From the IMG/VR virus record IMGVR_UViG_3300027749_000100, positions 1 to 64,000 of that record: a stretch of DNA of 64,000 nt; one strand, 5' to 3'. Below the pieces are notes generated by a model. It was not told the DNA's origin and did no database searches. It worked only from the letters and a program-made list of their open reading frames with translations. This document shows, one piece after another, positions 1 through 64,000 of this stretch; within the stretch, counting starts at the first letter, position 1, and the number at the start of each line of letters is the position of its first letter. This DNA comes from a virus. Position numbers and translations under genes: made by a program.

Positions 1-803
1 GCCAACTCATAATGTGTGTACTGCTCATAGTCTGGAGAATGCGTATGGCCGGTAGCAATGACATGGGCCGGGAAGCGCATCTGATACAACTTCTTGTTGC
101 CATGCAACTTGTTCATCATGCTGTTATATCTCGACTGATGAACAATCATGTGCGAGTAGAACGTTTCTCCAATGTGGAGTTCAACAAATCCCTCGCCCTC
201 CAAAGCAATGGTCTTGTTCTGTCGAACACCATTCCGCCAAATATAATTGGCAGCCTCATACCCAATCACTCGCTCATCAAACTCCACGGAATGATTGTCC
301 CATGTGATAATCCACAACTTGTTTGCGTCTACAAGTCTCTTGGCAATATCCTCCAAGACAAGATTCTGCATGTCACCGGCAAATGCCTGATTGTGCACAG
401 CAGATACATTCTTGAAACTCCCAAAATTATCCTTCAAATCGCCGACTGTAGCCATTCCAATATTGGGAGTGGCGAGAAGGAACTCAATGTCTCGCTGCAT
501 GCTATCATAATCGCATCCTAGTGACCCTAGGTGCCAGTCTGATGAGTACACCATGGCAATGGGGCCATCAGCGTGACGCATGTCTAGAAACGCCTGTTCC
601 GTGCGATATTCCGAAGACTTTTTCATTGCCTGCAGTTCCTTGGCAACACGGAATACTTCTTCGTAACGAATCTTGCCTTCTGGGCTAAAGGGCACCCGAG
701 CGAGAATGTGTCCGTCCTTGTCCTTCAATGGAAATCCGTCGTCCAAGGGATGGTCGATATCTTCCAATCTCGTCTTGGGCGTGCTGCCCCGAAAATCATT
801 CAT
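1..803 (-). CDS. Calcineurin-like metallophosphoesterase (C-terminus beyond window)
   Basis: The reading frame stays open from an ATG at 803 to the window edge, giving about 267 residues with the C-terminus missing. The start has a good site, GAGGA, spaced before the ATG. The metallophosphoesterase (PF00149) signature is visible in order: SDWHLG (the D-x-H motif), GDLKDN (the GD motif), WDNHS in the place of GNHD, a later IVHQSR histidine, and ATGHTHSP (the GHxH motif). These residues normally bind two metal ions and hydrolyse phosphodiesters or phosphomonoesters. The substrate cannot be read from sequence; phage members are often DNA- or nucleotide-directed. It lies downstream of a hairpin terminator, so it probably starts a separate transcript or depends on read-through. 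The asparagine in WDNHS is a small departure from the usual GNHD. Confidence 0.85.
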   Translation of the reverse strand, partial: MNDFRGSTPKTRLEDIDHPLDDGFPLKDKDGHILARVPFSPEGKIRYEEVFRVAKELQAMKKSSEYRTEQAFLDMRHADGPIAMVYSSDWHLGSLGCDYDSMQRDIEFLLATPNIGMATVGDLKDNFGSFKNVSAVHNQAFAGDMQNLVLEDIAKRLVDANKLWIITWDNHSVEFDERVIGYEAANYIWRNGVRQNKTIALEGEGFVELHIGETFYSHMIVHQSRYNSMMNKLHGNKKLYQMRFPAHVIATGHTHSPDYEQYTHYEL

Positions 804-840
804 TAAAAAATCCTCAGTTATTTTTTGTGCTATATACAGA

Positions 841-866
841 CAGGGCCGACTTTTTAGTCGGCCCTG
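841..866 (-). terminator. Hairpin terminator after the 883-1278 gene
   Basis: An 11-bp perfect stem (arms CAGGGCCGACT and AGTCGGCCCTG) closes a 4-base loop 17 bases past the stop codon of the upstream gene. The tail on the minus-strand RNA (UCUGUAUAUAG) is only moderately U-rich, so termination may be partial. The next gene starts 38 bases further on. Confidence 0.6.
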
Positions 867-882
867 TTCAATGAGAGTGTGA

Positions 883-1278
883 TTACGGAGTGTTTGCTTC
901 TGCTTGCTGCGCGTTTACTGCTTCAAGGCTGATGTAGTATGTTCCCCACTTGCGTGATGCAGGAAACTCCTCCTCGATAGCCTTCTGATCCTCAACGGCT
1001 CGCTTCAATCGATCAGAAGCAGCCACCAGTCGGCTATCGTTGTTGCGCTTGCTTGCCATGCGGATTTCCAACTGTGCGCGAATTTTCTCGCGTTCTGCAT
1101 CAGCCCACATTTCTCCGCCATACTTGCCAGCAGTAAGAACTCCTACATAGGACTCGTATGCCGAAGCCTCTCCTTCTACTTCTGGTGGGTCTTCCTCCTG
1201 ATTTTCAGTAACAAGAGCTGCGGATGGCAATGTCTTGAGATCGGTCTTGAGTGGCAATGCTATTCTCCTTCCGGTCAT
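883..1278 (-). CDS. Small acidic protein of unknown function (promoter-driven)
   Basis: This 131-residue protein begins at an ATG preceded by a very strong ribosome-binding site (AAAGGAGG). It has its own sigma70-like promoter 30-58 bases upstream and a hairpin terminator just after it, so it forms a single-gene unit. Residues about 24-40 are acidic (EENQEEDPPEVEGE-like). Residues about 55-105 are rich in Arg, Glu and Ala and look helical, probably a short coiled coil. No family was recognised. Its position at the end of the fibre genes with private signals suggests an accessory or early-expressed gene rather than a virion part, but that is inference. Confidence 0.75.
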   Translation of the reverse strand: MTGRRIALPLKTDLKTLPSAALVTENQEEDPPEVEGEASAYESYVGVLTAGKYGGEMWADAEREKIRAQLEIRMASKRNNDSRLVAASDRLKRAVEDQKAIEEEFPASRKWGTYYISLEAVNAQQAEANTP

Positions 1279-1307
1279 GTCTGCATCCTCCTTTTGGATA
1301 CAGATTG

Positions 1308-1336
1308 ATCATAGCACACAAAATGAAGCAATGCAA
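1308..1336 (-). promoter_or_regulatory. Sigma70-like promoter for the 883-1278 gene
   Basis: On the minus strand there is TTGCAT (1331-1336), a 17-base spacer, and TATGAT (1308-1313) preceded by TG-C, an extended -10. Predicted initiation is near 1301, giving a leader of about 23 bases with the AAAGGAGG site. The same -35 (TTGCAT) and spacing recur at 28675-28703 and 61987-62015, which supports the call. Confidence 0.65.
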
Positions 1337-1339
1337 CTG

Positions 1340-4300
1340 TCAATACGGAGTATTTAGCAGATATCCCTGCACAACAGCCCAAGACGTTTTAGATCCGTTC
1401 CAAGGAGAGCCGCTCCAATTCGCGGAATAATCTAAATTATTTAAGGTTCCAATAAGGACATACGATGTGTTTGGAGTTCCAGAAAAAGTAACATCCATCG
1501 AAAGTCCTCCGGCACTTAGTCCCCATAGCCCATCCTGAACACGCGAATTTGTGCCAATGACTACCTCAATGATTGGCAGATAGTTAAACGCAGCAATTGG
1601 CTTCCAAAAATATGCTTCAACAACCATGGTTGGCGAATTGATATCTTTATTTCCAGTAGTGGCCCTGCTTTCTATCCTCATCATCCAGCAATTAGCATTT
1701 ACTAATGCTGAATAATATGTTTGAGTTGTTGTTGATTTAGAAGCATCAAATCCGAAAACGGTATTTGGTGCTGTGATTGACACTCCATAATTTGCAGTCT
1801 GGGCTAGACTGCTGTTTATCACATACCTCCCCGAATACCCGAGTCCTGAATTAATAATAGTTATAGATCCATACGGCACTCCGTATCTTACAGATATTGA
1901 AGCCGTGCATAAATTTCCGGTATTCAATGAATTTAAAGACTGTTCGTAGGTTTTGTTTACCGTAAATGTCAGTGTTCCTGATGTTCCATTTAAATACTGA
2001 CTTCCCGGATTCGCGAGCACAAGTCCGGTGACCAAGCCAGATGTTATAATTACATCTACCGTCAACCCTGATCCGATGGATCCAAAATCACTCGTTGATT
2101 GTGCATTCGCGCGTCCAATCCCATATGGACTTCCATAAGAACCAAGATGAAGTGAGGCCTGACCGGAGACTGGATTATTTGATGACCAATAATCATTTTG
2201 TACTCCAAAATTTGTAGCATAATTATTGCTATCAAAAGTTACAAAACCTTGATTGTGATATCGTATGTATGATAAATCATTCCCATTTAAATAATAATAA
2301 GGATATCTAAAAGAAAATCCATCGTTAGGTGTTATTCCTGCTAATCCTGCTGATCCATATCCGTACACAGAATCATTGTATTCCGTTGACGCAATGCCCG
2401 GATTATGAATTGATGAATATGCAAGTCCTCGACTAACTCCGGCAACTAGCCAGTTGGTATTCCAAGAAAAGCCCAAATATTCTTCAGCCAGCATTTTTGA
2501 TGTTTCTGGCCAATTAGTAAAGCTAAAAACTCCCGATCTGGCTACTGCTATATAATTTCCGCTGGAGGTCGTTTCTGCGGGAGATATTGCAACAACTGCC
2601 TCAAGCAACAAGGTTTTTTCTACAAGTCGAGGATCCCATCTTGAACCTACAATAAAATAATTTCTTCCGCTTTTAAGAGTCGCTGCATATGCTCCAGCAC
2701 CATCCGTACCTCCTGCGCTAATTATATCGTTGCTCGTCACCGTTGTTACTAATGATGAGCCAGTAGCATTTGATGGCGATGCCCAAAGAAATGAAGTTGT
2801 TCCAGTCTGTGAATTGTTTGCAGATCCATTATAAAGATAAACATTTGCTGAAAAATTAGAAAAATAAGAACCAAAATTTCCAATGTCAATGTACAGTGTC
2901 GCGAGTTCGTGTGCAGACAATCCAAGCAAATACTCAGTTGTTTTAGTTTCAATATTGTAAATGCCGACTGGAAGTTCAGTTCCTCCCGTATAATAACCAA
3001 TTGTTCCTTCTGGCAAACTAGGTTGAATCCAATAAGCCGTTATTGTTGGGGCGGATATATAGGATAGATCTGAAGTAATTACACGTTCCGTAAATGCGGG
3101 AACGCTAGAAACCATAACTCTGTAATCTCTTTTCCCAAGATTTCCTTGCGTACTTTGCGTTGTCCCTGATGTAATAAATCTGGGTCTTGTTATAATCTGG
3201 AATTGCCCAGAACCCGAAGTAATTGTTGTGCGTCCGCTACTTTCAATAAAATCGTATATGGTCGTAGTGCCATGAATTATTTTCCAATAAAAAATTGCCC
3301 CGTCATTTACTCCTGTTACTGTTATGGTCACTGTAACAAGTGAATTTTCGGTATTAATATTTGACGGCCCATATGTGATGACTGGAATAAAAAATGTAGT
3401 GCTTCCTGCAGGAAGTGCCGCATTCAAAGCTGCTACCTCAGCAGTAGTATCCACTAATAATGTGGTGGGGCTGGAAACAATTACTTTCCACGTATCAGTA
3501 TTTCCTGTTATTACATCTGCAAGAACAATTCTTGCAAATCCGTTACTTGCATTTGGTATTGGAATGTTATTATAGTAAAATTGATAATAAAAATATTCAG
3601 TTCCTTCTGTGATGGTGTCTAATTTTAAATTAATATTTACCTCATTGAGTCCAAGATTCAAGGAAATGGCTGTTGGAAATCCTTGTGAATTTCCATAATT
3701 ATAACTAAAATCAGCAAAACTTGCGTATGGACCAGTGGTTCCGGAAAATGTCGTGTCGCTAGATGTTTTAATAGATCCAGTTATTAAATTTTTTGTTCCA
3801 ACATTGCTTATGGTGAGACCTATACCTGATGAATATCCTTCGGTAACAGCCAAATCCGTAGAGCTGTAAATTACTTGAATTGACGGAATGGAAATTGATT
3901 GTGATACTGCTGACTGCGGAGGAGGTGTATTTGAAGATTTATACAAATGTGATCCAGAGGGATTAATTAATTGCACTTGAACTTGATATTTAACTACTCC
4001 CTTTGTTGTATTTCCTGTAAAACTTGTAGTTACTGTAAAATAATTATTTGTCCAGATATAGGAGCCAACTGAAACGGTGGTTGTTCCTATGACAAACGAT
4101 CCGCTATCTTGAGAATTATAAAAGTCACTAGGAACAGTTGTGTCGTGAACAATGCACCAGTACACAACGGTTCCAACTGGAATATTAATCGTCTGGACAT
4201 TGAATGTCTTCTCGGCATTTTCTAGTTGCGTAAACGAACCATCAGCAGGAACCAAAGATTGGAATCCGTATGCAACTGGCCACGAACCAATGGAATCATA

Positions 4301-4474
4301 TAGGTATTCATCAAATAAATCCCATCTTTCCGGGGCAGACGAAAGTGTGGGAACCTGATCAGTGCCGACAATGGATCCGTCACCTCGCTTCAAGGCACGA
4401 CCATCTTGCACACCCGGAAAAACCGTTGTTTTTTTATTTCCAATTATTCCATTATTCCTTGTAAAATATCCCAT
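1340..4474 (-). CDS. Calx-beta-type virion adhesin, paralogue of the next gene upstream
   Basis: This 1,044-residue protein starts with MGYFTRN and shares with the 4484-8017 protein an N-terminus that ends in APERWDLFDEYLYD (residues about 45-60). That is probably the virion-attachment part. The rest is Ser/Thr/Gly/Asn-rich beta structure. Repeats of the form VYWCIVHDTT...DF...GSFVIG, and ITEGTEYFYYQFYY, match Calx-beta-like domains (EG-E-F signature). Residues about 800-890 carry a GSGLTVDV...NPGSQY...NSGLGYSGRY block also found in the sheath and in the 47550-49901 protein. The RBS is AAGGA. It ends at 1340, four bases from a promoter. The likely role is a tail or baseplate adhesin; no chaperone or enzyme domain was seen. 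Confidence 0.75.
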   Translation of the reverse strand: MGYFTRNNGIIGNKKTTVFPGVQDGRALKRGDGSIVGTDQVPTLSSAPERWDLFDEYLYDSIGSWPVAYGFQSLVPADGSFTQLENAEKTFNVQTINIPVGTVVYWCIVHDTTVPSDFYNSQDSGSFVIGTTTVSVGSYIWTNNYFTVTTSFTGNTTKGVVKYQVQVQLINPSGSHLYKSSNTPPPQSAVSQSISIPSIQVIYSSTDLAVTEGYSSGIGLTISNVGTKNLITGSIKTSSDTTFSGTTGPYASFADFSYNYGNSQGFPTAISLNLGLNEVNINLKLDTITEGTEYFYYQFYYNNIPIPNASNGFARIVLADVITGNTDTWKVIVSSPTTLLVDTTAEVAALNAALPAGSTTFFIPVITYGPSNINTENSLVTVTITVTGVNDGAIFYWKIIHGTTTIYDFIESSGRTTITSGSGQFQIITRPRFITSGTTQSTQGNLGKRDYRVMVSSVPAFTERVITSDLSYISAPTITAYWIQPSLPEGTIGYYTGGTELPVGIYNIETKTTEYLLGLSAHELATLYIDIGNFGSYFSNFSANVYLYNGSANNSQTGTTSFLWASPSNATGSSLVTTVTSNDIISAGGTDGAGAYAATLKSGRNYFIVGSRWDPRLVEKTLLLEAVVAISPAETTSSGNYIAVARSGVFSFTNWPETSKMLAEEYLGFSWNTNWLVAGVSRGLAYSSIHNPGIASTEYNDSVYGYGSAGLAGITPNDGFSFRYPYYYLNGNDLSYIRYHNQGFVTFDSNNYATNFGVQNDYWSSNNPVSGQASLHLGSYGSPYGIGRANAQSTSDFGSIGSGLTVDVIITSGLVTGLVLANPGSQYLNGTSGTLTFTVNKTYEQSLNSLNTGNLCTASISVRYGVPYGSITIINSGLGYSGRYVINSSLAQTANYGVSITAPNTVFGFDASKSTTTQTYYSALVNANCWMMRIESRATTGNKDINSPTMVVEAYFWKPIAAFNYLPIIEVVIGTNSRVQDGLWGLSAGGLSMDVTFSGTPNTSYVLIGTLNNLDYSANWSGSPWNGSKTSWAVVQGYLLNTPY

Positions 4475-4483
4475 AAATTTTCC

Positions 4484-7400
4484 TTAAGACGCAATGCTTA
4501 TTGTATATTGCGCTATTGTAATACTGCCGCTTCCTGGTGTCGAGGTCTTCCATTTTGTAAAATAAGCAATAGTTTGTAATGTGTACGGATTATAAGCATC
4601 AAAATAGAACCTAGGATAGAAATATTCCGTTCCTTCTATGAGTGAGTCAGTTTTTACATTTAAAATTATAGACGAAACACCCGCGGTGGTGGGGGTCGCC
4701 CCGAATGTCACAGGGACTCTTGGCAAAAAGTTAGAGTCGGTCAAGCCTGTAACCGCACTTTGCTGAACTCCGCCATACGTTACTTGGTAAGAACCGAAAT
4801 CAGAACCGGTCGCTCTAGGACTTGCACCATTCGATCCGCTTAAACCCCATCCCGTTTGAGTTCCGCCTTGATCCAGCGGCGAAGCCGCATATGATCCCAC
4901 ATATTGAGTCCACAAATAGACAGTAAAAGACCCTCCTTCGGCTGCAGTGACTGAAGAAACATCAACCCACATCAAAGGTGTTTGTACCTGCATGTTTGCA
5001 AGAGTAGCCACTAATGTCCCGCCTCCACCCGCAGCGGTTCTCACTGTTACGCTAAAATTTCTTGTGGGATCATCCGGATTTCCTACAAATCGCGTAATTA
5101 TATTAAAAGTTGCTGAACTGATCTGACCTGTTGATCCTATGGTAAATGAACCCTCAGTGTTATAAAAATTGTTATCAACAGTGCCGTTCGTAGCACCATG
5201 GACAATTTTCCAATAATACGTGGTTCCTGTATTTGCAATCGTATAACACGTATATGTTTGGCTGAGATTTTGATAATGGTTTGTGGTTCCACCTGTGTTA
5301 GCAGCAGTGCTTCCGCCGGGGCTTGTGATGTATGATACGAAGGGCGTCGTGTCATCTGTAACGCTAAGATTGGATGTAATTGATTTTGTAACCGATACGC
5401 CATTGTGTCCCGCAACAATAGTTGCCGTCCCCACCCATGCTTCTGTTCCTTCTGCGCTGTAATCTGATACCAATAAATATTGGGTAGTAAAAGTGCCTCC
5501 AGCTTCGGTGAGTGGAGTTTGCAATCCATAAGCTAATGTTCCGGTTGTATTCAAAATCCTAGAGTCTGAATATCCATTATTAGTATATACATTGTAATCA
5601 ACGGCACTAGCTGCACCCCCCCACGAATGAGTAATAGTAGTGTTGCCAAATGAAGAGAAGCCTCGACCGATAGCGACCTCTGGACTCGTAGGCACATTTG
5701 CTCGATACCCAGTGATCGTGGTTCTTATGAAAACGTTAGTGCCTTCTTGCGCAGAGGTAATTGCAGCGCCTCCATTTGTTGCAGAAACAATAGTACTTAT
5801 AGTTACCGCAGGAATTGTTATTTCTGTACTTTCTCTCAATAACGTGCCTGCCGCATTGCGAATTCTAAGTTTAAATTTTGATGTAGGTTTACTGGAGTCT
5901 AAGACTGGTTTGACACTGAATTGAGAACCAAATTGATCTAGTTTGAACCAAGGTGCTCCCGTACCACTATTTGTAGAATTAACAGGAATTTCATAAGCTC
6001 TTCCACCATTTAGTGACGCAGTGTGATACGCTCCATTATTAACATCTCCCATGAGAGGACTTAAAAAATCAAGATACGGAAAACTGGTTACAGGTGCAGG
6101 AACCATAACGATTTGGGTGTAAACGCATTGGCTGTAATTGCCAAAAAATGCCTCGTTTGTTGTAACAGTCGGAATCCCCGCTTGCAATGTTCCGGCTGTC
6201 ATAAGTTGTGTTGATTTTAATGCAACAGTAAGTGAGTGGATGTTATTAGAAACCAAAGAGTTGCCGGTCGCAATCGTGACTGTTCCTGATCCAAGACTCC
6301 CTGTACCATCCGCCACTCCAGTTACGACCGCACCCGGACCCACCCAAGGTGAATTAAATCGAAGCTCTTGCTCTGAGGTAGATGTGGAAGAGTTAACCTG
6401 CAGTGATCCAAGGCTTGTCATCGTTCCAGTGTACGCTACAGATATTGTGCACGTTGTAGAATCGCTGGCAGTGACAGCAAATCCTCCTGTACTGTTATAA
6501 GAAGTTACAGAGTTGCCTGTTATATAAATTTGCGCTCCCACACGAATAGTTCCAAAGCCATGAGTTATGACAGTTGTAGAGCCACTTCTAGTCATTGCAG
6601 TAATTGTTTTTGTTTCTGGTACCCAAGTAGCTGTTAACGAAGCCGAATATACGCCAGAGGACACACTCACGGTACCAAGAGTAAGACTTGGCAACTTTGT
6701 ATATGTTGTGCCGCTAACTTGAGTATATATACTCGAAGCTGAGCAAAAAACCATCATGGGGTATACATATGTATTTACAGTATCGTAAACAGATACGTAT
6801 CTAGCAATATTGCTTAAAGTAACACTTGCTGGAGCAGCACCCGTAGAATCATCAGCTTTGTACATTTCCATATATCCAATGCCATATGTTCCTCCTTCAT
6901 ACACAGTAATTCCGGAAGGATTTGCATTGATATCAAAATTTGGGCGTTCAATACTGTTAACGGAACCTCCCCCCAATCCTGGAGAGAATCCAATTGGGAA
7001 AAAAAGCCCGTTGCCATAGTAATCAAGAATTGAAAGAGCAGTCGGTGTAGTTGCAATAGGATTGCTTGGACTGGAAATATACGCGGTAGCCGTTGCCGTT
7101 TGTGTTCCCTCGACTACTTGATCTACATACACTTTTCCCGCCAAAGATCCAGATGCAATACCAGTCGATGAATTTATGGAATACAAATTTGCGGGAACAT
7201 ACGCACGAGTAGTTTTTGATGTTGTATTGTACTCAAAATAATCAAAACCATAGTCAGTGTAATTTGTGGCGGATCCTAAATATTCCTGCCTGTCGCCCGC
7301 CCCTGATAATGAAGAAAGTAACTGCAAATACATTACTGCAGTTCCACCAAAATCAACATATATTTTTTGAGTTGGTGCATTCGTCCCTATTGGACCAAAT

Positions 7401-8017
7401 GAAAAATCCAAATAAATGACAGTTCCTCCTTCGGCAGCACTTGTATTTCGCCAAGCTAAAGAACTTGTTGTGACAGGAGAAATAGTAACAGATCCAGTTT
7501 CTCCATATAGCACCCCTCCTCCGGCTGTTGCTGATCGTATTTGAACCGTGAATTTTTTGATCGGCTTATTTGGATTTCCGACAATTAATGTTGTATACGT
7601 AAATGTCGTTGAGTTGCCTCCACCCGGTGCGGACGCATTTGCAACCACGAAGGATCCGTATGTGCCATTTGTTGCAAAATCAGCAGCATCAGTAGGATTT
7701 GTTGAATCTGGAGCAATATACCAGTACAATGTTGATCCCACGGCAAACTGCAACGTAGTTACTACAGTCACGGTATTTGTTGAATTTTCAAGAACAGTAA
7801 CTGGCGTACTCAGAGATTTTAATATTGCATTTGGCCACAAGGATTCGTAGTCGTACAAATATTCATCAAACAAATCCCATCTTTCCGGAGCAGCCGTTGC
7901 GCTGGCAACGGTTGCTGGCCCAACAACGGATCCGTTTCCTCTTTGCATGACTCTGGACATAATACCTTTGACAGATCTTCTGCCAATAATATTTTTATTT
8001 CTGGTAAAATATCCCAT
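4484..8017 (-). CDS. Calx-beta-type virion adhesin (long paralogue)
   Basis: This 1,177-residue protein shares its start, MGYFTRN, and the APERWDLFDEYLYD block with the 1340-4474 protein, so the two arose by duplication. Repeated Calx-beta-like units are visible. First-strand motifs are AAEGGTVIYLDF, SAQEGTNVFIR and AAEGGSFTVYLW. Last-strand motifs are VVEGTQTATATAY, SAEGTEAWVGTA and LIEGTEYFYPRF. Between them lie LYWYIAPDST...GSFVV and YYWKIVHG...GSFTIG units. It therefore looks like a string of beta-sandwich domains behind a common anchoring N-terminus. The RBS is weak (TAGGC), only nine bases after the previous stop, so it may be translationally coupled. It is inferred to be a tail or baseplate adhesin; the ligand is unknown. 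Confidence 0.75.
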   Translation of the reverse strand: MGYFTRNKNIIGRRSVKGIMSRVMQRGNGSVVGPATVASATAAPERWDLFDEYLYDYESLWPNAILKSLSTPVTVLENSTNTVTVVTTLQFAVGSTLYWYIAPDSTNPTDAADFATNGTYGSFVVANASAPGGGNSTTFTYTTLIVGNPNKPIKKFTVQIRSATAGGGVLYGETGSVTISPVTTSSLAWRNTSAAEGGTVIYLDFSFGPIGTNAPTQKIYVDFGGTAVMYLQLLSSLSGAGDRQEYLGSATNYTDYGFDYFEYNTTSKTTRAYVPANLYSINSSTGIASGSLAGKVYVDQVVEGTQTATATAYISSPSNPIATTPTALSILDYYGNGLFFPIGFSPGLGGGSVNSIERPNFDINANPSGITVYEGGTYGIGYMEMYKADDSTGAAPASVTLSNIARYVSVYDTVNTYVYPMMVFCSASSIYTQVSGTTYTKLPSLTLGTVSVSSGVYSASLTATWVPETKTITAMTRSGSTTVITHGFGTIRVGAQIYITGNSVTSYNSTGGFAVTASDSTTCTISVAYTGTMTSLGSLQVNSSTSTSEQELRFNSPWVGPGAVVTGVADGTGSLGSGTVTIATGNSLVSNNIHSLTVALKSTQLMTAGTLQAGIPTVTTNEAFFGNYSQCVYTQIVMVPAPVTSFPYLDFLSPLMGDVNNGAYHTASLNGGRAYEIPVNSTNSGTGAPWFKLDQFGSQFSVKPVLDSSKPTSKFKLRIRNAAGTLLRESTEITIPAVTISTIVSATNGGAAITSAQEGTNVFIRTTITGYRANVPTSPEVAIGRGFSSFGNTTITHSWGGAASAVDYNVYTNNGYSDSRILNTTGTLAYGLQTPLTEAGGTFTTQYLLVSDYSAEGTEAWVGTATIVAGHNGVSVTKSITSNLSVTDDTTPFVSYITSPGGSTAANTGGTTNHYQNLSQTYTCYTIANTGTTYYWKIVHGATNGTVDNNFYNTEGSFTIGSTGQISSATFNIITRFVGNPDDPTRNFSVTVRTAAGGGGTLVATLANMQVQTPLMWVDVSSVTAAEGGSFTVYLWTQYVGSYAASPLDQGGTQTGWGLSGSNGASPRATGSDFGSYQVTYGGVQQSAVTGLTDSNFLPRVPVTFGATPTTAGVSSIILNVKTDSLIEGTEYFYPRFYFDAYNPYTLQTIAYFTKWKTSTPGSGSITIAQYTISIAS

Positions 8018-8026
8018 TTTTTTTGC

Positions 8027-8422
8027 CTAGCTAATGGTGTCGTAACTACATATCACATTTATTGAAGAAGCCGTTCCTGCTGAAACTTGCAAAGCATCCG
8101 ATTCGACAAGATACACATTTGTATCTTTTGATATCATTACTAATGTTGAATTTGCTGGAACTGAAATTGAGTTTCCCAAATAGAACGCGATTGATCCGCG
8201 GTAAATACTTGCTGTAACAGGAATTGCAGAAGCGCTAGAGTTTGAAAACACCAAGCTGTTTATTTTAATAATAGTATTTGCACCACAAGTTATCAAAGTC
8301 TGTTGTGTTGAAGTAAGCGCCAAGGTAATCGCCGGAAAAGTTCCCACAGTGGTAACTGAACTGCTTGCAACAGCAGTTGCGCCATTAATGGTAGCGACGT
8401 TTACTATATTTGGATTGGCCAT
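8027..8422 (-). CDS. Small jelly-roll-like virion protein
   Basis: This 131-residue protein has a strong site, AAGGAG, before its ATG at 8422. From about residue 45 its pattern (TLITCGANTIIKINSLVFSN, then NSISVPANSTLVMISKD, and a hydrophobic C-terminus) resembles the 40395-40733 protein. Both have a TC...IN/MSV..N core, a proline/Asn-rich turn and beta-strand spacing. Short proteins of this layout are often found among tail-fibre genes of large marine and freshwater phages. No catalytic residues were seen. The role is inferred to be structural, such as a fibre tip, cap or decoration. Confidence 0.7.
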   Translation of the reverse strand: MANPNIVNVATINGATAVASSSVTTVGTFPAITLALTSTQQTLITCGANTIIKINSLVFSNSSASAIPVTASIYRGSIAFYLGNSISVPANSTLVMISKDTNVYLVESDALQVSAGTASSINVICSYDTIS

Positions 8423-8433
8423 TTTTTATCTCC

Positions 8434-11400
8434 TTATGAAAACACTATCGCCATTGCGATAGCTTTGCCTGTAGTTGCCATATTGCTCGGCATTGTAGAT
8501 TGCGGCAACGTTCCGGTTGCATTAGATATAGTGACATACGCCGAGCTGTACCACTGAGTTGTGCTTACTCCCAAGAACTCCACGATTCCGTTTACTGGAA
8601 GCAGGAAGGCGGCATTTGCTGCCAGCGAGTCAATACTTCCCGAAGCGGCAGGATACACATTCAGCGTATTTGCCCCCCGGTTGACAATACGGACAACCCG
8701 TCCGACGGTGGCTGTGGGAAGGCTTACTCCAGTTGAGGCAGCAACGCCCTGCACCAAGTTGATGTCAGTCGTGATTGCCGTTGCAGACGTGTTCGTGCTG
8801 CCCAAGGCCGTAATGCCGACTGCGTTGGAATAGGTGATAAGCGGGGTGCCAATCGTGGGACTTGACCCAAAGACCAAGGCTCCAGTGCCGGTCTCATCCG
8901 TCATCACCGCAGACAAAGTTGAACTTGTTCCGTAATTCAGGAACGTCGAGACGCCTGTTGCAAGAGTCGTGACACCTGTTCCTCCTTGCGAAACCGCCAA
9001 GGATCCCGTGCTCAGGTTTGTCAGGCTGCCGCTGGTCAGCAAGCTCTGCACACCGGCAGCAAATGAAGTAACACCGGTGCCTCCCGACAATATGGGCAAC
9101 GTCCCGGTTGCATTCGCTATATTGACATACGCCGAGCTGTACCACTGGGTTGTGCTTGTTGCCAAGAACTCCACGAATCCGTTTACTGGAAGCAGGAATG
9201 CGACATTTATTGACAGCCCGTCAATATATCCTCCAACTGCAGGATACACGTTCAGCGTATTTGCCCCCCGGTTGACAATACGGACAACCCGTCCGGCAGT
9301 GGCTGTGGGAAGGCTTACTCCAGTTGAGGCATTAACGCCCTGCACCAAGTTGATGTCAGTCGTGATTGCCGTTGCAGACGTGTTCGTACTGCCCAAGGCC
9401 GTAATGCCGACTGCGTTGGAGTAGGTGATAAGCGGGGTGCCAATCGTGGGACTTGACCCAAAGACCAAGGCTCCAGTGCCGGTCTCATCCGTCATCACCG
9501 CAGACAAAGTTGAACTTGTTCCGTAATTCAGGAACGTCGAGACGCCTGTTGCAAGAGTCGTGACACCTGTTCCTCCTTGCGAAACCGCCAAGGATCCCGT
9601 GCTCAGGTTTGTCAGGCTGCCGCTGGTCAGCAGGTTCTGCACACCGGTAGCAAATGTAGTAACACCGGTGCCTCCCGACAGTATGGGCAGCGTCCCGGTT
9701 GCATTCGCTATATTGACATACGCCGAGCTGTACCACTGGGTTGTGCTTGTTGCCAAGAACTCCACGAATCCGTTTACTGGAAGCAGGAAGGCGGCATTTG
9801 CTGCCAGCGAGTCAATAATTCCCGAAGTGGCAGGATACACATTCAGCGTATTTGCCCCCCGGTTGACAATACGGACAACCCGTCCGACGGTGGCTGTGGG
9901 AAGGCTTACTCCAGTCGAGGCGGCAACGGTCGTCACCAAGTTGATGTCAGTCGTGATTGCCGTTGCAGACGTGTTCGTGCTGCCCGAGGACGTAATGCCG
10001 ACTGCGTTGGAGAACGTGATAGCCGGGGTATCAATCGTGGGACTTGACCCAAAGACCAATGCTCCAGTTCCTGTCTCACCGGTAACCGCAGCAGCCAAGC
10101 TCGAAGTTGTTCCATAGTTCAGGAACGTCGAGATTCCAGTTGCAAGAGTCGTGACATTCGTTCCTCCTTGCGAAACCGCCAAGGATCCCGTGCTTAGGTT
10201 TGTCAGGTTGCCGCTGGTCAGCAGGTTCTGCACACCGGTACCGAATGCAGTAACACCGGTGCCTCCCGACGTTATGGGCAGCGTTCCGGTCACTGCGGTA
10301 GCCAGAGGAAGACCTTGTGCATTACTCAAATAAATTGAAGAAGAAGAATACCATTGAGTTCCAGATACTGCTTGAAACTCCAAAAAAGCGCCAATAGGTA
10401 ATGATATAGAAGTATTTGCCGCAAGAGCATCAATGAAACCTCCTAATGCCGGAAAAATATTAATCGCCCTCACTGATTTATTGAGAATAGTTATTCTCCT
10501 GTTGACTGTAGACGCAGGAAGGACAACCGAAATATTTGATGCATCCGCTGACGTGGTAACAACATTGAAATCGGAAGTAATTGTTGCTGCTCCAGACTGA
10601 GTCGTTCCTGTCGCCGTAACACTGGCGGAAACAGGGTAGAGATAACCATCTCCGGTGTAGATGGTTCCATCGACAATCATGTCCGCAGTGGTATTTCTTG
10701 TCGGCACTACATAGGCACTGGAGTTGGTTAATATTGCAGGAGTCGTTGTATCCACCAAAGAGGATGTCGCTGATGAGTTGACAAGTTTGTACGCAGTATT
10801 ACTTGCATCATTTCGAAGCACATCATACGTTGACGCACCATCGACCAAAACCCAATTTATTGTGTTATTAGTCGTTGCATTTCCATTCGTTAAAGCAACA
10901 ATAGGAGAGTCGACCGTTGTGTTTCCAAATTGATCCTTTGCTACAATTTTGTAATTGTAAACAGTTGTTCCAGCGGTGCTGCTGTTAACAGCCGTGGGCG
11001 CGGCTGGTGTTGCAATTTTTTGCAACCGCGCTCGGCCTCCGATGATCTGCAACCCGTAGGCAAGCGAAGTAGCGTCAAGTAATCCGGCTCCTAACGCTCC
11101 CTTCGTGCTGATATTTTGCTGGAATCTATTGAGGGAAGAAGTAAACGTCACGCTGGACGTTCCGGAAATGGAGAATCCCAGAGTTCCTCCTCCAGAAACA
11201 TTGTATATTCCTGTACCTGAGTCTGAGTTCCAACTGTACGTCGGAGCGCTAGCCGACCCTCTTGCGGCTTGCCATATTTTTCCGGCAACAATTGCCCCTG
11301 TACCTTTTGGAGTGATGTACAGGTTGACATTACTTGACCCAACACCATCATCGGAATATATGGTTGCATCTCCGCCGCCAATATACACCTTGTTTGTTCC

Positions 11401-12411
11401 GCTTCCTGCGACAACCAAAGTGGCATTGACACTTGTTGCGGAACTTGAAACAAGATTTCTTAAATCAATAACGGTTGTTTGATAGCATGCTGCAATAGGC
11501 AACGCATACACTCTCCCATCAACCGTGTTGAGAAGCAAAGCGTCGGCAGCGGTTCCATTTCCTGCGATGAACACACGATCATCGCCTTCTGCCGCAATAT
11601 CTGCGTCAGCCATTGAGACTGAGTTAAATACAGGCACCGTTGTCGTCGATGCCGAAGAGAGTCGATCAGCACGGACAAACGGACGACCGGATGCAAATCC
11701 AGAAATTCTCCCGCCTTGGGCAACAATTGTTGCGTCAGGCGCATATGACGACGCTGCTCCTGCTGAAAAACCTTTGTATGGATTAGTCCCATTGGCAGCT
11801 GAGTCCCAGTTTGTAAAATCTTTTCCGGTATTTGATCGCAATCTCCATCGCAACTGAATTCGCCGTGTTGTTTCTGCGCCGAACGAGGAGTCGAGCAATT
11901 CGTTTGTTAACGGATCATTTACTTCTCCTCCGTACTTGGGTACAAGCGTAGCCTTTTTGGTTGCACTTCCCGAAACAGATGTTCCGTCTATTGTTTCATC
12001 GACGTTGGATGGAATAACTTCTTGAAACCACAATTCAAGCCATACAAATGTTGCATTGCTGATTGATGATCCCGCAGTTATACTTATGGTATTCTGAAGG
12101 TTGGTTCCCACGACGGTTGCAATTCTTGCAATGGATCCAAGCACATTGACTTTTGAATCTTGCATGACAAATGTTGTGCTATTTGTAAGCGACACTGTTG
12201 ACGCATTAATAAATCCTGATTTTAACAGTGTTCGAGAAACTTGAGATATTCCGTCGCGCATGATTCTTTGCATGACGTTCAAGTCAAAATCAAGGAGACT
12301 CTTGCTTTGTTGAAAAACAACAGAATCCCAAGATTTTCCTTCAATATTAATATCGGACACTCTGCTTACCCGTGTAGGATAAAATCCCAAACTTGGATTA
12401 ATCGGTTTCAT
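8434..12411 (-). CDS. Baseplate-proximal tail fibre with 197-residue repeats
   Basis: This 1,325-residue protein begins MKPINPSLGFYPTRVSRVSD, with a GGAG site. Residues 1-230 are non-repetitive and include a conserved-looking FVWLELWFQEVIPSN stretch, the kind of N-terminal region that docks fibres on baseplates. Residues about 470-560 contain an FN3-like segment (VYNYKIVAKDQFGNTT). From about residue 700 to the end there are three copies of a roughly 197-residue unit. Each holds GTLPI-SGGTGVT, SLAVSQGGTGVTTLATG, TGTGALVFGSSPTI and RVVRIVNRGANTLNVYP. These repeats are typical of trimeric phage fibre shafts. It directly follows the baseplate genes, which fits a baseplate-attached fibre. There is no S74 chaperone at the C-terminus. 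Confidence 0.85.
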   Translation of the reverse strand: MKPINPSLGFYPTRVSRVSDINIEGKSWDSVVFQQSKSLLDFDLNVMQRIMRDGISQVSRTLLKSGFINASTVSLTNSTTFVMQDSKVNVLGSIARIATVVGTNLQNTISITAGSSISNATFVWLELWFQEVIPSNVDETIDGTSVSGSATKKATLVPKYGGEVNDPLTNELLDSSFGAETTRRIQLRWRLRSNTGKDFTNWDSAANGTNPYKGFSAGAASSYAPDATIVAQGGRISGFASGRPFVRADRLSSASTTTVPVFNSVSMADADIAAEGDDRVFIAGNGTAADALLLNTVDGRVYALPIAACYQTTVIDLRNLVSSSATSVNATLVVAGSGTNKVYIGGGDATIYSDDGVGSSNVNLYITPKGTGAIVAGKIWQAARGSASAPTYSWNSDSGTGIYNVSGGGTLGFSISGTSSVTFTSSLNRFQQNISTKGALGAGLLDATSLAYGLQIIGGRARLQKIATPAAPTAVNSSTAGTTVYNYKIVAKDQFGNTTVDSPIVALTNGNATTNNTINWVLVDGASTYDVLRNDASNTAYKLVNSSATSSLVDTTTPAILTNSSAYVVPTRNTTADMIVDGTIYTGDGYLYPVSASVTATGTTQSGAATITSDFNVVTTSADASNISVVLPASTVNRRITILNKSVRAINIFPALGGFIDALAANTSISLPIGAFLEFQAVSGTQWYSSSSIYLSNAQGLPLATAVTGTLPITSGGTGVTAFGTGVQNLLTSGNLTNLSTGSLAVSQGGTNVTTLATGISTFLNYGTTSSLAAAVTGETGTGALVFGSSPTIDTPAITFSNAVGITSSGSTNTSATAITTDINLVTTVAASTGVSLPTATVGRVVRIVNRGANTLNVYPATSGIIDSLAANAAFLLPVNGFVEFLATSTTQWYSSAYVNIANATGTLPILSGGTGVTTFATGVQNLLTSGSLTNLSTGSLAVSQGGTGVTTLATGVSTFLNYGTSSTLSAVMTDETGTGALVFGSSPTIGTPLITYSNAVGITALGSTNTSATAITTDINLVQGVNASTGVSLPTATAGRVVRIVNRGANTLNVYPAVGGYIDGLSINVAFLLPVNGFVEFLATSTTQWYSSAYVNIANATGTLPILSGGTGVTSFAAGVQSLLTSGSLTNLSTGSLAVSQGGTGVTTLATGVSTFLNYGTSSTLSAVMTDETGTGALVFGSSPTIGTPLITYSNAVGITALGSTNTSATAITTDINLVQGVAASTGVSLPTATVGRVVRIVNRGANTLNVYPAASGSIDSLAANAAFLLPVNGIVEFLGVSTTQWYSSAYVTISNATGTLPQSTMPSNMATTGKAIAMAIVFS
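8503..10290 (-). repeat. Three 591-bp direct repeats inside the tail fibre gene
   Basis: The element GG(C/A)CAACGT(T/C)CCGGTTGC and its surroundings recur at about 8503, 9094 and 9685, a 591-bp (197-codon) period. A diverged fourth start lies near 10275. Copies two and three are almost identical over hundreds of bases, implying recent duplication or gene conversion. Confidence 0.85.
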
Positions 12412-12431
12412 TTATTACTCCACATGCAACA

Positions 12432-13643
12432 TTACACATATGACTTTACCGCAAAAGACAATCCTGCTGGCTTCCATTTATTCACAAGACCATACACAAG
12501 GGAACTGAGTTCTTGACTTAACGTTTCTCCTGCTGCCAGTTGCACATAGACAAGAAACGATCCCGATCCAGTTTCTGGCCCAATGCGCAACGTATCGTCA
12601 ACCGTCGTCAAATTTATTCCAGTTACTCGTGCTCCTATGAGAATATTGGATACGTTTGTAGTCGATGAAATAGTATACGTTCCAGCTCCGCCAGTTCCAG
12701 TTCCGGCCGATACAATGGTTGTGGTTCCCGCTGAAAAATTTGTCTCACTTCCTATATTATACAACGTGAGACCAGAATAAAATTTGCCCAAAGGAACAGG
12801 TATCGCAGAGGCCGCATCTGCCACGATTGTCAGTAAAGTGTTGTTAGTTACAGAACCTTTTCCTGATGCATTGCCAAGATAGGGCAATGCACTCGCTATG
12901 CTTTGACCGGCTGTCTTACTTGTCCCGCCAAGCGTAAACGCCACGCCGCCATCAATTACCCGAACGGATCTTCCAATTGAATCGGAAACAAGATTTGCAA
13001 TTGCATAATTATTGCTTTTTTCAGAAGAAATTTCTCGTTGAACTCTGTTTCTATACGTAGTGTCGTCTCCGACTTCTGATGCAAGACGATCTTGACCAAG
13101 AACATGTCCCCAGAAGTCGATCCATTTATCGTCAGCCAGACGAATGTCCATTTGACGAAGAGAACTTTTGATGTCTTGATTTCCAAAATTCAAGGCAAGT
13201 GCAATCGACATGAAAAATGAATAATTCGGATTGGTAAATTTTGACCATGTAAATGCTTCGCTTCCAAATGAAGCCGCTCCTTCAATCAACGCAGTCGATA
13301 GATAGTCTCCCGATGTTGAAGAACTTGATGCTGCCAGAGACACTTGGAACGTTGAGTTGCCATATTTTCCTTTGAAATATGCAACGAATTCACTCATTGT
13401 GTATAAAGAAAGATCTATCACTTCTTGATCAATATACGAGACAGTGGAAGACAGGACAAATACACCGTCAACGACAAACGCCGACACAGTATCGGTGCTT
13501 ATTCTGTTTGCCCATAAAGGAGAAGTGATAGTAAAGGTTATTGCATCCTCTTCCATGAAATTCAAGGACAAGGATTCTGGCATTTCTGCCATTAGCCTCT
13601 GTAATATCGACGACGACTGAGGAAGAGGATTTGGTATTGTCAT
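12432..13643 (-). CDS. Baseplate-associated structural protein
   Basis: This 403-residue protein starts four bases after the stop of the J-like wedge gene and precedes the first fibre gene. In many myophage baseplate operons that place is held by the I-like or wedge-distal protein. Visible segments are an N-terminal MAEMPESLSLNFMEED region, a central DKWIDFWGHVLGQDRL stretch followed by YRNRVQREISSEKSNNYAIANLV (helical, charged), and a Gly/Thr-rich beta C-terminus with FSAGTTTIVSAGTGTGGAGTY. I do not recognise a named family. The central helical segment followed by a 'NYAIANLV' motif resembles the C-terminal parts of phage baseplate proteins. The assignment rests mainly on position. Confidence 0.65.
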   Translation of the reverse strand: MTIPNPLPQSSSILQRLMAEMPESLSLNFMEEDAITFTITSPLWANRISTDTVSAFVVDGVFVLSSTVSYIDQEVIDLSLYTMSEFVAYFKGKYGNSTFQVSLAASSSSTSGDYLSTALIEGAASFGSEAFTWSKFTNPNYSFFMSIALALNFGNQDIKSSLRQMDIRLADDKWIDFWGHVLGQDRLASEVGDDTTYRNRVQREISSEKSNNYAIANLVSDSIGRSVRVIDGGVAFTLGGTSKTAGQSIASALPYLGNASGKGSVTNNTLLTIVADAASAIPVPLGKFYSGLTLYNIGSETNFSAGTTTIVSAGTGTGGAGTYTISSTTNVSNILIGARVTGINLTTVDDTLRIGPETGSGSFLVYVQLAAGETLSQELSSLVYGLVNKWKPAGLSFAVKSYV

Positions 13644-13647
13644 GATG

Positions 13648-16600
13648 TTATCTTATAGTGATAATTCCGGGAACAAGAATTATTCCCAATCCGGGCACTA
13701 TATTATCTTGATCATTATTTCCTGAATCAAATACAGAAATTGATGCTGAGTTTATTCCTGTAATTTTCATTATTTTTTGCAATAATGTGGATTTATCAAA
13801 AATCACTACCCTTGAAGGTGAAAACGTATAATCCAACGCGTCAGGCAGCACATCTTGATAAGTCAAAGTTCCTGATGACCCCACGTAATTTGCAACATAT
13901 CCCCACGCGGTACCATTCCATCTGACAATATCATATGATGCAATGTTAGTTCCTGACACAGACCAAGTAAGCGTATTATATGTACTGCTGTTTAGTGAAG
14001 ACGGACCGGTTGTAATCGCAACCGATTTGGATGGATATGATTTATTCCCATTTACATCTATTGCAATAATTTTATATTGATATGTTGTAGATCCAGATCC
14101 AGCGTTTGTAGCAATACTTGTAATTACTGGTATTGGAAATCCATCGCTTATGGACAATGTTTGAAAATAACTGGTAACTGTATTGTATATATTTACTTGT
14201 ACCATTTTTAATGTTATGCCAGAATCCGTAACAACATGGACTGAAATGTCTTGATATTGCCGACTTGCAGCAAACACTGTAACTGGAATTCCTGCTGGCT
14301 TGTATCCGGGATACGTTATCTGGTATTCATCCGTGTAGCCATTGATGATCTTTTGCGTTTTCAAGACAAGATCTGCTGACGCTCCGTCGTTTGTTCCATT
14401 GTGGATATACAGTGAAACCGCATTGTTTGAACTTTCATAGGCAAGAACAGAAGTAACGGAATCGACGACAAATCCGTTTGTATTTTTGATGGAAACAGAT
14501 GATGCTCCGGATTCTAGTGAATACAATGTGCCACGAGAAAGATTTTTAATTATTTTTCCAAAACGAATTCTCCATTCTTCTTCTGTTTCCAAATCATATC
14601 CATTGATTAATGCCTCATCATTTAATCCGCTATCAATTCCACTGATATTTGTAATAATATTTGTGATGGTTTTTCCGGGAGTATTTCCTAATTTACCAGC
14701 AAAAACACATTCTATATCTACCGTTATTAATCTATCTGATGCCGCCATGGTGCTTACATATGGCACAATATATTGCTTGGAAGTATTCACAACTCCCACC
14801 TGCGTTCCTGATCCTATGACAATAGGCCCGGATACTGAATGAGCAGTCGGTATGTATAACCACGATGAAGAAGTTCCCGATAATCCGGCGTCAACATATT
14901 TCCATACAGATATGTTATTGACGCTCGTGGTTTCAACAACTGTTGCCAATAATTCGGCGTTTGAAAATACACACGATGTTGCAATGTTTGTTCCAATATC
15001 AGTTAAAGACGTAGAAAGAACATCAATACTTACCGCAGAACTCATTGATGAATTTGTGCTTCTGTAAACACGATAAGCAATGGCTCCGGCAACTGCAGAC
15101 CATGTCAATAAAGCTGATTTTTGCGACGAAGAGGTTGTGAGTGAAACGCTGGGACTGCCAAGGCTTTCTGCACTCTTTGTCAATGTACTGACGCTCCAGT
15201 AATATGCTGTAGATGCAGTAAGTGATTGAGAAACCTCCGATGACAACGTAGCAGACAAATTCTGTGGATAATCCAATGATGGATCCTGACTAGATCGATA
15301 CACATTGTATCCTGTTGTTGCATTTCCATCAATAGCTTCTACAGAACTCCATGTCATTGACACAGTGTTTCCTGTAGGCGTAATCGAGGCCGTTGATGGT
15401 AACGTTTCAGCAGGCACCGCGTTCGTAGTGTTTTTGGCAGAAACAGCCCATGTTATTGTGGTGTTTGGCCAATTTGCACTTGTGCCCCCAAAGACGGAAT
15501 CGACAAACGCATTTGTCGTTGATGTTCTATATTTTGCATTAATCATGTATTGATTTTGCGAAACATAAATACGGTAACTTGTTGCAGACGGAATTGCGTT
15601 CCAAGTAAGGGAAGCCCTTCCGTTTGCTGCAATGACTGCGCTAATTGCAGGTGTCGCACTTGTCTCCCGACCATTATTAATCGCTGTAACACTGTAGTAG
15701 TATGTTCCGGCTGAATAGGTTCCCCCATCGGGCAGTGCCGATACCAGTGTCATCGATACCGGCGATGTCAGGGAAGGTGCAGAAAATGCTGCCCAAGGAT
15801 TTGTCCATGAAACCGTAGACGGGTATCCTGCTGGACGATTTCCCCCTGTCGTAATTACTGTCATTGAATACGTGGTTCCATCATTTGAAAAACCACTGAT
15901 TGCCAACGATCCTGTTCCAATATCTGCAGATGAAATCAAGGATGACGCCGAAGTAAAATACCCTGACGACACAGGAAAATTTAATGTATATTGCCATTGA
16001 TTTGCTGCAGTCAGTGAAGTTGACGTTACGGACATTGAATTGTTCAAGGAATACGTCGACCCAGTTAGTACACCTATTATTTTCGTAGGATTGGTAATAG
16101 TTGCTCCTGTTACAGTAGGAGGGGAAGTTAGCAATGTTGACGTTAACACGGTAACCGTACTGGTAGTAGAGGATTCTACAAGCCATGTTTGATTGTATGC
16201 AGGTGTGCCCACTCCGCTAATGATGATGTACGAACCTGCTGCAATGGCCTCGCTTCTCGATGTATGGGTAACGACAAATCTATTTGTTGGACTACTTGAT
16301 GAAATAATGCCTGTTATTGTCAATGTTTCAGCAGATCCAATTCCAGATAGGTATTGCCCAACTGACAGGGCGACATTATTTGACACGGTCAATGTATTTG
16401 ATGCAGAAGTTATACTGCTTCCACTATTTGAACTAACTCCTACATATCCGGTGAATGCAACACTGTTGTACGGAATTATTTTCGTGGTTGAAACAAATGC
16501 TGTTGACACGTTCAGTGTGCCAGCAGTCATCGTGGCAGTTGACGAAATCTTGATTACGGTTGCGGATGTCACTTCGGTAACCCTGACTATTCCACTTCCT

Positions 16601-17133
16601 AGGCTTCCCAACGACAAGGTGGTTGCACCAGAAAGAGTGGCACCCACTATCACGTAAGGCGACCATGTCGCTCCCGCAAGGGTAACTGTAGTTGTGTAGG
16701 GGCCAGATCCCGAAATTGCGCCCACTGTTATTGATGTTGGAGTTCCCGAATACACAGTTCCAGATGTAGCAACAGTTGCACTTGATGTTGATTGAGTTAG
16801 CGCGGATGTTGCGTCAGAAGATTGCACGAGTGTCAAGTTGGCAGGAGGCTGCAACATTTCTCGATAAAAAGTATACAATCCTGTTGCTTTTGTTGCTTCA
16901 AGCAACGGTGCGGAAAATGCTTGTTTTACGGAACTTCTGATTGAATCTGTTAGACTTTGTGCAAAGACAATATTTTGCCGATATATTTCATTACCTACCG
17001 ATTCAAAAATAGAACGAATGATACTTCCTTCGCTGAAATCGGTGAGCAATCCAGTATGACCAGAAAGATACCCGATCATTGATGCGACAAGATCTTCTTT
17101 TTTTCTTAAATTAAATTTTGTATAATCTATCAT
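13648..17133 (-). CDS. J-like baseplate wedge protein with large FN3-like insertion
   Basis: This protein is 1,161 residues long, much longer than typical J-like (PF04865) wedge proteins of 300-500. Residues 1-110 (DFSEGSIIRSIFESVGNEIYRQN) are the classic J N-terminus. The J core reappears at about residues 790-1010, with VDIECVFAGKLGN, EEEWRIRFGKIIKNLSRGT and an SLYIHN strand. Between them lie roughly 650 residues of beta-sandwich repeats, including GTYYYSVTAINNGRET and AVAGAIAYRVYRS, which have FN3 character. Another FN3-like unit (YQYKIIAIDVNGNKS) follows the core. The J protein forms the wedge ring around the hub. The insert probably projects outwards as a decoration or a binding arm. It sits between the gp25-like gene and the 12432-13643 gene, as expected for a baseplate operon. 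Confidence 0.85.
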   Translation of the reverse strand: MIDYTKFNLRKKEDLVASMIGYLSGHTGLLTDFSEGSIIRSIFESVGNEIYRQNIVFAQSLTDSIRSSVKQAFSAPLLEATKATGLYTFYREMLQPPANLTLVQSSDATSALTQSTSSATVATSGTVYSGTPTSITVGAISGSGPYTTTVTLAGATWSPYVIVGATLSGATTLSLGSLGSGIVRVTEVTSATVIKISSTATMTAGTLNVSTAFVSTTKIIPYNSVAFTGYVGVSSNSGSSITSASNTLTVSNNVALSVGQYLSGIGSAETLTITGIISSSSPTNRFVVTHTSRSEAIAAGSYIIISGVGTPAYNQTWLVESSTTSTVTVLTSTLLTSPPTVTGATITNPTKIIGVLTGSTYSLNNSMSVTSTSLTAANQWQYTLNFPVSSGYFTSASSLISSADIGTGSLAISGFSNDGTTYSMTVITTGGNRPAGYPSTVSWTNPWAAFSAPSLTSPVSMTLVSALPDGGTYSAGTYYYSVTAINNGRETSATPAISAVIAANGRASLTWNAIPSATSYRIYVSQNQYMINAKYRTSTTNAFVDSVFGGTSANWPNTTITWAVSAKNTTNAVPAETLPSTASITPTGNTVSMTWSSVEAIDGNATTGYNVYRSSQDPSLDYPQNLSATLSSEVSQSLTASTAYYWSVSTLTKSAESLGSPSVSLTTSSSQKSALLTWSAVAGAIAYRVYRSTNSSMSSAVSIDVLSTSLTDIGTNIATSCVFSNAELLATVVETTSVNNISVWKYVDAGLSGTSSSWLYIPTAHSVSGPIVIGSGTQVGVVNTSKQYIVPYVSTMAASDRLITVDIECVFAGKLGNTPGKTITNIITNISGIDSGLNDEALINGYDLETEEEWRIRFGKIIKNLSRGTLYSLESGASSVSIKNTNGFVVDSVTSVLAYESSNNAVSLYIHNGTNDGASADLVLKTQKIINGYTDEYQITYPGYKPAGIPVTVFAASRQYQDISVHVVTDSGITLKMVQVNIYNTVTSYFQTLSISDGFPIPVITSIATNAGSGSTTYQYKIIAIDVNGNKSYPSKSVAITTGPSSLNSSTYNTLTWSVSGTNIASYDIVRWNGTAWGYVANYVGSSGTLTYQDVLPDALDYTFSPSRVVIFDKSTLLQKIMKITGINSASISVFDSGNNDQDNIVPGLGIILVPGIITIR

Positions 17134-17149
17134 GTTTTTATCACTTTTT

Positions 17150-18529
17150 TTAGAATGACAAAGAAATTGGGCTTATATTGACAACAGAACCTGACGTAGA
17201 TACCTTTATGGACAAATCCTGAATCATGGCCACAGATGTCTGGGGATTATACGTAATATTCACGCTCAATATCGATGCTACCCTCTGTTCCGAAAGTACT
17301 GTTTGAATAATTAAACCACGCAAGCGATTTATAAAACTGGGGGTATATTTCGACCCTATCTGAGAAAGGGCCATATTCCCAAATTCCGGTTGCGTCATCA
17401 TGTATCCCATCCGGGTAAGCAATCGGGCGCGAATGGTTTGCTTCAAATTTTCAACTCCCGATACCGTAGAAAAATCTATCACTCCTTGATTACTGAATTG
17501 CAATATTCCATTTTCATTCATGAGTATATCTTTTCCTAATGAATCAATCCACTCGCTACTTTTATTATCATTACTTAACGCATAATTTGCAATAAGACCA
17601 GATTGAGTGTCAGAAGACAATGGCAATCGGATTATATCGCCTATTTTCAAAACCCGAGTTTTGTTTTCTTCTGGATTTTTATGAATAGAAGCGAATGTTC
17701 CCGCAGGATAAAAATGAAGCAGTCCTTCACGTGCAGTGTTTGACAAGACAGGAGTCGTCGTTCCGGTCGCAATGCCTCCAACTGGCTCAGTGTATACTGT
17801 GCCAACGGTTCCTAATGGACTTTGGAGGTATTCCTGCCCCGCAATCGTACCTACATAGACATTAATTCCGACGACATTTGTCGGCCAACTCTGAGGAGGC
17901 GTAAATTGCAACCGTCGGTTAGCGCTTACTGAATACGCGACTGGTTTGCCACTCGCATCGGTCTTGTTTGGCGATGCCGTGGTCTGTCCCGAGGTTGTAA
18001 GATACGAGTATCGTACAAAGTACTGTCTTGCTCCCAGAGATCCTCCTGCAACACTTGAAACGAAGTTTGCGTCAATGGCGTTACTCAAAGGAGGAGTGAT
18101 AACGTCTGTATCAAAAATCAAGGTTCCTGCGGCATAGCTTGTGAATACACCCGATCCTGTTTCATCTACGTTCGTGGCTACGCTGTAATATTTTTGTATT
18201 TTCAATGTATCGCTGGTATAGTTCCCAAACCCATCATATGCCTTTAAAAAAATGACATCGTTTTTTTGCAGCAATGATTCTGTAAGTGTTCCATTATCTA
18301 TTTGATTGAAGACATTTATGTTTGTGCTTCCCGTATACAATGATTGAGAGAGCTGGAACGTCGACTTGGGAAGTCCTAACGTCTCATAAATATCATCACT
18401 TATGTACGGAAATCTCAGTTGATTTAAATTGGCAATATCGTTCCAAAGAGTGACATCACCCAACATCTGTTGAGCAATGCGCTGGAGAGTATCTCCCTGC
18501 TTTATTTTGTAATTAGTAAATATTGCCAT
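17150..18529 (-). CDS. LysM plus gp25-like baseplate wedge protein
   Basis: This 459-residue protein has an AAGGA site before its ATG. Residues 1-45 (IKQGDTLQRIAQQMLGDVTLWNDIANLN) form a LysM-type fold, used in baseplates as a protein-binding module. Residues about 150-255 contain a beta-sandwich (RQYFVRYSYLTTSGQTTASP; GINVYVGTIAG) like the FN3-type units elsewhere here. Residues about 345-455 (LKQTIRARLLTRMGYMMTQPEFG...RVASILSVNITYNP) match the GPW/gp25 wedge family (PF04965). That family forms the inner baseplate ring contacting the sheath. Fusion of LysM and gp25-like parts in one chain is less usual than separate genes. The next gene downstream is the J-like wedge. Confidence 0.85.
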   Translation of the reverse strand: MAIFTNYKIKQGDTLQRIAQQMLGDVTLWNDIANLNQLRFPYISDDIYETLGLPKSTFQLSQSLYTGSTNINVFNQIDNGTLTESLLQKNDVIFLKAYDGFGNYTSDTLKIQKYYSVATNVDETGSGVFTSYAAGTLIFDTDVITPPLSNAIDANFVSSVAGGSLGARQYFVRYSYLTTSGQTTASPNKTDASGKPVAYSVSANRRLQFTPPQSWPTNVVGINVYVGTIAGQEYLQSPLGTVGTVYTEPVGGIATGTTTPVLSNTAREGLLHFYPAGTFASIHKNPEENKTRVLKIGDIIRLPLSSDTQSGLIANYALSNDNKSSEWIDSLGKDILMNENGILQFSNQGVIDFSTVSGVENLKQTIRARLLTRMGYMMTQPEFGNMALSQIGSKYTPSFINRLRGLIIQTVLSEQRVASILSVNITYNPQTSVAMIQDLSIKVSTSGSVVNISPISLSF

Positions 18530-18547
18530 CTTTATTCCTTTTTCTGC

Positions 18548-19075
18548 TTATGGCAATTCTATAGTAAATCCAAGAAGCAATCTTCCAAGATAAATATTGA
18601 CATCGAATGGTGTCTCATATGAATTATATTCTATTACATTTTCAGTTAATTTCCATAATTCAAACTGGGTAAGCATGGAAAATCCGTCTGATGTCAATTG
18701 TACATTCATCCCACCATCGGAAACTGATGCATACGGGGCATGATGTCTGTGAAGGATCATGTACCACTCAAGGTCTCTTATGGCTTGCTGTATCTTGGCC
18801 AAATGTATATCTACCATAATTGATGTTTTTTCGGTTGCCATGACTGTCAATCCGGTCAGCCCCTTGTCAATCGCTGCGCAGATTCTTGCTATGGTGGCTC
18901 TTGATCCTATCGTATGATATTCATTTGTTATCCAGCAGTTTTCCAGAAAACTGCCCACCAAATTTATTGATGAGTATAATTCAAAAAAATCCTGAACTTC
19001 AGGAGGCAGCCTGCTATATAAGTCTGATTGTCCATATTGGTCTAGTGTATTGTTGGCTGTTTTTGTTATTTGCAT
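18548..19075 (-). CDS. Baseplate-region protein of unknown function
   Basis: This 175-residue protein lies between two LysM-containing baseplate genes, with 18- and 10-base spacers. It reads as mixed alpha/beta. It has an N-terminal helix (PPEVQDFFELYSSINLVGSF), a central helix (DIHLAKIQQAIRDLEWYMILHRHH) and a C-terminal ELWKLTENVIEYNSY...VNIYLGRLLLGFTIELP beta ending. No cysteine clusters, signal peptide or catalytic motif were seen. The RBS is weak (AAGT), suggesting coupling to the upstream gene. Its position argues for a baseplate or tail-hub component; I do not recognise the family. Confidence 0.65.
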   Translation of the reverse strand: MQITKTANNTLDQYGQSDLYSRLPPEVQDFFELYSSINLVGSFLENCWITNEYHTIGSRATIARICAAIDKGLTGLTVMATEKTSIMVDIHLAKIQQAIRDLEWYMILHRHHAPYASVSDGGMNVQLTSDGFSMLTQFELWKLTENVIEYNSYETPFDVNIYLGRLLLGFTIELP

Positions 19076-19085
19076 AATAATTTAC

Positions 19086-20027
19086 TTAAAGATAATAACT
19101 TGTTGTTGGTGGTGAAATATTTTTTGGTATTTTTATGGTTAATACTTCGTTGATTAATACTGTTATTTTTTTATTTTTATTATTTGGATCTTCAATAACC
19201 GGCCATATACTAAATTCCCAATCTTTTATTTGAGGATTTGCTCGACGAATTACTTCGCTTACCCAAAAATACGTAGCTTGTGAACCATATTGTCGCGCAA
19301 TACTAGTCAGATTTTCACCTTTTTGCACAGTGTGTGTAAAATAACCTCCAAAAGGGGTCAGTGCCTGTGCGTTTAATAGTTTATTATTCTCTTCGTCAAT
19401 TGTAGCTCCAGTTGATACACTTTTCACTGTTGCCGGTACGCCGGGAAAAGACACGGTGTCTCCCTTTAACGACTCTGCGGAACGCATAATTTTGTTCCGT
19501 AAGTTGTATCCTTCTTGATTTAGATTAAAAACATTATTTCCAAGTGCAATTAATGTCAATTTATATCGAAATATCATTGGAGATCTTACCGATCTGCTAA
19601 TTGAAAGATTTTGCAATGTTACTTGCCATTGTCCAAATTGAGGTGCATCTGGGGTGGCTATAGTAAGCACCAAAACCGTAGTGGCAGTGTTTCCTTTTTG
19701 GCATAACTCGTTATATTTCTGAAATAATGATGTTAATAATTGATAGGATAAATATGGCTGACCAAAAAATCCGGTGACATTAGGATCCCGAAATTGATTT
19801 TTTCTAAAACCAGTTGTTCCCGCAATCTGGATGGTTGTTATTCCTCCCCCAAGATTATCAGCAAATGCTGTTCCGTCAATACTTTGATATATTGCAACTC
19901 TTGACGGTTGACTTATATCAATTTCTTCTGGCGATACATAAAAACTATAGATCATTATAGGATCACTACTGGCACTATTTGACAAATCGGTGAGGGATAT
20001 TTCAATATTGGCAGATTCCATTGTCAT
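19086..20027 (-). CDS. LysM-containing baseplate protein
   Basis: This 313-residue protein starts at an ATG preceded by AAGGG. Residues 1-210 include DPIMIYSFYVSPEEIDISQPSR and a QWQVTLQNLSISRSVRSPMIFRYKLTLIAL stretch, which resembles hub-proximal baseplate proteins that wrap the tail tube end. Residues about 235-310 carry a LysM domain (THTVQKGENLTSIARQYG). In contractile-tailed phages and related injection systems, LysM proteins of this type connect hub and wedge. Its order between the spike gene and the gp25-like gene supports that role. There is no sign of lytic activity. Confidence 0.8.
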   Translation of the reverse strand: MTMESANIEISLTDLSNSASSDPIMIYSFYVSPEEIDISQPSRVAIYQSIDGTAFADNLGGGITTIQIAGTTGFRKNQFRDPNVTGFFGQPYLSYQLLTSLFQKYNELCQKGNTATTVLVLTIATPDAPQFGQWQVTLQNLSISRSVRSPMIFRYKLTLIALGNNVFNLNQEGYNLRNKIMRSAESLKGDTVSFPGVPATVKSVSTGATIDEENNKLLNAQALTPFGGYFTHTVQKGENLTSIARQYGSQATYFWVSEVIRRANPQIKDWEFSIWPVIEDPNNKNKKITVLINEVLTIKIPKNISPPTTSYYL

Positions 20028-20055
20028 AATTGTTGCCCTTTGTTAATTGACCAAA

Positions 20056-20991
20056 TCAAGCATTTGCTTTCTTTGCCAATTCTTGCCATAGTGAATTTAC
20101 CTGTGAAGTAAGAATTTGTTGCGATATGTTAAAATCAAGAACTAACTGCAAAAGATCTTTTATGATTATACCATCAATTGAAGTGTTTTTTGATTCCGAC
20201 GCAATATAAAATTGCCCCTTTGTCTTTATGTATCCACCCGATGCCCCAAGTGTAAAATTACCCTTGGTATTATCAGTAACCGAAAAAACTCCCTGTTCGG
20301 AAATTTTCATTTTTGTTCCAGAGCCATGATTCAGTACGTAGATATTTGATTTTGTACTTTTGGGAATGTACCATGGATGCGTATTCACATCTATATTGCC
20401 TGTTGACACCGGATTTCCACTAGCATCTTTTTGCCCATTTATTTTTGTAAGCAACTCCCCATCTTCAGGACGACATATTTTTATATATGTTCCATCTGGA
20501 AACGAGAACTCATACAAACCTTCCTGTGTCCATCGTTCGTAAATGTTGCTTGAGTGCCTTTCCAATCTCAAACCGGGCGCAGGAAAAGAAATTTCACTAG
20601 AACCCGAATCCACAAATCCTATGCATATAGGATGCATCATCGTTCCGCCGACAAATGCGATAACTGCGATAGCATCTTTTTCTCCGCTAATAGCCGCAAG
20701 TCCTCCGGGCGCATTGGGATCGGGCGTCTTTATTACTGGTAGCCAGTGAGATCCCTCTTTTTGACTGAAATTTGAAGACATTATACGGACATTATAAAGT
20801 GGAGCACTACCAAGTTGATCAAGAACTCCGATGCATGTCAATGTCCTTTTTGCATAATTAATTGACAACACTCTTGCCAACATAATTCCCGACATGTTTG
20901 CATACACATCATCTTGATCGATAAATGATGTCGCGTTTAATCCGGGATCTCTTGTAAATTTTTTTATTTCTTCTGTTGGATACAAATCCAT
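20056..20991 (-). CDS. Baseplate spike (gp5/V-like OB-fold protein)
   Basis: This 311-residue protein has an AAGGA site. Residues about 35-135 (GIMLARVLSINYAKRTLTCIGVL...AVIAFVGGTMMHPICIGFVD) show the OB-fold pattern of gp5/gpV spike proteins: a GxxxA-V strand, a 'WLPV' strand and a G-x-P-ICIGFV strand. The middle (WTQEGLYEFSFPDGTYIKI) and the Gly/Lys-rich GSGTKMKISEQGVFSVTD to GGYIKTKGQFYIAS region suggest a beta-helical needle. The C-terminus is helical (LLQLVLDFNISQQILTSQVNSLWQEL). Spike proteins form the central membrane-piercing trimer. No lysozyme domain is present, unlike T4 gp5. It lies directly after the hub gene, as in many myophages. Confidence 0.8.
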   Translation of the reverse strand: MDLYPTEEIKKFTRDPGLNATSFIDQDDVYANMSGIMLARVLSINYAKRTLTCIGVLDQLGSAPLYNVRIMSSNFSQKEGSHWLPVIKTPDPNAPGGLAAISGEKDAIAVIAFVGGTMMHPICIGFVDSGSSEISFPAPGLRLERHSSNIYERWTQEGLYEFSFPDGTYIKICRPEDGELLTKINGQKDASGNPVSTGNIDVNTHPWYIPKSTKSNIYVLNHGSGTKMKISEQGVFSVTDNTKGNFTLGASGGYIKTKGQFYIASESKNTSIDGIIIKDLLQLVLDFNISQQILTSQVNSLWQELAKKANA

Positions 20992-21006
20992 TTTTCTATC
21001 CTTGTG

Positions 21007-22620
21007 TTACGGCTTTTTATTTCTCAATTGAGCATTTACTCCAAGATACGTTCTTCTTGGATTTGAATATGTATCTTGAGGCATAAATTTTGGATACATT
21101 TCTGTTATTCCAGTTCCTCTTGAAACTTGAATTTTTGTAAGGAATTGTGGCGACGGAAAAATCTTGAATGAATGTTCTACTGATTGTACATAATATCTTT
21201 CTTCCTGCACACCAAATTTATCCGAATCATCTGTACCAGTAGAAGGTTTGGGAATTATCAATTCCTGCCCAATTTTTATATCAGGGTTTCCTCTTATGAC
21301 CAATACGCCAGAGTACAATGAATCTGTAAAAGCAAAAACATCAATTATCCATTTGTTAAGCAATGTCAAATGTTCAATAATATCAAGTCTTGCCTGTTTT
21401 CCTTCATTGCTGTCACTGTTTCTCTTATTCGGTTCTACAGTTTCGAGATATCCTTGCAAGGAGTTTGGCAAAAAAGTGATTTTGGTAACCATCGGTTTAT
21501 ACCCGAATTGTTCAATACCAGCCATGTCATAATAAGGATTTATTTGGTTAGCCCCCGGACTATCAGGTAATGCCATTTGCCCACCTGTATCCCCAAAAGC
21601 CCCTGTTGCGTATTGTGTCCAAAAATATGTATATCTATCTTGGTCACTTCTTCGCAACTCTCTTTGAATAATCTGCGATCTTTCAATTGTTATTACTTGT
21701 GGCGATTCTTGTGCCCATGGAATTTTTGTTGAATTTTTTTCATATGAAGGAAATTCATTATTTCCATTCCTATATGGAGTCCACCTGACAATAATATTTG
21801 TCAGATCTTCTGTATCTTCTGCAAATATTTCAAAAAATGGGCGTTGAATAAAATATTCAATAAATGTCCAATATGTTCCAGTCCAGTTTTGGATAAGAGG
21901 AACTTGAAATACTCCCATGAGAGAATTTGATCCATCATCTGCTACTGTTTTTCCGTCACGTGTAGGAATATTAAATTTTACGTTAAATTTGAAATCGCGC
22001 TGTGTTCCAGAATCTGTCTTGTCTGACATAGAATCTTTCATTGCATTGACAACAAATGCCTCAACCCACTTGTTTATTGGTATCCACGCCTGTCCTTTTG
22101 CTGTAGAGTCAGTCAGCATTGTTAGGCCGGGAAACAAGTTGAATGTTATATTTAACCCATTGTCTTTTGTTACGTTGGTAAAAATATTCCGATCAGCGGT
22201 TACAACACTAGGAGGAACAACCAGCCTCCTATTCTGCAATATCTTTACCATATCATGCCCGGAAATACTGAACATCCTTGAAGGAGCACCGTCTGGACCT
22301 TGCGAAGGAGATTCCGACATTGAAATCTGAGAAACCAATCCCCGCATAATCAATACTGGTTCATTATTTCTTTTACTGGCGCTATTTATTTTTGCTCTGT
22401 CAATACGTATTTCCACATAATCATTAACTCGTATTGGCAAATCAACCATGACGTTTTTACGAATAATCGGTCTCAAATACAAAGTCCATGTGCCAGCAGG
22501 AGTTGTCAATGCCCGACTAACAGATCCTGACACAACATATTGCGTAAGGTCTAATCCTGCAACGATGACTTTTATTCTGAATGTGTCTATGTTTCCATTT
22601 GAGGATTTTGATTCTGTCAT
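21007..22620 (-). CDS. Baseplate hub protein (gp27/D-like)
   Basis: This 537-residue protein sits between the tape measure and the spike gene, the usual place for the hub. Its N-terminus (FRIKVIVAGLDLTQYVVSGSVSRAL) and the segment NEPVLIMRGLVSQISMSESP...MFSISGHDMVKILQ follow the pattern of late-control D or gp27-like hub proteins: tube-like beta domains with a 'G-V-.I...' strand and a 'v.G.D....L' strand. The C-terminal part includes VIRGNPDIKIGQELIIPKPS and ERYYVQSVEHSFKIFP, again typical of hub proteins. It should form the trimeric adaptor between tail tube and spike. Its start follows the tape measure stop by two bases and has only a weak SD, which suggests coupling. Confidence 0.8.
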   Translation of the reverse strand: MTESKSSNGNIDTFRIKVIVAGLDLTQYVVSGSVSRALTTPAGTWTLYLRPIIRKNVMVDLPIRVNDYVEIRIDRAKINSASKRNNEPVLIMRGLVSQISMSESPSQGPDGAPSRMFSISGHDMVKILQNRRLVVPPSVVTADRNIFTNVTKDNGLNITFNLFPGLTMLTDSTAKGQAWIPINKWVEAFVVNAMKDSMSDKTDSGTQRDFKFNVKFNIPTRDGKTVADDGSNSLMGVFQVPLIQNWTGTYWTFIEYFIQRPFFEIFAEDTEDLTNIIVRWTPYRNGNNEFPSYEKNSTKIPWAQESPQVITIERSQIIQRELRRSDQDRYTYFWTQYATGAFGDTGGQMALPDSPGANQINPYYDMAGIEQFGYKPMVTKITFLPNSLQGYLETVEPNKRNSDSNEGKQARLDIIEHLTLLNKWIIDVFAFTDSLYSGVLVIRGNPDIKIGQELIIPKPSTGTDDSDKFGVQEERYYVQSVEHSFKIFPSPQFLTKIQVSRGTGITEMYPKFMPQDTYSNPRRTYLGVNAQLRNKKP

Positions 22621-22624
22621 TTTT

Positions 22625-25600
22625 TCAACTTACGTTTTTCGCGCCTGCAACAAAATTCACAGTGCCATCCGTCGCATTTATATTAAATGTCAACCCAGTC
22701 AGGGCAGTTCTCAGTGACGTGACAAACGTTGCTCCCATCGCTGATAGCGATCCAGTATCTATGACTGCAACTTGATTACCGGATACGTCCGCACCCTGTT
22801 CAAGAAGCCTCTGGTTATTCTGAGCAAACATATATGACTCCGTTATATTCTTCCCCTCTTTATCGTTAACTTGCATATGCATAGTACTGTTAGATCCTTC
22901 AGAACCCTCCCAATTGCCCCCTTTTCCCAAAAGCGTTCCTTGCGCAATTTTTTGTCCTTCCGCAAAAGCAGGTGCGTCTTTAATCTGCATCTCCGCAAGA
23001 GTAAACAGATTTCCACTGTCTCCTCTGAATCGTATTGTTCTGCCTTTATGCGCCATAGCGGAGTCGTCTTCTACAACACTTTCTATTTTACCCGATTCTG
23101 GCGCAGCAAATCCTATTTGCGTTGCTTTGTCTCTTGCCGTAACATCTATTGCGCCATGGATTTTATCCTTCGCTACGGCACTGGGAGCATTTACTCCCAA
23201 TGTAACAAGCCCACCTGCTGATGTATCTTTTTCATTAGCAGTCAAAGTTGTATTTTTTATACCACCAGCATTATCAATAACCACAAATCCGCTTGCGGCT
23301 GCATTTCCCAATGGCACTGCGCCCGGAGTACTCGGATTGCCCGAAGTACCTGTTTGAAACGATTGAAGTCTGGCAAGCTTCGCTTCACTAGCAACAATAT
23401 TCCTGTCTCTGTATTGCCGCGTCCAAGCATCTTGCTTATTTATGCCTGCGCCAAACCCACGTTCTCTGTTTGCATAACCCTCAATCTCTTCTGGAGTATA
23501 GGTTGGTGGAAGATCATCCCTAATCTTTTTTAGACTTGTAAGGTTTGCTTGTTCGGTGGCAATATCTTTTTGCAGTTTGTTCGGATCTGCACTCAACTGA
23601 TTTAGATAGGCAATATCATTTGTAGCGGACTCAACCGCTCTTGTTGCAGCAACACTCTGTTGTTGTGTTGAGAGGTTTGCTGTCTGATATTGAGGTGATT
23701 TGGGATCGAGTACGTAAAGTTTATTTGCGTCTATTATGGCTTGCTGGCTTTTTATTTGCTCAGCATATGAACGACCTTGAGGAGCAATTGGCACAACGGT
23801 TTGACCGGCACCAGTACGAGCTCCTGGCTGGACAGGCATAATCCTGCCACGAGCATCATCTAACTGCTTGTATTGCTCATTCTGATGAGCGTCGTATGCT
23901 CCTGATGCTTGACTTGCAGCATACATTCCCACAAATGGTGCAGCAATCATTGCAATGGGAACAGACCACCCTGCGGTTGGTAGTGCTAAGGCAGCACCAA
24001 GCATCAGAGTGCCTTCGGCAGCAGCCAGCCCAGCAGCAAGCCCCACTCCCGCAGATCCAAGATCTCTATTGACCCATTCGTTCACCGAATCTCGTTGGGG
24101 GCCAACTAATGATTCAAGGCCACTCTTGACAAAAGTCGAATCAACAGTGAACCCGAAACCTTCAGCAGCTCCAACAATCTTTGATACGGCTGCATCCATT
24201 CCTCCGGGATATTTAAGGCCCAATTGCAATGCTTGAAGCGCCGCACCCACATAGCCAAGTTTTTTTAATAATCCACTGAAACTTCCCATCCACTTGGAAC
24301 TTTGAATGGCAAGGGTTGTTTTTTGTGACAAACTATTCACCGTACTCGCTACACGACCCGCAAGTCTTGGAGCAAGTGGGGTGGAGGATGTGCCACCCGG
24401 TGCAACTGTTGGAACAGCCACGGTTTCAGCAACCAGTGGAATAGGTGCTCCTCCGGAGCCAGCAAATTGACCCCCAACTAGACGAGTAGGGCTTCCCGGC
24501 ACACCGGGACGGGCAGCAGTAACTGGAACACCTGAAGCATTTGAAACACCTGTAGTATTTGAAATCACCGTAGATGGAGTTATCACGGTAGAGCTTTCTG
24601 CTAACGGTGCCGTAGAACTCCACGCACTTCGTACCGCACCGCTAACAGATTGCATGGCTCCTGATGCAATAGTGGCTTCGCCATAAGAAGCAAACCCTGT
24701 TGTTTTTGCCGTATCAAACCAATTCGATTTCAATGTGTCTATCGGATGCATAACAGCGTTAAAGGCAGTGGAATTATTTTCAAGAAAACTCACGACCCCA
24801 GAAGACTGATTTTGCGGTGACCTATTTCCTGAACGTTGACGCTCATCTACACGAGCAGGGGGTGGCGGTGCATTGGAAGGGGCAACTGCAATACTTGGGC
24901 CACCTGAATTTCCACCAAATAGGGGCGCGTCAAAATCAAATCCTAAATTGCTAAGTCCCTGCTCAATAGGATTTATGGGTCCTCCCATTGGCCCTTTTCC
25001 TGCACCTTTGTCAAATGGATTGGCACTGGGTTGCGGCTTTCCAGAAGGTTTGACGCCAAGGAATGACATCAAAGCAGGCGCGGCTACGGCAGCGGCACCT
25101 GCTATCGTTAAAACTTGAAGGATTGGCAATGAAAGTATTTTTTCAAGCATGCTCACGATGCCACCAAGTGCAACTGCTGCTGCTGGCCCAAATGTGGCTA
25201 TTCCGGCAACCCCCAAGCGAAGTGCCTCTGCAGCAGTACCTCGCTGTCCGGATTCTCCATTAATTGAATTGACTGCAGTAGTACGAGTTTCCGGATCTGT
25301 GCCCATGAGCGTTTGTGCAAATTTGGTAACTTCCTGAACTACTCCACTAAGTATTTGTGCTTGAGATTGCAAACTTTGAAAATCAGCAAGAGTGTTGTCT
25401 TTTTCTACATGAACAGTATTTGGTCGCTCTAAATTATTTGGCCCTAGACCAATATTTAAATTCTTATTCCCACCAGTCAGCGCAGTTGTTTCTGTCAGTA
25501 ATTTTTCATACGCCTCCTTGCCCATTCGCAAGTTTGTTTTTTCATCTTGATCGTAGGCTCCTTCATCTCCACGACCTTGCAGGCGTTGCTGAATTTTATT

Positions 25601-27628
25601 CACTCCCGCGGTGTATTTTGCCTGTATTTCTTTTTGCATGCGTGCTTCATCCGGACTGAGAAGACCTTGAAGCATGTTGCCTTGTGTTTGCAATGAGACA
25701 TTGGTTGCTTGCAAGTTCGTTTGAAAATCATTCGTTGTTGCAGATCCCAAGATTCTTTGTGCCGTTGCCTTTCCCGCATCCTGCAGTTTGTTGTATCCTG
25801 CAGATTTGGGCTGGTCTTTCGGCAATGTCCCTCCTGCTGCGTCTCTATTGGCAGGATCATACGCTATGATCATTTTCTCCAGATCGTTTGTGCTAAAATT
25901 GTCACCAAATAATTTTCTTGTGGTAAATAATGCGTTATTCGCTTCTTCAGACAATCTTTTCTCAGGATGTAATTGTCGATCTTTTAACTCAGCTTGAAGT
26001 TTTGCCGCATCCATTCCGCCTAGGCCAAGTTTTGCTACATCATTGAATAATTTTTGCTGTACATTAGGGTCTCCACTTGTTGTAGCTCTATTGAATTCGT
26101 TAAGTAGTTCCGTTCCTCCCATCTCAGGATGAGCTTGCTGATATTGTGACAATAACAACGCATTATTACCGCTTCTTGAAACATACGAATCAAGACCTCT
26201 TGCAAGTTCAGGAGCACGTTCCTGCAGTGCTGCGCTTCCTACATTCTGCGCAACCCTATTGGTTATTGCCATGTTTTCTGCAATTGCAGTTACATTGGCA
26301 ATTCCTCCTCGGGCAGTGATGGTCTGCGCAGTGACTCCAAGCTCCTGAATGACTTCATCCATGCGATCCATCAACCGGCCGTTGGCTAGCGAATCTCCCA
26401 CAACTGTGGCAAACTGTTTTGGATCCATGGCAAATCCACCAGAGTTTACTCCGTTTGCAGAAACTCCTCCAACAGCCCCGGTCTTGCCCAATGCTTCAAG
26501 TGTGTTTTGATAATTTCCTCGGCTTGCTCCCAATGCAAAGGCCGTGCCTGCGGAAGCTTCCATTTCGCGAAGCGTATCGTTTGTAGACGCACCGGGCGAA
26601 GTTCCCCTTCCAGTACTAGCCCCTTGTCCATATCTTGCAGCCGTCTGAGCAAACCCAAATGATTCATTTTGGGACATGCCGGTTTTGTCACCCATGTGAC
26701 GTATCTGGTCACGATATGGAGTGAGTTCTGTAGATCTGTAATCAAGTGTCCTGCGAGACAATTGGCCTACATCGTAATCAAATTTTTCCTGACCTTGCCT
26801 GCCAGACGCCATCTTGATGCCATCCACGATGCCCTTGACTGCGCCAAAGACGCCCTCTGCAACACCAGATAACGTGTTGCCAAATCCTTTGAACAACCCA
26901 TCACCACCATCGTCATCTTTTTTATCGGTAGAGGGAGAAGCAGTTGCGGTACTTTTCCCTTTTTCAACAGGGACGATGGGATATATTTTCTCGTCCGTAA
27001 GTAATTTTTGCGCAGGAAGTAATTTCTGCTCTTCCTGAGGAGGAGGAAGTAATTTTTGCTCTTTGATTACAGTAGTGAGTAATACTATTGCGTTTTTTAA
27101 ATCACTAGTTTCTCTGCTTACAATAGCATAAGGAGTAGTGGGGGTGTTATAGGCGGGAGCAGGAAGCACAGGCTGTGGCTGTCTAGGCTCGACAGGGCCT
27201 CGTGTGGCTTGGGGTTGCGGGCCAGATGGCCCGTTTGGCTGTCTGGGTCCACCGCCTTGCTGAGAACCAATACCCTTTGACAAGACTTCCTTGAGTTCTT
27301 TTACCTCCTTGGACAAAAGGAGCAGGTTATCACCCAGTGTCTTTGTATATTGAGTTGATTCTGAAATCGTTCTTCCATGAGCTTCAAGCCTTGATGAAAA
27401 ATCATCAAATTTTCTTGACGCATCAGTAAACGCCGTGCCTATGCCTCCAAGACGACCTCCCAGCGTCTCAATGGATGTTTCAATCTTTCCAAGAGACGCA
27501 GTAAATGTTTCCAACTTACTGGTATATTCACCAAGGCTTGCAGTAAATTGACCAATGCCACTAGCAACATTGACGGGCGCAGCATTGCTTCTTCCTGTCC
27601 GAGTTGGGCCAACACCACCGGAACCCAT
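22625..27628 (-). CDS. Tape measure protein with degenerate M23 domain
   Basis: The chosen start is the ATG at 27628 (GGAGAG upstream; the stop of the previous frame is one base away), giving 1,667 residues. An upstream TTG at 27649 is less likely. Visible parts are coiled-coil-like N-terminal repeats (FTASLGEYTSKLETFTASLGKIETS, to about residue 120), a Pro/Gln-rich linker, and long Ala/Gln-rich helices. Hydrophobic stretches lie near residues 810-860 (AAAVALGGIVSMLEKILSLP) and 1190-1240 (LALPTAGWSVPIAMIAAPFVGM). The C-terminal region around 22860-23165 resembles an M23 (LytM) peptidase, with HGAIDV and MHMQV. Tape measures set tail length and leave through the tube at infection; by the usual rule this length implies a tail near 250 nm. 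The position after tube and chaperone genes is canonical. Confidence 0.9.
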   Translation of the reverse strand: MGSGGVGPTRTGRSNAAPVNVASGIGQFTASLGEYTSKLETFTASLGKIETSIETLGGRLGGIGTAFTDASRKFDDFSSRLEAHGRTISESTQYTKTLGDNLLLLSKEVKELKEVLSKGIGSQQGGGPRQPNGPSGPQPQATRGPVEPRQPQPVLPAPAYNTPTTPYAIVSRETSDLKNAIVLLTTVIKEQKLLPPPQEEQKLLPAQKLLTDEKIYPIVPVEKGKSTATASPSTDKKDDDGGDGLFKGFGNTLSGVAEGVFGAVKGIVDGIKMASGRQGQEKFDYDVGQLSRRTLDYRSTELTPYRDQIRHMGDKTGMSQNESFGFAQTAARYGQGASTGRGTSPGASTNDTLREMEASAGTAFALGASRGNYQNTLEALGKTGAVGGVSANGVNSGGFAMDPKQFATVVGDSLANGRLMDRMDEVIQELGVTAQTITARGGIANVTAIAENMAITNRVAQNVGSAALQERAPELARGLDSYVSRSGNNALLLSQYQQAHPEMGGTELLNEFNRATTSGDPNVQQKLFNDVAKLGLGGMDAAKLQAELKDRQLHPEKRLSEEANNALFTTRKLFGDNFSTNDLEKMIIAYDPANRDAAGGTLPKDQPKSAGYNKLQDAGKATAQRILGSATTNDFQTNLQATNVSLQTQGNMLQGLLSPDEARMQKEIQAKYTAGVNKIQQRLQGRGDEGAYDQDEKTNLRMGKEAYEKLLTETTALTGGNKNLNIGLGPNNLERPNTVHVEKDNTLADFQSLQSQAQILSGVVQEVTKFAQTLMGTDPETRTTAVNSINGESGQRGTAAEALRLGVAGIATFGPAAAVALGGIVSMLEKILSLPILQVLTIAGAAAVAAPALMSFLGVKPSGKPQPSANPFDKGAGKGPMGGPINPIEQGLSNLGFDFDAPLFGGNSGGPSIAVAPSNAPPPPARVDERQRSGNRSPQNQSSGVVSFLENNSTAFNAVMHPIDTLKSNWFDTAKTTGFASYGEATIASGAMQSVSGAVRSAWSSTAPLAESSTVITPSTVISNTTGVSNASGVPVTAARPGVPGSPTRLVGGQFAGSGGAPIPLVAETVAVPTVAPGGTSSTPLAPRLAGRVASTVNSLSQKTTLAIQSSKWMGSFSGLLKKLGYVGAALQALQLGLKYPGGMDAAVSKIVGAAEGFGFTVDSTFVKSGLESLVGPQRDSVNEWVNRDLGSAGVGLAAGLAAAEGTLMLGAALALPTAGWSVPIAMIAAPFVGMYAASQASGAYDAHQNEQYKQLDDARGRIMPVQPGARTGAGQTVVPIAPQGRSYAEQIKSQQAIIDANKLYVLDPKSPQYQTANLSTQQQSVAATRAVESATNDIAYLNQLSADPNKLQKDIATEQANLTSLKKIRDDLPPTYTPEEIEGYANRERGFGAGINKQDAWTRQYRDRNIVASEAKLARLQSFQTGTSGNPSTPGAVPLGNAAASGFVVIDNAGGIKNTTLTANEKDTSAGGLVTLGVNAPSAVAKDKIHGAIDVTARDKATQIGFAAPESGKIESVVEDDSAMAHKGRTIRFRGDSGNLFTLAEMQIKDAPAFAEGQKIAQGTLLGKGGNWEGSEGSNSTMHMQVNDKEGKNITESYMFAQNNQRLLEQGADVSGNQVAVIDTGSLSAMGATFVTSLRTALTGLTFNINATDGTVNFVAGAKNVS

Positions 27629-27629
27629 G

Positions 27630-28319
27630 TTACTGCTGCTCTCCGTCAATATTTTCTGGGCCGTCTATGGAATCCATTGTTTCCCACTCCTCGTCAACCA
27701 TTTTCCAGAAATTTTCATCATCCATTCCATACGTCATGTCAACTGATTGTGTTTGCCCTTGGGACGAGGAACCTGCAAATTTTGTGACATGAGCCGGAAT
27801 AGATTTATTTGTTATTCGAGTATATCCGTCATCTTCTTGTATTTCTATTGCCTCATCTTCATCATCATTTGATTCAGGGGTTTGATTATAATTATTTATA
27901 GGAATAGTGTAATCGTCATGAACGCCAAAACCGTTAGGAGGTGGCAACACTCCACCATATGGCCTGAGCATGGTGAATGGAGGCATCTTCAAGTCGGGAG
28001 AATCGTCTCCCCACTTTCGAATGCCCCATTTTATTTCGGCCCAGAATTGGCGACGATAAAAATCAATATGCGCTGCATCGTAATCTACAGGTTTTTCCTG
28101 AAATTCTTGCATTGAAATATTGTATTGATTTCTATACCATTCAAGTATTTCCGATTGATAGACCCCATCAAGTGCTTTTTTCTTGATGTCTCGTATGTAT
28201 GATTCGCTATATGAGTTAACGAAACGAGTTTCGCCAATTCTCCCATTCGCGATAATAATGAAGAAGATCGTCAAACTCGTAGATATTTTCCAGAAACTTG
28301 TCAATGCTTCCTGCGGCAT
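27630..28319 (-). CDS. Downstream frame of the tape-measure chaperone pair (likely frameshift product)
   Basis: This frame is open from 28319 and stops one base before the tape measure ATG. It overlaps the 28216-28638 gene by 104 bases in the +1 frame (equivalently -2). Its internal ATG at 28319 has no convincing SD. The first 30 or so residues it would encode there (STSLTIFFIIIANG) look like an out-of-frame reading of the upstream gene. Real-looking sequence begins at about SYSESYIRDIKKKALDGVYQSEILEWYRNQYN and continues to an acidic C-terminus (MDDENFWKMVDEEWETMDS). The arrangement tube, short ORF, overlapping ORF, tape measure is the conserved G/G-T arrangement of tail assembly chaperones, in which the second frame is made by ribosomal frameshifting. 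The in-frame portion is therefore probably 27630 to about 28222. Confidence 0.7.
   Translation of the reverse strand: MPQEALTSFWKISTSLTIFFIIIANGRIGETRFVNSYSESYIRDIKKKALDGVYQSEILEWYRNQYNISMQEFQEKPVDYDAAHIDFYRRQFWAEIKWGIRKWGDDSPDLKMPPFTMLRPYGGVLPPPNGFGVHDDYTIPINNYNQTPESNDDEDEAIEIQEDDGYTRITNKSIPAHVTKFAGSSSQGQTQSVDMTYGMDDENFWKMVDEEWETMDSIDGPENIDGEQQ
28216..28233 (-). promoter_or_regulatory. Candidate programmed frameshift site
   Basis: The end of the upstream chaperone frame reads TCG TTT CGT TAA. A +1 slip of tRNA-Phe from UUU (28222-28224) to UUC would place the ribosome in the downstream frame (UUC GUU AAC) just before the stop. A small self-complementary element, CGAAA-CTCG-TTTCG (28220-28233), overlaps it. 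The frame difference is certain; the exact slip site is inference, and a -2 slip elsewhere in the overlap is possible. Confidence 0.35.
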
Positions 28320-28638
28320 ATGCAGGAAGAGATCCGGGAGACTGCGTGATAAACTGCAACATGATGCTCATCCATGTTGTCTCATAGGTTCTGGTATCAA
28401 CAGTTGCTCCGTTCAGTGCGGCTGCAACCGCTTTTCCAACCATTCTCTGAGTATTCAAATTTCCACGAACAACAAGGATTTTTCCTGCAGGCCCATCAAT
28501 TTCATGTGGCTTTGTAGGGTCATATGCCTTCTTGTCAGAAGCGAAGGAAATAATTGGCTTTTCCTTTTCAATATCTACAATCTTGTCCAGTGAATTCTCA
28601 TTTTCAGTAGGGGTTGGTTCGGTGGATTTTGTAGGCAC
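28216..28638 (-). CDS. Tail assembly (tape-measure) chaperone, upstream frame
   Basis: This 140-residue protein starts at a GTG (28638) with an excellent SD, AAGGAG, seven bases away. It has its own promoter 37-65 bases upstream. It is charged at the N-terminus (TEPTPTENENSLDKIVDIEKEKP) and helical afterwards (TYETTWMSIMLQFITQS; FLENIYEFDDLLHYYREWENW). Its position between the tail tube and the tape measure, and its overlap with a second frame, identify it as the G-like chaperone that coats the tape measure during tail assembly. The protein is short because it ends where the frameshift product continues. Confidence 0.75.
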   Translation of the reverse strand: MPTKSTEPTPTENENSLDKIVDIEKEKPIISFASDKKAYDPTKPHEIDGPAGKILVVRGNLNTQRMVGKAVAAALNGATVDTRTYETTWMSIMLQFITQSPGSLPAYAAGSIDKFLENIYEFDDLLHYYREWENWRNSFR

Positions 28639-28660
28639 AATATACTCCTTGAATAGATTA

Positions 28661-28692
28661 CGGGCGACGTGACCAGTATATCACGTCGCCCG
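28661..28692 (-). terminator. 12-bp perfect hairpin between tail tube and chaperone genes
   Basis: The arms CGGGCGACGTGA and TCACGTCGCCCG enclose an 8-base loop that contains the TATACT of an overlapping promoter. It could end transcripts arriving from the tail tube gene, though there is no U-tract, or act as an operator around the promoter. Confidence 0.55.
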
Positions 28693-28703
28693 CAATTATG
28701 CAA
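28675..28703 (-). promoter_or_regulatory. Sigma70-like promoter for the tape-measure chaperone/tape measure block
   Basis: There is TTGCAT (28698-28703), a 17-base spacer and TATACT (28675-28680) with an extended -10 (TG-A-TATACT). The -10 lies in the loop of the 28661-28692 palindrome, and the spacer covers its left arm. Predicted initiation is near 28668, about 30 bases before the GTG start. The same -35 appears at two other places in this window. Confidence 0.6.
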
Positions 28704-28731
28704 TGAATAAGAAAGTAGTTTGCGTTAACTA

Positions 28732-29325
28732 CTAAACATTTGTACTTGATACAGTGTTGGACAAAGTTCCCTTTCTGTCCAAAGCATAAAAGGTTACATT
28801 ATGCATGAGAACTCGATTGGACTGCACATCAAGGTCTCCCGATGCAAAATAACATGACGTGTATTCCACGAGAGTTGTCCCAGTTGTTCCAGCAGAAGCA
28901 TCCACGATTTTAATATCAAACGTCTTGCCATGCAATTCTCGCAGTAACCCAGAGTTCGCAGCTAAGCCAGTACTTGTATTTGCTGTATTTGCGTCCACTC
29001 CGGCTACTCCACTAAAATCTTTTGCTCCGCCAGTTAACCCAATCGTGCCAGACGCAAGAAATCCGAAATTACCAGCACCTGTTGGCTCAAGATTTCTCTT
29101 GGCCAACGAATCATTCTTGAGTACCATGAGCGTGCAACTAATTTCATGACGAGCATGAGTAGGAACATACTCAATAGCCTGAAGCTGACCAAGCACTTGA
29201 ATTGGCTCAAGCGCATAGTCATCCCTGCATCGCGCAGCCTGAGCAAATCCAATAGGGAGATCATCCATGTATAGTACGACCTTGCCTCCTACTAATACAT
29301 TGCTTTTCGATAATGTTGATGCCAT
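28732..29325 (-). CDS. Tail tube protein
   Basis: This 197-residue protein lies directly after the sheath gene, with a strong GGAAGGAC site. Its content fits a gp19-like tube monomer. It has an N-terminal NVLVGGKVVLYMDDLPIGFAQAARCRDDYALEPIQVLG region, then IEYVPTHARHEISCTLMVLKN, and a C-terminal beta strand set (YTSCYFASGDLDVQSNRVLMHNVTFYALD). These reproduce the 'G...v.ldG..ig......' and 'h..si...l...' pattern of phage tube proteins. It should stack as hexameric rings inside the sheath. Its length is normal for the family. Confidence 0.85.
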   Translation of the reverse strand: MASTLSKSNVLVGGKVVLYMDDLPIGFAQAARCRDDYALEPIQVLGQLQAIEYVPTHARHEISCTLMVLKNDSLAKRNLEPTGAGNFGFLASGTIGLTGGAKDFSGVAGVDANTANTSTGLAANSGLLRELHGKTFDIKIVDASAGTTGTTLVEYTSCYFASGDLDVQSNRVLMHNVTFYALDRKGTLSNTVSSTNV

Positions 29326-29349
29326 TTATTTTGTCCTTCCCTTTTACTA

Positions 29350-31575
29350 CTACGAAACGTAGGCAGTGATGAGTATGTAATTTGCTGGCTTGGCTGGTGA
29401 AATATTGAAGTCGATGTAGAACGCATCGCCAACAACTCGCACAACAACGTTCTTGAATGCCGGAAAAAGTGTCGGATTGGTCGGATCTGCCACAATCAAT
29501 CCATTCTGTTCCGCTTGACCAAGCACACTGGTGACAATTGACTGGAGTGCTGATTGCAAGAACACTGTGGACTTGGATCCAATTTTCGACACAACCGCAT
29601 CTCGCACTCTCTTGGAAACCGCATCAGCAGCCCGCAAGGTAGAGACTTCCCGTCGCGCAAACTTGGTGTCTCCCGTCCATGTTGTCAGTGACTGAACAAT
29701 GACAAATCCGCGGACAGGATCATTCTTGTACGTAAACACTCCGCCATTCACAAGATTGTCGATGGTTGCAATGGAAGAAATTGTTTCAATGCCAGATATG
29801 GGAATGGTCTTGTTTGTGAGTGGTTCAGCCGGATCAGTTTGCGAAGACAGCAGCCCAGCAACTTGCGCCGCAGCGTAATATGGAGGATATGTCTGCAGAT
29901 TTCCAGACACATCATAATCCTTGACGCCCGGCCACACCCGCACAACACGCTTGCTATTCATCGACGCAGCGTTGAGAATTGCATTTGCAGCAGTTTCTCC
30001 AAGATCCGCACCACAAACAGCCAGTTTCTCAAACTTGCCGGTAACCGAAGACATATACTCGACATGGGACTGTGCCGTCTTGTGATACGTCAGATTACCC
30101 GTCATCGGAACGACGAAATATGCAGGAACATTTTGCAAGACACTGAATGCATTTGTCCAGTCAGTAGCAGTAATGGTTCCATCATCGGCACCAGCAAATC
30201 CGTATGTATTATTATCAATGCTGCCATAATTAGCCGTCAATGTTGCAACAAGGAATGTTCCCAAAATTGGCCCATTCAATGCGTTAACCATTGCCTGTCC
30301 GTTTGCCGCCAATGTAAGATATGTCTGCGTTGCCGCGGCGTTAATTGTTGCGTCTGTAACACGATCCAATCCGGCACAAAGTTGCGAACCCGATTCTCCG
30401 GTTACAACAGCGGCGAGCAATCCTGCCGTTGTTAACGAAAACGTGCTATTGATAATCGCAACGAGATTATCCAGTCTGGAATAATCGGCGAAAAGGAAAG
30501 TTGCCGACTTTGTGCTAGTTCCAATTGTAGCACCCGTTGCATACGTGACAGCAGAAGAATTGTACGTAACCCTGTACGTTGCACCAGACGCTCCCAATGT
30601 TCCACTTGAGAGAGTTAGCACTGCTGTGTTAATTGCAGTTGTGCTTCCAGTAATAGTGTCTCCGATACGTATCATTCCAGAAGACGCAGTAGTTACTGTT
30701 AGTGTTGATGTCGTCACAGTGGTAGGTATAGCATACCCATTGGTTCCCGCCGTGGTTCCCGACACGATCACACTTGCGCCATATCCTGCGCCCCCGCTAA
30801 CAATAGTCAAACCAGTTACTGCCCCATTTGTTCCTGTCCCGTTGATCTGTAGTATTGCGCTTGTAGTTGGCGTGGCACTTAATCCTATTGACCCGACGGT
30901 TACCTGATCCCCGACAGTATACAGTGTTCCTGCTACTCGAATTGCTGCCGCGGTAATGACTCCGCTGGCATCTGTAGTCATGTCAACAGTCAATCCTGAT
31001 CCGTTAGCAATTCCTCCGGTGAATGTCGATGTGGTACTGATCGTCACGCCAGTTCCGCTAATGGTAACTTTTCCACCTGCGGTTCCGGTACCAATGATTT
31101 TCAGCCAATTTTCGCCAATATTATCAACCGCGTAACTACGATTGTCGTGTAACGTAAGAGTAGCCTTCTTGGTTCCCGCATTTGTTCCCGTACTAGTTAC
31201 GAGATACCACGACTTCGCAAACTTCCCGTACTCGTTTGTCGTAGCGGCAATGGCATTTACCCCTCCGCTGGTAATATTTGTGGTTCCCGGAGTGGCTGCT
31301 CCGACACGGACACCGTAGACCGTTCCCGCTCCGGCATTCAACGCTCGCGAAATTCCATCCACCAGTGGGTAGTTGGTTCCGCCATTGCCGTAAATCGCAG
31401 CCGCACTGGCGGCATCGGTAAAGGCAAGCGCCGTATTTGGCTGTCCCCGTTCAGCGATACCGACAATGGAAACCGCGTTTGGGGTATTGGTTAGAAAAGA
31501 TGTGGCTTGCGCATCATCAATATAAGAGGCTACTCCCGGAGCAGATAACACGACACCTCTGAATCCTACTGACAT
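29350..31575 (-). CDS. Tail sheath protein with inserted beta domains
   Basis: The 741-residue sheath starts MSVGFRGVVLSAPGVASYIDD, the usual 'PGVYI.E' opening, with an AAGGAG site. The C-terminal domain (KRVRDAVVSKIGSKSTVFLQSALQSIVTSVLGQAEQNGLI...VVRVVGDAFYIDFNISPAKPANYILITAYVS) is the conserved PF04984-like core that meshes with neighbouring subunits. An insertion at about residues 120-400 has GSGLTVDM...GVITAAAIRV and GLTIVSGGAGYGASVIV. This block is shared with the 47550-49901 and 1340-4474 proteins and probably sits on the outer surface. The region at about residues 470-560 (WTNAFSVLQNVPAYFVVPMTG) is sheath core again. The protein contracts around the tube to drive it into the host. Confidence 0.95.
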   Translation of the reverse strand: MSVGFRGVVLSAPGVASYIDDAQATSFLTNTPNAVSIVGIAERGQPNTALAFTDAASAAAIYGNGGTNYPLVDGISRALNAGAGTVYGVRVGAATPGTTNITSGGVNAIAATTNEYGKFAKSWYLVTSTGTNAGTKKATLTLHDNRSYAVDNIGENWLKIIGTGTAGGKVTISGTGVTISTTSTFTGGIANGSGLTVDMTTDASGVITAAAIRVAGTLYTVGDQVTVGSIGLSATPTTSAILQINGTGTNGAVTGLTIVSGGAGYGASVIVSGTTAGTNGYAIPTTVTTSTLTVTTASSGMIRIGDTITGSTTAINTAVLTLSSGTLGASGATYRVTYNSSAVTYATGATIGTSTKSATFLFADYSRLDNLVAIINSTFSLTTAGLLAAVVTGESGSQLCAGLDRVTDATINAAATQTYLTLAANGQAMVNALNGPILGTFLVATLTANYGSIDNNTYGFAGADDGTITATDWTNAFSVLQNVPAYFVVPMTGNLTYHKTAQSHVEYMSSVTGKFEKLAVCGADLGETAANAILNAASMNSKRVVRVWPGVKDYDVSGNLQTYPPYYAAAQVAGLLSSQTDPAEPLTNKTIPISGIETISSIATIDNLVNGGVFTYKNDPVRGFVIVQSLTTWTGDTKFARREVSTLRAADAVSKRVRDAVVSKIGSKSTVFLQSALQSIVTSVLGQAEQNGLIVADPTNPTLFPAFKNVVVRVVGDAFYIDFNISPAKPANYILITAYVS

Positions 31576-31591
31576 TTTGTGTACTCCTTAT

Positions 31592-31630
31592 AATATAGTT
31601 TCTCATACTCAACGTAGTATTTACTATATT
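31592..31630 (-). promoter_or_regulatory. AT-rich two-part hairpin just before the sheath RBS
   Basis: AATATAGT pairs with ACTATATT (8 bp) and, inside it, ATACT pairs with AGTAT (5 bp). On the minus-strand RNA the structure ends three bases before AAGGAG of the sheath gene. It may protect the sheath mRNA 5' end or tune its translation. No convincing promoter was found in this 65-base gap. Confidence 0.4.
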
Positions 31631-31640
31631 CTCTCATTTT

Positions 31641-31991
31641 TCAGATGTCGTGCAGCCACCTTGTCAGTTCCAAGTACCACAGAGAAGGGGTGAGCAGCAC
31701 CAACCCTTTCTGTTGTGCGTAGAACGCAAATGTTCCGAGAACTTCTGGCTCATGACTCTTTTCGGTGGCTACCCACTGCTCCAGAAATACTGGACGCTCT
31801 TCTGATCGCCATGGCGATGGCTCAACTGGTTCCGGCTGGATTTCTTCTTCCGCCTGAATTTCTTCTACTGCATCAACGGAAATTTCCTCGGTTGACGCAA
31901 CAACGGTTTCTTCGGCAACAACTTCCACGGGCGTTTCCTCCACTTGGACTTCTTCGACTAACGCGGCTGGCTGACTTGCATTTCTGGCCAT
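31641..31991 (-). CDS. Acidic virion-region protein, unknown function
   Basis: This 116-residue protein lies between the tail completion candidate and the sheath gene. Residues 8-65 are a low-complexity acidic stretch rich in Glu, Val and Pro (EEVQVEETPVEVVAEETVV; EEIQAEEEIQPEPVEP), probably disordered. Residues 70-116 are ordered-looking and aromatic (LEQWVATEKSHEPEVLGTFAFYAQQKGLVLLTPSLWYLELTRWLHD). An ordered C-terminus with an acidic tail suggests a small assembly factor or chaperone. No family was recognised. Confidence 0.65.
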   Translation of the reverse strand: MARNASQPAALVEEVQVEETPVEVVAEETVVASTEEISVDAVEEIQAEEEIQPEPVEPSPWRSEERPVFLEQWVATEKSHEPEVLGTFAFYAQQKGLVLLTPSLWYLELTRWLHDI

Positions 31992-32017
31992 TTCATTCTC
32001 CTTGCGTCATGTATTGA

Positions 32018-32674
32018 TTAATTTGTTTCTACGTTGCCCACATCGATTGATAACGCAAACCCTTGCTTGCCGTACATTCTTCCTGTCCATGTATGCAGAT
32101 AGGTGCAAGACACACTGAGTGTCCTTGCAAAAGCCGACGTTGGCAAATAGGATTCATCAGGACGCAAGTCAGTTCCGCTATACGAAAGTTCACCAATTCC
32201 GTAATCACTAAATGTAATGATATTCTCCTCCCCAATTGGAGGCGTTTCGCCTTCGTACATTGCTCGTTCCAGAAGGCAGTACATTGCTGTCAGCATGTCT
32301 GCGTTCGGGGCCATGAGGACAAATCTAAAAGTGCCCGTTTTTAACCGGGCACTTTCCTTCCAGTATTCCTGTGGAGTAAGATCGTCTGGTTCGTAGCCTA
32401 TGCCTTCTCCGGCATAATTTCCAAGTATGTGCTGACGATCACTATCCGCATCAACGACGAGGCTGATAATTGGTGGAGGCTGCGTCAAGACAGAATACCC
32501 GCTTCCTATTTTCCATACATATCGATCATCTTGCAACCATTTTTTGATCATTTCCCGCCCGCGTTCATCAATGAACGCAAGTGTCTCGTCAACCTTCCAC
32601 AGATTCTGACCTGATTTCAATAGATTGTAGAACTCAATAACCCTGTTCTTGAAAACATATTCTGGCACTGACAT
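32018..32674 (-). CDS. Probable tail completion or neck protein
   Basis: This 218-residue protein starts MSVPEYVFKNRVIEFYNLLKSG and is mixed alpha/beta. The middle (YSVLTQPPPIISLVVDADSDRQ) and the C-terminal AFARTLSVSCTYLHTWTGRM...ALSIDVGNVETN are strand-rich. I do not recognise a named family. In many myophages the gene just upstream of the sheath encodes a tail terminator or a connector protein, and the size is compatible. The assignment is therefore from position only. The start lies six bases past the stop of the previous gene, suggesting translational coupling. Confidence 0.55.
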   Translation of the reverse strand: MSVPEYVFKNRVIEFYNLLKSGQNLWKVDETLAFIDERGREMIKKWLQDDRYVWKIGSGYSVLTQPPPIISLVVDADSDRQHILGNYAGEGIGYEPDDLTPQEYWKESARLKTGTFRFVLMAPNADMLTAMYCLLERAMYEGETPPIGEENIITFSDYGIGELSYSGTDLRPDESYLPTSAFARTLSVSCTYLHTWTGRMYGKQGFALSIDVGNVETN

Positions 32675-32679
32675 TAGTG

Positions 32680-33090
32680 TTACTTTGCAATTGCCGCAAG
32701 ATACACCGTGGTTGATGCAGTGAGCGCAGTACTGACAGAAAATCGATAATATCGGAATGGATACTCAGACGTGCATGTCGTTACCGGAGTTGCAACAGAA
32801 ATGGCAGAACTAATGGGCGTCCATGCCATTCCAGTAACGGAACCTTGCAATGTGATTGCTCCTGTTCCAGCGCCAACGTTGGCAATCTCAACGGTAAAGT
32901 GTGTCTTGCCCGACAGTTCATAGGAATCGCTTACATACGCCGTTGTTGCCGACGCCAAGTTTGTCCATACCGGAATTACCAGAAGATTTTTCGCGAGAAA
33001 GAATCTTCTTTGTGCTTCTTGCATATCATCTATGATATGCGCGGAAGCATTATTTTCATGTAATTTTTTTAGCGCAATTTCACCGGCCAT
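32680..33090 (-). CDS. Small beta-sandwich virion protein
   Basis: This 136-residue protein has AGGA before its ATG and a probable extended -10 promoter 30 bases upstream. An N-terminal helix (EIALKKLHENNASAHIIDDMQEAQRRFFLA) is followed by beta strands (YELSGKTHFTVEIANVGAGTGAITLQGSVTGMAWTPIS; YRFSVSTALTASTTVYLAAIA). The pattern resembles small trimeric head-fibre or decoration proteins with a helical anchor and a beta tip. It lies between the last S74 fibre and the tail completion candidate. The function is inferred only as structural. Confidence 0.6.
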   Translation of the reverse strand: MAGEIALKKLHENNASAHIIDDMQEAQRRFFLAKNLLVIPVWTNLASATTAYVSDSYELSGKTHFTVEIANVGAGTGAITLQGSVTGMAWTPISSAISVATPVTTCTSEYPFRYYRFSVSTALTASTTVYLAAIAK

Positions 33091-33119
33091 TTTTCATCCT
33101 ATCTTGCAGTACTGTTTCT

Positions 33120-33128
33120 AGTATATCA
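33120..33128 (-). promoter_or_regulatory. Candidate extended -10 promoter
   Basis: TG-A-TATACT on the minus strand lies in the gap between the S74 fibre and the 32680-33090 gene. It is identical to the extended -10 at 28675. No good -35 was seen at 17 bases (ATAAAA). Predicted initiation near 33113 gives a leader of about 23 bases, as for the 883-1278 gene. Confidence 0.4.
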
Positions 33129-33144
33129 CTTTTTATTGAGGTTT

Positions 33145-35562
33145 TTATTTTTTATTTTTTTCTTCAAGTGCAAATATTCTGGATGTCAAATTTTCTATTT
33201 CTAATGATAATTCCTTGAACGCATTTACCAATGCCCACATGAGATCACTGGCGTTGATGTTGTAGATTTGCGTTTCTATTTCTTCGCCATTTTCTGATTT
33301 TTCCTTGTATGTATACGTTCCAACCATTTCGGGCCAAGAAGACAATATTTCCTGCGCAATTACTGAGACATGATCCTTGCCGTCATCTTTTGATCCAAAT
33401 TTTCCATTCAGGCGATACACGACTGGATTCAATTGCTTGATGGCACTTAGGCCTTTGACATAGGGATGAAGAACTGTCTTGATTCGAGAGTCGGAAGCGA
33501 TGGTCCATGTATCTGTGTCCGGCTTGGATGCAGAATCTGTATTAACAACAAGTGAAGAACATTGCATTATGCCGAACAAGCCCACGTTCCATATTTGTGT
33601 GGCATACACATTGTGACAAAAAACACCGTCTGCTATGTTGACCAGACATGCGTCTTGGTATGGGCCATTAGCAAAAGGAGTTATAGATGCAGAAACAGTT
33701 CCATCCCAACGAGCTCCAATCATCGAATCAATAGAAAATGTTCCAATGTTAAATGGTCCATAATCCTCTGATGGGTACAAATAATGTGATGCCGCATGAG
33801 GCTCCATGGTTAGTGTTTGATTGCTTGATCCATCAAATTTATTTAAAAGAGCATCCGTGGTGGCTATATTCATATAAAGTCCTCTGTCCCAAGGATAGAG
33901 TTCTGTTTCGCTGGCTGTGCCCATATAGTTAGTGGAAAATGGATAAGAAGTGATTCCTGAAAATGATGGAGGATCGGGTGGTGTTCCATCTGCTATGGCT
34001 GTAATTCTTCCGTATGTATCAACAGTGATGTTTGAGTTTACAAAAGAACCGGGATTTAAATATGACTGAGTATTATACATGAAAATATTGTTTGATCCAT
34101 AATTAAGAACGTATACGATGTTATTTAACATAATAATTGAAGTTGGATTGAGATCGGAATTTTGCGATTCAAGATATGTCAAATTTCCAAAAGTTAGATC
34201 AATAACAAATAAATCTACAAGCCCTGTTGAATTGGCAATAGTTTTACAAACAAACAAATGTGTTCCTGCAGAATTTACACAACTTGACGAAAAAGATTCT
34301 GAATAATTGGCGTTAAATGTGTGCAGTAACGAAAGAGAATAATAATTGTCATATATAAATGTTACAATTCGGTCAGTACACGTAGCGTAAAGAAAATAAC
34401 ATTCAGGATTATTTGTTGCAACAAACTCTAAATCTTGAAGAACTCCACCAGTTTCTACCGATGTAACATGTGTCAATTCTCCAGTTTCTGCATTAATAGC
34501 GTATTGGCGCAAATATCCATCTGAACATCCTACAAGAAGATTTTCATTAAATTTGTCAACAATCATTGTTGTTGGGGAAACATATGCCGCCAAACTATAT
34601 GCAAGAGTAAGCGTTCCATCTTCATTGATAAAATATGAATTTATGTAATCTCCACCAATGAAAAGAAATTTTGATTTATCCGTTTTTCTCAGCCATTCTG
34701 AAGCTGATGACAAAGAATCTACAGCAATAACAGTAGTGTTATTGCATGTTGATCCAATAGTATTATCAAAATAAGTTAATGTTCCAGAATAATCAGTATA
34801 ATAACTTGATATTCCGTTATTGATTGGAGTAAGAACATATACAACTTCCGTTTTAGATGTATTGGTTGTTTGAGCAACAACTACTGATTTTTGATTGTCA
34901 TTTAATACAAACGCCCCATTAGTCTGTTCTGACACAAGAGACAAATTTCCCGAAGATTGATCAATGGAGTAGGCGGCTAGTGTCATACCAGCCCTCACGT
35001 AAAGAACCATGTCTGCTGTACTATTATTTTGTTGTCCAGTCACCGTAAGAACCGTCATTGACCTTGGCCCTACTCCTCCATTTCCACTATTTGATCCAGT
35101 TAATGTGGAATAAGAAGTATTGAAAGTTAATTTTACATAGTTATAATTTGTTAGTGAAATATCATTCATTAACAATGTTCTTGGGGCAGCGCCACCATTC
35201 CAAAAACCAATAGTGTTTGTTGATTCATCTTGTATTTGCAAAGATGAATTAGAAGACAATTTATTAAACATTGATCCTAGCGCAATTGAAGATATTGTAG
35301 AATTTTGCAACTTATTATTTGTAATTGTCAAATTTTGAATTTGCTGATTGTATATTTTTCCAGACAATGTTCCTTGATTGTCAACAGTCTCGTTGTTTGT
35401 TGCCACAAGATATCCGGTCAAATCTGGAAGATAATGCGTAGCGGCTCCTGCAACAGCAGGAGCAATTAAATTGACATCTCCGGTGTAGTATCCTCCTAAT
35501 TGAAGGGAAAGATTTACACCAGAACATGCCAACGCCCGTGTTGCGCCTCCATAAAGCGGCAT
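33145..35562 (-). CDS. S74-chaperone tail fibre with degenerate beta-propeller insert
   Basis: This 805-residue protein follows the 391-residue fibre with no spacer. It shares with it the N-terminus (MP-YGG-T-A) and the C-terminal endosialidase-type chaperone (PF13884). That domain has ASDSRIKTVL with the Ser and Lys of the self-cleavage site, then LSAIKQLNPVVYRLNG, DHVSVIAQE, SWPEMVGTYTYKEK and a terminal coiled coil (FKELSLEIENLTSRIFALEEK). Between about residues 160 and 480 lies a string of propeller-like blades (LAAYSIDQSSGNLSLVS, LRQYAINAETGELTHVTS, NIVYVLNYGSNNIFMYN). These are the same fold as the YVTN propellers of neighbouring genes, but diverged. It should trimerise, cleave off the chaperone and present the propellers. 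It is a probable receptor-binding fibre. Confidence 0.85.
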   Translation of the reverse strand: MPLYGGATRALACSGVNLSLQLGGYYTGDVNLIAPAVAGAATHYLPDLTGYLVATNNETVDNQGTLSGKIYNQQIQNLTITNNKLQNSTISSIALGSMFNKLSSNSSLQIQDESTNTIGFWNGGAAPRTLLMNDISLTNYNYVKLTFNTSYSTLTGSNSGNGGVGPRSMTVLTVTGQQNNSTADMVLYVRAGMTLAAYSIDQSSGNLSLVSEQTNGAFVLNDNQKSVVVAQTTNTSKTEVVYVLTPINNGISSYYTDYSGTLTYFDNTIGSTCNNTTVIAVDSLSSASEWLRKTDKSKFLFIGGDYINSYFINEDGTLTLAYSLAAYVSPTTMIVDKFNENLLVGCSDGYLRQYAINAETGELTHVTSVETGGVLQDLEFVATNNPECYFLYATCTDRIVTFIYDNYYSLSLLHTFNANYSESFSSSCVNSAGTHLFVCKTIANSTGLVDLFVIDLTFGNLTYLESQNSDLNPTSIIMLNNIVYVLNYGSNNIFMYNTQSYLNPGSFVNSNITVDTYGRITAIADGTPPDPPSFSGITSYPFSTNYMGTASETELYPWDRGLYMNIATTDALLNKFDGSSNQTLTMEPHAASHYLYPSEDYGPFNIGTFSIDSMIGARWDGTVSASITPFANGPYQDACLVNIADGVFCHNVYATQIWNVGLFGIMQCSSLVVNTDSASKPDTDTWTIASDSRIKTVLHPYVKGLSAIKQLNPVVYRLNGKFGSKDDGKDHVSVIAQEILSSWPEMVGTYTYKEKSENGEEIETQIYNINASDLMWALVNAFKELSLEIENLTSRIFALEEKNKK

Positions 35563-36738
35563 TTATTGAGCCGCCTCAAGTATTGCCGCTCGTGCTTTCA
35601 GTGCATCCACTTGTGCCGATAATTCCTTAACTGCATTTACCATCGCCCACTTTATATCATTTGCATTGATATTATAAAGTTCTGTAGAAATTTCTGTTCC
35701 ATCATCCTTTTTTTCAACATGCGTGTATGTTCCAACCATTTCAGGCCACGAAACTGCCGCCTCTTGTGCAATCACTGAAACGTGATCTTTTCCGTTGTCT
35801 TTTGATCCGTACAAGCCATTGAGCCTATATACTACAGGGTTTAATTGCTTAATGGCAGAAAGTCCTTTTTGATACAAATGAAGAACGTTTTTTACTCTTG
35901 AATCAGAAGTAATTGTCCATAAATCAGTAGCTGGCTTTGTTGCGTTATCGGTGTTTACAATAAGTGAATTGCACTGAATTTCATAAAGTGCAGTAACATT
36001 TTGCGCATATATTCCAGCGTAATCAGTAGCAAAATCAACATAATTGCTTTCTGTTTTTTTTAAAGTTAATATTGCTGCCTCTGAGCCATCATAAAAGTCG
36101 AGTATACCGGTCATGCCCACAGTGCTAAATTGAAGAGCTCCATAGGTAGTCAATTGAGAAAGATGCTCAATGCCTCTAGACACCGTTACTTCTGATGAAC
36201 CATCCCAACTTGTAACAATATTTTGACTTGTATCTAATGCAACAAGTCCTGTTCCGAAATTCAACGGATATGACGTTGTTCCATTTACAGAACCTCCTGA
36301 CGCTCCTCCGTTTGATGCAGCGGTCACTCGCCCATATTGATCAACAGTCAGGGAAGCGTCGGTATAGGTGCCTGCGGGATTTGAAGCAAGCGGTTTCAAC
36401 GAGATGGTTTTTGCGGCCGATCCATTATATGTTGTTCCACTATTTAACATTAGCGTATTGTTGTCAACAGTGAGATTAAACAAATTTGATCCCAAAGACA
36501 CTCCAGATATGCTTGAGTTAGCCAATTTCCCATTGGCAATGGGTCCTGCCAGCATTGAGTTTGTAACCGTGCCAGTATCGCCGGATCCGATCAATGTGCC
36601 GGAAGCCGCCGGAAGCTGGAGTGTTACTCCGGTTGTTCCCGCTGGAGCAGCATAAATAGTTGCTGACCCGCTGGTTGACCCATACAACGTCAAGGATGCT
36701 CCAGTAAATGCTTTTGTCAGTCCCCCGTATGAAGGCAT
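35563..36738 (-). CDS. S74-chaperone tail fibre (short form)
   Basis: The 391-residue fibre starts MPSYGGLTKAFTGASLTLYG with an AGGAG site. The shaft has NGKLANSSISGVSLGSNLFNLTVDNN and SLTVDQYGRVTAASNGG, common fibre units. The C-terminal chaperone of endosialidase (about residues 270-391) has TSDSRVKNVLHLY (catalytic Ser and Lys), LSAIKQLNPVVYRLNG, DHVSVIAQEAAVSWPEMVGTY and a coiled coil (VKELSAQVDALKARAAILEAA). The chaperone folds the trimer and cuts itself off. The downstream gene is the same protein with a propeller inserted. The two probably arose by duplication followed by gain or loss of the insert. Confidence 0.88.
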   Translation of the reverse strand: MPSYGGLTKAFTGASLTLYGSTSGSATIYAAPAGTTGVTLQLPAASGTLIGSGDTGTVTNSMLAGPIANGKLANSSISGVSLGSNLFNLTVDNNTLMLNSGTTYNGSAAKTISLKPLASNPAGTYTDASLTVDQYGRVTAASNGGASGGSVNGTTSYPLNFGTGLVALDTSQNIVTSWDGSSEVTVSRGIEHLSQLTTYGALQFSTVGMTGILDFYDGSEAAILTLKKTESNYVDFATDYAGIYAQNVTALYEIQCNSLIVNTDNATKPATDLWTITSDSRVKNVLHLYQKGLSAIKQLNPVVYRLNGLYGSKDNGKDHVSVIAQEAAVSWPEMVGTYTHVEKKDDGTEISTELYNINANDIKWAMVNAVKELSAQVDALKARAAILEAAQ

Positions 36739-36750
36739 TTTGGTTCTCCT

Positions 36751-39700
36751 CTATCCCACTTCGGTAGTTTCAATGACTGCCACCCAGCGAATTCGCGTGC
36801 TTGCTAATCCAGTTACAGCAATTTGCAAAGATCCAAACATCGATGTTTCTGCAACAACAGTAAACGAAACTTGCGAAAGCTGCGAATCAACAGCAACAGC
36901 AGTAACAGTAGGAGATCCAATAATGGTTGTTGTTCCATTTGTTGCTGTTTTTCTAATTGCTCCCGTAATTTCCCAATTTCCGCCAAATGATCCATAGGTT
37001 GTAGTTGAATTTGTTCCTATTGTTCCAGAAGAAGCAACTAATTGAATAGTAAATCTGTACGTACTATTATTAGGTAAAACAATATGGTTTGCTGAATCAA
37101 ATGTTCCCGTTCCATCTGCGGTCATATTAACTGCAGACGCATTTGTTGTAGTTGCGCGAAGAACATGCAACCCGAATTGCGCGTCGCCATTGGAAGCAAA
37201 TCGCCCAGCAGAATAAGCAAATTTTCCGTACAATTGCGCATTACCATACAGTCCTCCCGGAATAGCAGAGTAATCTCCAGAAGCTGCATTGCCCGAACCT
37301 CCGCTGATAACCGAAACTGATCCGCTAGATACTTGCAAAGATGCATTACGTATTGTTTGCCAATCTACTGAATTTGTTCCTCTCTTGTTTCCTCCTGTTG
37401 ATGAATTATCGGGAATGTTTCCAAGCAGCGATCCTGTTCCTTTTGGTCGTAAAACAAGATCAACATCAGTAGTTGATCCCGCTGCCGTCAAAGAATCCAC
37501 ATAAGTATAAGTATTAGGCGAAGATGTGCTTTCAGCAAAAGCAACCTGCGTGATTGATGTGCCTCCCGTTCCGTTTTCTGCAGCGATAATTCTTCCTTGC
37601 GCATCCACAGTAATATTTGCAGATGTGTAAGAACCTGCAGATACATCAGTGTTTGTCAAAGAAATAGTGACTGCAGAAGAGCCATTGAAACTGGTTCCTG
37701 AAAGTCCGCTACCTATAGTTAGAGCATTGGTAGTTGTGACCCCAGCTCCCGGTGTTGACCAGAAAAGTTCACCCGACCCATTGGTGCTAAGCACCTGTCC
37801 GCTTGCTCCGTCAGAAGGCAATACATATGTAGTTGATCCCGCAATGGCAGGAGCGACAAGACTCACTGCTCCTGATGTTGATCCGGAAATACTTAGTGTT
37901 CCCTTGACATCGAGAATGTCTCTGAATGTTCCACTATTTGCCGCAAAATTATTGATACGATAGGTTTGTACCGTAGTAGTGCCAAGACGATTCACCACAA
38001 AAGCAAACCTGCCAGTTGGGTCAACCGCAACACCATAAGGAGCTAACCCCGTTGCTGCCGTTCCGACCGAGGTCAATGCTCCGGTGGATTGATTGATGGT
38101 ATAGGCCTGCACCGTGGAGCTACTATAATTCGTCACAAAAGCAAATCTGCCAGTTGGGTCAACCGCAACACCATTAGGAGCTGACCCCGTTGCTGCTGTT
38201 CCAATCGAGGTCAATGCTCCGGTAGATTGATTGATGGTGAAGGCTTGTACCGTAGTGCTACCATAATTCGTCACAAAAGCAAACCTGCCAGTTGGGTCAA
38301 CCGCAACACCCTGAGGAGCTAACCCCGTTGCTGCCGTCCCTACCGAGGTCAATGCTCCGGTAGCTTGATTAATGGTGTAGGACTGAACTCCTGTTGCGGC
38401 GCTACCATAATTCACCACAAAAGCAAATCTGCCAGTTGGGTCAACCGCAACACCACAAGGATTTGTCCCCGTTGCTGCTGTTCCAATCGAGGTTAATGCT
38501 CCGGTAGATTGATTGATCGTATAGGCTTGCACGGTATTGCTAATGCTAGAATAATTCGTCACAAAAGCAAATCTGCCAGTTGGATCAACCGCAACAGCAT
38601 AGGGATAATTCCCCGTTGCTACCGCACCTACCGAAGTCAATGCTCCGGTAGATTGATTGATGGTATAGGCTTGTACGGTGGCGCTACTATAATTCGGGAC
38701 AAAAACAAACCTGCCAGTGGGGTCAACCGCAACACCGTAGGGACCTGATCCCGTTGCTGCCGTGCCTACCGAGGTCAATGCTCCGGTAGATTGATTGATT
38801 GTATAGGCTTGCACCGTGGCGCTACTACCATTTGTCACAAAAGCAAACCTGCCAGTTGGGTCAACCGCAACACCAGAAGGAGCTGACCCCGTTGCTGCCG
38901 TCCCTACCGAGGTCAATGCCCCTGTTCCTCCGTGAAAAGTCGGTGGAGGAAGAAGATTATTACTCGTCACCGCCCCATACGTAATCGACGATCCCGAGAT
39001 GGGATTTCCGACAATATATTGAGTTGATCTCAATTGCCCTTGAATATCTGCTCCTGCTTGTATCGATTGTGTTCTTCCCGCTCCTACCACAAGAGGCGCG
39101 GCAAACGTCTGTGTGGCTGTCCATGCATGTGCAATTGCTAGCGCATCCGCCGCAGTAGTAATTCTTCCCTGTGCATCTACTGTAATACTTGCAACAGGGT
39201 ATGAACCTGCTGTTACTGCAGTGTTTGCCAATGCAATTGTTACTGCAGCAGAACCATTGAAACTTGTTCCCGAAAGTCCCGTTCCAATGGTCAGCGCATT
39301 GGGAGTGTTAACACTAATGTCTCCCGATCCATTGAACGCAACACCGTTGATGTTTCGAGAAGTGGTAAGCGTTGCAGCACTTGTTGCCGTGGAAGCATTT
39401 CCGGAAAGTGCTCCATAAAACGTTGTCGCTTCCATGTCTCCAAGTGTGCCGGAATATACTTCAGAAACATTTGTTCCGTCAGGGATAAATGCAAATCTTT
39501 GATTATTTCGCCGAAATCCAAAAAATCCTTTTTTTGCGGTAGAATTATACCACTGAAACTCAACACCTCTGTCTTTTGCATCATTGGAAATGAGTGTCGC
39601 GCCATCGACACCTCCGCCAAGGCTGATGATTGGATCCTTCAAAACTGTCGTTGTTGCATTAACTGTAATTGTAGTTCCATTTACCGTAAAATTTCCACCA

Positions 39701-40395
39701 ACAGTCACGTCGGCAAATGTTTGCGCAGCAGTCCAAGTATTTGAATTGCCTAAATTTAAGGTAATGGTGTTTGCTTCTGATCCATTAAACGTTCCAGTTG
39801 TTCCAGAAAGTCCTGATCCAATGGTGAGTGCATTTGGAACACCACTTCCGTTTGAAGCGGACGTAATCCTTCCTTGCGCATCGACAGTGATGTTTGCTGT
39901 AGAATACGAACCTGCTGTTACTGCAGTATTTGCCAATGCAATTGTTACTGCAGCAGAACCATTGAAACTTGTTCCCGAAAGTCCCGTTCCAATGGTTAGA
40001 GAATTTGTTGTGGTGCTTGTTGCGCTGCCGCTTGATGCAGCAGTGATTCGTCCTTGAGCATCGACAGTCAGGGCAGCATTCGTATAGGAACCCGGAGTAA
40101 CTGCAGTGGAAGCAATTCCAATGGTTACATCTCCGGTGGCTGCATTGACAGAAATTCCCGTTCCAGCAGCAACTGAGGTGACCGGCTTCTTCCAAGTTCC
40201 GGGCGTTCCTCCCGCAATGCATATGTGAAGTACGCCTGAGCGATCAATGACAAAATCACCAACAGAAAACGTTCCCGTCGTCGGGGCACCCGAAGCAGTT
40301 GCTCCCACATATCGAGACAGCTCTTTTGATCCGCTTAACCCTGTAGCGGTCAAAGTGGACGTTCCGGAAAATGAACTCAGTTTCGCTACTGGCAT
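36751..40395 (-). CDS. Tail fibre with a seven-bladed YVTN-type propeller inside
   Basis: This 1,214-residue protein starts one base inside the stop codon of the preceding gene (TAATG) with GGAGA upstream. Residues 1-440 are fibre shaft: repeated NALTIGTGLSGTSFNGSAAVTIALANTAVTAGSY and ITVDAQGRITAAS units, plus a DRGVEFQWYNSTAKKGFFGFRRNNQRF block known from fibres of large T4-like marine phages. Residues about 490-812 form exactly seven blades with consensus VAVDPTGRFAFVTN-x-TVQAYTINQSTGALTSVG. The shaft motif then resumes. The protein ends in a domain closing with RWVAVIETTEVG, also found in three other fibre proteins here. The propeller is inserted between shaft parts rather than at the tip. 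It is probably a receptor-binding or glycan-binding module. Confidence 0.85.
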   Translation of the reverse strand: MPVAKLSSFSGTSTLTATGLSGSKELSRYVGATASGAPTTGTFSVGDFVIDRSGVLHICIAGGTPGTWKKPVTSVAAGTGISVNAATGDVTIGIASTAVTPGSYTNAALTVDAQGRITAASSGSATSTTTNSLTIGTGLSGTSFNGSAAVTIALANTAVTAGSYSTANITVDAQGRITSASNGSGVPNALTIGSGLSGTTGTFNGSEANTITLNLGNSNTWTAAQTFADVTVGGNFTVNGTTITVNATTTVLKDPIISLGGGVDGATLISNDAKDRGVEFQWYNSTAKKGFFGFRRNNQRFAFIPDGTNVSEVYSGTLGDMEATTFYGALSGNASTATSAATLTTSRNINGVAFNGSGDISVNTPNALTIGTGLSGTSFNGSAAVTIALANTAVTAGSYPVASITVDAQGRITTAADALAIAHAWTATQTFAAPLVVGAGRTQSIQAGADIQGQLRSTQYIVGNPISGSSITYGAVTSNNLLPPPTFHGGTGALTSVGTAATGSAPSGVAVDPTGRFAFVTNGSSATVQAYTINQSTGALTSVGTAATGSGPYGVAVDPTGRFVFVPNYSSATVQAYTINQSTGALTSVGAVATGNYPYAVAVDPTGRFAFVTNYSSISNTVQAYTINQSTGALTSIGTAATGTNPCGVAVDPTGRFAFVVNYGSAATGVQSYTINQATGALTSVGTAATGLAPQGVAVDPTGRFAFVTNYGSTTVQAFTINQSTGALTSIGTAATGSAPNGVAVDPTGRFAFVTNYSSSTVQAYTINQSTGALTSVGTAATGLAPYGVAVDPTGRFAFVVNRLGTTTVQTYRINNFAANSGTFRDILDVKGTLSISGSTSGAVSLVAPAIAGSTTYVLPSDGASGQVLSTNGSGELFWSTPGAGVTTTNALTIGSGLSGTSFNGSSAVTISLTNTDVSAGSYTSANITVDAQGRIIAAENGTGGTSITQVAFAESTSSPNTYTYVDSLTAAGSTTDVDLVLRPKGTGSLLGNIPDNSSTGGNKRGTNSVDWQTIRNASLQVSSGSVSVISGGSGNAASGDYSAIPGGLYGNAQLYGKFAYSAGRFASNGDAQFGLHVLRATTTNASAVNMTADGTGTFDSANHIVLPNNSTYRFTIQLVASSGTIGTNSTTTYGSFGGNWEITGAIRKTATNGTTTIIGSPTVTAVAVDSQLSQVSFTVVAETSMFGSLQIAVTGLASTRIRWVAVIETTEVG
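37955..38930 (-). repeat. Seven tandem propeller-blade repeats (subfamily VAVDPTGRFAFV)
   Basis: Seven direct repeats of about 138 bp share GTTGGGTCAACCGCAACACC and the GAGGTCAATGCTCCGGT core. They encode YVTN/lactonase-type blades. The subfamily uses VAVDPTGRF rather than VACDPTGKF, so it is homogenised within this gene but distinct from the arrays at 41-47 kb. Confidence 0.9.
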
Positions 40396-40733
40396 TATGT
40401 AATCTCCACTCCAAACACACTAACAGCCAAAGTATTTGCACTGGCCGAAAAAAGCAAATATTTATTTGTCGCATCCAATGTCAATCCGACCGTGATGAAC
40501 GATGTATCATTTGCGGACACTGTTCCATCATAGATGATGTATCCGTTGATATCTCCGGGATAGACATTGGCAGTGGAAACACAAAGGCGATACGTGACGT
40601 TGGATGATCCCGTGTTGCACACGGACATGGTGCTTACCACCGCAGCAGTTGTGGCACAGGTATACAATACTTGCGCGGTCGCAGGTGTTGAATTGGAAAT
40701 AATTGAATTCAATCTTTTATATACTTGCGCCAC
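40395..40733 (-). CDS. Small jelly-roll-like virion protein (GTG start)
   Basis: This 112-residue protein starts at GTG 40733, about nine bases after AGGGAG; an ATG two bases upstream is out of frame. The sequence (AQVLYTCATTAAVVSTMSVCNTG; YIIYDGTVSANDTSFITVGLTLDATNKYLLFSASANTLAVSVFGVEI) matches a family of short structural proteins common beside tail fibres in large marine-type phages. It resembles the 8027-8422 protein. Its stop overlaps the next start (TAATG), so the two are coupled. It is likely a virion decoration or fibre-associated protein. Confidence 0.7.
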   Translation of the reverse strand: MAQVYKRLNSIISNSTPATAQVLYTCATTAAVVSTMSVCNTGSSNVTYRLCVSTANVYPGDINGYIIYDGTVSANDTSFITVGLTLDATNKYLLFSASANTLAVSVFGVEIT

Positions 40734-40815
40734 ATTATTTCTCCCTTGATATTTGACTTATTGTATCAAATGATGCAGTATTGTTTTGCGTTGCTTTTTG
40801 TCGCGTACAAAGAGA

Positions 40816-40992
40816 TCAAGAGGGGCGTTGAATTTTCTTGCTTGCCCATTTTTCAATTTCCACGCTGGTGCCGACATACCAGCCGTCATCAAGTTGAACC
40901 ATCCGGTGGTTTACCTCAATGTCGCTCACATCCTCATCGGTCAATGGGCCATAGATATACGGATCGTCAAATCGGTCAAAAATGGAAATCAT
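40816..40992 (-). CDS. Very small acidic protein
   Basis: This 58-residue protein was placed by an excellent SD (GGAGG) six bases before the ATG at 40992; a TTG further upstream would overlap the previous gene. Sequence features are MISIFDRFDDPYIYGPLTDEDVSDIEV and a Trp-containing WYVGTSVEIEKWASKK tail. It is acidic, without a signal peptide or membrane segment. It lies between the seven-blade propeller gene and the small jelly-roll gene. I do not recognise it. Strong SD and tight spacing argue that it is real. Confidence 0.6.
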   Translation of the reverse strand: MISIFDRFDDPYIYGPLTDEDVSDIEVNHRMVQLDDGWYVGTSVEIEKWASKKIQRPS

Positions 40993-41006
40993 GATGTCCT
41001 CCAGAC

Positions 41007-42224
41007 TTATCCCCAAAAGGATTTTGTTTCAAGCCAATAATATAATTTTGTAATAAAAGTATACGGTCTTATGGTGGCGTTTGCAATGGTTTTTATTGCG
41101 CCGCTAATTGGAGGGGAAATTGGTCGATAGGTACTGAGTGCGTCGAAATTGAAATTGCGAAATCCCACACGAGTGTTTCGAGTGATGACAGGAAAATTGA
41201 ATGCTTTTGATTGAGATGTTTGATAATAGACTATATTTGGATAATAAGAAAAAACAGTGCTCGAACCAGTATTTGCCACATACACAAATTTCCCTGTGGG
41301 ATCACAGGCAACGCCTTGGGGATTAGTTCCCGTTGCCACCGCTCCCACCGAAGTCAATGCTCCGGTGATTGCATTGATCGTGTAGGCCTGAACGGTGCTT
41401 GAAGTAAAATTCGCCACATACACAAATTTCCCCGTGGGATCACAGGCAACAATGTAGGGATTAGTTCCCGTTGCCGTTGTTCCCATCGAGGTCAATGCTC
41501 CGGTACTTGCATTGATCGTGTAGGCCGAAACGGTGTCTGAACTATAATTCGTCACATACACAAATTTCCCCGTGGGATCACAAGCAACGCCGTAGGGATT
41601 AGTTCCCGTTGCCGTTGTTCCCACCGAGGTCAATGCTCCGGTGATTGCATTGATCGTGTAGGCCTGAACGGTGTTTGGATTAATATTCGCCACATACACA
41701 AATTTCCCCGTGGGATCACAGGCAACACCGTTGGGACCAGCCCCCGTTGCCGCTGTTCCCACCGAGGTCAATGCTCCGGTTACTTGATTGATCGTGTAGG
41801 CCTGAACGGTGTTTCCTCCGAGTCCATTGTAATTATTCGCCACATAGACAAATTTCCCCGAGGGATCACAGGCAACACCCCAAGGAAATGCTCCCGTTGC
41901 GGTTGTTCCCACCGAGGTCAATGCTCCGGTACTTGCATTGATCGTGTAGGCTTGAACGGTGCTTGAACCAGCATTCGTCACATACACGAATTTCCCTGTG
42001 GGATCACAGGCGACAAAGTAGGGACTAGTTCCCGTTGCTGCCGTCCCGACCGAGGTCAATGCTCCGGTACTTGCATTGATCGTGTAGGCCTGAACGGTAC
42101 TTGAACTCAGATTCGTCACATACACAAATTTTCCTGTGGGATCACAGGCAACGCCGATGGGAATACTCCCGGTCATTGCTGTTCCCAAATTGCTGAAATT
42201 GTGTGAAAATACAATTCCTGCCAT
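41007..42224 (-). CDS. Seven-bladed YVTN beta-propeller protein
   Basis: This 405-residue protein consists of a short N-terminus (MAGIVFSHNFSNLGTAMTG), exactly seven blades (about residues 20-320) with the consensus VACDPTGKFVYV-N-x-TVQAYTIN-x-TGALTSVG-ATG, and an 80-residue Tyr/Arg-rich tail (TRNTRVGFRNFNFDALSTYRPISPP). Blades belong to the YVTN/lactonase (TIGR02276/PF10282) class, which forms closed seven-bladed discs. No lactonase catalytic histidine or arginine pattern was seen, so binding rather than catalysis is likely. Blades are almost identical in DNA to those of the next gene upstream, pointing to recent duplication. It has no fibre shaft or chaperone. It may ride on a fibre tip or be a secreted or soluble binder; only its place among fibre genes suggests a virion role. 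Confidence 0.8.
   Translation of the reverse strand: MAGIVFSHNFSNLGTAMTGSIPIGVACDPTGKFVYVTNLSSSTVQAYTINASTGALTSVGTAATGTSPYFVACDPTGKFVYVTNAGSSTVQAYTINASTGALTSVGTTATGAFPWGVACDPSGKFVYVANNYNGLGGNTVQAYTINQVTGALTSVGTAATGAGPNGVACDPTGKFVYVANINPNTVQAYTINAITGALTSVGTTATGTNPYGVACDPTGKFVYVTNYSSDTVSAYTINASTGALTSMGTTATGTNPYIVACDPTGKFVYVANFTSSTVQAYTINAITGALTSVGAVATGTNPQGVACDPTGKFVYVANTGSSTVFSYYPNIVYYQTSQSKAFNFPVITRNTRVGFRNFNFDALSTYRPISPPISGAIKTIANATIRPYTFITKLYYWLETKSFWG
41260..42190 (-). repeat. Seven tandem propeller-blade repeats (VACDPTGKFVYV)
   Basis: There are seven 138-bp direct repeats, one of 150 bp because of a four-codon insertion in a loop. They contain the conserved CCCCGTGGGATCACAGGCAA and ACCGAGGTCAATGCTCCGGT segments. 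The third blade carries NNYNGLGG in the variable loop. Confidence 0.92.
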
Positions 42225-42270
42225 ACTTACACTTCAGCAGACATATTTTTTGGCGCAAAAAAATTATGCA

Positions 42271-45200
42271 TCATGTTCCCCAATACGTCACATTTCTTGG
42301 AAGCATGGTTGTTATTTTTTTATTTACTTGATAGGGGGTAATACGGGAAGTATTTATTTTTGTGTCCGGATTTATTGATGGCTGAGAAACCTGATAGTCA
42401 AATTGCGTCAAGGCCAATCCGGCATATCCTGAAGTCGCTGCCGCCAAATATCTATTTCTGTTTGAAATAGTTGCTAATTGCAAAGTAGAATCGGAAGAAT
42501 ATGTATTAATATATGTCAATGCACCGGTTGATTGATTGATAGAATATACTTCTATTGCAGATCCATTATTGTAATAAAAAACTTCCGAACGTGAATCAAC
42601 TGCAGAATAATATGTAAAGCCTGTTGATCCATAATTTCCAACAAGTGTCAACGCCCCAGTTGACTGGTTGATAGAGTATGAAAATATGGAAGATGGTAAA
42701 GCAGGGCCAATAAAACAGGCGTATAAAAATCTATTGTATGTATCAACTACTAAATCAACACATTGCTCAGTAGAGGCAGGAGATATTGCCGATCCAACTG
42801 CAGTCAAAACTCCTGTTGTTTGATTTATGGAATATGCTTGCAATATTCCCGCAATGCCGTTATTACTTCCTCCAACATACAGGAATTTTCCTGTGTTATC
42901 GCTTTTTGTAACATATGGCCGTGTCATTGTTGCAGGAAGAGTGGTTGTACCTAAAAACGTAAACCCTATATAAATTGTGTACGTTTGAACAGTGTTATCA
43001 CCATAATTCACCACATAGACAAATTTTCCCGTGGGATCGCAAGCAACGTGGTAGGAAGATGTCCCCGCTGTCGCTGTTCCCACCGAGGTCAATGCTCCGG
43101 TACTTGCATTGATCGTGTAAGCTTGAACGGTATTTGAGGCCACATTCGCCACATACACAAATTTCCCTGTGGGATCACAGGCAACGCCGTAGGGACAAGT
43201 TCCTGTTGCCGCTGTTCCCACCGAGGTCAATGCTCCGGTGATTGCATTGATCGTGTAGGCCTGAACGGTGTATGGACCAAAATTCGCCACATACACAAAT
43301 TTCCCCGTGGGATCACAGGCAACGCCTTGGGGATTATTTCCCGTTGCCACCGCTCCCACCGAAGTCAATGCTCCGGTGATTGCATTGATCGTGTAAGCTT
43401 GAACGGTGTTGTCAATAGCATTCGTCACATAGACAAATTTTCCCGTGGGATCACAGGCAACGCTTTGGGGACCACTTCCCGTTGCCGCTGTTCCCACCGA
43501 GGTCAATGCTCCGGTACTTGCATTGATCGTGTAGGCTTGAACGGTGTTTCCGCCCACTCCATTGAAAGCATTCACCACAAACACGAACTTTCCCGTGGGA
43601 TCACAAGCAACGGCGTAGGGAGTTGTCCCCGTTGCTACCGCTCCCACCGAGGTTAATGCTCCGGTACTTGCATTGATCGTGTAGGCTTGCACGGTGTTTG
43701 AACCAAGATTCACCACATAGACAAACTTTCCCGTGGGATCACAAGCAACGCCGTAGGGATTTGTCCCCGTTGCTGCCGTTCCCACCGAAGTCAATGCTCC
43801 GGTAGTTGCATTGATTGTGTAGGCTTGAACGGTATTTGTACCAGTATTCGTCACATACACAAACTTTCCCGTGGGATCGCAGGCAATGAAGTAAGGAGCA
43901 GTCCCCGTCCCCGTCGCCACCGTTCCCATAGAGTTCAATGCTCCAGTATCGTCTTTTACATCAAACCTTTTTAATTGATTTACGTCACTTTCTAGAGCAT
44001 AAAAAAATCTTCCATATGATTCAAAAGTTATACTTGCCTTACTACTAGCGGCTGTAGTAATTGTGTAGGCTTGAACGGTGGCTGAACTCTGATTCGCCAC
44101 ATACACAAATCTGCCGGTTGGATCAGACGCAACACCCCAAGGATTTGATCCCGTTGCCGCTGATCCCATCAAAGTCAATGCTCCGGTACTTGCATTGATC
44201 GTGTAGGCTCGAACGGTACCTGAAGTATAATTCGTCACATAGACTTTCCCCGTGGAGTCACAAGCAACGGCGAAGGGATTAGTTCCCGTTGCCACCGCTC
44301 CCACCGAAGTCAATGCTCCGGTACTTGCATTGATCGTGTAGGCTTGAACCGTGTTGTCACCAGAATGCGCCACATAGACAAACTTCCCCGTAGGATCACA
44401 GGCAACGCTTTGGGGACCACTTCCCGTTGCCGCTGTTCCCACCGAGGTCAATGCTCCGGTAGTTTGATTGATTGTGTAGGCCTGAACGGTGCCCGATGCA
44501 CCGATAGAATTCGTCACATACACAAATTTCCCTGTGGGATCACAGGCAACACCGTAGGGGCCAGCTCCCGTTGCCGCTGTTCCCACCGAGGTCAATGCTC
44601 CGGTACTTGCATTGATCGTGTAGGCTTGAACGGTCCATGGAGTATAATTCGCCACATACACAAATTTCCCCGTGGGATCACAGGCAACGCCTTGGGGATT
44701 ATTTCCCGTTGCTGCCGTCCCGACCGAGGTCAATGCTCCGGTACTTGCATTGATTGTGTAGGCTTGAACGGTGGCTGAACCAGTATTCGTCACGTACACG
44801 AATTTTCCCGTGGGATCACAGGCAACGCCTTGAGGACTTGTCCCCGTTGTCACCGCCCCCACCGAGGTTAATGCTCCGGTAGTTGCATTGATCGTGTAGG
44901 CATGAACGATACTTGAACCCTGATTCGTCACATAGACAAATTTCCCCGTGGGGTCACAGGCAACGCCGGTGGGATAAGTTTCCGTTGCCGCTGTGCCCAC
45001 CGAGGTCAATGCTTCAGACAATAACGACGCAGATAGCACTCTTTGCCTTTCAATAAATTCGCCAGTGGTTATGCTGTAAGAAAATCTAATCCAATAAAAA
45101 CCAGTCTCTGACTGTAATTTGACAAAAAGTTCATTTTTTTGCGGATGAAACACAGCGCTATATATGGTATTGCCGCTAGAAACTGTATGTTCTCCTAGTT

Positions 45201-47547
45201 TTATTAAATAATCATTATTTATTTTGTATAATACGCCTTTGTCCGCGCCTCCAACATACATTAAAGTCCTTGTTTTGTCAACAGCGACGCATTGTGAACC
45301 AGATTGTGCAATACGACTGTATCCCGAAACATAATTTCCAACTTCACCAACATCTTTATATCTATAATAATATGTAGATCGTATAAAACTTTTGGAAGAA
45401 CTGGTAAATGGATACGAGTATGCGTTGTTTTTTATTTTACTTAAGGACGACCGCGGCAAGGAAAAGGATTTGGAAGAACTGGTAGAAATATTGTTTAGGT
45501 AATTTGTCGAAAGAGGAAACAATTCGCAAAGGCGATATGAAAAATTATTAGAAATTTTATTTTTTGAGGATACAGAATAATAAGAAATAATGGGAGTAAA
45601 ATAACGCTGAACGGTGTTTGAGCTATTATTCGCCACATAGACAAACTTCCCCGTGGGATCACAGGCAACGCCGTAGGGACTAGTTCCCGTTGCTGCCGTC
45701 CCGACCGAGGTCAATGCTCCGGTACTTGCATTGATCGTATAGGCCTGAACGGTGTCTGCATTAGCATTCGTCACATACACAAACTTCCCCGTGGGATCAC
45801 AGGCAACACCACGAGGAGCACTCCCCGTTGCCGCTGTTCCCACCGAGGTCAATGCTCCGGTGATTGCATTGATTGTGTAGGCCTGAACGGTGTTTGAAAC
45901 ATAATTCGTCACATACACAAACTTCCCCGTGGGATCACAGGCAACACCACGAGGAGCACTCCCCGTTGCCACCGCTCCCACCGAGGTCAATGCTCCGGTG
46001 ATTGCATTGATCGTGTAGGCCTCAACGTCGAATGAAGTAGCAATCGTCACATACAAAAACTTCCCCGTGGGGTCACAGGCCACTTCATAGGGAGTTGTCC
46101 CCGTTGCTTTTGTTCCCACCGAGGTTAATGCTCCGGTACTTGCATTGATTGTGTAATACTGAACGGTGTTTGAAACTCGATTCAACACATACACAAATTT
46201 CCCTGTGGGGTCACAGGCCACTCCATAGGGATAAGTTCCCGTTGACACTGCTCCCACCGAAGTCAATGCGCCGGTACTTGCATTGATCGTGTAGGCCTCA
46301 ACGGTGCCAAAACTAAGGTTGGTCACATAGACAAATTTCCCCGTGGGATCACAGGCAACACCGGAGGGAGCTGATCCCGTTGCGGTTGTTCCCACCGAGG
46401 TCAATGCGCCGGTACTTGCATTGATTGTGTAGGCCGAAACGCTGGCTGAGCTATTATTCACCACATAGACAAATTTTCCCGTGGGATCGCAAGCAACGTT
46501 GTAGGGAGTTGTCCCCGTTGCCGCTGTTCCCACCGAGGTCAATGCTCCGGTACTTGCATTGATCGTGTACGCCTGAACGGTGTTTCCTCCGGCTCCAGTG
46601 AAACTATTCGCCACAAAAACAAATTTCCCCGTGGGATCACAGGCAACGCCTTGAGGACTTGTCCCCGTTGCCACCGCCCCCACCGAGGTTAATGCTCCGG
46701 TAGTTGCATTGATCGTGTAGGCCTGAACGGTGTTTGAATACTGATTCGCCACATAAACGAATTTCCCCGTGGGATCACAGGCAACACCCACAGGGTATGT
46801 CCCCGTTGCCACCGCTCCCGCCGAAGTCAATGCTCCGGTACTTGCATTGATTGTGTAGGCCTGAACGGTGGTTGAATTATAATTCGTCACATACACGAAT
46901 TTCCCCGTGGGATCACAGGCAACGTTTTGGGGAAAACTCCCCGTTGCTGCCGTCCCGACCGAGGTCAATGCTCCGGTGATTGCATTGATTGTGTAGGCCT
47001 GAACGGTGTCTGATTGATTATTCGTCACATACACAAATTTCCCCGTGGGATCACAGGCAACGCCTGTAGGGTTATTTCCCGTTGCCGCTGTTCCCACCGA
47101 GGTCAATGCTCCGGTGATTGCATTGATTGTGTAGGCTTGAACGGTGTTTGATAAAACATTCACCACATAGACAAACTTCCCCGTGGGATCACAGGCAACA
47201 CCGAGGGCACCTGTTCCCGCTGCCGTTGTTCCCATCGAGGTCAATGCTCCGGTAACACTGTTGATCGTGTAGGCCGAAACCGTATATGAACTGCCATTCA
47301 CCACATAGACAAACTTCCCCGTGGGATCACAAGCAACGCCTCGGGGATTAGTTCCCGTTGCCGTTGTTCCCACCGAGGTCAATGCTCCGGTAGTTGCATT
47401 GATCGTGTAGGCCTGAACGGTGTTTGAAACATAATTCGTCACATACACAAACTTCCCCGTGGGATCACAGGCAACACCCCAAGGATTTGTTCCCGCGCTT
47501 ACAGGATTAACATTGGGAAAATTATATCCAGCATCAATTTGCGCCAT
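42271..47547 (-). CDS. Giant multi-propeller adhesin with 28 near-identical YVTN blades
   Basis: This 1,758-residue protein has AAGG upstream. Residues about 15-650 hold 14 contiguous blades (consensus VACDPTGKFVYVTN-x-TVQAYTIN-x-TGALTSVG-ATG-x-G). A 190-residue Ser/Tyr-rich linker (NISTSSSKSFSLPRSSLSK) with two diverged blades follows. A second run of 14 blades (about residues 845-1530) is split 7+7 by a 45-residue insert (FESYGRFFYALESDVNQLKRF). Four diverged blades follow (LQAYSINQTTGVLTAVG, FSYSINQSTGALTLVG), then a short basic tail. The counts fit four closed seven-bladed propellers. One blade (CDSTGKVYV) has lost the Phe codon. No signal peptide, shaft or chaperone was seen. Variation is confined to two loops per blade. 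The protein is inferred to be a multivalent binding protein of the tail or capsid surface. Confidence 0.82.
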   Translation of the reverse strand: MAQIDAGYNFPNVNPVSAGTNPWGVACDPTGKFVYVTNYVSNTVQAYTINATTGALTSVGTTATGTNPRGVACDPTGKFVYVVNGSSYTVSAYTINSVTGALTSMGTTAAGTGALGVACDPTGKFVYVVNVLSNTVQAYTINAITGALTSVGTAATGNNPTGVACDPTGKFVYVTNNQSDTVQAYTINAITGALTSVGTAATGSFPQNVACDPTGKFVYVTNYNSTTVQAYTINASTGALTSAGAVATGTYPVGVACDPTGKFVYVANQYSNTVQAYTINATTGALTSVGAVATGTSPQGVACDPTGKFVFVANSFTGAGGNTVQAYTINASTGALTSVGTAATGTTPYNVACDPTGKFVYVVNNSSASVSAYTINASTGALTSVGTTATGSAPSGVACDPTGKFVYVTNLSFGTVEAYTINASTGALTSVGAVSTGTYPYGVACDPTGKFVYVLNRVSNTVQYYTINASTGALTSVGTKATGTTPYEVACDPTGKFLYVTIATSFDVEAYTINAITGALTSVGAVATGSAPRGVACDPTGKFVYVTNYVSNTVQAYTINAITGALTSVGTAATGSAPRGVACDPTGKFVYVTNANADTVQAYTINASTGALTSVGTAATGTSPYGVACDPTGKFVYVANNSSNTVQRYFTPIISYYSVSSKNKISNNFSYRLCELFPLSTNYLNNISTSSSKSFSLPRSSLSKIKNNAYSYPFTSSSKSFIRSTYYYRYKDVGEVGNYVSGYSRIAQSGSQCVAVDKTRTLMYVGGADKGVLYKINNDYLIKLGEHTVSSGNTIYSAVFHPQKNELFVKLQSETGFYWIRFSYSITTGEFIERQRVLSASLLSEALTSVGTAATETYPTGVACDPTGKFVYVTNQGSSIVHAYTINATTGALTSVGAVTTGTSPQGVACDPTGKFVYVTNTGSATVQAYTINASTGALTSVGTAATGNNPQGVACDPTGKFVYVANYTPWTVQAYTINASTGALTSVGTAATGAGPYGVACDPTGKFVYVTNSIGASGTVQAYTINQTTGALTSVGTAATGSGPQSVACDPTGKFVYVAHSGDNTVQAYTINASTGALTSVGAVATGTNPFAVACDSTGKVYVTNYTSGTVRAYTINASTGALTLMGSAATGSNPWGVASDPTGRFVYVANQSSATVQAYTITTAASSKASITFESYGRFFYALESDVNQLKRFDVKDDTGALNSMGTVATGTGTAPYFIACDPTGKFVYVTNTGTNTVQAYTINATTGALTSVGTAATGTNPYGVACDPTGKFVYVVNLGSNTVQAYTINASTGALTSVGAVATGTTPYAVACDPTGKFVFVVNAFNGVGGNTVQAYTINASTGALTSVGTAATGSGPQSVACDPTGKFVYVTNAIDNTVQAYTINAITGALTSVGAVATGNNPQGVACDPTGKFVYVANFGPYTVQAYTINAITGALTSVGTAATGTCPYGVACDPTGKFVYVANVASNTVQAYTINASTGALTSVGTATAGTSSYHVACDPTGKFVYVVNYGDNTVQTYTIYIGFTFLGTTTLPATMTRPYVTKSDNTGKFLYVGGSNNGIAGILQAYSINQTTGVLTAVGSAISPASTEQCVDLVVDTYNRFLYACFIGPALPSSIFSYSINQSTGALTLVGNYGSTGFTYYSAVDSRSEVFYYNNGSAIEVYSINQSTGALTYINTYSSDSTLQLATISNRNRYLAAATSGYAGLALTQFDYQVSQPSINPDTKINTSRITPYQVNKKITTMLPRNVTYWGT
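42965..45020 (-). repeat. Second run of 14 propeller-blade repeats
   Basis: Fourteen direct repeats of about 138 bp are interrupted between the seventh and eighth by unrelated sequence near 43,930-44,065. Conserved cores are the same as in the 41260-42190 array. Confidence 0.9.
45600..47505 (-). repeat. First run of 14 propeller-blade repeats
   Basis: Fourteen uninterrupted direct repeats of 138 bp (a few of 150 bp from loop insertions) are close to identical outside two short variable segments per unit. The run is long enough to support unequal crossing over. Confidence 0.92.
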
Positions 47548-47549
47548 GA

Positions 47550-49901
47550 TTAAACCTTCAACAGCAGTCTGCTTGTTGCAAACGCCTGATTACTCGAAGT
47601 AGTAAACACATTATTTGAATAATACAATGTGCTTGCAGTGGCAAAAACGACACGAGGACCAGTCACTTGCAAGTTACCCACGAACGCTCCCATGGCGTTG
47701 GTGGTGATGGTAACGGTTGCCTGAGTGATGTACGTCGGAAGACCGGGCGTGGCATTGGTTGGATCGGAAAGAAGAACTCTGGCGTTGTAACTTGCCGAAC
47801 TTTTTCCCTTGGTGGTAATGCAGAATATGCCACGAAACGGCGCGACAAGAAGATCGCCAAGGTAATCGGTTGATGCTTCAACCCTGTGCGAGTATGTGTT
47901 TGCCAGCACACCAGTCGTCAGCGTGTTATTGGCCTGTGAAACCAATGCATTGCTCACGCGATGAATCGCCCCGGTGGTCAAGTTACTGATGATCGCATAA
48001 ATTGTTCCAGTAAGTGAATCAATGTAAAAAGAAGTGGCATTGACTGGAGTGGCACTTGTTGTGGTGTTTACCAAGTTGGCAACATCGTACAGCAGCACTC
48101 CTGTATCGGCGGTGAATGAAGACATTCTTTGTGTTTGCGCCGATGCTGCGGTGCCGTTCTGGCTGGCCACATAGCACACACCCGCGTAATCAGGCACTGG
48201 AGTGCCCCATGCGGCGGCAAATGCCAACGTGGTGGCACTCGGGTGAATGCCTGCATTTGCCGTGTATGTCGAACGATTCACCATTGTTACCGTTGGCCTC
48301 AACATCACTTGGCGTGATGAGGCATACACGTACTTGTTGTCAATGCCAAGATATCCGCTTCCCATCATGCCAATGGTTGCCGTAGCCGACGCTGCGGTGG
48401 TATATCCTGTTCCGCCATAGATGACCGTAATTGCGCCAGCAGGAACGCCTGTGGTCACACCAATGGACAGAAGAGCGTAGTTGCCGGAAGTCGACAGACT
48501 GAAATACAATGTTCCCGTCTGACCGCCAAGATATCCCGTGCCTCCGGCACTTATTGTTGCAGCGGTGATTACACCGGACGATGCTGTGGTCGTGACAGTC
48601 AATCCTGATCCTGCCGTATTTGGAAAGGTCAGTGAAGTTGCTGCCAACGTTTCCGTGTCAATCTTTACAAGACCAAAATATGTTGCGCCATAAAGCGTCC
48701 GTTCTCCATCAAACAGGAGATCAATGACTGACGTGTTTGCCGTAGCCGTAGGATTTGTCCACGCAAGCGTTGGAGCGACCGTACCGGAAGACATGGGCCA
48801 GTAATAAATGCCCTGCTGGTTGCAAGCCCAGAGGTTATCACCAATGGCGATGACCTTGCTTGCCTGACTCGTAAGCGCCGAACTTGCCACTGGAGTGGAC
48901 ATCTTGTTGGCACCATACGTAATGGTACCGATTTCCGATCCGCCATTCAGCGGAAGAATGGCGCAATCGGTATTTGTTCCAGTAGAAGAAACCCAACCTC
49001 CAGTACTGTCCAGAGGAATGGTAATCGTATCCAAATGCGATCCGATTGTTCCGGTAACGCTCAAGTTGTATGTTCTGCCAAACGGCATGTACTTGGTGCT
49101 TGCATCCACGGAAATGGGCGATGCATACACCTTGCTTGAAGAGGTGTCCCATCCATACGTCATGTTGTAGTACGATCCAAGATGAAGAAGGTTCGAGTCA
49201 ACGGTGATGGCCACTGTTCCGGATGGATACACCGGAGGATACATTCCGCGATTGGTAACTGGAGCGTATAGCGCAGCAGCGGCAGCGCCAGTCAATCCGT
49301 CCTGTGTCCTCGGGAACGCATACATGATTCTGCTTACGGCCGTTAATTTGCCGTGCGGAGTGCCCATCATCACGCTGCTCGTCCATGCCCAGCATGGTGC
49401 GTTATTGGCAACGGTATCTTCGGGCACCGCACGTTCAAACTCGAATACGCCAGTCCACATGTCTGGCTCCGACTTGATGTAGGGCCAGATCACCAAATGC
49501 CTTGCCGATGCGCCGACAAAAATAAAACAATCCTTCAGATCATAATGCTGGGCAAATGCTCCTGCACCAGTCCACGATTCATTGGTGGCAACGTGCGTTG
49601 ATGCATTCCAACTTTCACAAGTGGAGGTATAAAATGTGGATTTTACGACATCCCAGCGCAAAATAAAATATTTGTATGTTGTCGCATCTGCATTCAGCAC
49701 TCGATACACATACGTATAAAGCGGAGAAAAAGTACTTGTCGTACCAAGTCCGGGTACAGAGTTGGCGACATAATCATACTGCGTCCACCCAAGCGTGGTA
49801 ATTGCCGTATTGACACCGGAAAAAATATTCGTGAACGTCACTTCGTTCGAGATATTTACCCGATAGCTATTTGCCCCATACAGATAATTTGTTACGGTCA
49901 T
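47550..49901 (-). CDS. Large virion protein of unknown function
   Basis: This 783-residue protein has GGGAG upstream and ends two bases before the giant propeller gene. The N-terminus (MTVTNYLYGANSYRVNISNEVTFTNIFSGVNTAITTLGWTQYDY) and KYFILRWDVVKSTFYTSTCESWN are aromatic-rich. That is reminiscent of large-phage fibre-attached proteins that recur next to tail fibres. Residues about 425-520 contain the GSGLTVTTTASSGVITAATISAGGTGYLGG and VIYGGTGYTTAAS block shared with the sheath and with the 1340-4474 protein. Residues 330-420 and 540-780 have propeller-like strands (VIAIGDNLWACNQQGIYYWP, DLLFDGERTLYGATYFGLVKIDTET). It may therefore contain a diverged propeller. The role is inferred as a structural adhesin. 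Confidence 0.65.
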   Translation of the reverse strand: MTVTNYLYGANSYRVNISNEVTFTNIFSGVNTAITTLGWTQYDYVANSVPGLGTTSTFSPLYTYVYRVLNADATTYKYFILRWDVVKSTFYTSTCESWNASTHVATNESWTGAGAFAQHYDLKDCFIFVGASARHLVIWPYIKSEPDMWTGVFEFERAVPEDTVANNAPCWAWTSSVMMGTPHGKLTAVSRIMYAFPRTQDGLTGAAAAALYAPVTNRGMYPPVYPSGTVAITVDSNLLHLGSYYNMTYGWDTSSSKVYASPISVDASTKYMPFGRTYNLSVTGTIGSHLDTITIPLDSTGGWVSSTGTNTDCAILPLNGGSEIGTITYGANKMSTPVASSALTSQASKVIAIGDNLWACNQQGIYYWPMSSGTVAPTLAWTNPTATANTSVIDLLFDGERTLYGATYFGLVKIDTETLAATSLTFPNTAGSGLTVTTTASSGVITAATISAGGTGYLGGQTGTLYFSLSTSGNYALLSIGVTTGVPAGAITVIYGGTGYTTAASATATIGMMGSGYLGIDNKYVYASSRQVMLRPTVTMVNRSTYTANAGIHPSATTLAFAAAWGTPVPDYAGVCYVASQNGTAASAQTQRMSSFTADTGVLLYDVANLVNTTTSATPVNATSFYIDSLTGTIYAIISNLTTGAIHRVSNALVSQANNTLTTGVLANTYSHRVEASTDYLGDLLVAPFRGIFCITTKGKSSASYNARVLLSDPTNATPGLPTYITQATVTITTNAMGAFVGNLQVTGPRVVFATASTLYYSNNVFTTSSNQAFATSRLLLKV

Positions 49902-49916
49902 TCTTTGCTCCCTGAA

Positions 49917-52900
49917 TTATGGCTGAGTATAGTATAGCGTAATGGATGCATCTGAGGCTCCATTTGATGACACTGTGTCAATGTAGATGGCGTCACTTGA
50001 TGTAGATGCAGTGGTGATTGTAACAATGGAAGAAACGTATTGATTTTGCGCAATGGTCAACGTGCCAATTGTCGTGGCATTTTCGCGAAGAGTAAAAACA
50101 AGCGCTCCTGTGGTTGGCGCAACGGAGCAGGAAGCATACGCGGTGGTGATGATAATGTTTGCGGGAGGAGACCATCTCGGACTTGTCTGTACAAGCACTG
50201 GTCCGATGATATTGTAGGTCTTTGAATATATTGTTGATCCGCCACTTCCTCCCGTGCCGTTCGATGCGGCAGTGATTCTTCCTTGGGCATCCACGGTGAT
50301 ATTGGCACTGGTATATGAAGCGGGTGTCACCGCGGTGTTTGCCAAGGCTACGGTGACCGCAGCAGAACCGTCAAAACTGGTTCCACTCAATCCCGTTCCA
50401 ATGGTCAAAGCATTGGTGGTTGTACCTCCTCCACCTCCGCCTCCCGTGCCGTTCGATGCTGCGGTAATGCGACCTTTCGAGTCAACAGTAATATTTGCAT
50501 TGGTATACGAAGCAGGTGTCACCGCAGTATTTGCCAGTGTCAGGGTAATCGCCGTCGTGCCCGAACCAGAGGCGTCTCCGCTCACGGTAATCGATTGGTT
50601 TCCTGTCAGGTACGTCGAGGTATCCAGCGACCATGTATCAGCAGCCGTCTTCTTCAGAAGACCCGATGTCCCAGACAGACCGGCAATCGCCGTCAGGTCA
50701 GCGTCGAGAGGCTGGGCATCGGTAATTCCGTAACCAGTCAGGGTGGTTGGATTTGTTCCGGCAGTGATCCGGCCCTTCGTATCTACCGTGACGCTTCGGT
50801 ATGTACTGGCGCTGACTCCCGTTGTAGCCAGTGTCAAAGTAATCGCGGTCGTGCCTGAACCCGCTGCATCTCCGCTCACGGTAATCGACTGGTTTGCCGT
50901 CAGATATGTCGAGGTATCCAGCGACCATGTATCAGCAGCCGTCTTCTTCAGAAGACCCGCTGTTCCGACAAGACCGGCAATCGCCGTCAGGTCTGCATCC
51001 AGAGGCTGGGCATCGGTAATTCCGTAACCTGAAAGGGTCGTAGCCGTAGGCCCAGTCGTGCCGTTCGATGCTGCGGTAATGCGTCCTTTCGAGTCAACAG
51101 TAATATTCGCATTGGTATATGAGGCGGGTGTCACCGCAGTATTTGCCAGTGTCAAGGTAATCGCGGTTGTTCCCGAACCAGAAGCGTCTCCGGTAACCGA
51201 GACGGACTGATTTCCTGTCAGATACGTCGAGGTATCCAGCGACCATGTATCAGCAGCCGTCTTCTTCAGAAGACCCGATGTCCCAGACAAACCGGCAATC
51301 GCCGTCAGGTCAGCGTCGAGAGGCTGGGCATCGGTAATTCCGTAACCTGAAAGGGTCGTAGCCGTAGGCCCAGTCGTGCCGTTCGATGCTGCGGTAATGC
51401 GACCTTTCGAGTCAACAGTAATATTCGCATTGGTATATGAGGCGGGTGTCACCGCAGTATTTGCCAGTGTCAAGGTAATCGCGGTTGTTCCCGAACCAGA
51501 AGCGTCTCCGGTAACCGAGACGGACTGATTTCCTGTCAGATACGTCGAGGTATCCAGCGACCATGTATCAGCAGCCGTCTTCTTCAGAAGACCCGATGTC
51601 CCAGACAAACCGGCAATCGCCGTCAGGTCAGCGTCGAGAGGCTGGGCATCGGTAATTCCGTAACCAGTCAGGGTGGTCGGGTTTGTCCCGGCAGTGACCC
51701 TGCCCTTGGTATCAACGGTAACGCTTCGGTAGGTACTAGCACTGACCCCCGTTGTTGCCAATGTCAAGGTAATCGCGGTTGTTCCCGAACCAGAAGCGTC
51801 TCCGCTCACGGTAATGGACTGGTTTGTTCCGTTTGACCAACTTAGCACTCCGCTTGAACTGGAAGACAAAACCTGACCTGTTATTGGCGCAGAGGAAGGC
51901 AATGTATAAACCATACTTTGTGTAATAGTGTCGGGACGCTTTATAGAAATAAAATTACTCGAAGAAATAATGTCTTTAAATCTCAGCATTCCATCTGTTT
52001 GCAGCGTTCCGTATTGATCAATAAAAATATTTGGATCTGGATCATACGATTTAAAAGCAACTGAAATTCCTTGAGAAGTTGAAAAAAATACGGTGTCAGA
52101 TATATTATCTCCAACTCCTATTATAATTCCAGAGAGAGGATCAACAGTGAATATTGTTTCATCTCGCACGTTTCCGCTGGCAATAGATGTTCCGGAGTAA
52201 AGTACATTGCTCCAATATGCGGGAAGAAAAAATTTGAATGCATCTCTATTTTCCACGCCATCGACAAAAGTTTGCTTAGCATTCCAGTTGTTATACATGC
52301 TGGTATTCAATGACAAAGTGACAGCATCTGATCCATCAAAAGTATTTTTTGAACCACTAAGTCCATTGCCAAAAATTAACGGATTTGAATTGGCAGTTGA
52401 AGAAGCACTAATGGTTATATTTCCTGAATTGTTAGCAATTGAAACATTTGCTCCCGCTGTCAATTGAGCTAATTGAAACCCTGTTCCTGTGCCGATAAGC
52501 AACTCCCCGTTGCTTGGCGTTGCAGTTTGTCCTGTGCCGCCATAATTAACATTAATTGCAGAAGCAAGCCATGAACCAGAAACAATATTTCCTAGCGCAG
52601 AATTGCCTGACCCTACATATAACGCATAATTATTCGTCGCGCCAGTTGGTGAATCGACATATATTCCATAAGAATTTACTGAGTTTGTTATTGAAGTTTC
52701 TACAAATAATCCATACGCATTTGTCAGTGAAAGATTTGATAGCGTGCCTGTTTTTTTGGGCACGCCAAAAATATGCTGCGTTGCTGCATTAGTTATGGTC
52801 ATTCCAGAAACTAATGCGTTAAAATTGCTAGACTTGTAACTGTTTGCATGAAAATCTGAAACAGTCAACATAGGTAATAATGTTGTAATTGCGGCTGTGG

Positions 52901-53102
52901 ATGCCGCAACATTTATGCCATTTACATACATTGTGGACGCAGAAACACTGAGAGACGTAGCAGACAAAGTATTTTTTGGAGTAGATTGAATAGTTAATCC
53001 ATAGTTTACTTCCGAAGAAGTTCCTACAGCTAGTCCTCCTGTAACGACTTGACTACCAACAAGATCGAACCTGTTGGTAGCCGTAAAACTTGTCTGAGGC
53101 AT
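49917..53102 (-). CDS. Tail fibre with 106-residue shaft repeats
   Basis: This 1,061-residue protein has AAGGA upstream. The N-terminal half includes NAYGLFVETSITNSVNSYGIYVDSPTG and NYGGTGQTATPSNGELLIGTG, standard fibre motifs. From about residue 420 it has several copies of a unit with TTLSGYGITDAQPLDADLTAIAGL, GTSGLLKKTAADTWSLDTSTYLTGNQS, TGDASGSGTTAITLTLANTAVTPASY and ITVDSKGRITAASNG. These are repeats of trimeric phage fibres. The last 100 residues (PRWSPPANIIITTAYASCSVAPTTGALVFTLREN) read as a compact beta tip, probably the receptor-binding end. No S74 chaperone is present. Confidence 0.85.
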   Translation of the reverse strand: MPQTSFTATNRFDLVGSQVVTGGLAVGTSSEVNYGLTIQSTPKNTLSATSLSVSASTMYVNGINVAASTAAITTLLPMLTVSDFHANSYKSSNFNALVSGMTITNAATQHIFGVPKKTGTLSNLSLTNAYGLFVETSITNSVNSYGIYVDSPTGATNNYALYVGSGNSALGNIVSGSWLASAINVNYGGTGQTATPSNGELLIGTGTGFQLAQLTAGANVSIANNSGNITISASSTANSNPLIFGNGLSGSKNTFDGSDAVTLSLNTSMYNNWNAKQTFVDGVENRDAFKFFLPAYWSNVLYSGTSIASGNVRDETIFTVDPLSGIIIGVGDNISDTVFFSTSQGISVAFKSYDPDPNIFIDQYGTLQTDGMLRFKDIISSSNFISIKRPDTITQSMVYTLPSSAPITGQVLSSSSSGVLSWSNGTNQSITVSGDASGSGTTAITLTLATTGVSASTYRSVTVDTKGRVTAGTNPTTLTGYGITDAQPLDADLTAIAGLSGTSGLLKKTAADTWSLDTSTYLTGNQSVSVTGDASGSGTTAITLTLANTAVTPASYTNANITVDSKGRITAASNGTTGPTATTLSGYGITDAQPLDADLTAIAGLSGTSGLLKKTAADTWSLDTSTYLTGNQSVSVTGDASGSGTTAITLTLANTAVTPASYTNANITVDSKGRITAASNGTTGPTATTLSGYGITDAQPLDADLTAIAGLVGTAGLLKKTAADTWSLDTSTYLTANQSITVSGDAAGSGTTAITLTLATTGVSASTYRSVTVDTKGRITAGTNPTTLTGYGITDAQPLDADLTAIAGLSGTSGLLKKTAADTWSLDTSTYLTGNQSITVSGDASGSGTTAITLTLANTAVTPASYTNANITVDSKGRITAASNGTGGGGGGGTTTNALTIGTGLSGTSFDGSAAVTVALANTAVTPASYTSANITVDAQGRITAASNGTGGSGGSTIYSKTYNIIGPVLVQTSPRWSPPANIIITTAYASCSVAPTTGALVFTLRENATTIGTLTIAQNQYVSSIVTITTASTSSDAIYIDTVSSNGASDASITLYYTQP
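50440..51840 (-). repeat. Direct repeats of about 306-318 bp in a fibre gene
   Basis: The segment GTTCGATGCTGCGGTAATGC recurs at about 50,451, 51,063 and 51,381 with its flanks. The 51,063/51,381 pair shows a 318-bp (106-codon) period and near identity. Related shorter units lie between. This is a recent internal duplication. Confidence 0.8.
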
Positions 53103-53111
53103 TTTCTATCC

Positions 53112-55340
53112 TTACGATACTTCTAAGGTAGTAATTGACGCCGCCCAGAGTGTAGTAGAAGCAACCTCACTTGTAACACTAATTAATATGTTATTTGAAC
53201 TTCCGCAAGTTACATCAATAGTTGATGCGTCAAGAGCTCCATCGCCGAATGCGGAAACAATTGGATCGGCAACCATTGTTGCTCCTCCCGATCCTCTCTT
53301 GAATGTCGTGACAATATCCCATGAGGCAGATGCGGTATTAGCAGCGTTGTACGCAATGATCTTGATAGATGTCGCCCATGTCGTGTTTGCAGGAATGATA
53401 ACTTGATCAGTATTGTCTGCGCTCCACGCTGCGCCACTGACTGTCATTTTTGTAGCATTAGTCGAGGCAGTAGACATTCTCATGGTATAAATACCCGCAT
53501 TTACTTTCACTCCGTTCGCCGTGTTATTGTTCAGCGATGATTGACCGAAAGCAAGCGCAGAAGAGCCAATGTTATAGGTGCTGAGTACTTTTTGCGAAGA
53601 ACCTCCATTAGCGAAAATATACAATTCGCCCGAATTGGTATACAGACGAGTGTCTCCAGAGGCTGTTCCCGCAGTGCCAATTCCATCTTTGAAATTGATG
53701 CCAAGCGCACCGTCCGTAGTGACAAATCCACTTGCAGTAACCAATCCTGTGGAACTTAACGATGTTGCATTTGATGCGCCAATATTTCCGCTACTATAAA
53801 GAATGGTTCCTCCCGATCCAAAATTTATTGTGGAATTATCTGTTCCGGTAAATGTGAGCGTATTGTTTATTGTTGCAATTTTTCCATCTGCAATAGTTAA
53901 TGTTGCGCTGTTCGCGGGGGCAGTGATGATAAGCTTATTCACTGATGTTGCTGTAGCAGCACCAATGTTGGGTGTTGTAAGTGTAATTCCGCCAAGAGTC
54001 AAATCTCCGCTTGCTCGGTTAAGGGCAATGCCTGTAGTTCCGATATATACAGTAGAGTTGCCAAGAACTCCGCTTGAAATTGTTCCTGAAAGATTACCTG
54101 CCGTAAGACTTGTAAGATTTGCTCCAGAAACTGCGCCAAAAGAACCAGACCAAGTTCCACTCGAAATTGTACCAACGGTTGTTATTGATGATTGGCCGAC
54201 ATACGAGGAAGAAATATCAATGCTATCAGCAGCGACACTGATTCGATTTGCTGTTCCTACTACGTTCAGTGTTGAACCGGTTTTTGTCAGTCCATCTCCG
54301 GCACTTACAGCGCCCGCTCCGCTGAATTGGGTGAACGTCAGTGCATCTGTTCCGATAGCAATCACACCATCGTTGGTCAAAGTCCATCCAGTATCTGAAT
54401 ATTCAGTTCCCTGCTCAACAAAGAAAAACGCATTTGCTGAAACATTTGATGAACTGTCAAAATCTGTTGCCCTTGTCCATGACCCAGAGGATACAACGTA
54501 GATACCGTTTTGCAAACCTACAGTCTGATTTTTCACAAGAATCCGATTGCCAACGGTCAAAGTTCCTGCGGTATCAAGTCCTGCCTGATTTGCTGTTCCT
54601 GTAAGATTAATATTCCCATTGGTTGTCCATTGCACCGACGGATGAACGTCAATTCCTTGAACAAGACTGTCCACATAACCTTTGTTTGCTGCATCTGTGG
54701 ATGCAGTAGGCGTGGCAACATTGGTGATACGCTTGGACGAAACATCAACAGTTCCGGTGCCATTTGGCGCAAAAGTAACACTGGTGTTTGTTCCCCCGGC
54801 CGTAAAGGTCAGTGCCCCTGCACCAGTGATAGACCCATTTGCTACATTAAGAGTTCCATTGAAAGTAGTTGTGCCGCCAGATGCTCCAATACTTAATGTT
54901 GTCGCCGCTTTTGCAAAATTTACTTCTGTTGCAATTGTGTTAATAAGATCAAAAGATGTAGATCCCGTTACAATGGAATCCGTTACAAAAATACTTCCTT
55001 CTGAGTAAACACTGTAATTTAGAGTTCCGCCAACGGTGGGTTTTTCAACATACAGGGAATACGCATTTGTTGTAGTTCCAGAACTGTTTGTAGGCTTGGA
55101 AATAAACAAGGAAGTGGAAGATGCAAGCAATCCAGATCCTGAGACAGGGCCAGAAATTTTTGCGCCATAAATATTTCCTGCAACCGCACCCGTTGTCGTA
55201 GGTCCAGTTACAGTAAGTGAGGCACTTCCAATTGTGGAAAGATTTGTGCGATTGACAACAAGTCCGCCCACATTATTAACGCCCTCAATAGGCGAACTAA
55301 AGGTCGTTTTGTTGTTTGCAGAAAATGTTGTTATCGGCAT
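53112..55340 (-). CDS. Tail fibre protein
   Basis: This 742-residue protein has GGGAGG upstream of its ATG. It contains familiar fibre segments: NAYSLYVEKPTVGGTLNYSVYSEG, ASTDAANKGYVDSLVQGIDVHPSV, NRILVKNQTVGLQNGIYVVSSGSWTRATDFD, FFFVEQGTEYSDTGWTLTNDG and FTQFSGAGAVSAGDGLTKTG. The segment from about residue 205 to 350 is a widely shared phage fibre unit. The C-terminal 120 residues (ASWDIVTTFKRGSG...LWAASITTLEVS) belong to a domain also ending the 36751-40395, 55436-55894 and 55894-57003 proteins. It is probably a trimeric fibre; the C-terminal domain may be the receptor-binding tip. Confidence 0.82.
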   Translation of the reverse strand: MPITTFSANNKTTFSSPIEGVNNVGGLVVNRTNLSTIGSASLTVTGPTTTGAVAGNIYGAKISGPVSGSGLLASSTSLFISKPTNSSGTTTNAYSLYVEKPTVGGTLNYSVYSEGSIFVTDSIVTGSTSFDLINTIATEVNFAKAATTLSIGASGGTTTFNGTLNVANGSITGAGALTFTAGGTNTSVTFAPNGTGTVDVSSKRITNVATPTASTDAANKGYVDSLVQGIDVHPSVQWTTNGNINLTGTANQAGLDTAGTLTVGNRILVKNQTVGLQNGIYVVSSGSWTRATDFDSSSNVSANAFFFVEQGTEYSDTGWTLTNDGVIAIGTDALTFTQFSGAGAVSAGDGLTKTGSTLNVVGTANRISVAADSIDISSSYVGQSSITTVGTISSGTWSGSFGAVSGANLTSLTAGNLSGTISSGVLGNSTVYIGTTGIALNRASGDLTLGGITLTTPNIGAATATSVNKLIITAPANSATLTIADGKIATINNTLTFTGTDNSTINFGSGGTILYSSGNIGASNATSLSSTGLVTASGFVTTDGALGINFKDGIGTAGTASGDTRLYTNSGELYIFANGGSSQKVLSTYNIGSSALAFGQSSLNNNTANGVKVNAGIYTMRMSTASTNATKMTVSGAAWSADNTDQVIIPANTTWATSIKIIAYNAANTASASWDIVTTFKRGSGGATMVADPIVSAFGDGALDASTIDVTCGSSNNILISVTSEVASTTLWAASITTLEVS

Positions 55341-55405
55341 AATGAACCTCCCTCATTTGATAATAATCAATAATACCATCTTTCGTGATTATTTTATTGG
55401 CAAAA

Positions 55406-55414
55406 ATTATGACA
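55406..55414 (-). promoter_or_regulatory. Weak candidate extended -10 promoter
   Basis: TG-T-CATAAT lies in the 95-base gap before the 53112-55340 fibre. The best -35 (TTGAAG) is only 15 bases away. The gap also holds a small TTGAT-AATA-ATCAA palindrome. Nothing else was seen there. Confidence 0.25.
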
Positions 55415-55435
55415 AAATACACAAGGCTTCAAGCA

Positions 55436-55894
55436 TCACGAAATCTCAGTTGTTGTTACTGTTGCAATCCAATTCAACGTACCTGCCAAAGCAAATCCGG
55501 CGCAAGTAATATTCAACCCTCCATTTATTAAATCTTCGGAGTACAATATAGATGTTTGGGAAAGAGCAGAGTCGGAAATCATTGAACCCATAGAATTATT
55601 AATAATTAAAACCGTACTTGCTGAACTCCCTCTCCGTGCCAGCAATGCAAATTCCCACGATGCCGCAGATGTTCCAGTTCCTGCAATTGTGGCACAAATT
55701 ACTATTTTGCAAAAATAAGTCGTATAATTTTTAAATGTCACGATATTTCCTACCGTGGCAGATGGCAACCCATCTGTTGTGAGACGCACACTTCCTGCGT
55801 TGTTCGTTGATCCTTTTAATGTAAATATTTTTACAAACGGACTTGTTGTGTTTAAACTGCTTAAGTTTGTAGAAACTCCAGATAAGACAGGCAT
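55436..55894 (-). CDS. Small fibre-tip-like protein
   Basis: The start was set at ATG 55894, which overlaps the previous stop (TGATG) and has GGAGG six bases upstream, giving 152 residues. Almost the whole protein is the beta domain seen at the C-terminus of three larger fibres here: SVRLTTDGLPSATVGNIVTFKNYTTYFCKIVICA, SWEFALLARRGSSASTVLI, LNITCAGFALAGTLNWIATVTTTEIS. It thus looks like a free-standing version of a fibre tip, tightly coupled in translation to a larger protein with the same domain. The function is inferred as structural or receptor-related. Confidence 0.72.
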   Translation of the reverse strand: MPVLSGVSTNLSSLNTTSPFVKIFTLKGSTNNAGSVRLTTDGLPSATVGNIVTFKNYTTYFCKIVICATIAGTGTSAASWEFALLARRGSSASTVLIINNSMGSMISDSALSQTSILYSEDLINGGLNITCAGFALAGTLNWIATVTTTEIS

Positions 55895-57003
55895 CACGTA
55901 ACCTCCGTTGTTTGCACTGTAGCAACCCAATTGATCGTCTGCCCTGACAACCCAAGCACTTGCAAAAGCAAACCTCCACGAACTGTATCTGCGTCAATAT
56001 TGACTGATGTCTGTGTCAAATCACTATCTGCAACAACTTCATATTGCGTTATTCCGACTAGGGTTGTTGACGCTGCCGAATTGCCTCTTCGCAACAAACC
56101 GGACACTGTCCACATTCCTGCGCTTAATCCCGATCTATTTGCTATGAGATTGATCGAAAACGTGCAACTGCTCTGATTATTAACCGTTACGGTGTTAACG
56201 ATAGATGGCGCTGCGCCATCTATCGTTAATGTTGCATACGCTAGGCTATTCGTCGTGGTCTTTTTCAAGACCATCATTGAAAATTGTGCATTTGCAGGGC
56301 CAATGTAAAAAGGATTTGCAATAACCGATTGAGCCTCACCACCAATGACGGTGATGTCGATGGTAGAGGTTTCCAGATTATTGACAATGGAAACGCCAGA
56401 AAGGAAATTCAGCGTGCTTTGGGCACCAATGAGCGTTCCGTTTGACTTGATCGTTACCGGCCACGTTGAGGGAGTGCCGTGAACGTGATCAAAAGGCGCG
56501 GCAAAAGTAGAAATACCCACTTGGGCAAGGCTGCCGATGGAAAGCGTGGAAGGGAACCCGGACTTTCCAAGAGCCAGCCCTATGGTTGCCTCAGCAACCG
56601 CAGGGGTGGCCATCGCCTGTCCGGCAAAACTGTTGCTCATGGCTTGCACTTCCTGCGTGACAGGAAGTACAAGCTCGGGAACAAAGCCCGATGCCGGGAC
56701 AGTGATGACCCATTCAAGCCGGTATGATGCACCTATTGCAACAAAGATTGACCGGGAAGACGGGGTAATGGTGTAGGAACCCGGAATCTGGCTATCGGCA
56801 GGAACAATTGTCAACGGCAAGCTGACGGAATCATATGCGTCCTTGACAATCAATGTCACCAACGCATTGTTAATGGGTAATTGATCGCGGGAAACAGAAA
56901 TGGAAAAAGTTGTTGATGCTCCCACAACAGGGGAAGACACCCACGTTTTTGCGGATAACGCTGGACCAATTTGTGGGTGAATTTGCGTGTTGTAGAGATT
57001 CAT
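55894..57003 (-). CDS. Fibre-like protein with Ig-like N-terminus
   Basis: The start is at ATG 57003; a TTG one codon earlier is not used in my call. The protein has 369 residues. Residues 1-110 (TWVSSPVVGASTTFSISVSRDQLPINNALVTLIVKD) read as an Ig-like sandwich. Residues about 145-215 have fibre features (AQVGISTFAAPFDHVHGTPSTWPVTIKSNGTLIGAQSTLNFL). The last 140 residues form the shared tip domain ending NWVATVQTTEVT. The next gene encodes a lone copy of that domain. The RBS is weak (GTAAAG), just after the upstream stop. It may be a short fibre or a capsid decoration, given its place next to the head genes. Confidence 0.72.
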   Translation of the reverse strand: MNLYNTQIHPQIGPALSAKTWVSSPVVGASTTFSISVSRDQLPINNALVTLIVKDAYDSVSLPLTIVPADSQIPGSYTITPSSRSIFVAIGASYRLEWVITVPASGFVPELVLPVTQEVQAMSNSFAGQAMATPAVAEATIGLALGKSGFPSTLSIGSLAQVGISTFAAPFDHVHGTPSTWPVTIKSNGTLIGAQSTLNFLSGVSIVNNLETSTIDITVIGGEAQSVIANPFYIGPANAQFSMMVLKKTTTNSLAYATLTIDGAAPSIVNTVTVNNQSSCTFSINLIANRSGLSAGMWTVSGLLRRGNSAASTTLVGITQYEVVADSDLTQTSVNIDADTVRGGLLLQVLGLSGQTINWVATVQTTEVT

Positions 57004-57018
57004 CAAAAACTTTACTCA

Positions 57019-57477
57019 TTACTCGTTTTTCGAAGGCACAATTTCAAACGCTGCATCAGGGCCACTTGTTATCGATTGTGCAACATCAGAGGGGACTGAT
57101 GCATAACCATTGTCATCAAGACTGAGGATATAGTTATGAACTCCTCCCCATTGCATTGATGTGGTAATTGCACGATGATCCTCAGTCCAATGAATGAACT
57201 TTATTGTAACAGATTTCTGACTAGCAAGATTATCTTCAAAGATTCTTATTTTGTCCTGTGTTTGCTCACGAACAAAGAGTTCCTGATTCTGAATGATTTC
57301 TTCAGTTGTAACAACATTCTTTGCCGCAGATTCTGCCAACGACGCAACCATTTCTGGATCTGATCCATTTTCAATTGCAGCAATCACTTGCTTGCCAATC
57401 TCAGATTGAGCCTGTGCAACTTCTTCCAAACGTTGCTTGGCTTTCATCGCTCGTTCTACCGCATTCCCACGTCCCAT
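57019..57477 (-). CDS. Head-proximal protein of unknown function
   Basis: This 152-residue protein is the first gene after the capsid terminator, with AAAGGA upstream. Residues 1-90 are helical and charged (NAVERAMKAKQRLEEVAQAQSEIGKQVIAAIENG; NQELFVREQTQDKIRIFEDNL). Residues 95-150 are beta-like (VTIKFIHWTEDHRAITTSMQWGGVHNYILSLDDNGYASVP). No family was recognised. A helical anchor with a beta end fits a small head or neck accessory protein, but this is only inference from layout. Confidence 0.6.
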   Translation of the reverse strand: MGRGNAVERAMKAKQRLEEVAQAQSEIGKQVIAAIENGSDPEMVASLAESAAKNVVTTEEIIQNQELFVREQTQDKIRIFEDNLASQKSVTIKFIHWTEDHRAITTSMQWGGVHNYILSLDDNGYASVPSDVAQSITSGPDAAFEIVPSKNE

Positions 57478-57503
57478 AGTACAGTCCTTTTTTAATGTGA
57501 CAG

Positions 57504-57556
57504 AAAACGCCTGTGCCCGTAACCCGCAAGTTGCGGTAACGGAACACAGGCGTTTT
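57504..57556 (-). terminator. Strong terminator after the major capsid gene
   Basis: AAAACGCCTGTG and CACAGGCGTTTT form a 12-bp outer stem, and an inner hairpin (CCGCAA-G-TTGCGG with CCGT/ACGG flanks) extends it. It ends in TTTTCTGT on the minus-strand RNA. The outer A/T ends would also work in the opposite direction. It separates the head block from the fibre block. Confidence 0.8.
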
Positions 57557-57583
57557 GCTAGCCCGATAGATTATACCGGATTC

Positions 57584-59335
57584 TTACGTAAGCGCACCCA
57601 CGTTCTTGAAGATGAACTGACGTTCTTCCGCCTTGAGAACCAGTGTATGGTACAGAAGAAGCAGATACTCAAACGTTGTGCTTGTCGGAGCAAGCGGCAT
57701 CTTGAGCAGCGGCGACATCTGGGCGATACAAAGATCGGCAGCGTTGCGATTCAACAACGGAGCAATGTTTGTTCCGGGTCGAATATTGTTGTACAGTTCA
57801 GGAGTTCCGTTACGGTCGATGAAAACTACTCCGCCAGTCGGAATTGTAGCAGGAACTGGAACGTAGCCGACATACTGCCAACGAGGATCACTAACGCTTG
57901 GTGCAGAACCACCAGAAGCCGTATCGCATCGGTAGATACGAAGTGCTCGCGCAGCTCCCTGCGTGTTGCTAAGGTTGTACTGAATATTGACTATGATCTC
58001 TTGCCCCACCAACGAACCGGCAGTGGATGTGACATTAACAGCTCCGGTTGTCCACGCAGCAGATCCACTTGCAACGGTTGTACCAACGGCGCTGGTGGCT
58101 GTACTCTCTCCAGCGTCCGAAACCGCGGAGACTGCATAATGATACGTAGCAGCAGCAGTCGGAAACGAAGAACCAGTCGCTGCAGATCCCGCAGCGTTAG
58201 CACCTTGCGCCGTAAGCGTAAGAGCCTGAGCTGCAGCCTTCAAACCAAGTGGCGCAGTAGGAGCATTAAGATCACCAGCACCTTGCGCGTAGTCCAGTGT
58301 GTATCCCGACTCAACCGGCTCTGTGAAGATCGACCACTCGAAAGGAATGACACCGAACGATGTTGCCTGACCCACGACAGAGAGACCAGCAATCAGGTTG
58401 GTTCGCGCCGAAGTAGAAAGCTCAGAACGATCAACCGATGTTCCGGGGCCAGTGATGGTGCTGGGCGAGCCTTGCGAATAGATCGTGCTGTACCGCAGCT
58501 TGCCAAGATCCTCGATATTGCGAGGCGACATGAACAAGGTAAGATCCTGAAAGTTCAGCAACTTGCCTTCTGTCACAAGCTTCGCTGCAACATTCGCAAT
58601 CGCGTCAAGAGTGAGCGGCTGCCCCTTCATGTCGATGACATTCTGCGAACGGGCCTTGGTCAACTGCTTGAGAATTCCACTGTAGTTGCTATCGACATTG
58701 TTGTCGTCAAGGATCGCATCGTCGCCGTACATGACAGCCCGCTCAATCCGCTGCATGAAGTCCATGGTACGACCAAGCTGATCCTCAGCAACCGGATCCA
58801 TCGACATTCCACCAAGGATATTCGTCAGAACAACCGGATGGGTAACCCCACCCTTCGTTCCGAGGAACTTGATGTATGCCCCGTTTCTCTGCCACTGACC
58901 GGATCCACCAGTAGGCTTGTCGCCTTCCTTGAATCCGAACGCACCACGGGTCGAACCGTAACTCTTGCGACGGTTCCACTGATAGAACGGCTGCTTGCTA
59001 GGCTCCTTGTGGAGCCAGCGGAAAATCTTGAGATGCTCCGCTGTCGCAAGAACACTCGTCATGGTATTGTCAAGATTTTCAAGACGCAAGGCAGTGGCCT
59101 GACCCGGCTGCAAGTTCCCCGACGTGACGGCTCCATTTCCCCATTGATTCGGAAATGTGCCACCACCGGCACCACCCTGATAGGACGCACCGGTGCCAAG
59201 CGCCTTGGAAATCTCATCGACGATATCGTCGCCACCGAATTGATTCCTCGACCAGTCGCGGACAATCATGTCGAACGACTTGTTCAAGGGTTCGGGCTTC
59301 TTGAAGCCCTGAGGAAGTTCCGTTAACAGTGACAT
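57584..59335 (-). CDS. Major capsid protein with FN3-like insert
   Basis: This 583-residue protein has AAGGAG before its ATG. Its order, protease then Asp-rich scaffold-like gene then this one, is that of a capsid gene. The N-terminal 350 residues have typical HK97-type capsid content: NTMTSVLATAEHLKIFRWLHKEPSKQPFYQWNRR, MDFMQRIERAVMYGDDAILDDNNVDSNYSGIL, LNFQDLTLFMSPRNIEDLGKL and SFGVIPFEWSIFTEP. Residues about 355-480 hold an extra beta-sandwich with FN3 character (ATYHYAVSAVSDAGESTATSA; ARALRIYRCDTA), similar to units in the baseplate J-like and fibre proteins. The capsid C-terminus (FEYLLLLYHTLVLKAEERQFIFKNVGAL) resumes afterwards. The insert should protrude from the capsid. The capsid protein forms the shell by hundreds of copies. 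Confidence 0.88.
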   Translation of the reverse strand: MSLLTELPQGFKKPEPLNKSFDMIVRDWSRNQFGGDDIVDEISKALGTGASYQGGAGGGTFPNQWGNGAVTSGNLQPGQATALRLENLDNTMTSVLATAEHLKIFRWLHKEPSKQPFYQWNRRKSYGSTRGAFGFKEGDKPTGGSGQWQRNGAYIKFLGTKGGVTHPVVLTNILGGMSMDPVAEDQLGRTMDFMQRIERAVMYGDDAILDDNNVDSNYSGILKQLTKARSQNVIDMKGQPLTLDAIANVAAKLVTEGKLLNFQDLTLFMSPRNIEDLGKLRYSTIYSQGSPSTITGPGTSVDRSELSTSARTNLIAGLSVVGQATSFGVIPFEWSIFTEPVESGYTLDYAQGAGDLNAPTAPLGLKAAAQALTLTAQGANAAGSAATGSSFPTAAATYHYAVSAVSDAGESTATSAVGTTVASGSAAWTTGAVNVTSTAGSLVGQEIIVNIQYNLSNTQGAARALRIYRCDTASGGSAPSVSDPRWQYVGYVPVPATIPTGGVVFIDRNGTPELYNNIRPGTNIAPLLNRNAADLCIAQMSPLLKMPLAPTSTTFEYLLLLYHTLVLKAEERQFIFKNVGALT

Positions 59336-59361
59336 TTATGTTCTCCTTACTCTTTCTCAGC

Positions 59362-60963
<1,602 letters not shown>

Positions 60964-60981
60964 TTTGTCCTCCTTGGTTCT

Positions 60982-61935
60982 TTACCGAAATAAGTTCAAA
61001 TGTTGAGATAAGGCATCAGCGGCCACTCTCGGAGATATACCCAAACAATATACCAAATGATCCAATGCTCCGTGATGACCCTTTACAAATTTGCCATTTT
61101 TTTTGCAATTCCTACCATCAGTACAATCAGTATATATCATTTGTATGATATCTTTTGGGCTTATCAGTGTGCTACTCAAAGTTGGAGAAAGTTCTTCCTT
61201 TACCAAAGCAGTCACGGAATCTGTACCAATGGTCTTTGTCATTGATGGTGCAAGCGATTTTACCAAATGACTAAAACTTTTAAAAATAAAATGAGGCGCA
61301 TTGTTGTCAAGCGTGTCCATGAGAACACTGCTGTGCACTTTGAATCCCTGACTCTTAGCAACGACACATCGAGCTACTGCTTGTGCATTGACAGGCTCAT
61401 GAGTTGTCGCCATATGTCGAACAATGGTTTCTGTCAGAATATTGCCATTTCGTAAACGAACTCCACCTTCGACAGAGAAACCCAATGCCCGGTCGTTTCC
61501 TACTCCATGTGCGTTATTCAATGCTTGCGAAAGATTCCACACCGCGTCCGCTCTGGGAATTCCATCAAAAAGCAATCCGCGGAAAAAAGTGCAAGGAAGA
61601 TTATTAGGCGTTGTTGGCCCTCCCGGCATCTTGATTACTTCAAGAGGCTTGCCAATCTGATCTTCAGGAGCATGAGAGTGGTTCCAGTTCACATACCCTT
61701 TTTCAAGCAAGTAGGAACAATCCATCTTGTCCTGCATGACCACTTCGCCTTGCTGATCTTTTTCTTCCGTAGAGGCAATGCCTTCAATAATTCTTCCGGA
61801 TTTTTTCTCGCCCATTGAATCGGTATATTCACCGACAAAAGACTTGATAAACCGCAAAGGAAACTCAAAGGTCGCGTCCACGCCTTGCGAAAGTAATTCT
61901 CTTCTATGGTCTGAAGTATTCATTATTGCACTCAT
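60982..61935 (-). CDS. Prohead protease (HK97-type serine protease fold)
   Basis: The protein has 317 residues from ATG 61935. ATG 61923 is an alternative, and a TTG at 61953 also opens the frame. No good SD was seen, so the start is uncertain. The protease part (about residues 25-200) has RIIEGIASTEEKDQQGEVV, the histidine in VNWNHSHAPEDQIG, and RALGFSVEGGVRLR with the likely catalytic Ser. This fits the His/Ser pattern of U35-type prohead proteases. The C-terminal 120 residues (KSFSHLVKSLAPSMTKTIG...IYTDCTDGRNCKKNGKFVKGHHG) are Lys/His/Cys-rich and may be removed on maturation or act as a scaffold portion. It is the first gene of a promoter-driven block and precedes scaffold and capsid genes. 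It should trim head proteins during maturation. Confidence 0.82.
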   Translation of the reverse strand: MSAIMNTSDHRRELLSQGVDATFEFPLRFIKSFVGEYTDSMGEKKSGRIIEGIASTEEKDQQGEVVMQDKMDCSYLLEKGYVNWNHSHAPEDQIGKPLEVIKMPGGPTTPNNLPCTFFRGLLFDGIPRADAVWNLSQALNNAHGVGNDRALGFSVEGGVRLRNGNILTETIVRHMATTHEPVNAQAVARCVVAKSQGFKVHSSVLMDTLDNNAPHFIFKSFSHLVKSLAPSMTKTIGTDSVTALVKEELSPTLSSTLISPKDIIQMIYTDCTDGRNCKKNGKFVKGHHGALDHLVYCLGISPRVAADALSQHLNLFR

Positions 61936-61986
61936 ACATGATATTTTACACAAAAAATTTTTTATGCTTACCCTTTCACTATGTTA

Positions 61987-62015
61987 AATATAGCGAGGGG
62001 AATGTAAAAATGCAA
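61987..62015 (-). promoter_or_regulatory. Sigma70-like promoter for the protease/scaffold/capsid block
   Basis: There is TTGCAT (62010-62015), a 17-base spacer and TATATT (61987-61992). The -35 begins within the T-tract of the preceding terminator, so the two signals are joined. Predicted initiation is near 61980, giving a leader of about 45-57 bases. Confidence 0.55.
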
Positions 62016-62052
62016 AAAAAGCCCGCCGGGGTCTGAACCCGGCGGGCTTTTT
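62014..62052 (-). terminator. Strong, bidirectional intrinsic terminator
   Basis: The 10-bp GC stem GCCCGCCGGG/CCCGGCGGGC has a 7-base loop, with a 7-base T-run on one side and a 5-base T-run on the other. On the minus strand it ends the 62148-62789 unit about 95 bases past its stop codon. Confidence 0.92.
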
Positions 62053-62121
62053 GCTCATCGAAAGGTGACGAGCCTTGCGACAAGCGGAACAGAATAATGG
62101 TACGAAACCAAGTGTGCCATG

Positions 62122-62145
62122 CGGGGTTGACAATTGTCAACCCCG
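62122..62145. other. 24-base perfect palindrome
   Basis: CGGGGTTGACAA is followed at once by its reverse complement, with no loop base, two bases past the stop of the 62148-62789 gene. Absence of a loop favours a protein-binding dyad over a terminator. It contains TTGACA on both strands, but no matching -10 was seen at 16-18 bases on either side. The remainder of the 62053-62147 gap holds only short weak stems. Confidence 0.7.
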
Positions 62146-62147
62146 AT

Positions 62148-62789
62148 TTACTCCGGACGCGAAACTGCTGCTCGCGCGTTCAACGACTGGAAGAATGATG
62201 CTGCTTGCTCTCGTGTGTATTCAGATGCGTCTTCCAGAGAAATGCCCTTGAGTTTCGCAATCTTCTGGGCAATGGCCTCAGTGACTTTTTCATTGCCCAC
62301 GGAATCAGGAACAGGTCGCGCAGGAACAATTCCGTCCGAGCTTCTCGCAATGGCATCCTGTGAAGATGCAAAATTCCGTGCCCGTTCTGCAAACACTTCG
62401 TTGCGGACATTCTCCTCAAGGCCATCGCCACGACCCAGTGCATCCATCCACGCACGCTTCTTTGCGCGGGATTCTGCAATGTGCATGTAAAACGCAGGAT
62501 TGGAAACACCGTGCACGACATTTGCCGCATTTTTTCGGGGATACGCTGCTCCCATTCCCGAATATTTTCGGAATGGATCACCCTCCCTGAGAGGAGGCAT
62601 GACGACTTCTGCCTTGATGATGCAAAGATATTCGTTTGCCGCAGTAGGGGAAACCTCAACGGTTGTGTCGGTTGAAATCATTCCTGCGTTACGGATTTCC
62701 TCCAGTACCTGATTGTATGACGGGCCAGAATCCCGTCCTCCAAAACTTGGGCGAGAAGCGTAAGCAGCCGGACGACGATCTGAAGACAT
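62148..62789 (-). CDS. Unknown protein, cassette gene with own signals (possible annealing-protein motif)
   Basis: The start is at ATG 62789, preceded by AGGAGA; longer upstream reading would cross a terminator. The protein has 213 residues. Residues about 40-65 are beta-like (TTVEVSPTAANEYLCIIKAEVVMPP). A conserved-looking segment at about 90-145 (NPAFYMHIAESRAKKRAWMDALGRGDGLEENVRNE) resembles the 'AE(S/T)RAxxRALxxALG' motif of phage single-strand annealing proteins of the ERF/Rad52-like type. The C-terminus (KVTEAIAQKIAKLKGISLEDASEYTREQAASFFQSL) is helical. The similarity is only a short motif, so I leave the function open. It has its own promoter, a leader terminator and a strong end terminator within the head gene region, so it looks like an inserted single-gene cassette. 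Confidence 0.65.
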   Translation of the reverse strand: MSSDRRPAAYASRPSFGGRDSGPSYNQVLEEIRNAGMISTDTTVEVSPTAANEYLCIIKAEVVMPPLREGDPFRKYSGMGAAYPRKNAANVVHGVSNPAFYMHIAESRAKKRAWMDALGRGDGLEENVRNEVFAERARNFASSQDAIARSSDGIVPARPVPDSVGNEKVTEAIAQKIAKLKGISLEDASEYTREQAASFFQSLNARAAVSRPE

Positions 62790-62797
62790 GACAAAAT

Positions 62798-62833
62798 CTC
62801 CTGCCATAGTTTGTGCCACAGTTTGTGGCACAG
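62798..62833 (-). repeat. Three 12-bp tandem units forming an inverted repeat at an RBS
   Basis: On the minus strand the sequence reads CTGTGCCACAAA, CTGTGGCACAAA, CTATGGCAGGAG. The first two create a 9-bp inverted repeat (TGTGCCACA/TGTGGCACA, 3-base gap, 62812-62832). The third contains the AGGAG ribosome-binding site of the 62148-62789 gene. It could be an operator or an RNA hairpin controlling translation. Confidence 0.6.
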
Positions 62834-62841
62834 TGTAACAC

Positions 62842-62878
62842 AAAAAAACACCGCCGGAGCTCGTAACCCCGACGGTGT
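62842..62878 (-). terminator. Intrinsic terminator in the leader of the 62148-62789 gene (attenuator-like)
   Basis: ACACCGTCGG pairs with CCGGCGGTGT (one mismatch) and is followed by seven T on the minus strand, TTTTTTTG. It lies about 35-75 bases after the predicted start site from the promoter at 62922-62950 and about 50 bases before the gene's ATG. It therefore either ends read-through from upstream or attenuates the local transcript. Confidence 0.75.
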
Positions 62879-62916
62879 AGCGTTCTGCACTACCCCTGCA
62901 AAAGGTGAACAGATCA
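62842..62916 (-). ncRNA. Possible short leader RNA between promoter and terminator
   Basis: The promoter at 62922-62950 and the terminator at 62842-62878 would define an RNA of about 70-75 bases. Its 5' part can pair as GUUC/GAAC with an inner UGCA/UGCA stem before the terminator hairpin. No known RNA family was recognised. It may be a leader, an attenuator or a separate small RNA. Confidence 0.3.
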
Positions 62917-62921
62917 CGATT

Positions 62922-62950
62922 AGTATAGTCGATCAAATGGCGTCTGTCAA
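62922..62950 (-). promoter_or_regulatory. Consensus-like sigma70 promoter
   Basis: There is TTGACA (62945-62950, perfect), a 17-base spacer and TATACT (62922-62927). It begins three bases past the stop of the 62953-63630 gene. It is the strongest promoter by consensus in this window. Confidence 0.8.
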
Positions 62951-62952
62951 GG

Positions 62953-63630
62953 TCACGCCCAGTTGGACGCTGGCCACGGCAAATGAATCTTCCTCAAAAT
63001 GATCCGTTGTCCAAGATCCCTTCCCCGCTCCCACCTTGGCGCAGGAGGTGCCCAACAGATGAATTCGAAACGAGGCTCATAGGTAACGGCATAGATGTCA
63101 TCCATGCCGGGGCCACGTCCTGCAACCCATTGAACGGTCTTCCCCAAATCGCCACCAATGACGAAATCGGTGTCCTTTGCCCATACGGTCTCCACTCCGG
63201 TAACCGGATTGATCTTGGATATGCGAATGAAGTTACCCATGGGAACATAAAGCAACCGATCCTTTGATCCTCTTTGAAGCAATTCACCGGGATAGGGGAA
63301 CCCTCGGTTCCATTTGGGAATGATTTTGTCGTAGTCCTTGAAACGACGTGTCAATCCGGGACTTGCCGAACATGACATATCTTCGGGAAGTGCAATGCCA
63401 TTTTGAAGCCATTGACGACCAGTCCGATCAGAATCCAGACCAGTCACTATTGCTGTAATCGTTTTTGGGTCAAACCAGTACACACCCAACCCTTTGCATC
63501 GTATGCAATTCAAATCTGCATTTTCTGGCAAACCGTCAGTTGAACAAGTGCACAATTGTGATTTGTAATGAGTAACCTGCTCTCCATGAGAAAGTACCAA
63601 TTTCTTGTGCAAATTTATATTGATTGTCAT
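62953..63630 (-). CDS. Probable neck/head-completion protein with CxxCxGxG motif
   Basis: The start was placed at ATG 63630, two bases after the stop of the upstream gene, giving 225 residues. Residues about 27-52 contain CTCSTDG...LNCIRCKGLGVYW: a C-x-C pair followed by CxxCxGxG, which suggests a zinc-binding knuckle. Phage proteins with CxC...CxxCxGxG-Y next to portal and head genes are common neck or completion proteins. Later parts are beta-rich (KDRLLYVPMGNFIRISKINPVTGVETVWAKDTDFVIGG; AVTYEPRFEFICWAPPAPRWERGRD). The C-terminus, LRKIHLPWPASNWA, is aromatic. The place upstream of the protease block supports a head-tail connection role; the exact family was not identified. Confidence 0.68.
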   Translation of the reverse strand: MTININLHKKLVLSHGEQVTHYKSQLCTCSTDGLPENADLNCIRCKGLGVYWFDPKTITAIVTGLDSDRTGRQWLQNGIALPEDMSCSASPGLTRRFKDYDKIIPKWNRGFPYPGELLQRGSKDRLLYVPMGNFIRISKINPVTGVETVWAKDTDFVIGGDLGKTVQWVAGRGPGMDDIYAVTYEPRFEFICWAPPAPRWERGRDLGQRIILRKIHLPWPASNWA

Positions 63631-63632
63631 TA

Positions 63633-64000
63633 TTATGATCCCAATGTAACAATTGACAGTCCACCGAGTTTTGTCTTGATCCTCGGGGTTTCCGTAGCAA
63701 TCCATTGCCGATGCTCTGCAATCGTCGATCCATATGGCCCCTGTGGGTTATAGGAAAACGAACTTGACAGGCCGTCCCGACTTGTAGACTGGCTTCCCAG
63801 TCCCCCCTGATATCCCCGTTGTGCTTCAATCAGGATGCTTGCAGCAGCAGTTCTTGCAATAAGTTCACGAACTATTGCTCGATCCCGATCAAGAAGATCA
63901 GGCAATCCTATGGTTGCAGAATAATTCCAAAATGCCGGAATATTGCCAAATCCATAAAACATGTAGAATGGAGCAAGCATGGGATGCGTGAATACTGTCC
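63633..64000 (-). CDS. Head/connector-region protein (N-terminus beyond window)
   Basis: The frame is open from the window edge to a stop at 63633, so only the last 121 residues are seen. An internal ATG at 63980 has in-frame coding upstream of it and is unlikely to be the start. Visible sequence: FYMFYGFGNIPAFWNYSATIGLPDLLDRDRAIVRELIARTAAASILIEAQRG, then GLSSSFSYNPQGPYGSTIAEHRQWIATETPRIKTKLGG. The pattern of a DGLSSSFS segment followed by a helical IAEHRQWI stretch recalls head-to-tail adaptor proteins, but I do not recognise a family. It is likely translationally coupled to the next gene. Confidence 0.6.
   Translation of the reverse strand, partial: TVFTHPMLAPFYMFYGFGNIPAFWNYSATIGLPDLLDRDRAIVRELIARTAAASILIEAQRGYQGGLGSQSTSRDGLSSSFSYNPQGPYGSTIAEHRQWIATETPRIKTKLGGLSIVTLGS

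Follow-up and report, generated by a model that had tools for sequence, protein, structure and literature searches.

Multiples of seven in the beta-propeller arrays of a phage, and a plausible nested ring in its giant protein

The closest described systems are repeat propellers whose blades are highly alike. In the accessible account of WRAP from Nostoc punctiforme (PDB 2YMU), a WD40 protein, 14 contiguous, near-identical blades form two seven-bladed rings (PMC6805158). The Podospora WD40 sensors HET-D and HET-E, as given in the available text, have alike repeats that undergo concerted evolution, with a few hypervariable positions under diversifying selection; cryptic blades bring their total to two rings of seven, and in HET-E one ring is made of four canonical and three cryptic blades (PMC12222747). 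The survey by Pereira and Lupas includes lactonase-like families and viruses in its set and reports, in its accessible portion, that amplified propellers mostly keep the blade number of their lineage; that portion also records many larger and smaller blade counts and describes no counting system (PMC9218822). In contractile injection systems, fibres carry propeller lectins and lactonase domains, which the available part of the source proposes as binding modules or enzymes (PMC12923769). A literature search, mostly without subscription papers, returned nothing on nested propellers or multi-disc propeller arrays in phages.

Blade arrays in three adjacent phage genes

The window, meaning the whole stretch analysed, covers 64,000 of the 70,469 bases of the linear virus record IMGVR_UViG_3300027749_000100. 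Its blade arrays sit in three adjacent minus-strand genes, here called A (36751-40395), B (41007-42224) and C (42271-47547), which lie between the major head protein and tail sheath genes. Genes for S74-chaperone fibre proteins adjoin them, and baseplate genes are found farther along. Deposited phage records gave distant matches alone, in 13 records and each below 60% identity. A sister contig, IMGVR_UViG_3300027708_000077, is base-identical over 20,338 bp spanning every A/B/C array; because it carries identical arrays, there is no obvious sign that they are an assembly artefact, with the proviso that the two assemblies may not be independent. In the neighbouring gene at 49917-53102, a 318-bp repeat array is one unit shorter in the sister contig (L011/L019). 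In this single contig comparison, the neighbour's array changes length and the A/B/C arrays do not.

The blade period is 46 residues (138 bp) in all three proteins. Counting canonical blades by the conserved DPTGK turn gives 7 in A, 7 in B, and 14, then 7, then 7 in C, in agreement with the 7, 7, 14 and 14 reported by an earlier sequence-only reading of this DNA. That reading also divided the second run of C into 7+7 around a 45-residue insert. The division holds, but the insert is not a spacer; it scores as a blade. The features are as follows.

37954..38919, minus strand: canonical seven-blade disc of A, inserted in a fibre-like protein and made up of a closing strand, six full blades and strands a-c of a seventh
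41235..42200, minus strand: canonical seven-blade disc of B, followed by an 80-residue tail; matches PF10282 and PDB 1l0q
45595..47526, minus strand: seamless run of 14 canonical blades in C; by the counts, probably two seven-blade discs
45313..45594, minus strand: linker of C after blade 14, without blade signal
45178..45312, minus strand: degenerate blade L1 of C; predicted strands a, b, c and d, pLDDT ~65
45022..45177, minus strand: degenerate blade L2 of C; predicted strands a, b, c and d
44059..45009, minus strand: canonical disc of C, blades 15-21, from the closing strand to strand c of blade 21
43939..44058, minus strand: the "45-residue insert" of C, a degenerate blade scoring 23.5 bits, with strands b and c in the model
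42973..43938, minus strand: canonical disc of C, blades 22-28, seven-bladed in the model
42343..42972, minus strand: closing strand and four degenerate C-terminal blades of C (C1-C4), of which C1-C3 are found by profile

The discs of A, B and C are best explained as beta-propellers of the lactonase/YVTN kind, with seven four-stranded blades per ring. Against PF10282 (Lactonase, 7-bladed; curated cut-off 21.7 bits), A scores 134.5, B 256.5 (5.2e-76) and C 718.2 bits. Against TIGR02276 (YVTN; cut-off 27.85), B scores 58.2 (5.8e-16) and C 137.3, and A is not listed. The closest solved sequence is PDB 1L0Q, an archaeal surface-layer protein, which B matches at 3.4e-27, and a BFVD structure search returned phage proteins carrying 7-bladed lactonase or WD40/YVTN annotations. 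With the NCBIfam 6-phosphogluconolactonase model (cut-off 370), C reaches 491.5 over 14 stretches, and A (136.8) and B (130.3) stay below the cut-off; a catalytic role for C is putative.

By eye, residues 325-405 of B resemble residues 652-740 of C, both being serine-, lysine- and aromatic-rich tails that follow discs. The profile finds no blade signal in either tail, and the C linker at 650-740 gives no profile match above its own shuffles.

Blade number among relatives

Relatives were taken from viral contigs and genomes, and their blades were counted with an iterated profile; the genome loci are the best 80 of 494 confirmed matching stretches. The tallies cover uncut ORFs; those truncated at the end of a contig or locus were only listed. 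The census left out sister or already represented contigs (L011, L021, L026, L035-L038, L042, L060, L019, L032, L033, L034), ORFs with fewer than three blade matches (such as L069) and exact array duplicates, and capsid-only loci yielded no propeller rows. L018, in which three and four blades flank an insert, was entered as 7.

Among uncut viral proteins, the blade total is a multiple of seven in 23 of 24 (7 in 17, 14 in two, 21 in two and 28 in two). Three of the 24 are A, B and C themselves, and the exception is C, in which the iterated profile sees 32 blades. The relatives on viral contigs conform in 21 of 21 cases, a figure that retains the near-duplicates L015/L016 and L065/L066 and does not represent 21 independent events. 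Non-multiples of seven as the norm in related phages, which the sequence-only reading had named as evidence that would tell against it, were looked for and not seen; each of these 21 proteins carries 7, 14, 21 or 28. Uncut bacterial ORFs, drawn from the best 80 of 494 stretches, total 7 (51) or 14 (19) in 70 of 79 cases. The nine off the rule total 13 (three), 9, 8, 6, 5, 4 and 3, and these may reflect frameshifts or missed blades.

Multiples of seven are a family rule, ordinary as such and not peculiar to this phage. The need to close a ring, as a filter on blade number, is consistent with the data, and the blade number of seven would be held because a ring must close. The earlier proposal that rings close at seven is supported by the 21 of 21 uncut viral relatives, together with the modelling of discs 15-21 and 22-28 as seven-bladed.

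Spacing between blades offers a further view of how longer runs divide. In contiguous 14-blade bacterial proteins, again from the best 80 of 494 stretches, blades 7 and 8 are 52-57 residues apart in 19 of 20, mostly 53, against a usual spacing of 46-48; the one protein without the long spacing is L083. This long spacing is the mark of a seam between two rings. The 14-blade run of C has no such seam, its single long spacing being 50 residues at blade 7, which is explained by a longer b-c loop. By analogy with WRAP (2YMU) and the 20 bacterial 14-blade proteins, the run would consist of two seven-blade discs.

Most phage discs share one boundary pattern: of 35 runs, 32 have strand a in the first blade and 23 lack the last strand d. 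Most bacterial discs (L071-L150, from the best 80 of 494 stretches) run from strand b through to strand d, with an a-like stretch after it. The phage boundary (d to c) and the bacterial boundary are circular permutations of closure. Each phage disc would begin with a lone strand d, continue through abcd blades and stop at strand c of blade seven; with this start and end, the first strand would complete the last blade.

Degenerate blades and a possible nested ring in C

Outside its canonical discs, C carries further blades that have diverged. A degenerate-blade profile was built without any sequence from the 64,000-nt window, with 200 shuffles as control. The 45-residue insert scores 23.5 bits as a blade over model positions 3-41 (shuffle maximum 9.1), and C1, C2 and C3 score 35.9, 31.1 and 22.3 bits (shuffle maximum 7.1); the insert is a degraded blade. 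This profile did not detect the linker blades L1 and L2 (1.7 bits) or C4. Altogether, 32 of the 35 blades of C are found by profile, two (L1 and L2) by predicted strands only and one (C4) by eye only. The sequence-only reading had listed two extra degenerate blades in the linker and four at the C-terminus and judged that they did not fit neatly. The six blades are kept in the count and the misfit can be resolved: with the insert, the degenerate blades total 2 + 1 + 4 = 7. The counts of that reading were right and its rule is ordinary, while its loose end, the degenerate blades, plausibly points to a nested protein of five rings.

In this nested arrangement, the 35 blades of C would form five rings: two from the 14-blade run, two more in discs 15-21 and 22-28, and a diverged fifth. 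The diverged ring would be composed of L1, L2, the insert and C1-C4, and would act as a host inside which discs 15-21 and 22-28 are nested. We consider such a five-ring C plausible. Disc 15-21 opens with an extra strand d (aa 847) directly after the strand d of L2 itself, and blade 21 stops at strand c (aa 1163) with no strand d; this unit, from strand d to strand c, matches the disc of A and most phage relatives. When aa 847-1163 and 1204-1525 are removed, the distances between degenerate anchors are 44, 58, 52, 52, 49 and 44 residues. Once joined, the degenerate pieces align with a canonical disc at 33% identity across both joins (4e-25, one-on-one blastp). A relative with an empty host ring was sought and none was found, and the degenerate ends of C were matched in the sister contig only.

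The same blades could also be read as a plain tandem of three consecutive mixed rings (L1, L2 and 15-19; 20, 21, the insert and 22-25; 26-28 and C1-C4), which also makes a blade total of 21. Mosaic rings of canonical and cryptic blades have been modelled in Podospora HET-E, according to the accessible text (PMC12222747), and the spacing around disc 22-28 taken alone (48 and 46) is regular and suits a plain tandem equally well. Around disc 15-21, however, such a tandem places the anchors 64 residues apart from L2 to blade 15 and 34 apart from blade 21 to the insert, which indicates one displaced strand d around this disc; the extra strand d at its start and the missing one at its end weigh against a tandem as well. 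AlphaFold2 likewise puts 15-21 and 22-28 in separate seven-bladed rings, with an alignment that covers mainly those discs. Consecutive mixed rings are, in our judgement, unlikely.

The AlphaFold2 target was C residues 735-1758, modelled with alignment A4 (34 rows, leaving out L079, which has unread residues). Nearly all of A4's coverage falls on discs 15-21 and 22-28, and several single discs were divided by MAFFT between the two sites; because of this coverage, the modelled disc boundaries are partly built in and not independent. With A4, the mean pLDDT is 77.6 and pTM 0.53, and without an alignment the same target collapsed (pLDDT 34, pTM 0.31). Model residues 113-430 and 470-790 each follow the order strand d, six times abcd, then abc, mostly with pLDDT above 90; by block, pLDDT is ~86-98 for disc 15-21 and ~82-98 for disc 22-28. 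In this model both discs are seven-bladed rings; structure prediction of each run was a check that the earlier reading had proposed. Disc 15-21 matches 7BIG, the designed WRAP-T, with Z 42.2 and rmsd 1.3 over 278 residues, and disc 22-28 matches 3OW8 with Z 39.7 and rmsd 1.7 over 286 residues. The structure match to 1L0Q has Z 39.4, and 2YMU aligns across both C discs with rmsd 9.0.

For the degenerate parts, the model gives a graded picture. L1 and L2 are complete abcd blades (pLDDT ~65), although almost no alignment row covers them. C1 and C2 are modelled as abcd, C3 as bcd and the insert as b and c, with the insert's apparent strand d serving disc 22-28; C4 has no strand. The pLDDT of the parts assigned to the host ring is ~40-70. 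Those low values, the lack of modelled strands in C4 and the profile's failure to detect L1, L2 and C4 would suit another explanation, in which the canonical discs alone are rings (7, 7, 2x7, 7 and 7) and the degenerate blades form no ring, being either leftovers in decay or partly folded linkers; the accessible portion of PMC9218822 records disrupted, quickly diverging propeller fragments. The open frame, the kept strand patterns, a blade number of seven and the spacing regained after disc excision all argue against leftovers, and we rate that explanation as rather doubtful.

Two diverged propellers elsewhere deserve mention. L041:2867-7417 encodes a three-disc phage protein with a degenerate middle disc (6-27 bits per blade) between better-kept discs, and this middle disc is perhaps an intermediate of the same decay. 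Within the window, 33928-35112 lies in the protein at 33145-35562, upstream of its S74 chaperone, and appears to be a very diverged propeller with seven blades by eye. Its profile matches score 16.0, 20.4 and 8.8 bits (shuffle maximum 10.2), it scores 42.7 bits to disc 15-21, and relatives of this ring were found in the sister contig only.

Probable blade exchange, variable loops and related systems

B and C share one blade pool, with a fourfold-site identity of 0.73 and a mean DNA likeness of ~79% between blades. A groups with a different lineage, at 0.34-0.36 to B/C and 0.68 to L014. The sequence-only reading had taken whole discs as the unit of duplication and suggested a blade phylogeny to separate discs from single blades. 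Exchange between blades makes a blade tree uninformative, and register, segment and linkage tests were used in its place. Across the four C discs, same-position and different-position blades are equally alike (0.777 vs 0.776, p=0.45), and adding B to C brings out no positional memory (p=0.20). Nor does any stretch of 2-7 consecutive blades stand out as a copy of another (p 0.59-0.87). With linkage short as well, the tests lend no support to disc duplication in this phage.

The relatives present a weak positional memory over all seven positions (L13+L14 p=0.0005, L12 p=0.0015, L17 p=0.014, L13 p=0.03, L14 p=0.06), and disc-plus-spacer cassettes recur in L012-L014, where discs occur behind a conserved spacer; the flanking cassette sequence of the A disc also precedes discs in these loci. 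Both observations favour duplication of whole seven-blade discs at the DNA level. Little or none of the memory is left once the end positions are dropped and positions 2-6 alone are compared (L13+L14 p=0.03, L12 0.05, L17 0.26, L13 0.60, L14 0.46). The likeness of spacers and discs also runs in opposite ways: between L14.3 and L14.4, likeness is 0.86 for the spacers and 0.61 for same-position blades, whereas for L12.3 and A the spacers are 0.59 and the blades 0.81 alike. Spacer and disc histories are decoupled in L012-L014. Together with the absence of positional memory and segmental duplicates in B/C, this makes whole discs quite improbable as the duplication unit, although old disc duplications would leave no trace either where exchange has erased blade identity.

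Linkage was tested against permutation (100 shuffles) and an orthologous control, L15/L16. At polymorphic sites of the 35 B/C blades, it falls from 0.073 at 1-5 bp to 0.062 at 6-11 bp (0.031 expected), and beyond 12 bp it is 0.034-0.038. The 48-72 bp bin of B+C stands at 0.037 vs 0.032 and the 24-48 bp bin of L13+L14 at 0.031 vs 0.026, each with 0/100 shuffles as high. Beyond ~24 bp, B/C linkage comes close to the shuffled level without quite reaching it. In the control, linkage is 0.20-0.31 across the whole blade vs 0.08-0.09. Recurrent mutation in an old, star-like array could also bring sites near linkage equilibrium, but the short-range linkage opposes it as the sole cause, and it is less likely than erasure of blade identity by within-blade exchange. 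Very frequent exchange would have homogenised the blades; its simplest form, non-reciprocal gene conversion, leaves the count unaltered. Since count-keeping crossing-over would preserve position, gene conversion without a change of blade number is the simpler reading. That C is a propeller within a propeller, an old ring holding two young canonical discs in its loops, and that the B/C blades are one freely exchanging pool with a hypervariable face, in which only the count is inherited, is a serious possibility that we put forward tentatively.

Variation is concentrated in eight loop codons per blade, which lie in the d-a and b-c turns between strands; these columns were picked because they vary in the window set. 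The B/C loops differ at codon positions 1 and 2 in 48-60% of blade pairs, and fourfold sites elsewhere differ in 23%. Identical columns in L13+L14 give 51-60% vs 33%, a partial and not fully independent replicate. In an antiparallel four-strand blade, the d-a and b-c turns lie on one face. Loop variation on one face suggests that the B/C discs may be virion adhesins with a diversified ligand-binding face, gripping host cells; the putative receptor-binding role of the array proteins is based on gene position beside capsid and sheath genes and S74 fibre proteins.

A diversity-generating retroelement might also have written this variability, as several variable codons keep their third base (NNT/NNC) while the first two bases vary: at four loop columns, the third base is T in 27/30, C in 28/35, T in 28/35 and T in 26/35. 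Other loop columns, however, change the third base, and the ACG/GCG/GTG variation is not given by adenine-specific mutagenesis. The 70,469-base record, possibly a fragment, contains no RVT_1 match with E up to 10. As the source of these loops, a retroelement is very unlikely on present evidence. The adhesin reading forms part of the whole explanation, of five rings, blade exchange and a diversified binding face, which draws on one 70-kb contig and which we regard as on balance probable.

If true, this explanation would make ring closure a counter that fixes blade number while blades freely shuffle, and the keeping of number in amplified repeat propellers would become directly testable. It would also describe a retroelement-free route to broad, quickly changing phage adhesion surfaces and, in C, a nested architecture that repeat counting alone misreads.

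With the lactonase/YVTN propellers (PF10282, TIGR02276, 1L0Q), the phage discs have in common the sequence family, seven blades and the predicted fold. Unlike these relatives, the phage blades are highly alike within a protein, several discs occur per protein, and nesting is proposed; phage rings also begin and end at other strands than the bacterial lactonase/YVTN rings found here. WRAP and C both have 14 contiguous blades, and the ring split suggested for the run in C follows the precedent of WRAP, yet the B/C blades are less alike than those of WRAP. WRAP belongs to the WD40 family, and the proposed degenerate ring and the concentrated loop variability are features of the phage that the accessible account of WRAP does not describe.

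HET-D/HET-E and the phage arrays share, as far as the available text on the former goes, alike repeats, hypervariable positions and degenerate or cryptic blades that make up sevens, and the concerted evolution and hypervariable surface positions of HET-E-like sensors are present in these phage blades. HET-D and HET-E differ in being fungal immune receptors of the WD40 family, in which, by the same text, cryptic blades finish a mixed ring and repeat number varies between alleles. In C the degenerate blades would instead form a separate host ring, and the model puts canonical blades 15-21 and 22-28 in their own rings, with boundaries partly built in. Nested rings, as proposed for C, are not mentioned in the accessible portion of Pereira and Lupas (PMC9218822). 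The propellers of contractile-injection-system fibres (PMC12923769, in its available part) are not multi-disc arrays of near-identical blades.

Follow-up and report, generated by a model that had tools for sequence, protein, structure and literature searches.

Three neighbouring genes of an uncultured virus, here called A, B and C, encode seven-bladed propellers of the YVTN type, and their products are probably tail-fibre-associated receptor-binding modules in which one face is diversified by blade turnover together with selection. The window analysed here, 64,000 nucleotides, is part of an IMG/VR virus record of 70,469 bp, and all coordinates refer to the window unless a contig is named.

The virus and its genomic setting

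The tail sheath gene (29350-31575), the baseplate genes (12-19 kb) and the major head protein gene (57584-59335) mark the virus, as judged from its gene content, as a contractile-tailed phage far removed from those in culture. Because the matches of the capsid and sheath proteins are both distant and mixed, assignment to a host was rejected. Directly upstream of gene A lies a gene on the minus strand for a 783-aa protein of unassigned family (47550..49901), which is without a Pfam or PHROG match and is conserved in relatives (homologs in L018-L020); one of these, L018, carries two tandem homologs (918-5850 of that contig; 36% and 54% identity), beside which no propeller gene was detected. Several other features of the region deserve mention. 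The fibre gene at 49917-53102 contains a 318-bp repeat (50827-51665; 2.6 copies, 94% match) at which the sister contig L017 lacks exactly 318 bp; either the number of copies differs within the population or an assembler has collapsed the repeat. The ORF at 59362-60963 on the minus strand includes a run of ATC/TCATCA-type repeats (60170-60472) that on the coding strand probably reads as an acidic stretch rich in Asp, and a 1674-aa protein of the tail block (22625-27649), perhaps the tape measure, has a metallo-endopeptidase-type PHROG match at its C-terminus (3e-5).

Blade count and layout of gene A

Gene A (42271..47547, minus strand) is a single ORF, as the first-pass annotation had proposed, and encodes a 1758-aa multi-propeller protein; the profile searches recommended in that annotation match it strongly (PF10282, E=2e-216, 718 bits against a cut-off of 21.7; TIGR02276, 137 bits against 27.85). 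Genes B and C reach 256 and 134 bits with PF10282, and gene B 58 bits with TIGR02276. The same annotation described two groups of 14 blades, 28 in all, almost identical at the DNA level. Both groups are present with their 138-bp unit, and 28 is indeed the number of uniform blades (14+14), but the second group is broken by a divergent unit, and with seven divergent units included the protein comprises about 35 blade units. A first stretch of 14 uniform blades leads through a linker of about 80 residues to a pair of divergent units; two sets of seven uniform blades follow, with a single divergent unit between them, and four more divergent units complete the series. This places one divergent unit inside the second group and six at its flanks. 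The blade HMM supports four of the seven divergent units; the limits of the remaining three were drawn by eye and from weak AlphaFold strands. The description as almost identical was too strong, as the mean pairwise nucleotide identity is 0.81 among 26 ungapped blades and no exact DNA repeat of at least 75 bp was found in gene A. Instead of a continuous near-identical array, the gene encodes what appear to be closed seven-bladed rings in series, with a constant frame and one hypervariable face. The earlier coordinates delimit gene A correctly but leave out two features related to it, namely a gene of seven blades (41007-42224) and, inside a fibre gene, a cassette of seven blades (37945-38943).

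Repeats are hard to assemble, and two contigs disagree by exactly one unit in the neighbouring 318-bp repeats, which could suggest that assembly has inflated or deflated the array. This explanation is hardly credible: the blade array is identical in the second IMG/VR contig (the match spans 20,338 bp), the blades, at 81%, differ enough for reads to be placed, the frame is open throughout, and 7 recurs as the blade count in many other contigs.

Ring closure and structure models

Judged by sequence, velcro strands and AlphaFold models together, gene A resolves into four predicted closed seven-bladed propellers plus the seven divergent units. Velcro closure of the usual kind can be read from the sequence, in which a d-type strand stands at the N-terminus and the last blade is without its d strand, and the 7-blade runs with this strand agree with the modelled rings. 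The model of residues 1-690 has 14 four-stranded blades (mean pLDDT 82.7), and a broken, low-confidence strand with a dip in pLDDT at residues 336-343 marks the junction of two rings, propeller 1 (residues ~8-335, blades 1-7; 46543..47526, minus strand) and propeller 2 (residues ~336-653, blades 8-14; 45589..46542, minus strand), both delimited by the blade table. A single phage propeller, A0A6J5SZJ1 (333 aa), superposes on propeller 2 over 315 columns (rmsd 1.1, TMt 0.89, 35% identity), and the top Foldseek PDB match of the 1-690 model is 2ymu, described as a highly repetitive propeller. A single 14-bladed ring was rejected on the grounds of this junction and of a pTM of 0.62, as for two rigid domains, and it is also contradicted by relatives in which linkers part the 7-blade rings.

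Propeller 2 is followed by a Ser/Lys/Tyr/Asn-rich linker of low pLDDT (45343..45588, minus strand). Its phmmer match to the tail of gene B is weak and non-significant in the database sense, and a common-tail anchor for genes A and B was rejected because the similarity is too weak. The remaining units, all on the same strand, are the divergent blade-like units 15-16 (45013..45342; delimited manually, both missed by the blade HMM, low-confidence strands), propeller 3 (residues ~846-1163, blades 17-23; 44059..45012; TRF array 44063-45013, pLDDT ~85), divergent blade 24 between propellers 3 and 4 (43939..44058; blade table and blade HMM run, low pLDDT), propeller 4 (residues ~1204-1525, blades 25-31; 42973..43938; TRF array from 42977, pLDDT ~80-85) and divergent blades 32-35 (42388..42972; a blade HMM run of 18 fits 32-34, pLDDT 56-84). 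The model of residues 660-1758 contains two confident rings, propellers 3 and 4, and is weak elsewhere. A plain tandem of five times seven blades was rejected, given that propellers 3 and 4 close alone with the divergent units outside them. We conjecture that the seven divergent units (2+1+4) represent a fifth propeller interrupted by the insertion of propellers 3 and 4, a matter on which the model of this part is neutral.

Genes B and C and their viral relatives

Gene B (41007..42224, minus strand; 405 aa) consists of one seven-bladed propeller (PF10282, 5e-76) and a short C-terminal tail. Gene C (36751..40395, minus strand) encodes a 1214-aa tail fibre protein with PHROG tail fibre and structural matches in addition to PF10282, and its seven-bladed cassette (37945..38943, minus strand), set between shaft repeats, is 81% identical to that of another phage. 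Downstream of gene C follows a fibre protein with a Peptidase_S74 intramolecular chaperone (35563..36738, minus strand; PF13884, 3.5e-7; PHROG tail fibre). The proposal that a YVTN-type propeller protein is encoded in a phage tail-fibre cluster thus finds support both in the profile matches and in the fibre proteins formed by gene C and its relatives. Gene C lies in a tail or fibre block and carries fibre domains itself, as do relatives that include L013 and L012, whereas genes A and B share the location only, and in neither could a shaft or virion-anchor domain be recognised.

About 30 related virus ORFs have runs of exactly seven blades within tail-fibre proteins. Across all loci scanned with the blade HMM, every complete, uninterrupted viral run outside the second half of gene A has 7 (or 14) blades; L016 has 3+4 blades on either side of an insert, and where a contig end truncates a run its blades are fewer. 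The proteins that contain the related cassettes are fibre-like and have long shaft repeats, some of them ending in an S74-type chaperone (those of L013, L014 and L040, the first also by Pfam), and the contigs of L010-L012 have the same structural-gene block as the window, with multi-propeller fibres. In a tree, 35 of the 36 viral cassettes form one supported group (96/85) apart from the bacterial ones, with L043 outside it, and a recent bacterial origin was rejected for this reason. The five complete A/B propellers group together (100/100), and the cassette of gene C falls among the fibre cassettes of other phages. No close match was present among 50,697 GenBank phage records, none exceeding 30% identity at the sensitivity used; the matches below that level are mostly unannotated fragments of doubtful quality.

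Two further observations concern the wider family and the blade core. The related proteins of bacterial MAGs (L044-L062) mostly keep to the same quantum of 7 or 14 blades, and several have lipoprotein- or secretion-like N-termini. Blade position 11 is Cys in 25 of 25 ungapped uniform blades of genes A and B (41007-47547) and Val in gene C and most fibre relatives, and the seven Cys would line the inner strands around each A/B propeller.

The first-pass annotation had left the role of gene A between a multivalent binding protein and a decoy. The first is the probable one. A decoy, secreted or displayed on the cell surface during infection, would accord with the want of an obvious virion anchor in genes A and B, but no signal peptide is evident at their N-termini (MAQIDAGYNF, MAGIVFSHNF), both genes belong to a cluster of structural genes that share one strand, and fibre domains are the nearest relatives of their products, the homologous cassettes being located inside tail-fibre proteins; very little credence can be given to it.

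Variation confined to one face

In the 25-26 ungapped A and B blades there is hardly any variation in the strands, in the a-b turn or in most of the c-d turns; the variable positions are 4, 5, 7, 8, 21 and 23-26. With strand boundaries taken from the AlphaFold model of residues 1-690, these positions correspond to the d-a loop (4-8) and the b-c loop (21-26) with the adjoining strand ends. In any propeller the d-a and b-c loops lie on the same face. The variable loops should accordingly share one face here as well, a placement that follows from fold topology and not from coordinates. The residues in these loops are mostly G, S, N, Y, T, A and Q, and the same positions vary in L010, L011, L012, L015 and L029.

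The replacements at these positions exceed what silent change would predict. For the window blades pN in the loops is 0.513, as compared with a pS of 0.365 in the loops and 0.289 in the framework, the blades compared being paralogs subject to gene conversion, a process that can depress pS in the framework. Bootstrapping over blades gave 0.17-0.27 for loop pN minus framework pS and 0.07-0.23 for loop pN minus loop pS, so that the excess is smaller against loop pS. Loop pN also exceeds loop pS in L010-L012 and L029, and does not in L015. An independent ortholog pair, the two close relatives L013 and L014 from different samples, was compared at loop positions fixed beforehand on the window, and 14 of 16 replacements fall at those positions (binomial P ~1e-8).

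One other explanation is that the propellers are structural spacers or decorations that extend or stiffen the fibres, with loops that vary merely through lack of constraint. Uniform tandem rings would suit such a function, L015 conforms to it, and the possible lowering of framework pS by conversion weakens one of the two contrasts; we nevertheless regard it as unlikely, since loop pN exceeds loop pS itself in the window and in four of the related loci, and the variation is restricted to the loops of one face while the a-b and most c-d turns remain invariant. It is also conceivable that the propellers are a virion-borne enzyme, lactonase-like or glycan-cleaving, that acts on the cell surface, as the scores exceed the PF10282 cut-off and some phage propellers are endosialidases (PMC4901313). 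The earlier remark that no lactonase-type active site is evident accords, however, with the composition of propellers 1-2, in which 0 His, 3 Glu and 5 Arg among 642 residues make lactonase chemistry unlikely, and no conserved acid/base residue was found on the variable face. Against the 6-phosphogluconolactonase model NF008258 gene A passes the summed score by way of 14 short stretches only, and genes B and C fall below the 370-bit cut-off; none gives the full-length match of a single-propeller equivalog. An enzymatic role is therefore very unlikely, and receptor binding by the variable face is the reading developed below.

Probable blade turnover

The suggestion that the blades have been homogenised holds in the sense that the shared framework is kept nearly constant and positional orthology is absent. 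Framework DNA identity between cassettes is 0.842 for blades at the same ring position and 0.842 for blades at different positions; between A/B and fibre cassettes the two values are likewise equal (0.699 and 0.699), and identity within one propeller is mostly higher than between propellers. Equal identity at same and different positions indicates blades without positional orthology that have been re-amplified or exchanged within lineages, presumably through recombination. The result fits the picture given in the literature, in which single blades are the source from which propellers are continually amplified (PMC9218822). Duplication in blocks of seven blades was rejected, the similarity between blades having no peak at lag 7.

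In presenting hypervariable residues on a fixed scaffold the propellers resemble the targets of diversity-generating retroelements (DGRs) in phage tail proteins. Unlike these, they are accompanied by no detectable reverse transcriptase (RVT_1) in the 70-kb record, which may be incomplete, and have no marked adenine bias, with heterozygosity at A columns of 0.23 as against 0.16-0.18 and many A positions constant; diversification by a DGR was rejected on both counts. Diversity might instead arise through the exchangeability of the blades, if recombination within and between genes were to make the frame uniform and at the same time reshuffle pairs of loops into a combinatorial, antibody-like multivalent face, a proposal that we put forward tentatively and consider somewhat doubtful.

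Proposed role

In the proposed arrangement gene C would place one propeller within a fibre shaft, gene B would supply one more, and gene A a string of at least four. Each ring would present 14 variable loops, one d-a and one b-c loop per blade, on one rigid face, with the strands and the turns of the opposite face held constant in every blade. Repeated duplication and exchange of blades within the phage lineage would homogenise the frame, with selection favouring replacements in the loops. Assuming that the proteins are carried in virions, this would probably lead to multivalent binding to variable glycans or proteins of the host surface, with new specificities drawn from shuffled and mutated blades. 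If this is true, phages possess a modular scaffold that renews its binding face one blade at a time and needs no dedicated mutator, which would be another solution to the problem of keeping receptor-binding proteins abreast of changing host surfaces. As the cassettes are simple and present in many uncultured phages, host-range evolution by repeat turnover would then be directly testable.

Comparison with known systems

The YVTN/lactonase-type propellers (PF10282, TIGR02276), including the surface layer protein of PDB 1l0q, which is the best PDB sequence match of gene B, have the blade sequence and seven-fold ring in common with the phage propellers, but the latter are situated in fibres, with several rings per chain, one hypervariable face and no enzyme-like residues. 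A direct precedent for YVTN propellers in phage tails was not found in the open-access literature. Three proteins of uncultured Caudovirales in BFVD (A0A6J5SZJ1, A0A6J5SDD4 and A0A6J5R6I7), machine-annotated as lactonase/YVTN, have the same fold, and for these the literature yielded annotation only, with no analysis of loop variation or arrays found. The WRAP domain of Npun_R6612, whose 14 repetitive blades fold as two seven-bladed propellers (PMC9218822), is like propellers 1-2 of gene A in both respects, and differs in belonging to the WD40 family and to a STAND-ATPase protein of a cyanobacterium. Extracellular contractile injection systems carry beta-propeller lectins (eBAP3) on the fibre of a contractile tail (PMC12923769); these are bacterial injection systems with collagen shafts, and the likeness is drawn from their description. 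The same applies to phi11 Gp45 (five-bladed), PRD1 P2 (five-bladed) and phiKZ gp131C (seven-bladed), in which propellers are probable receptor-binding domains (PMC4901313), with a single propeller per chain as described. The propeller as a phage binding head is thus of a known kind, and what is new is that, in a clade of uncultured phages, rings in tandem combine a uniform frame with a hypervariable face.
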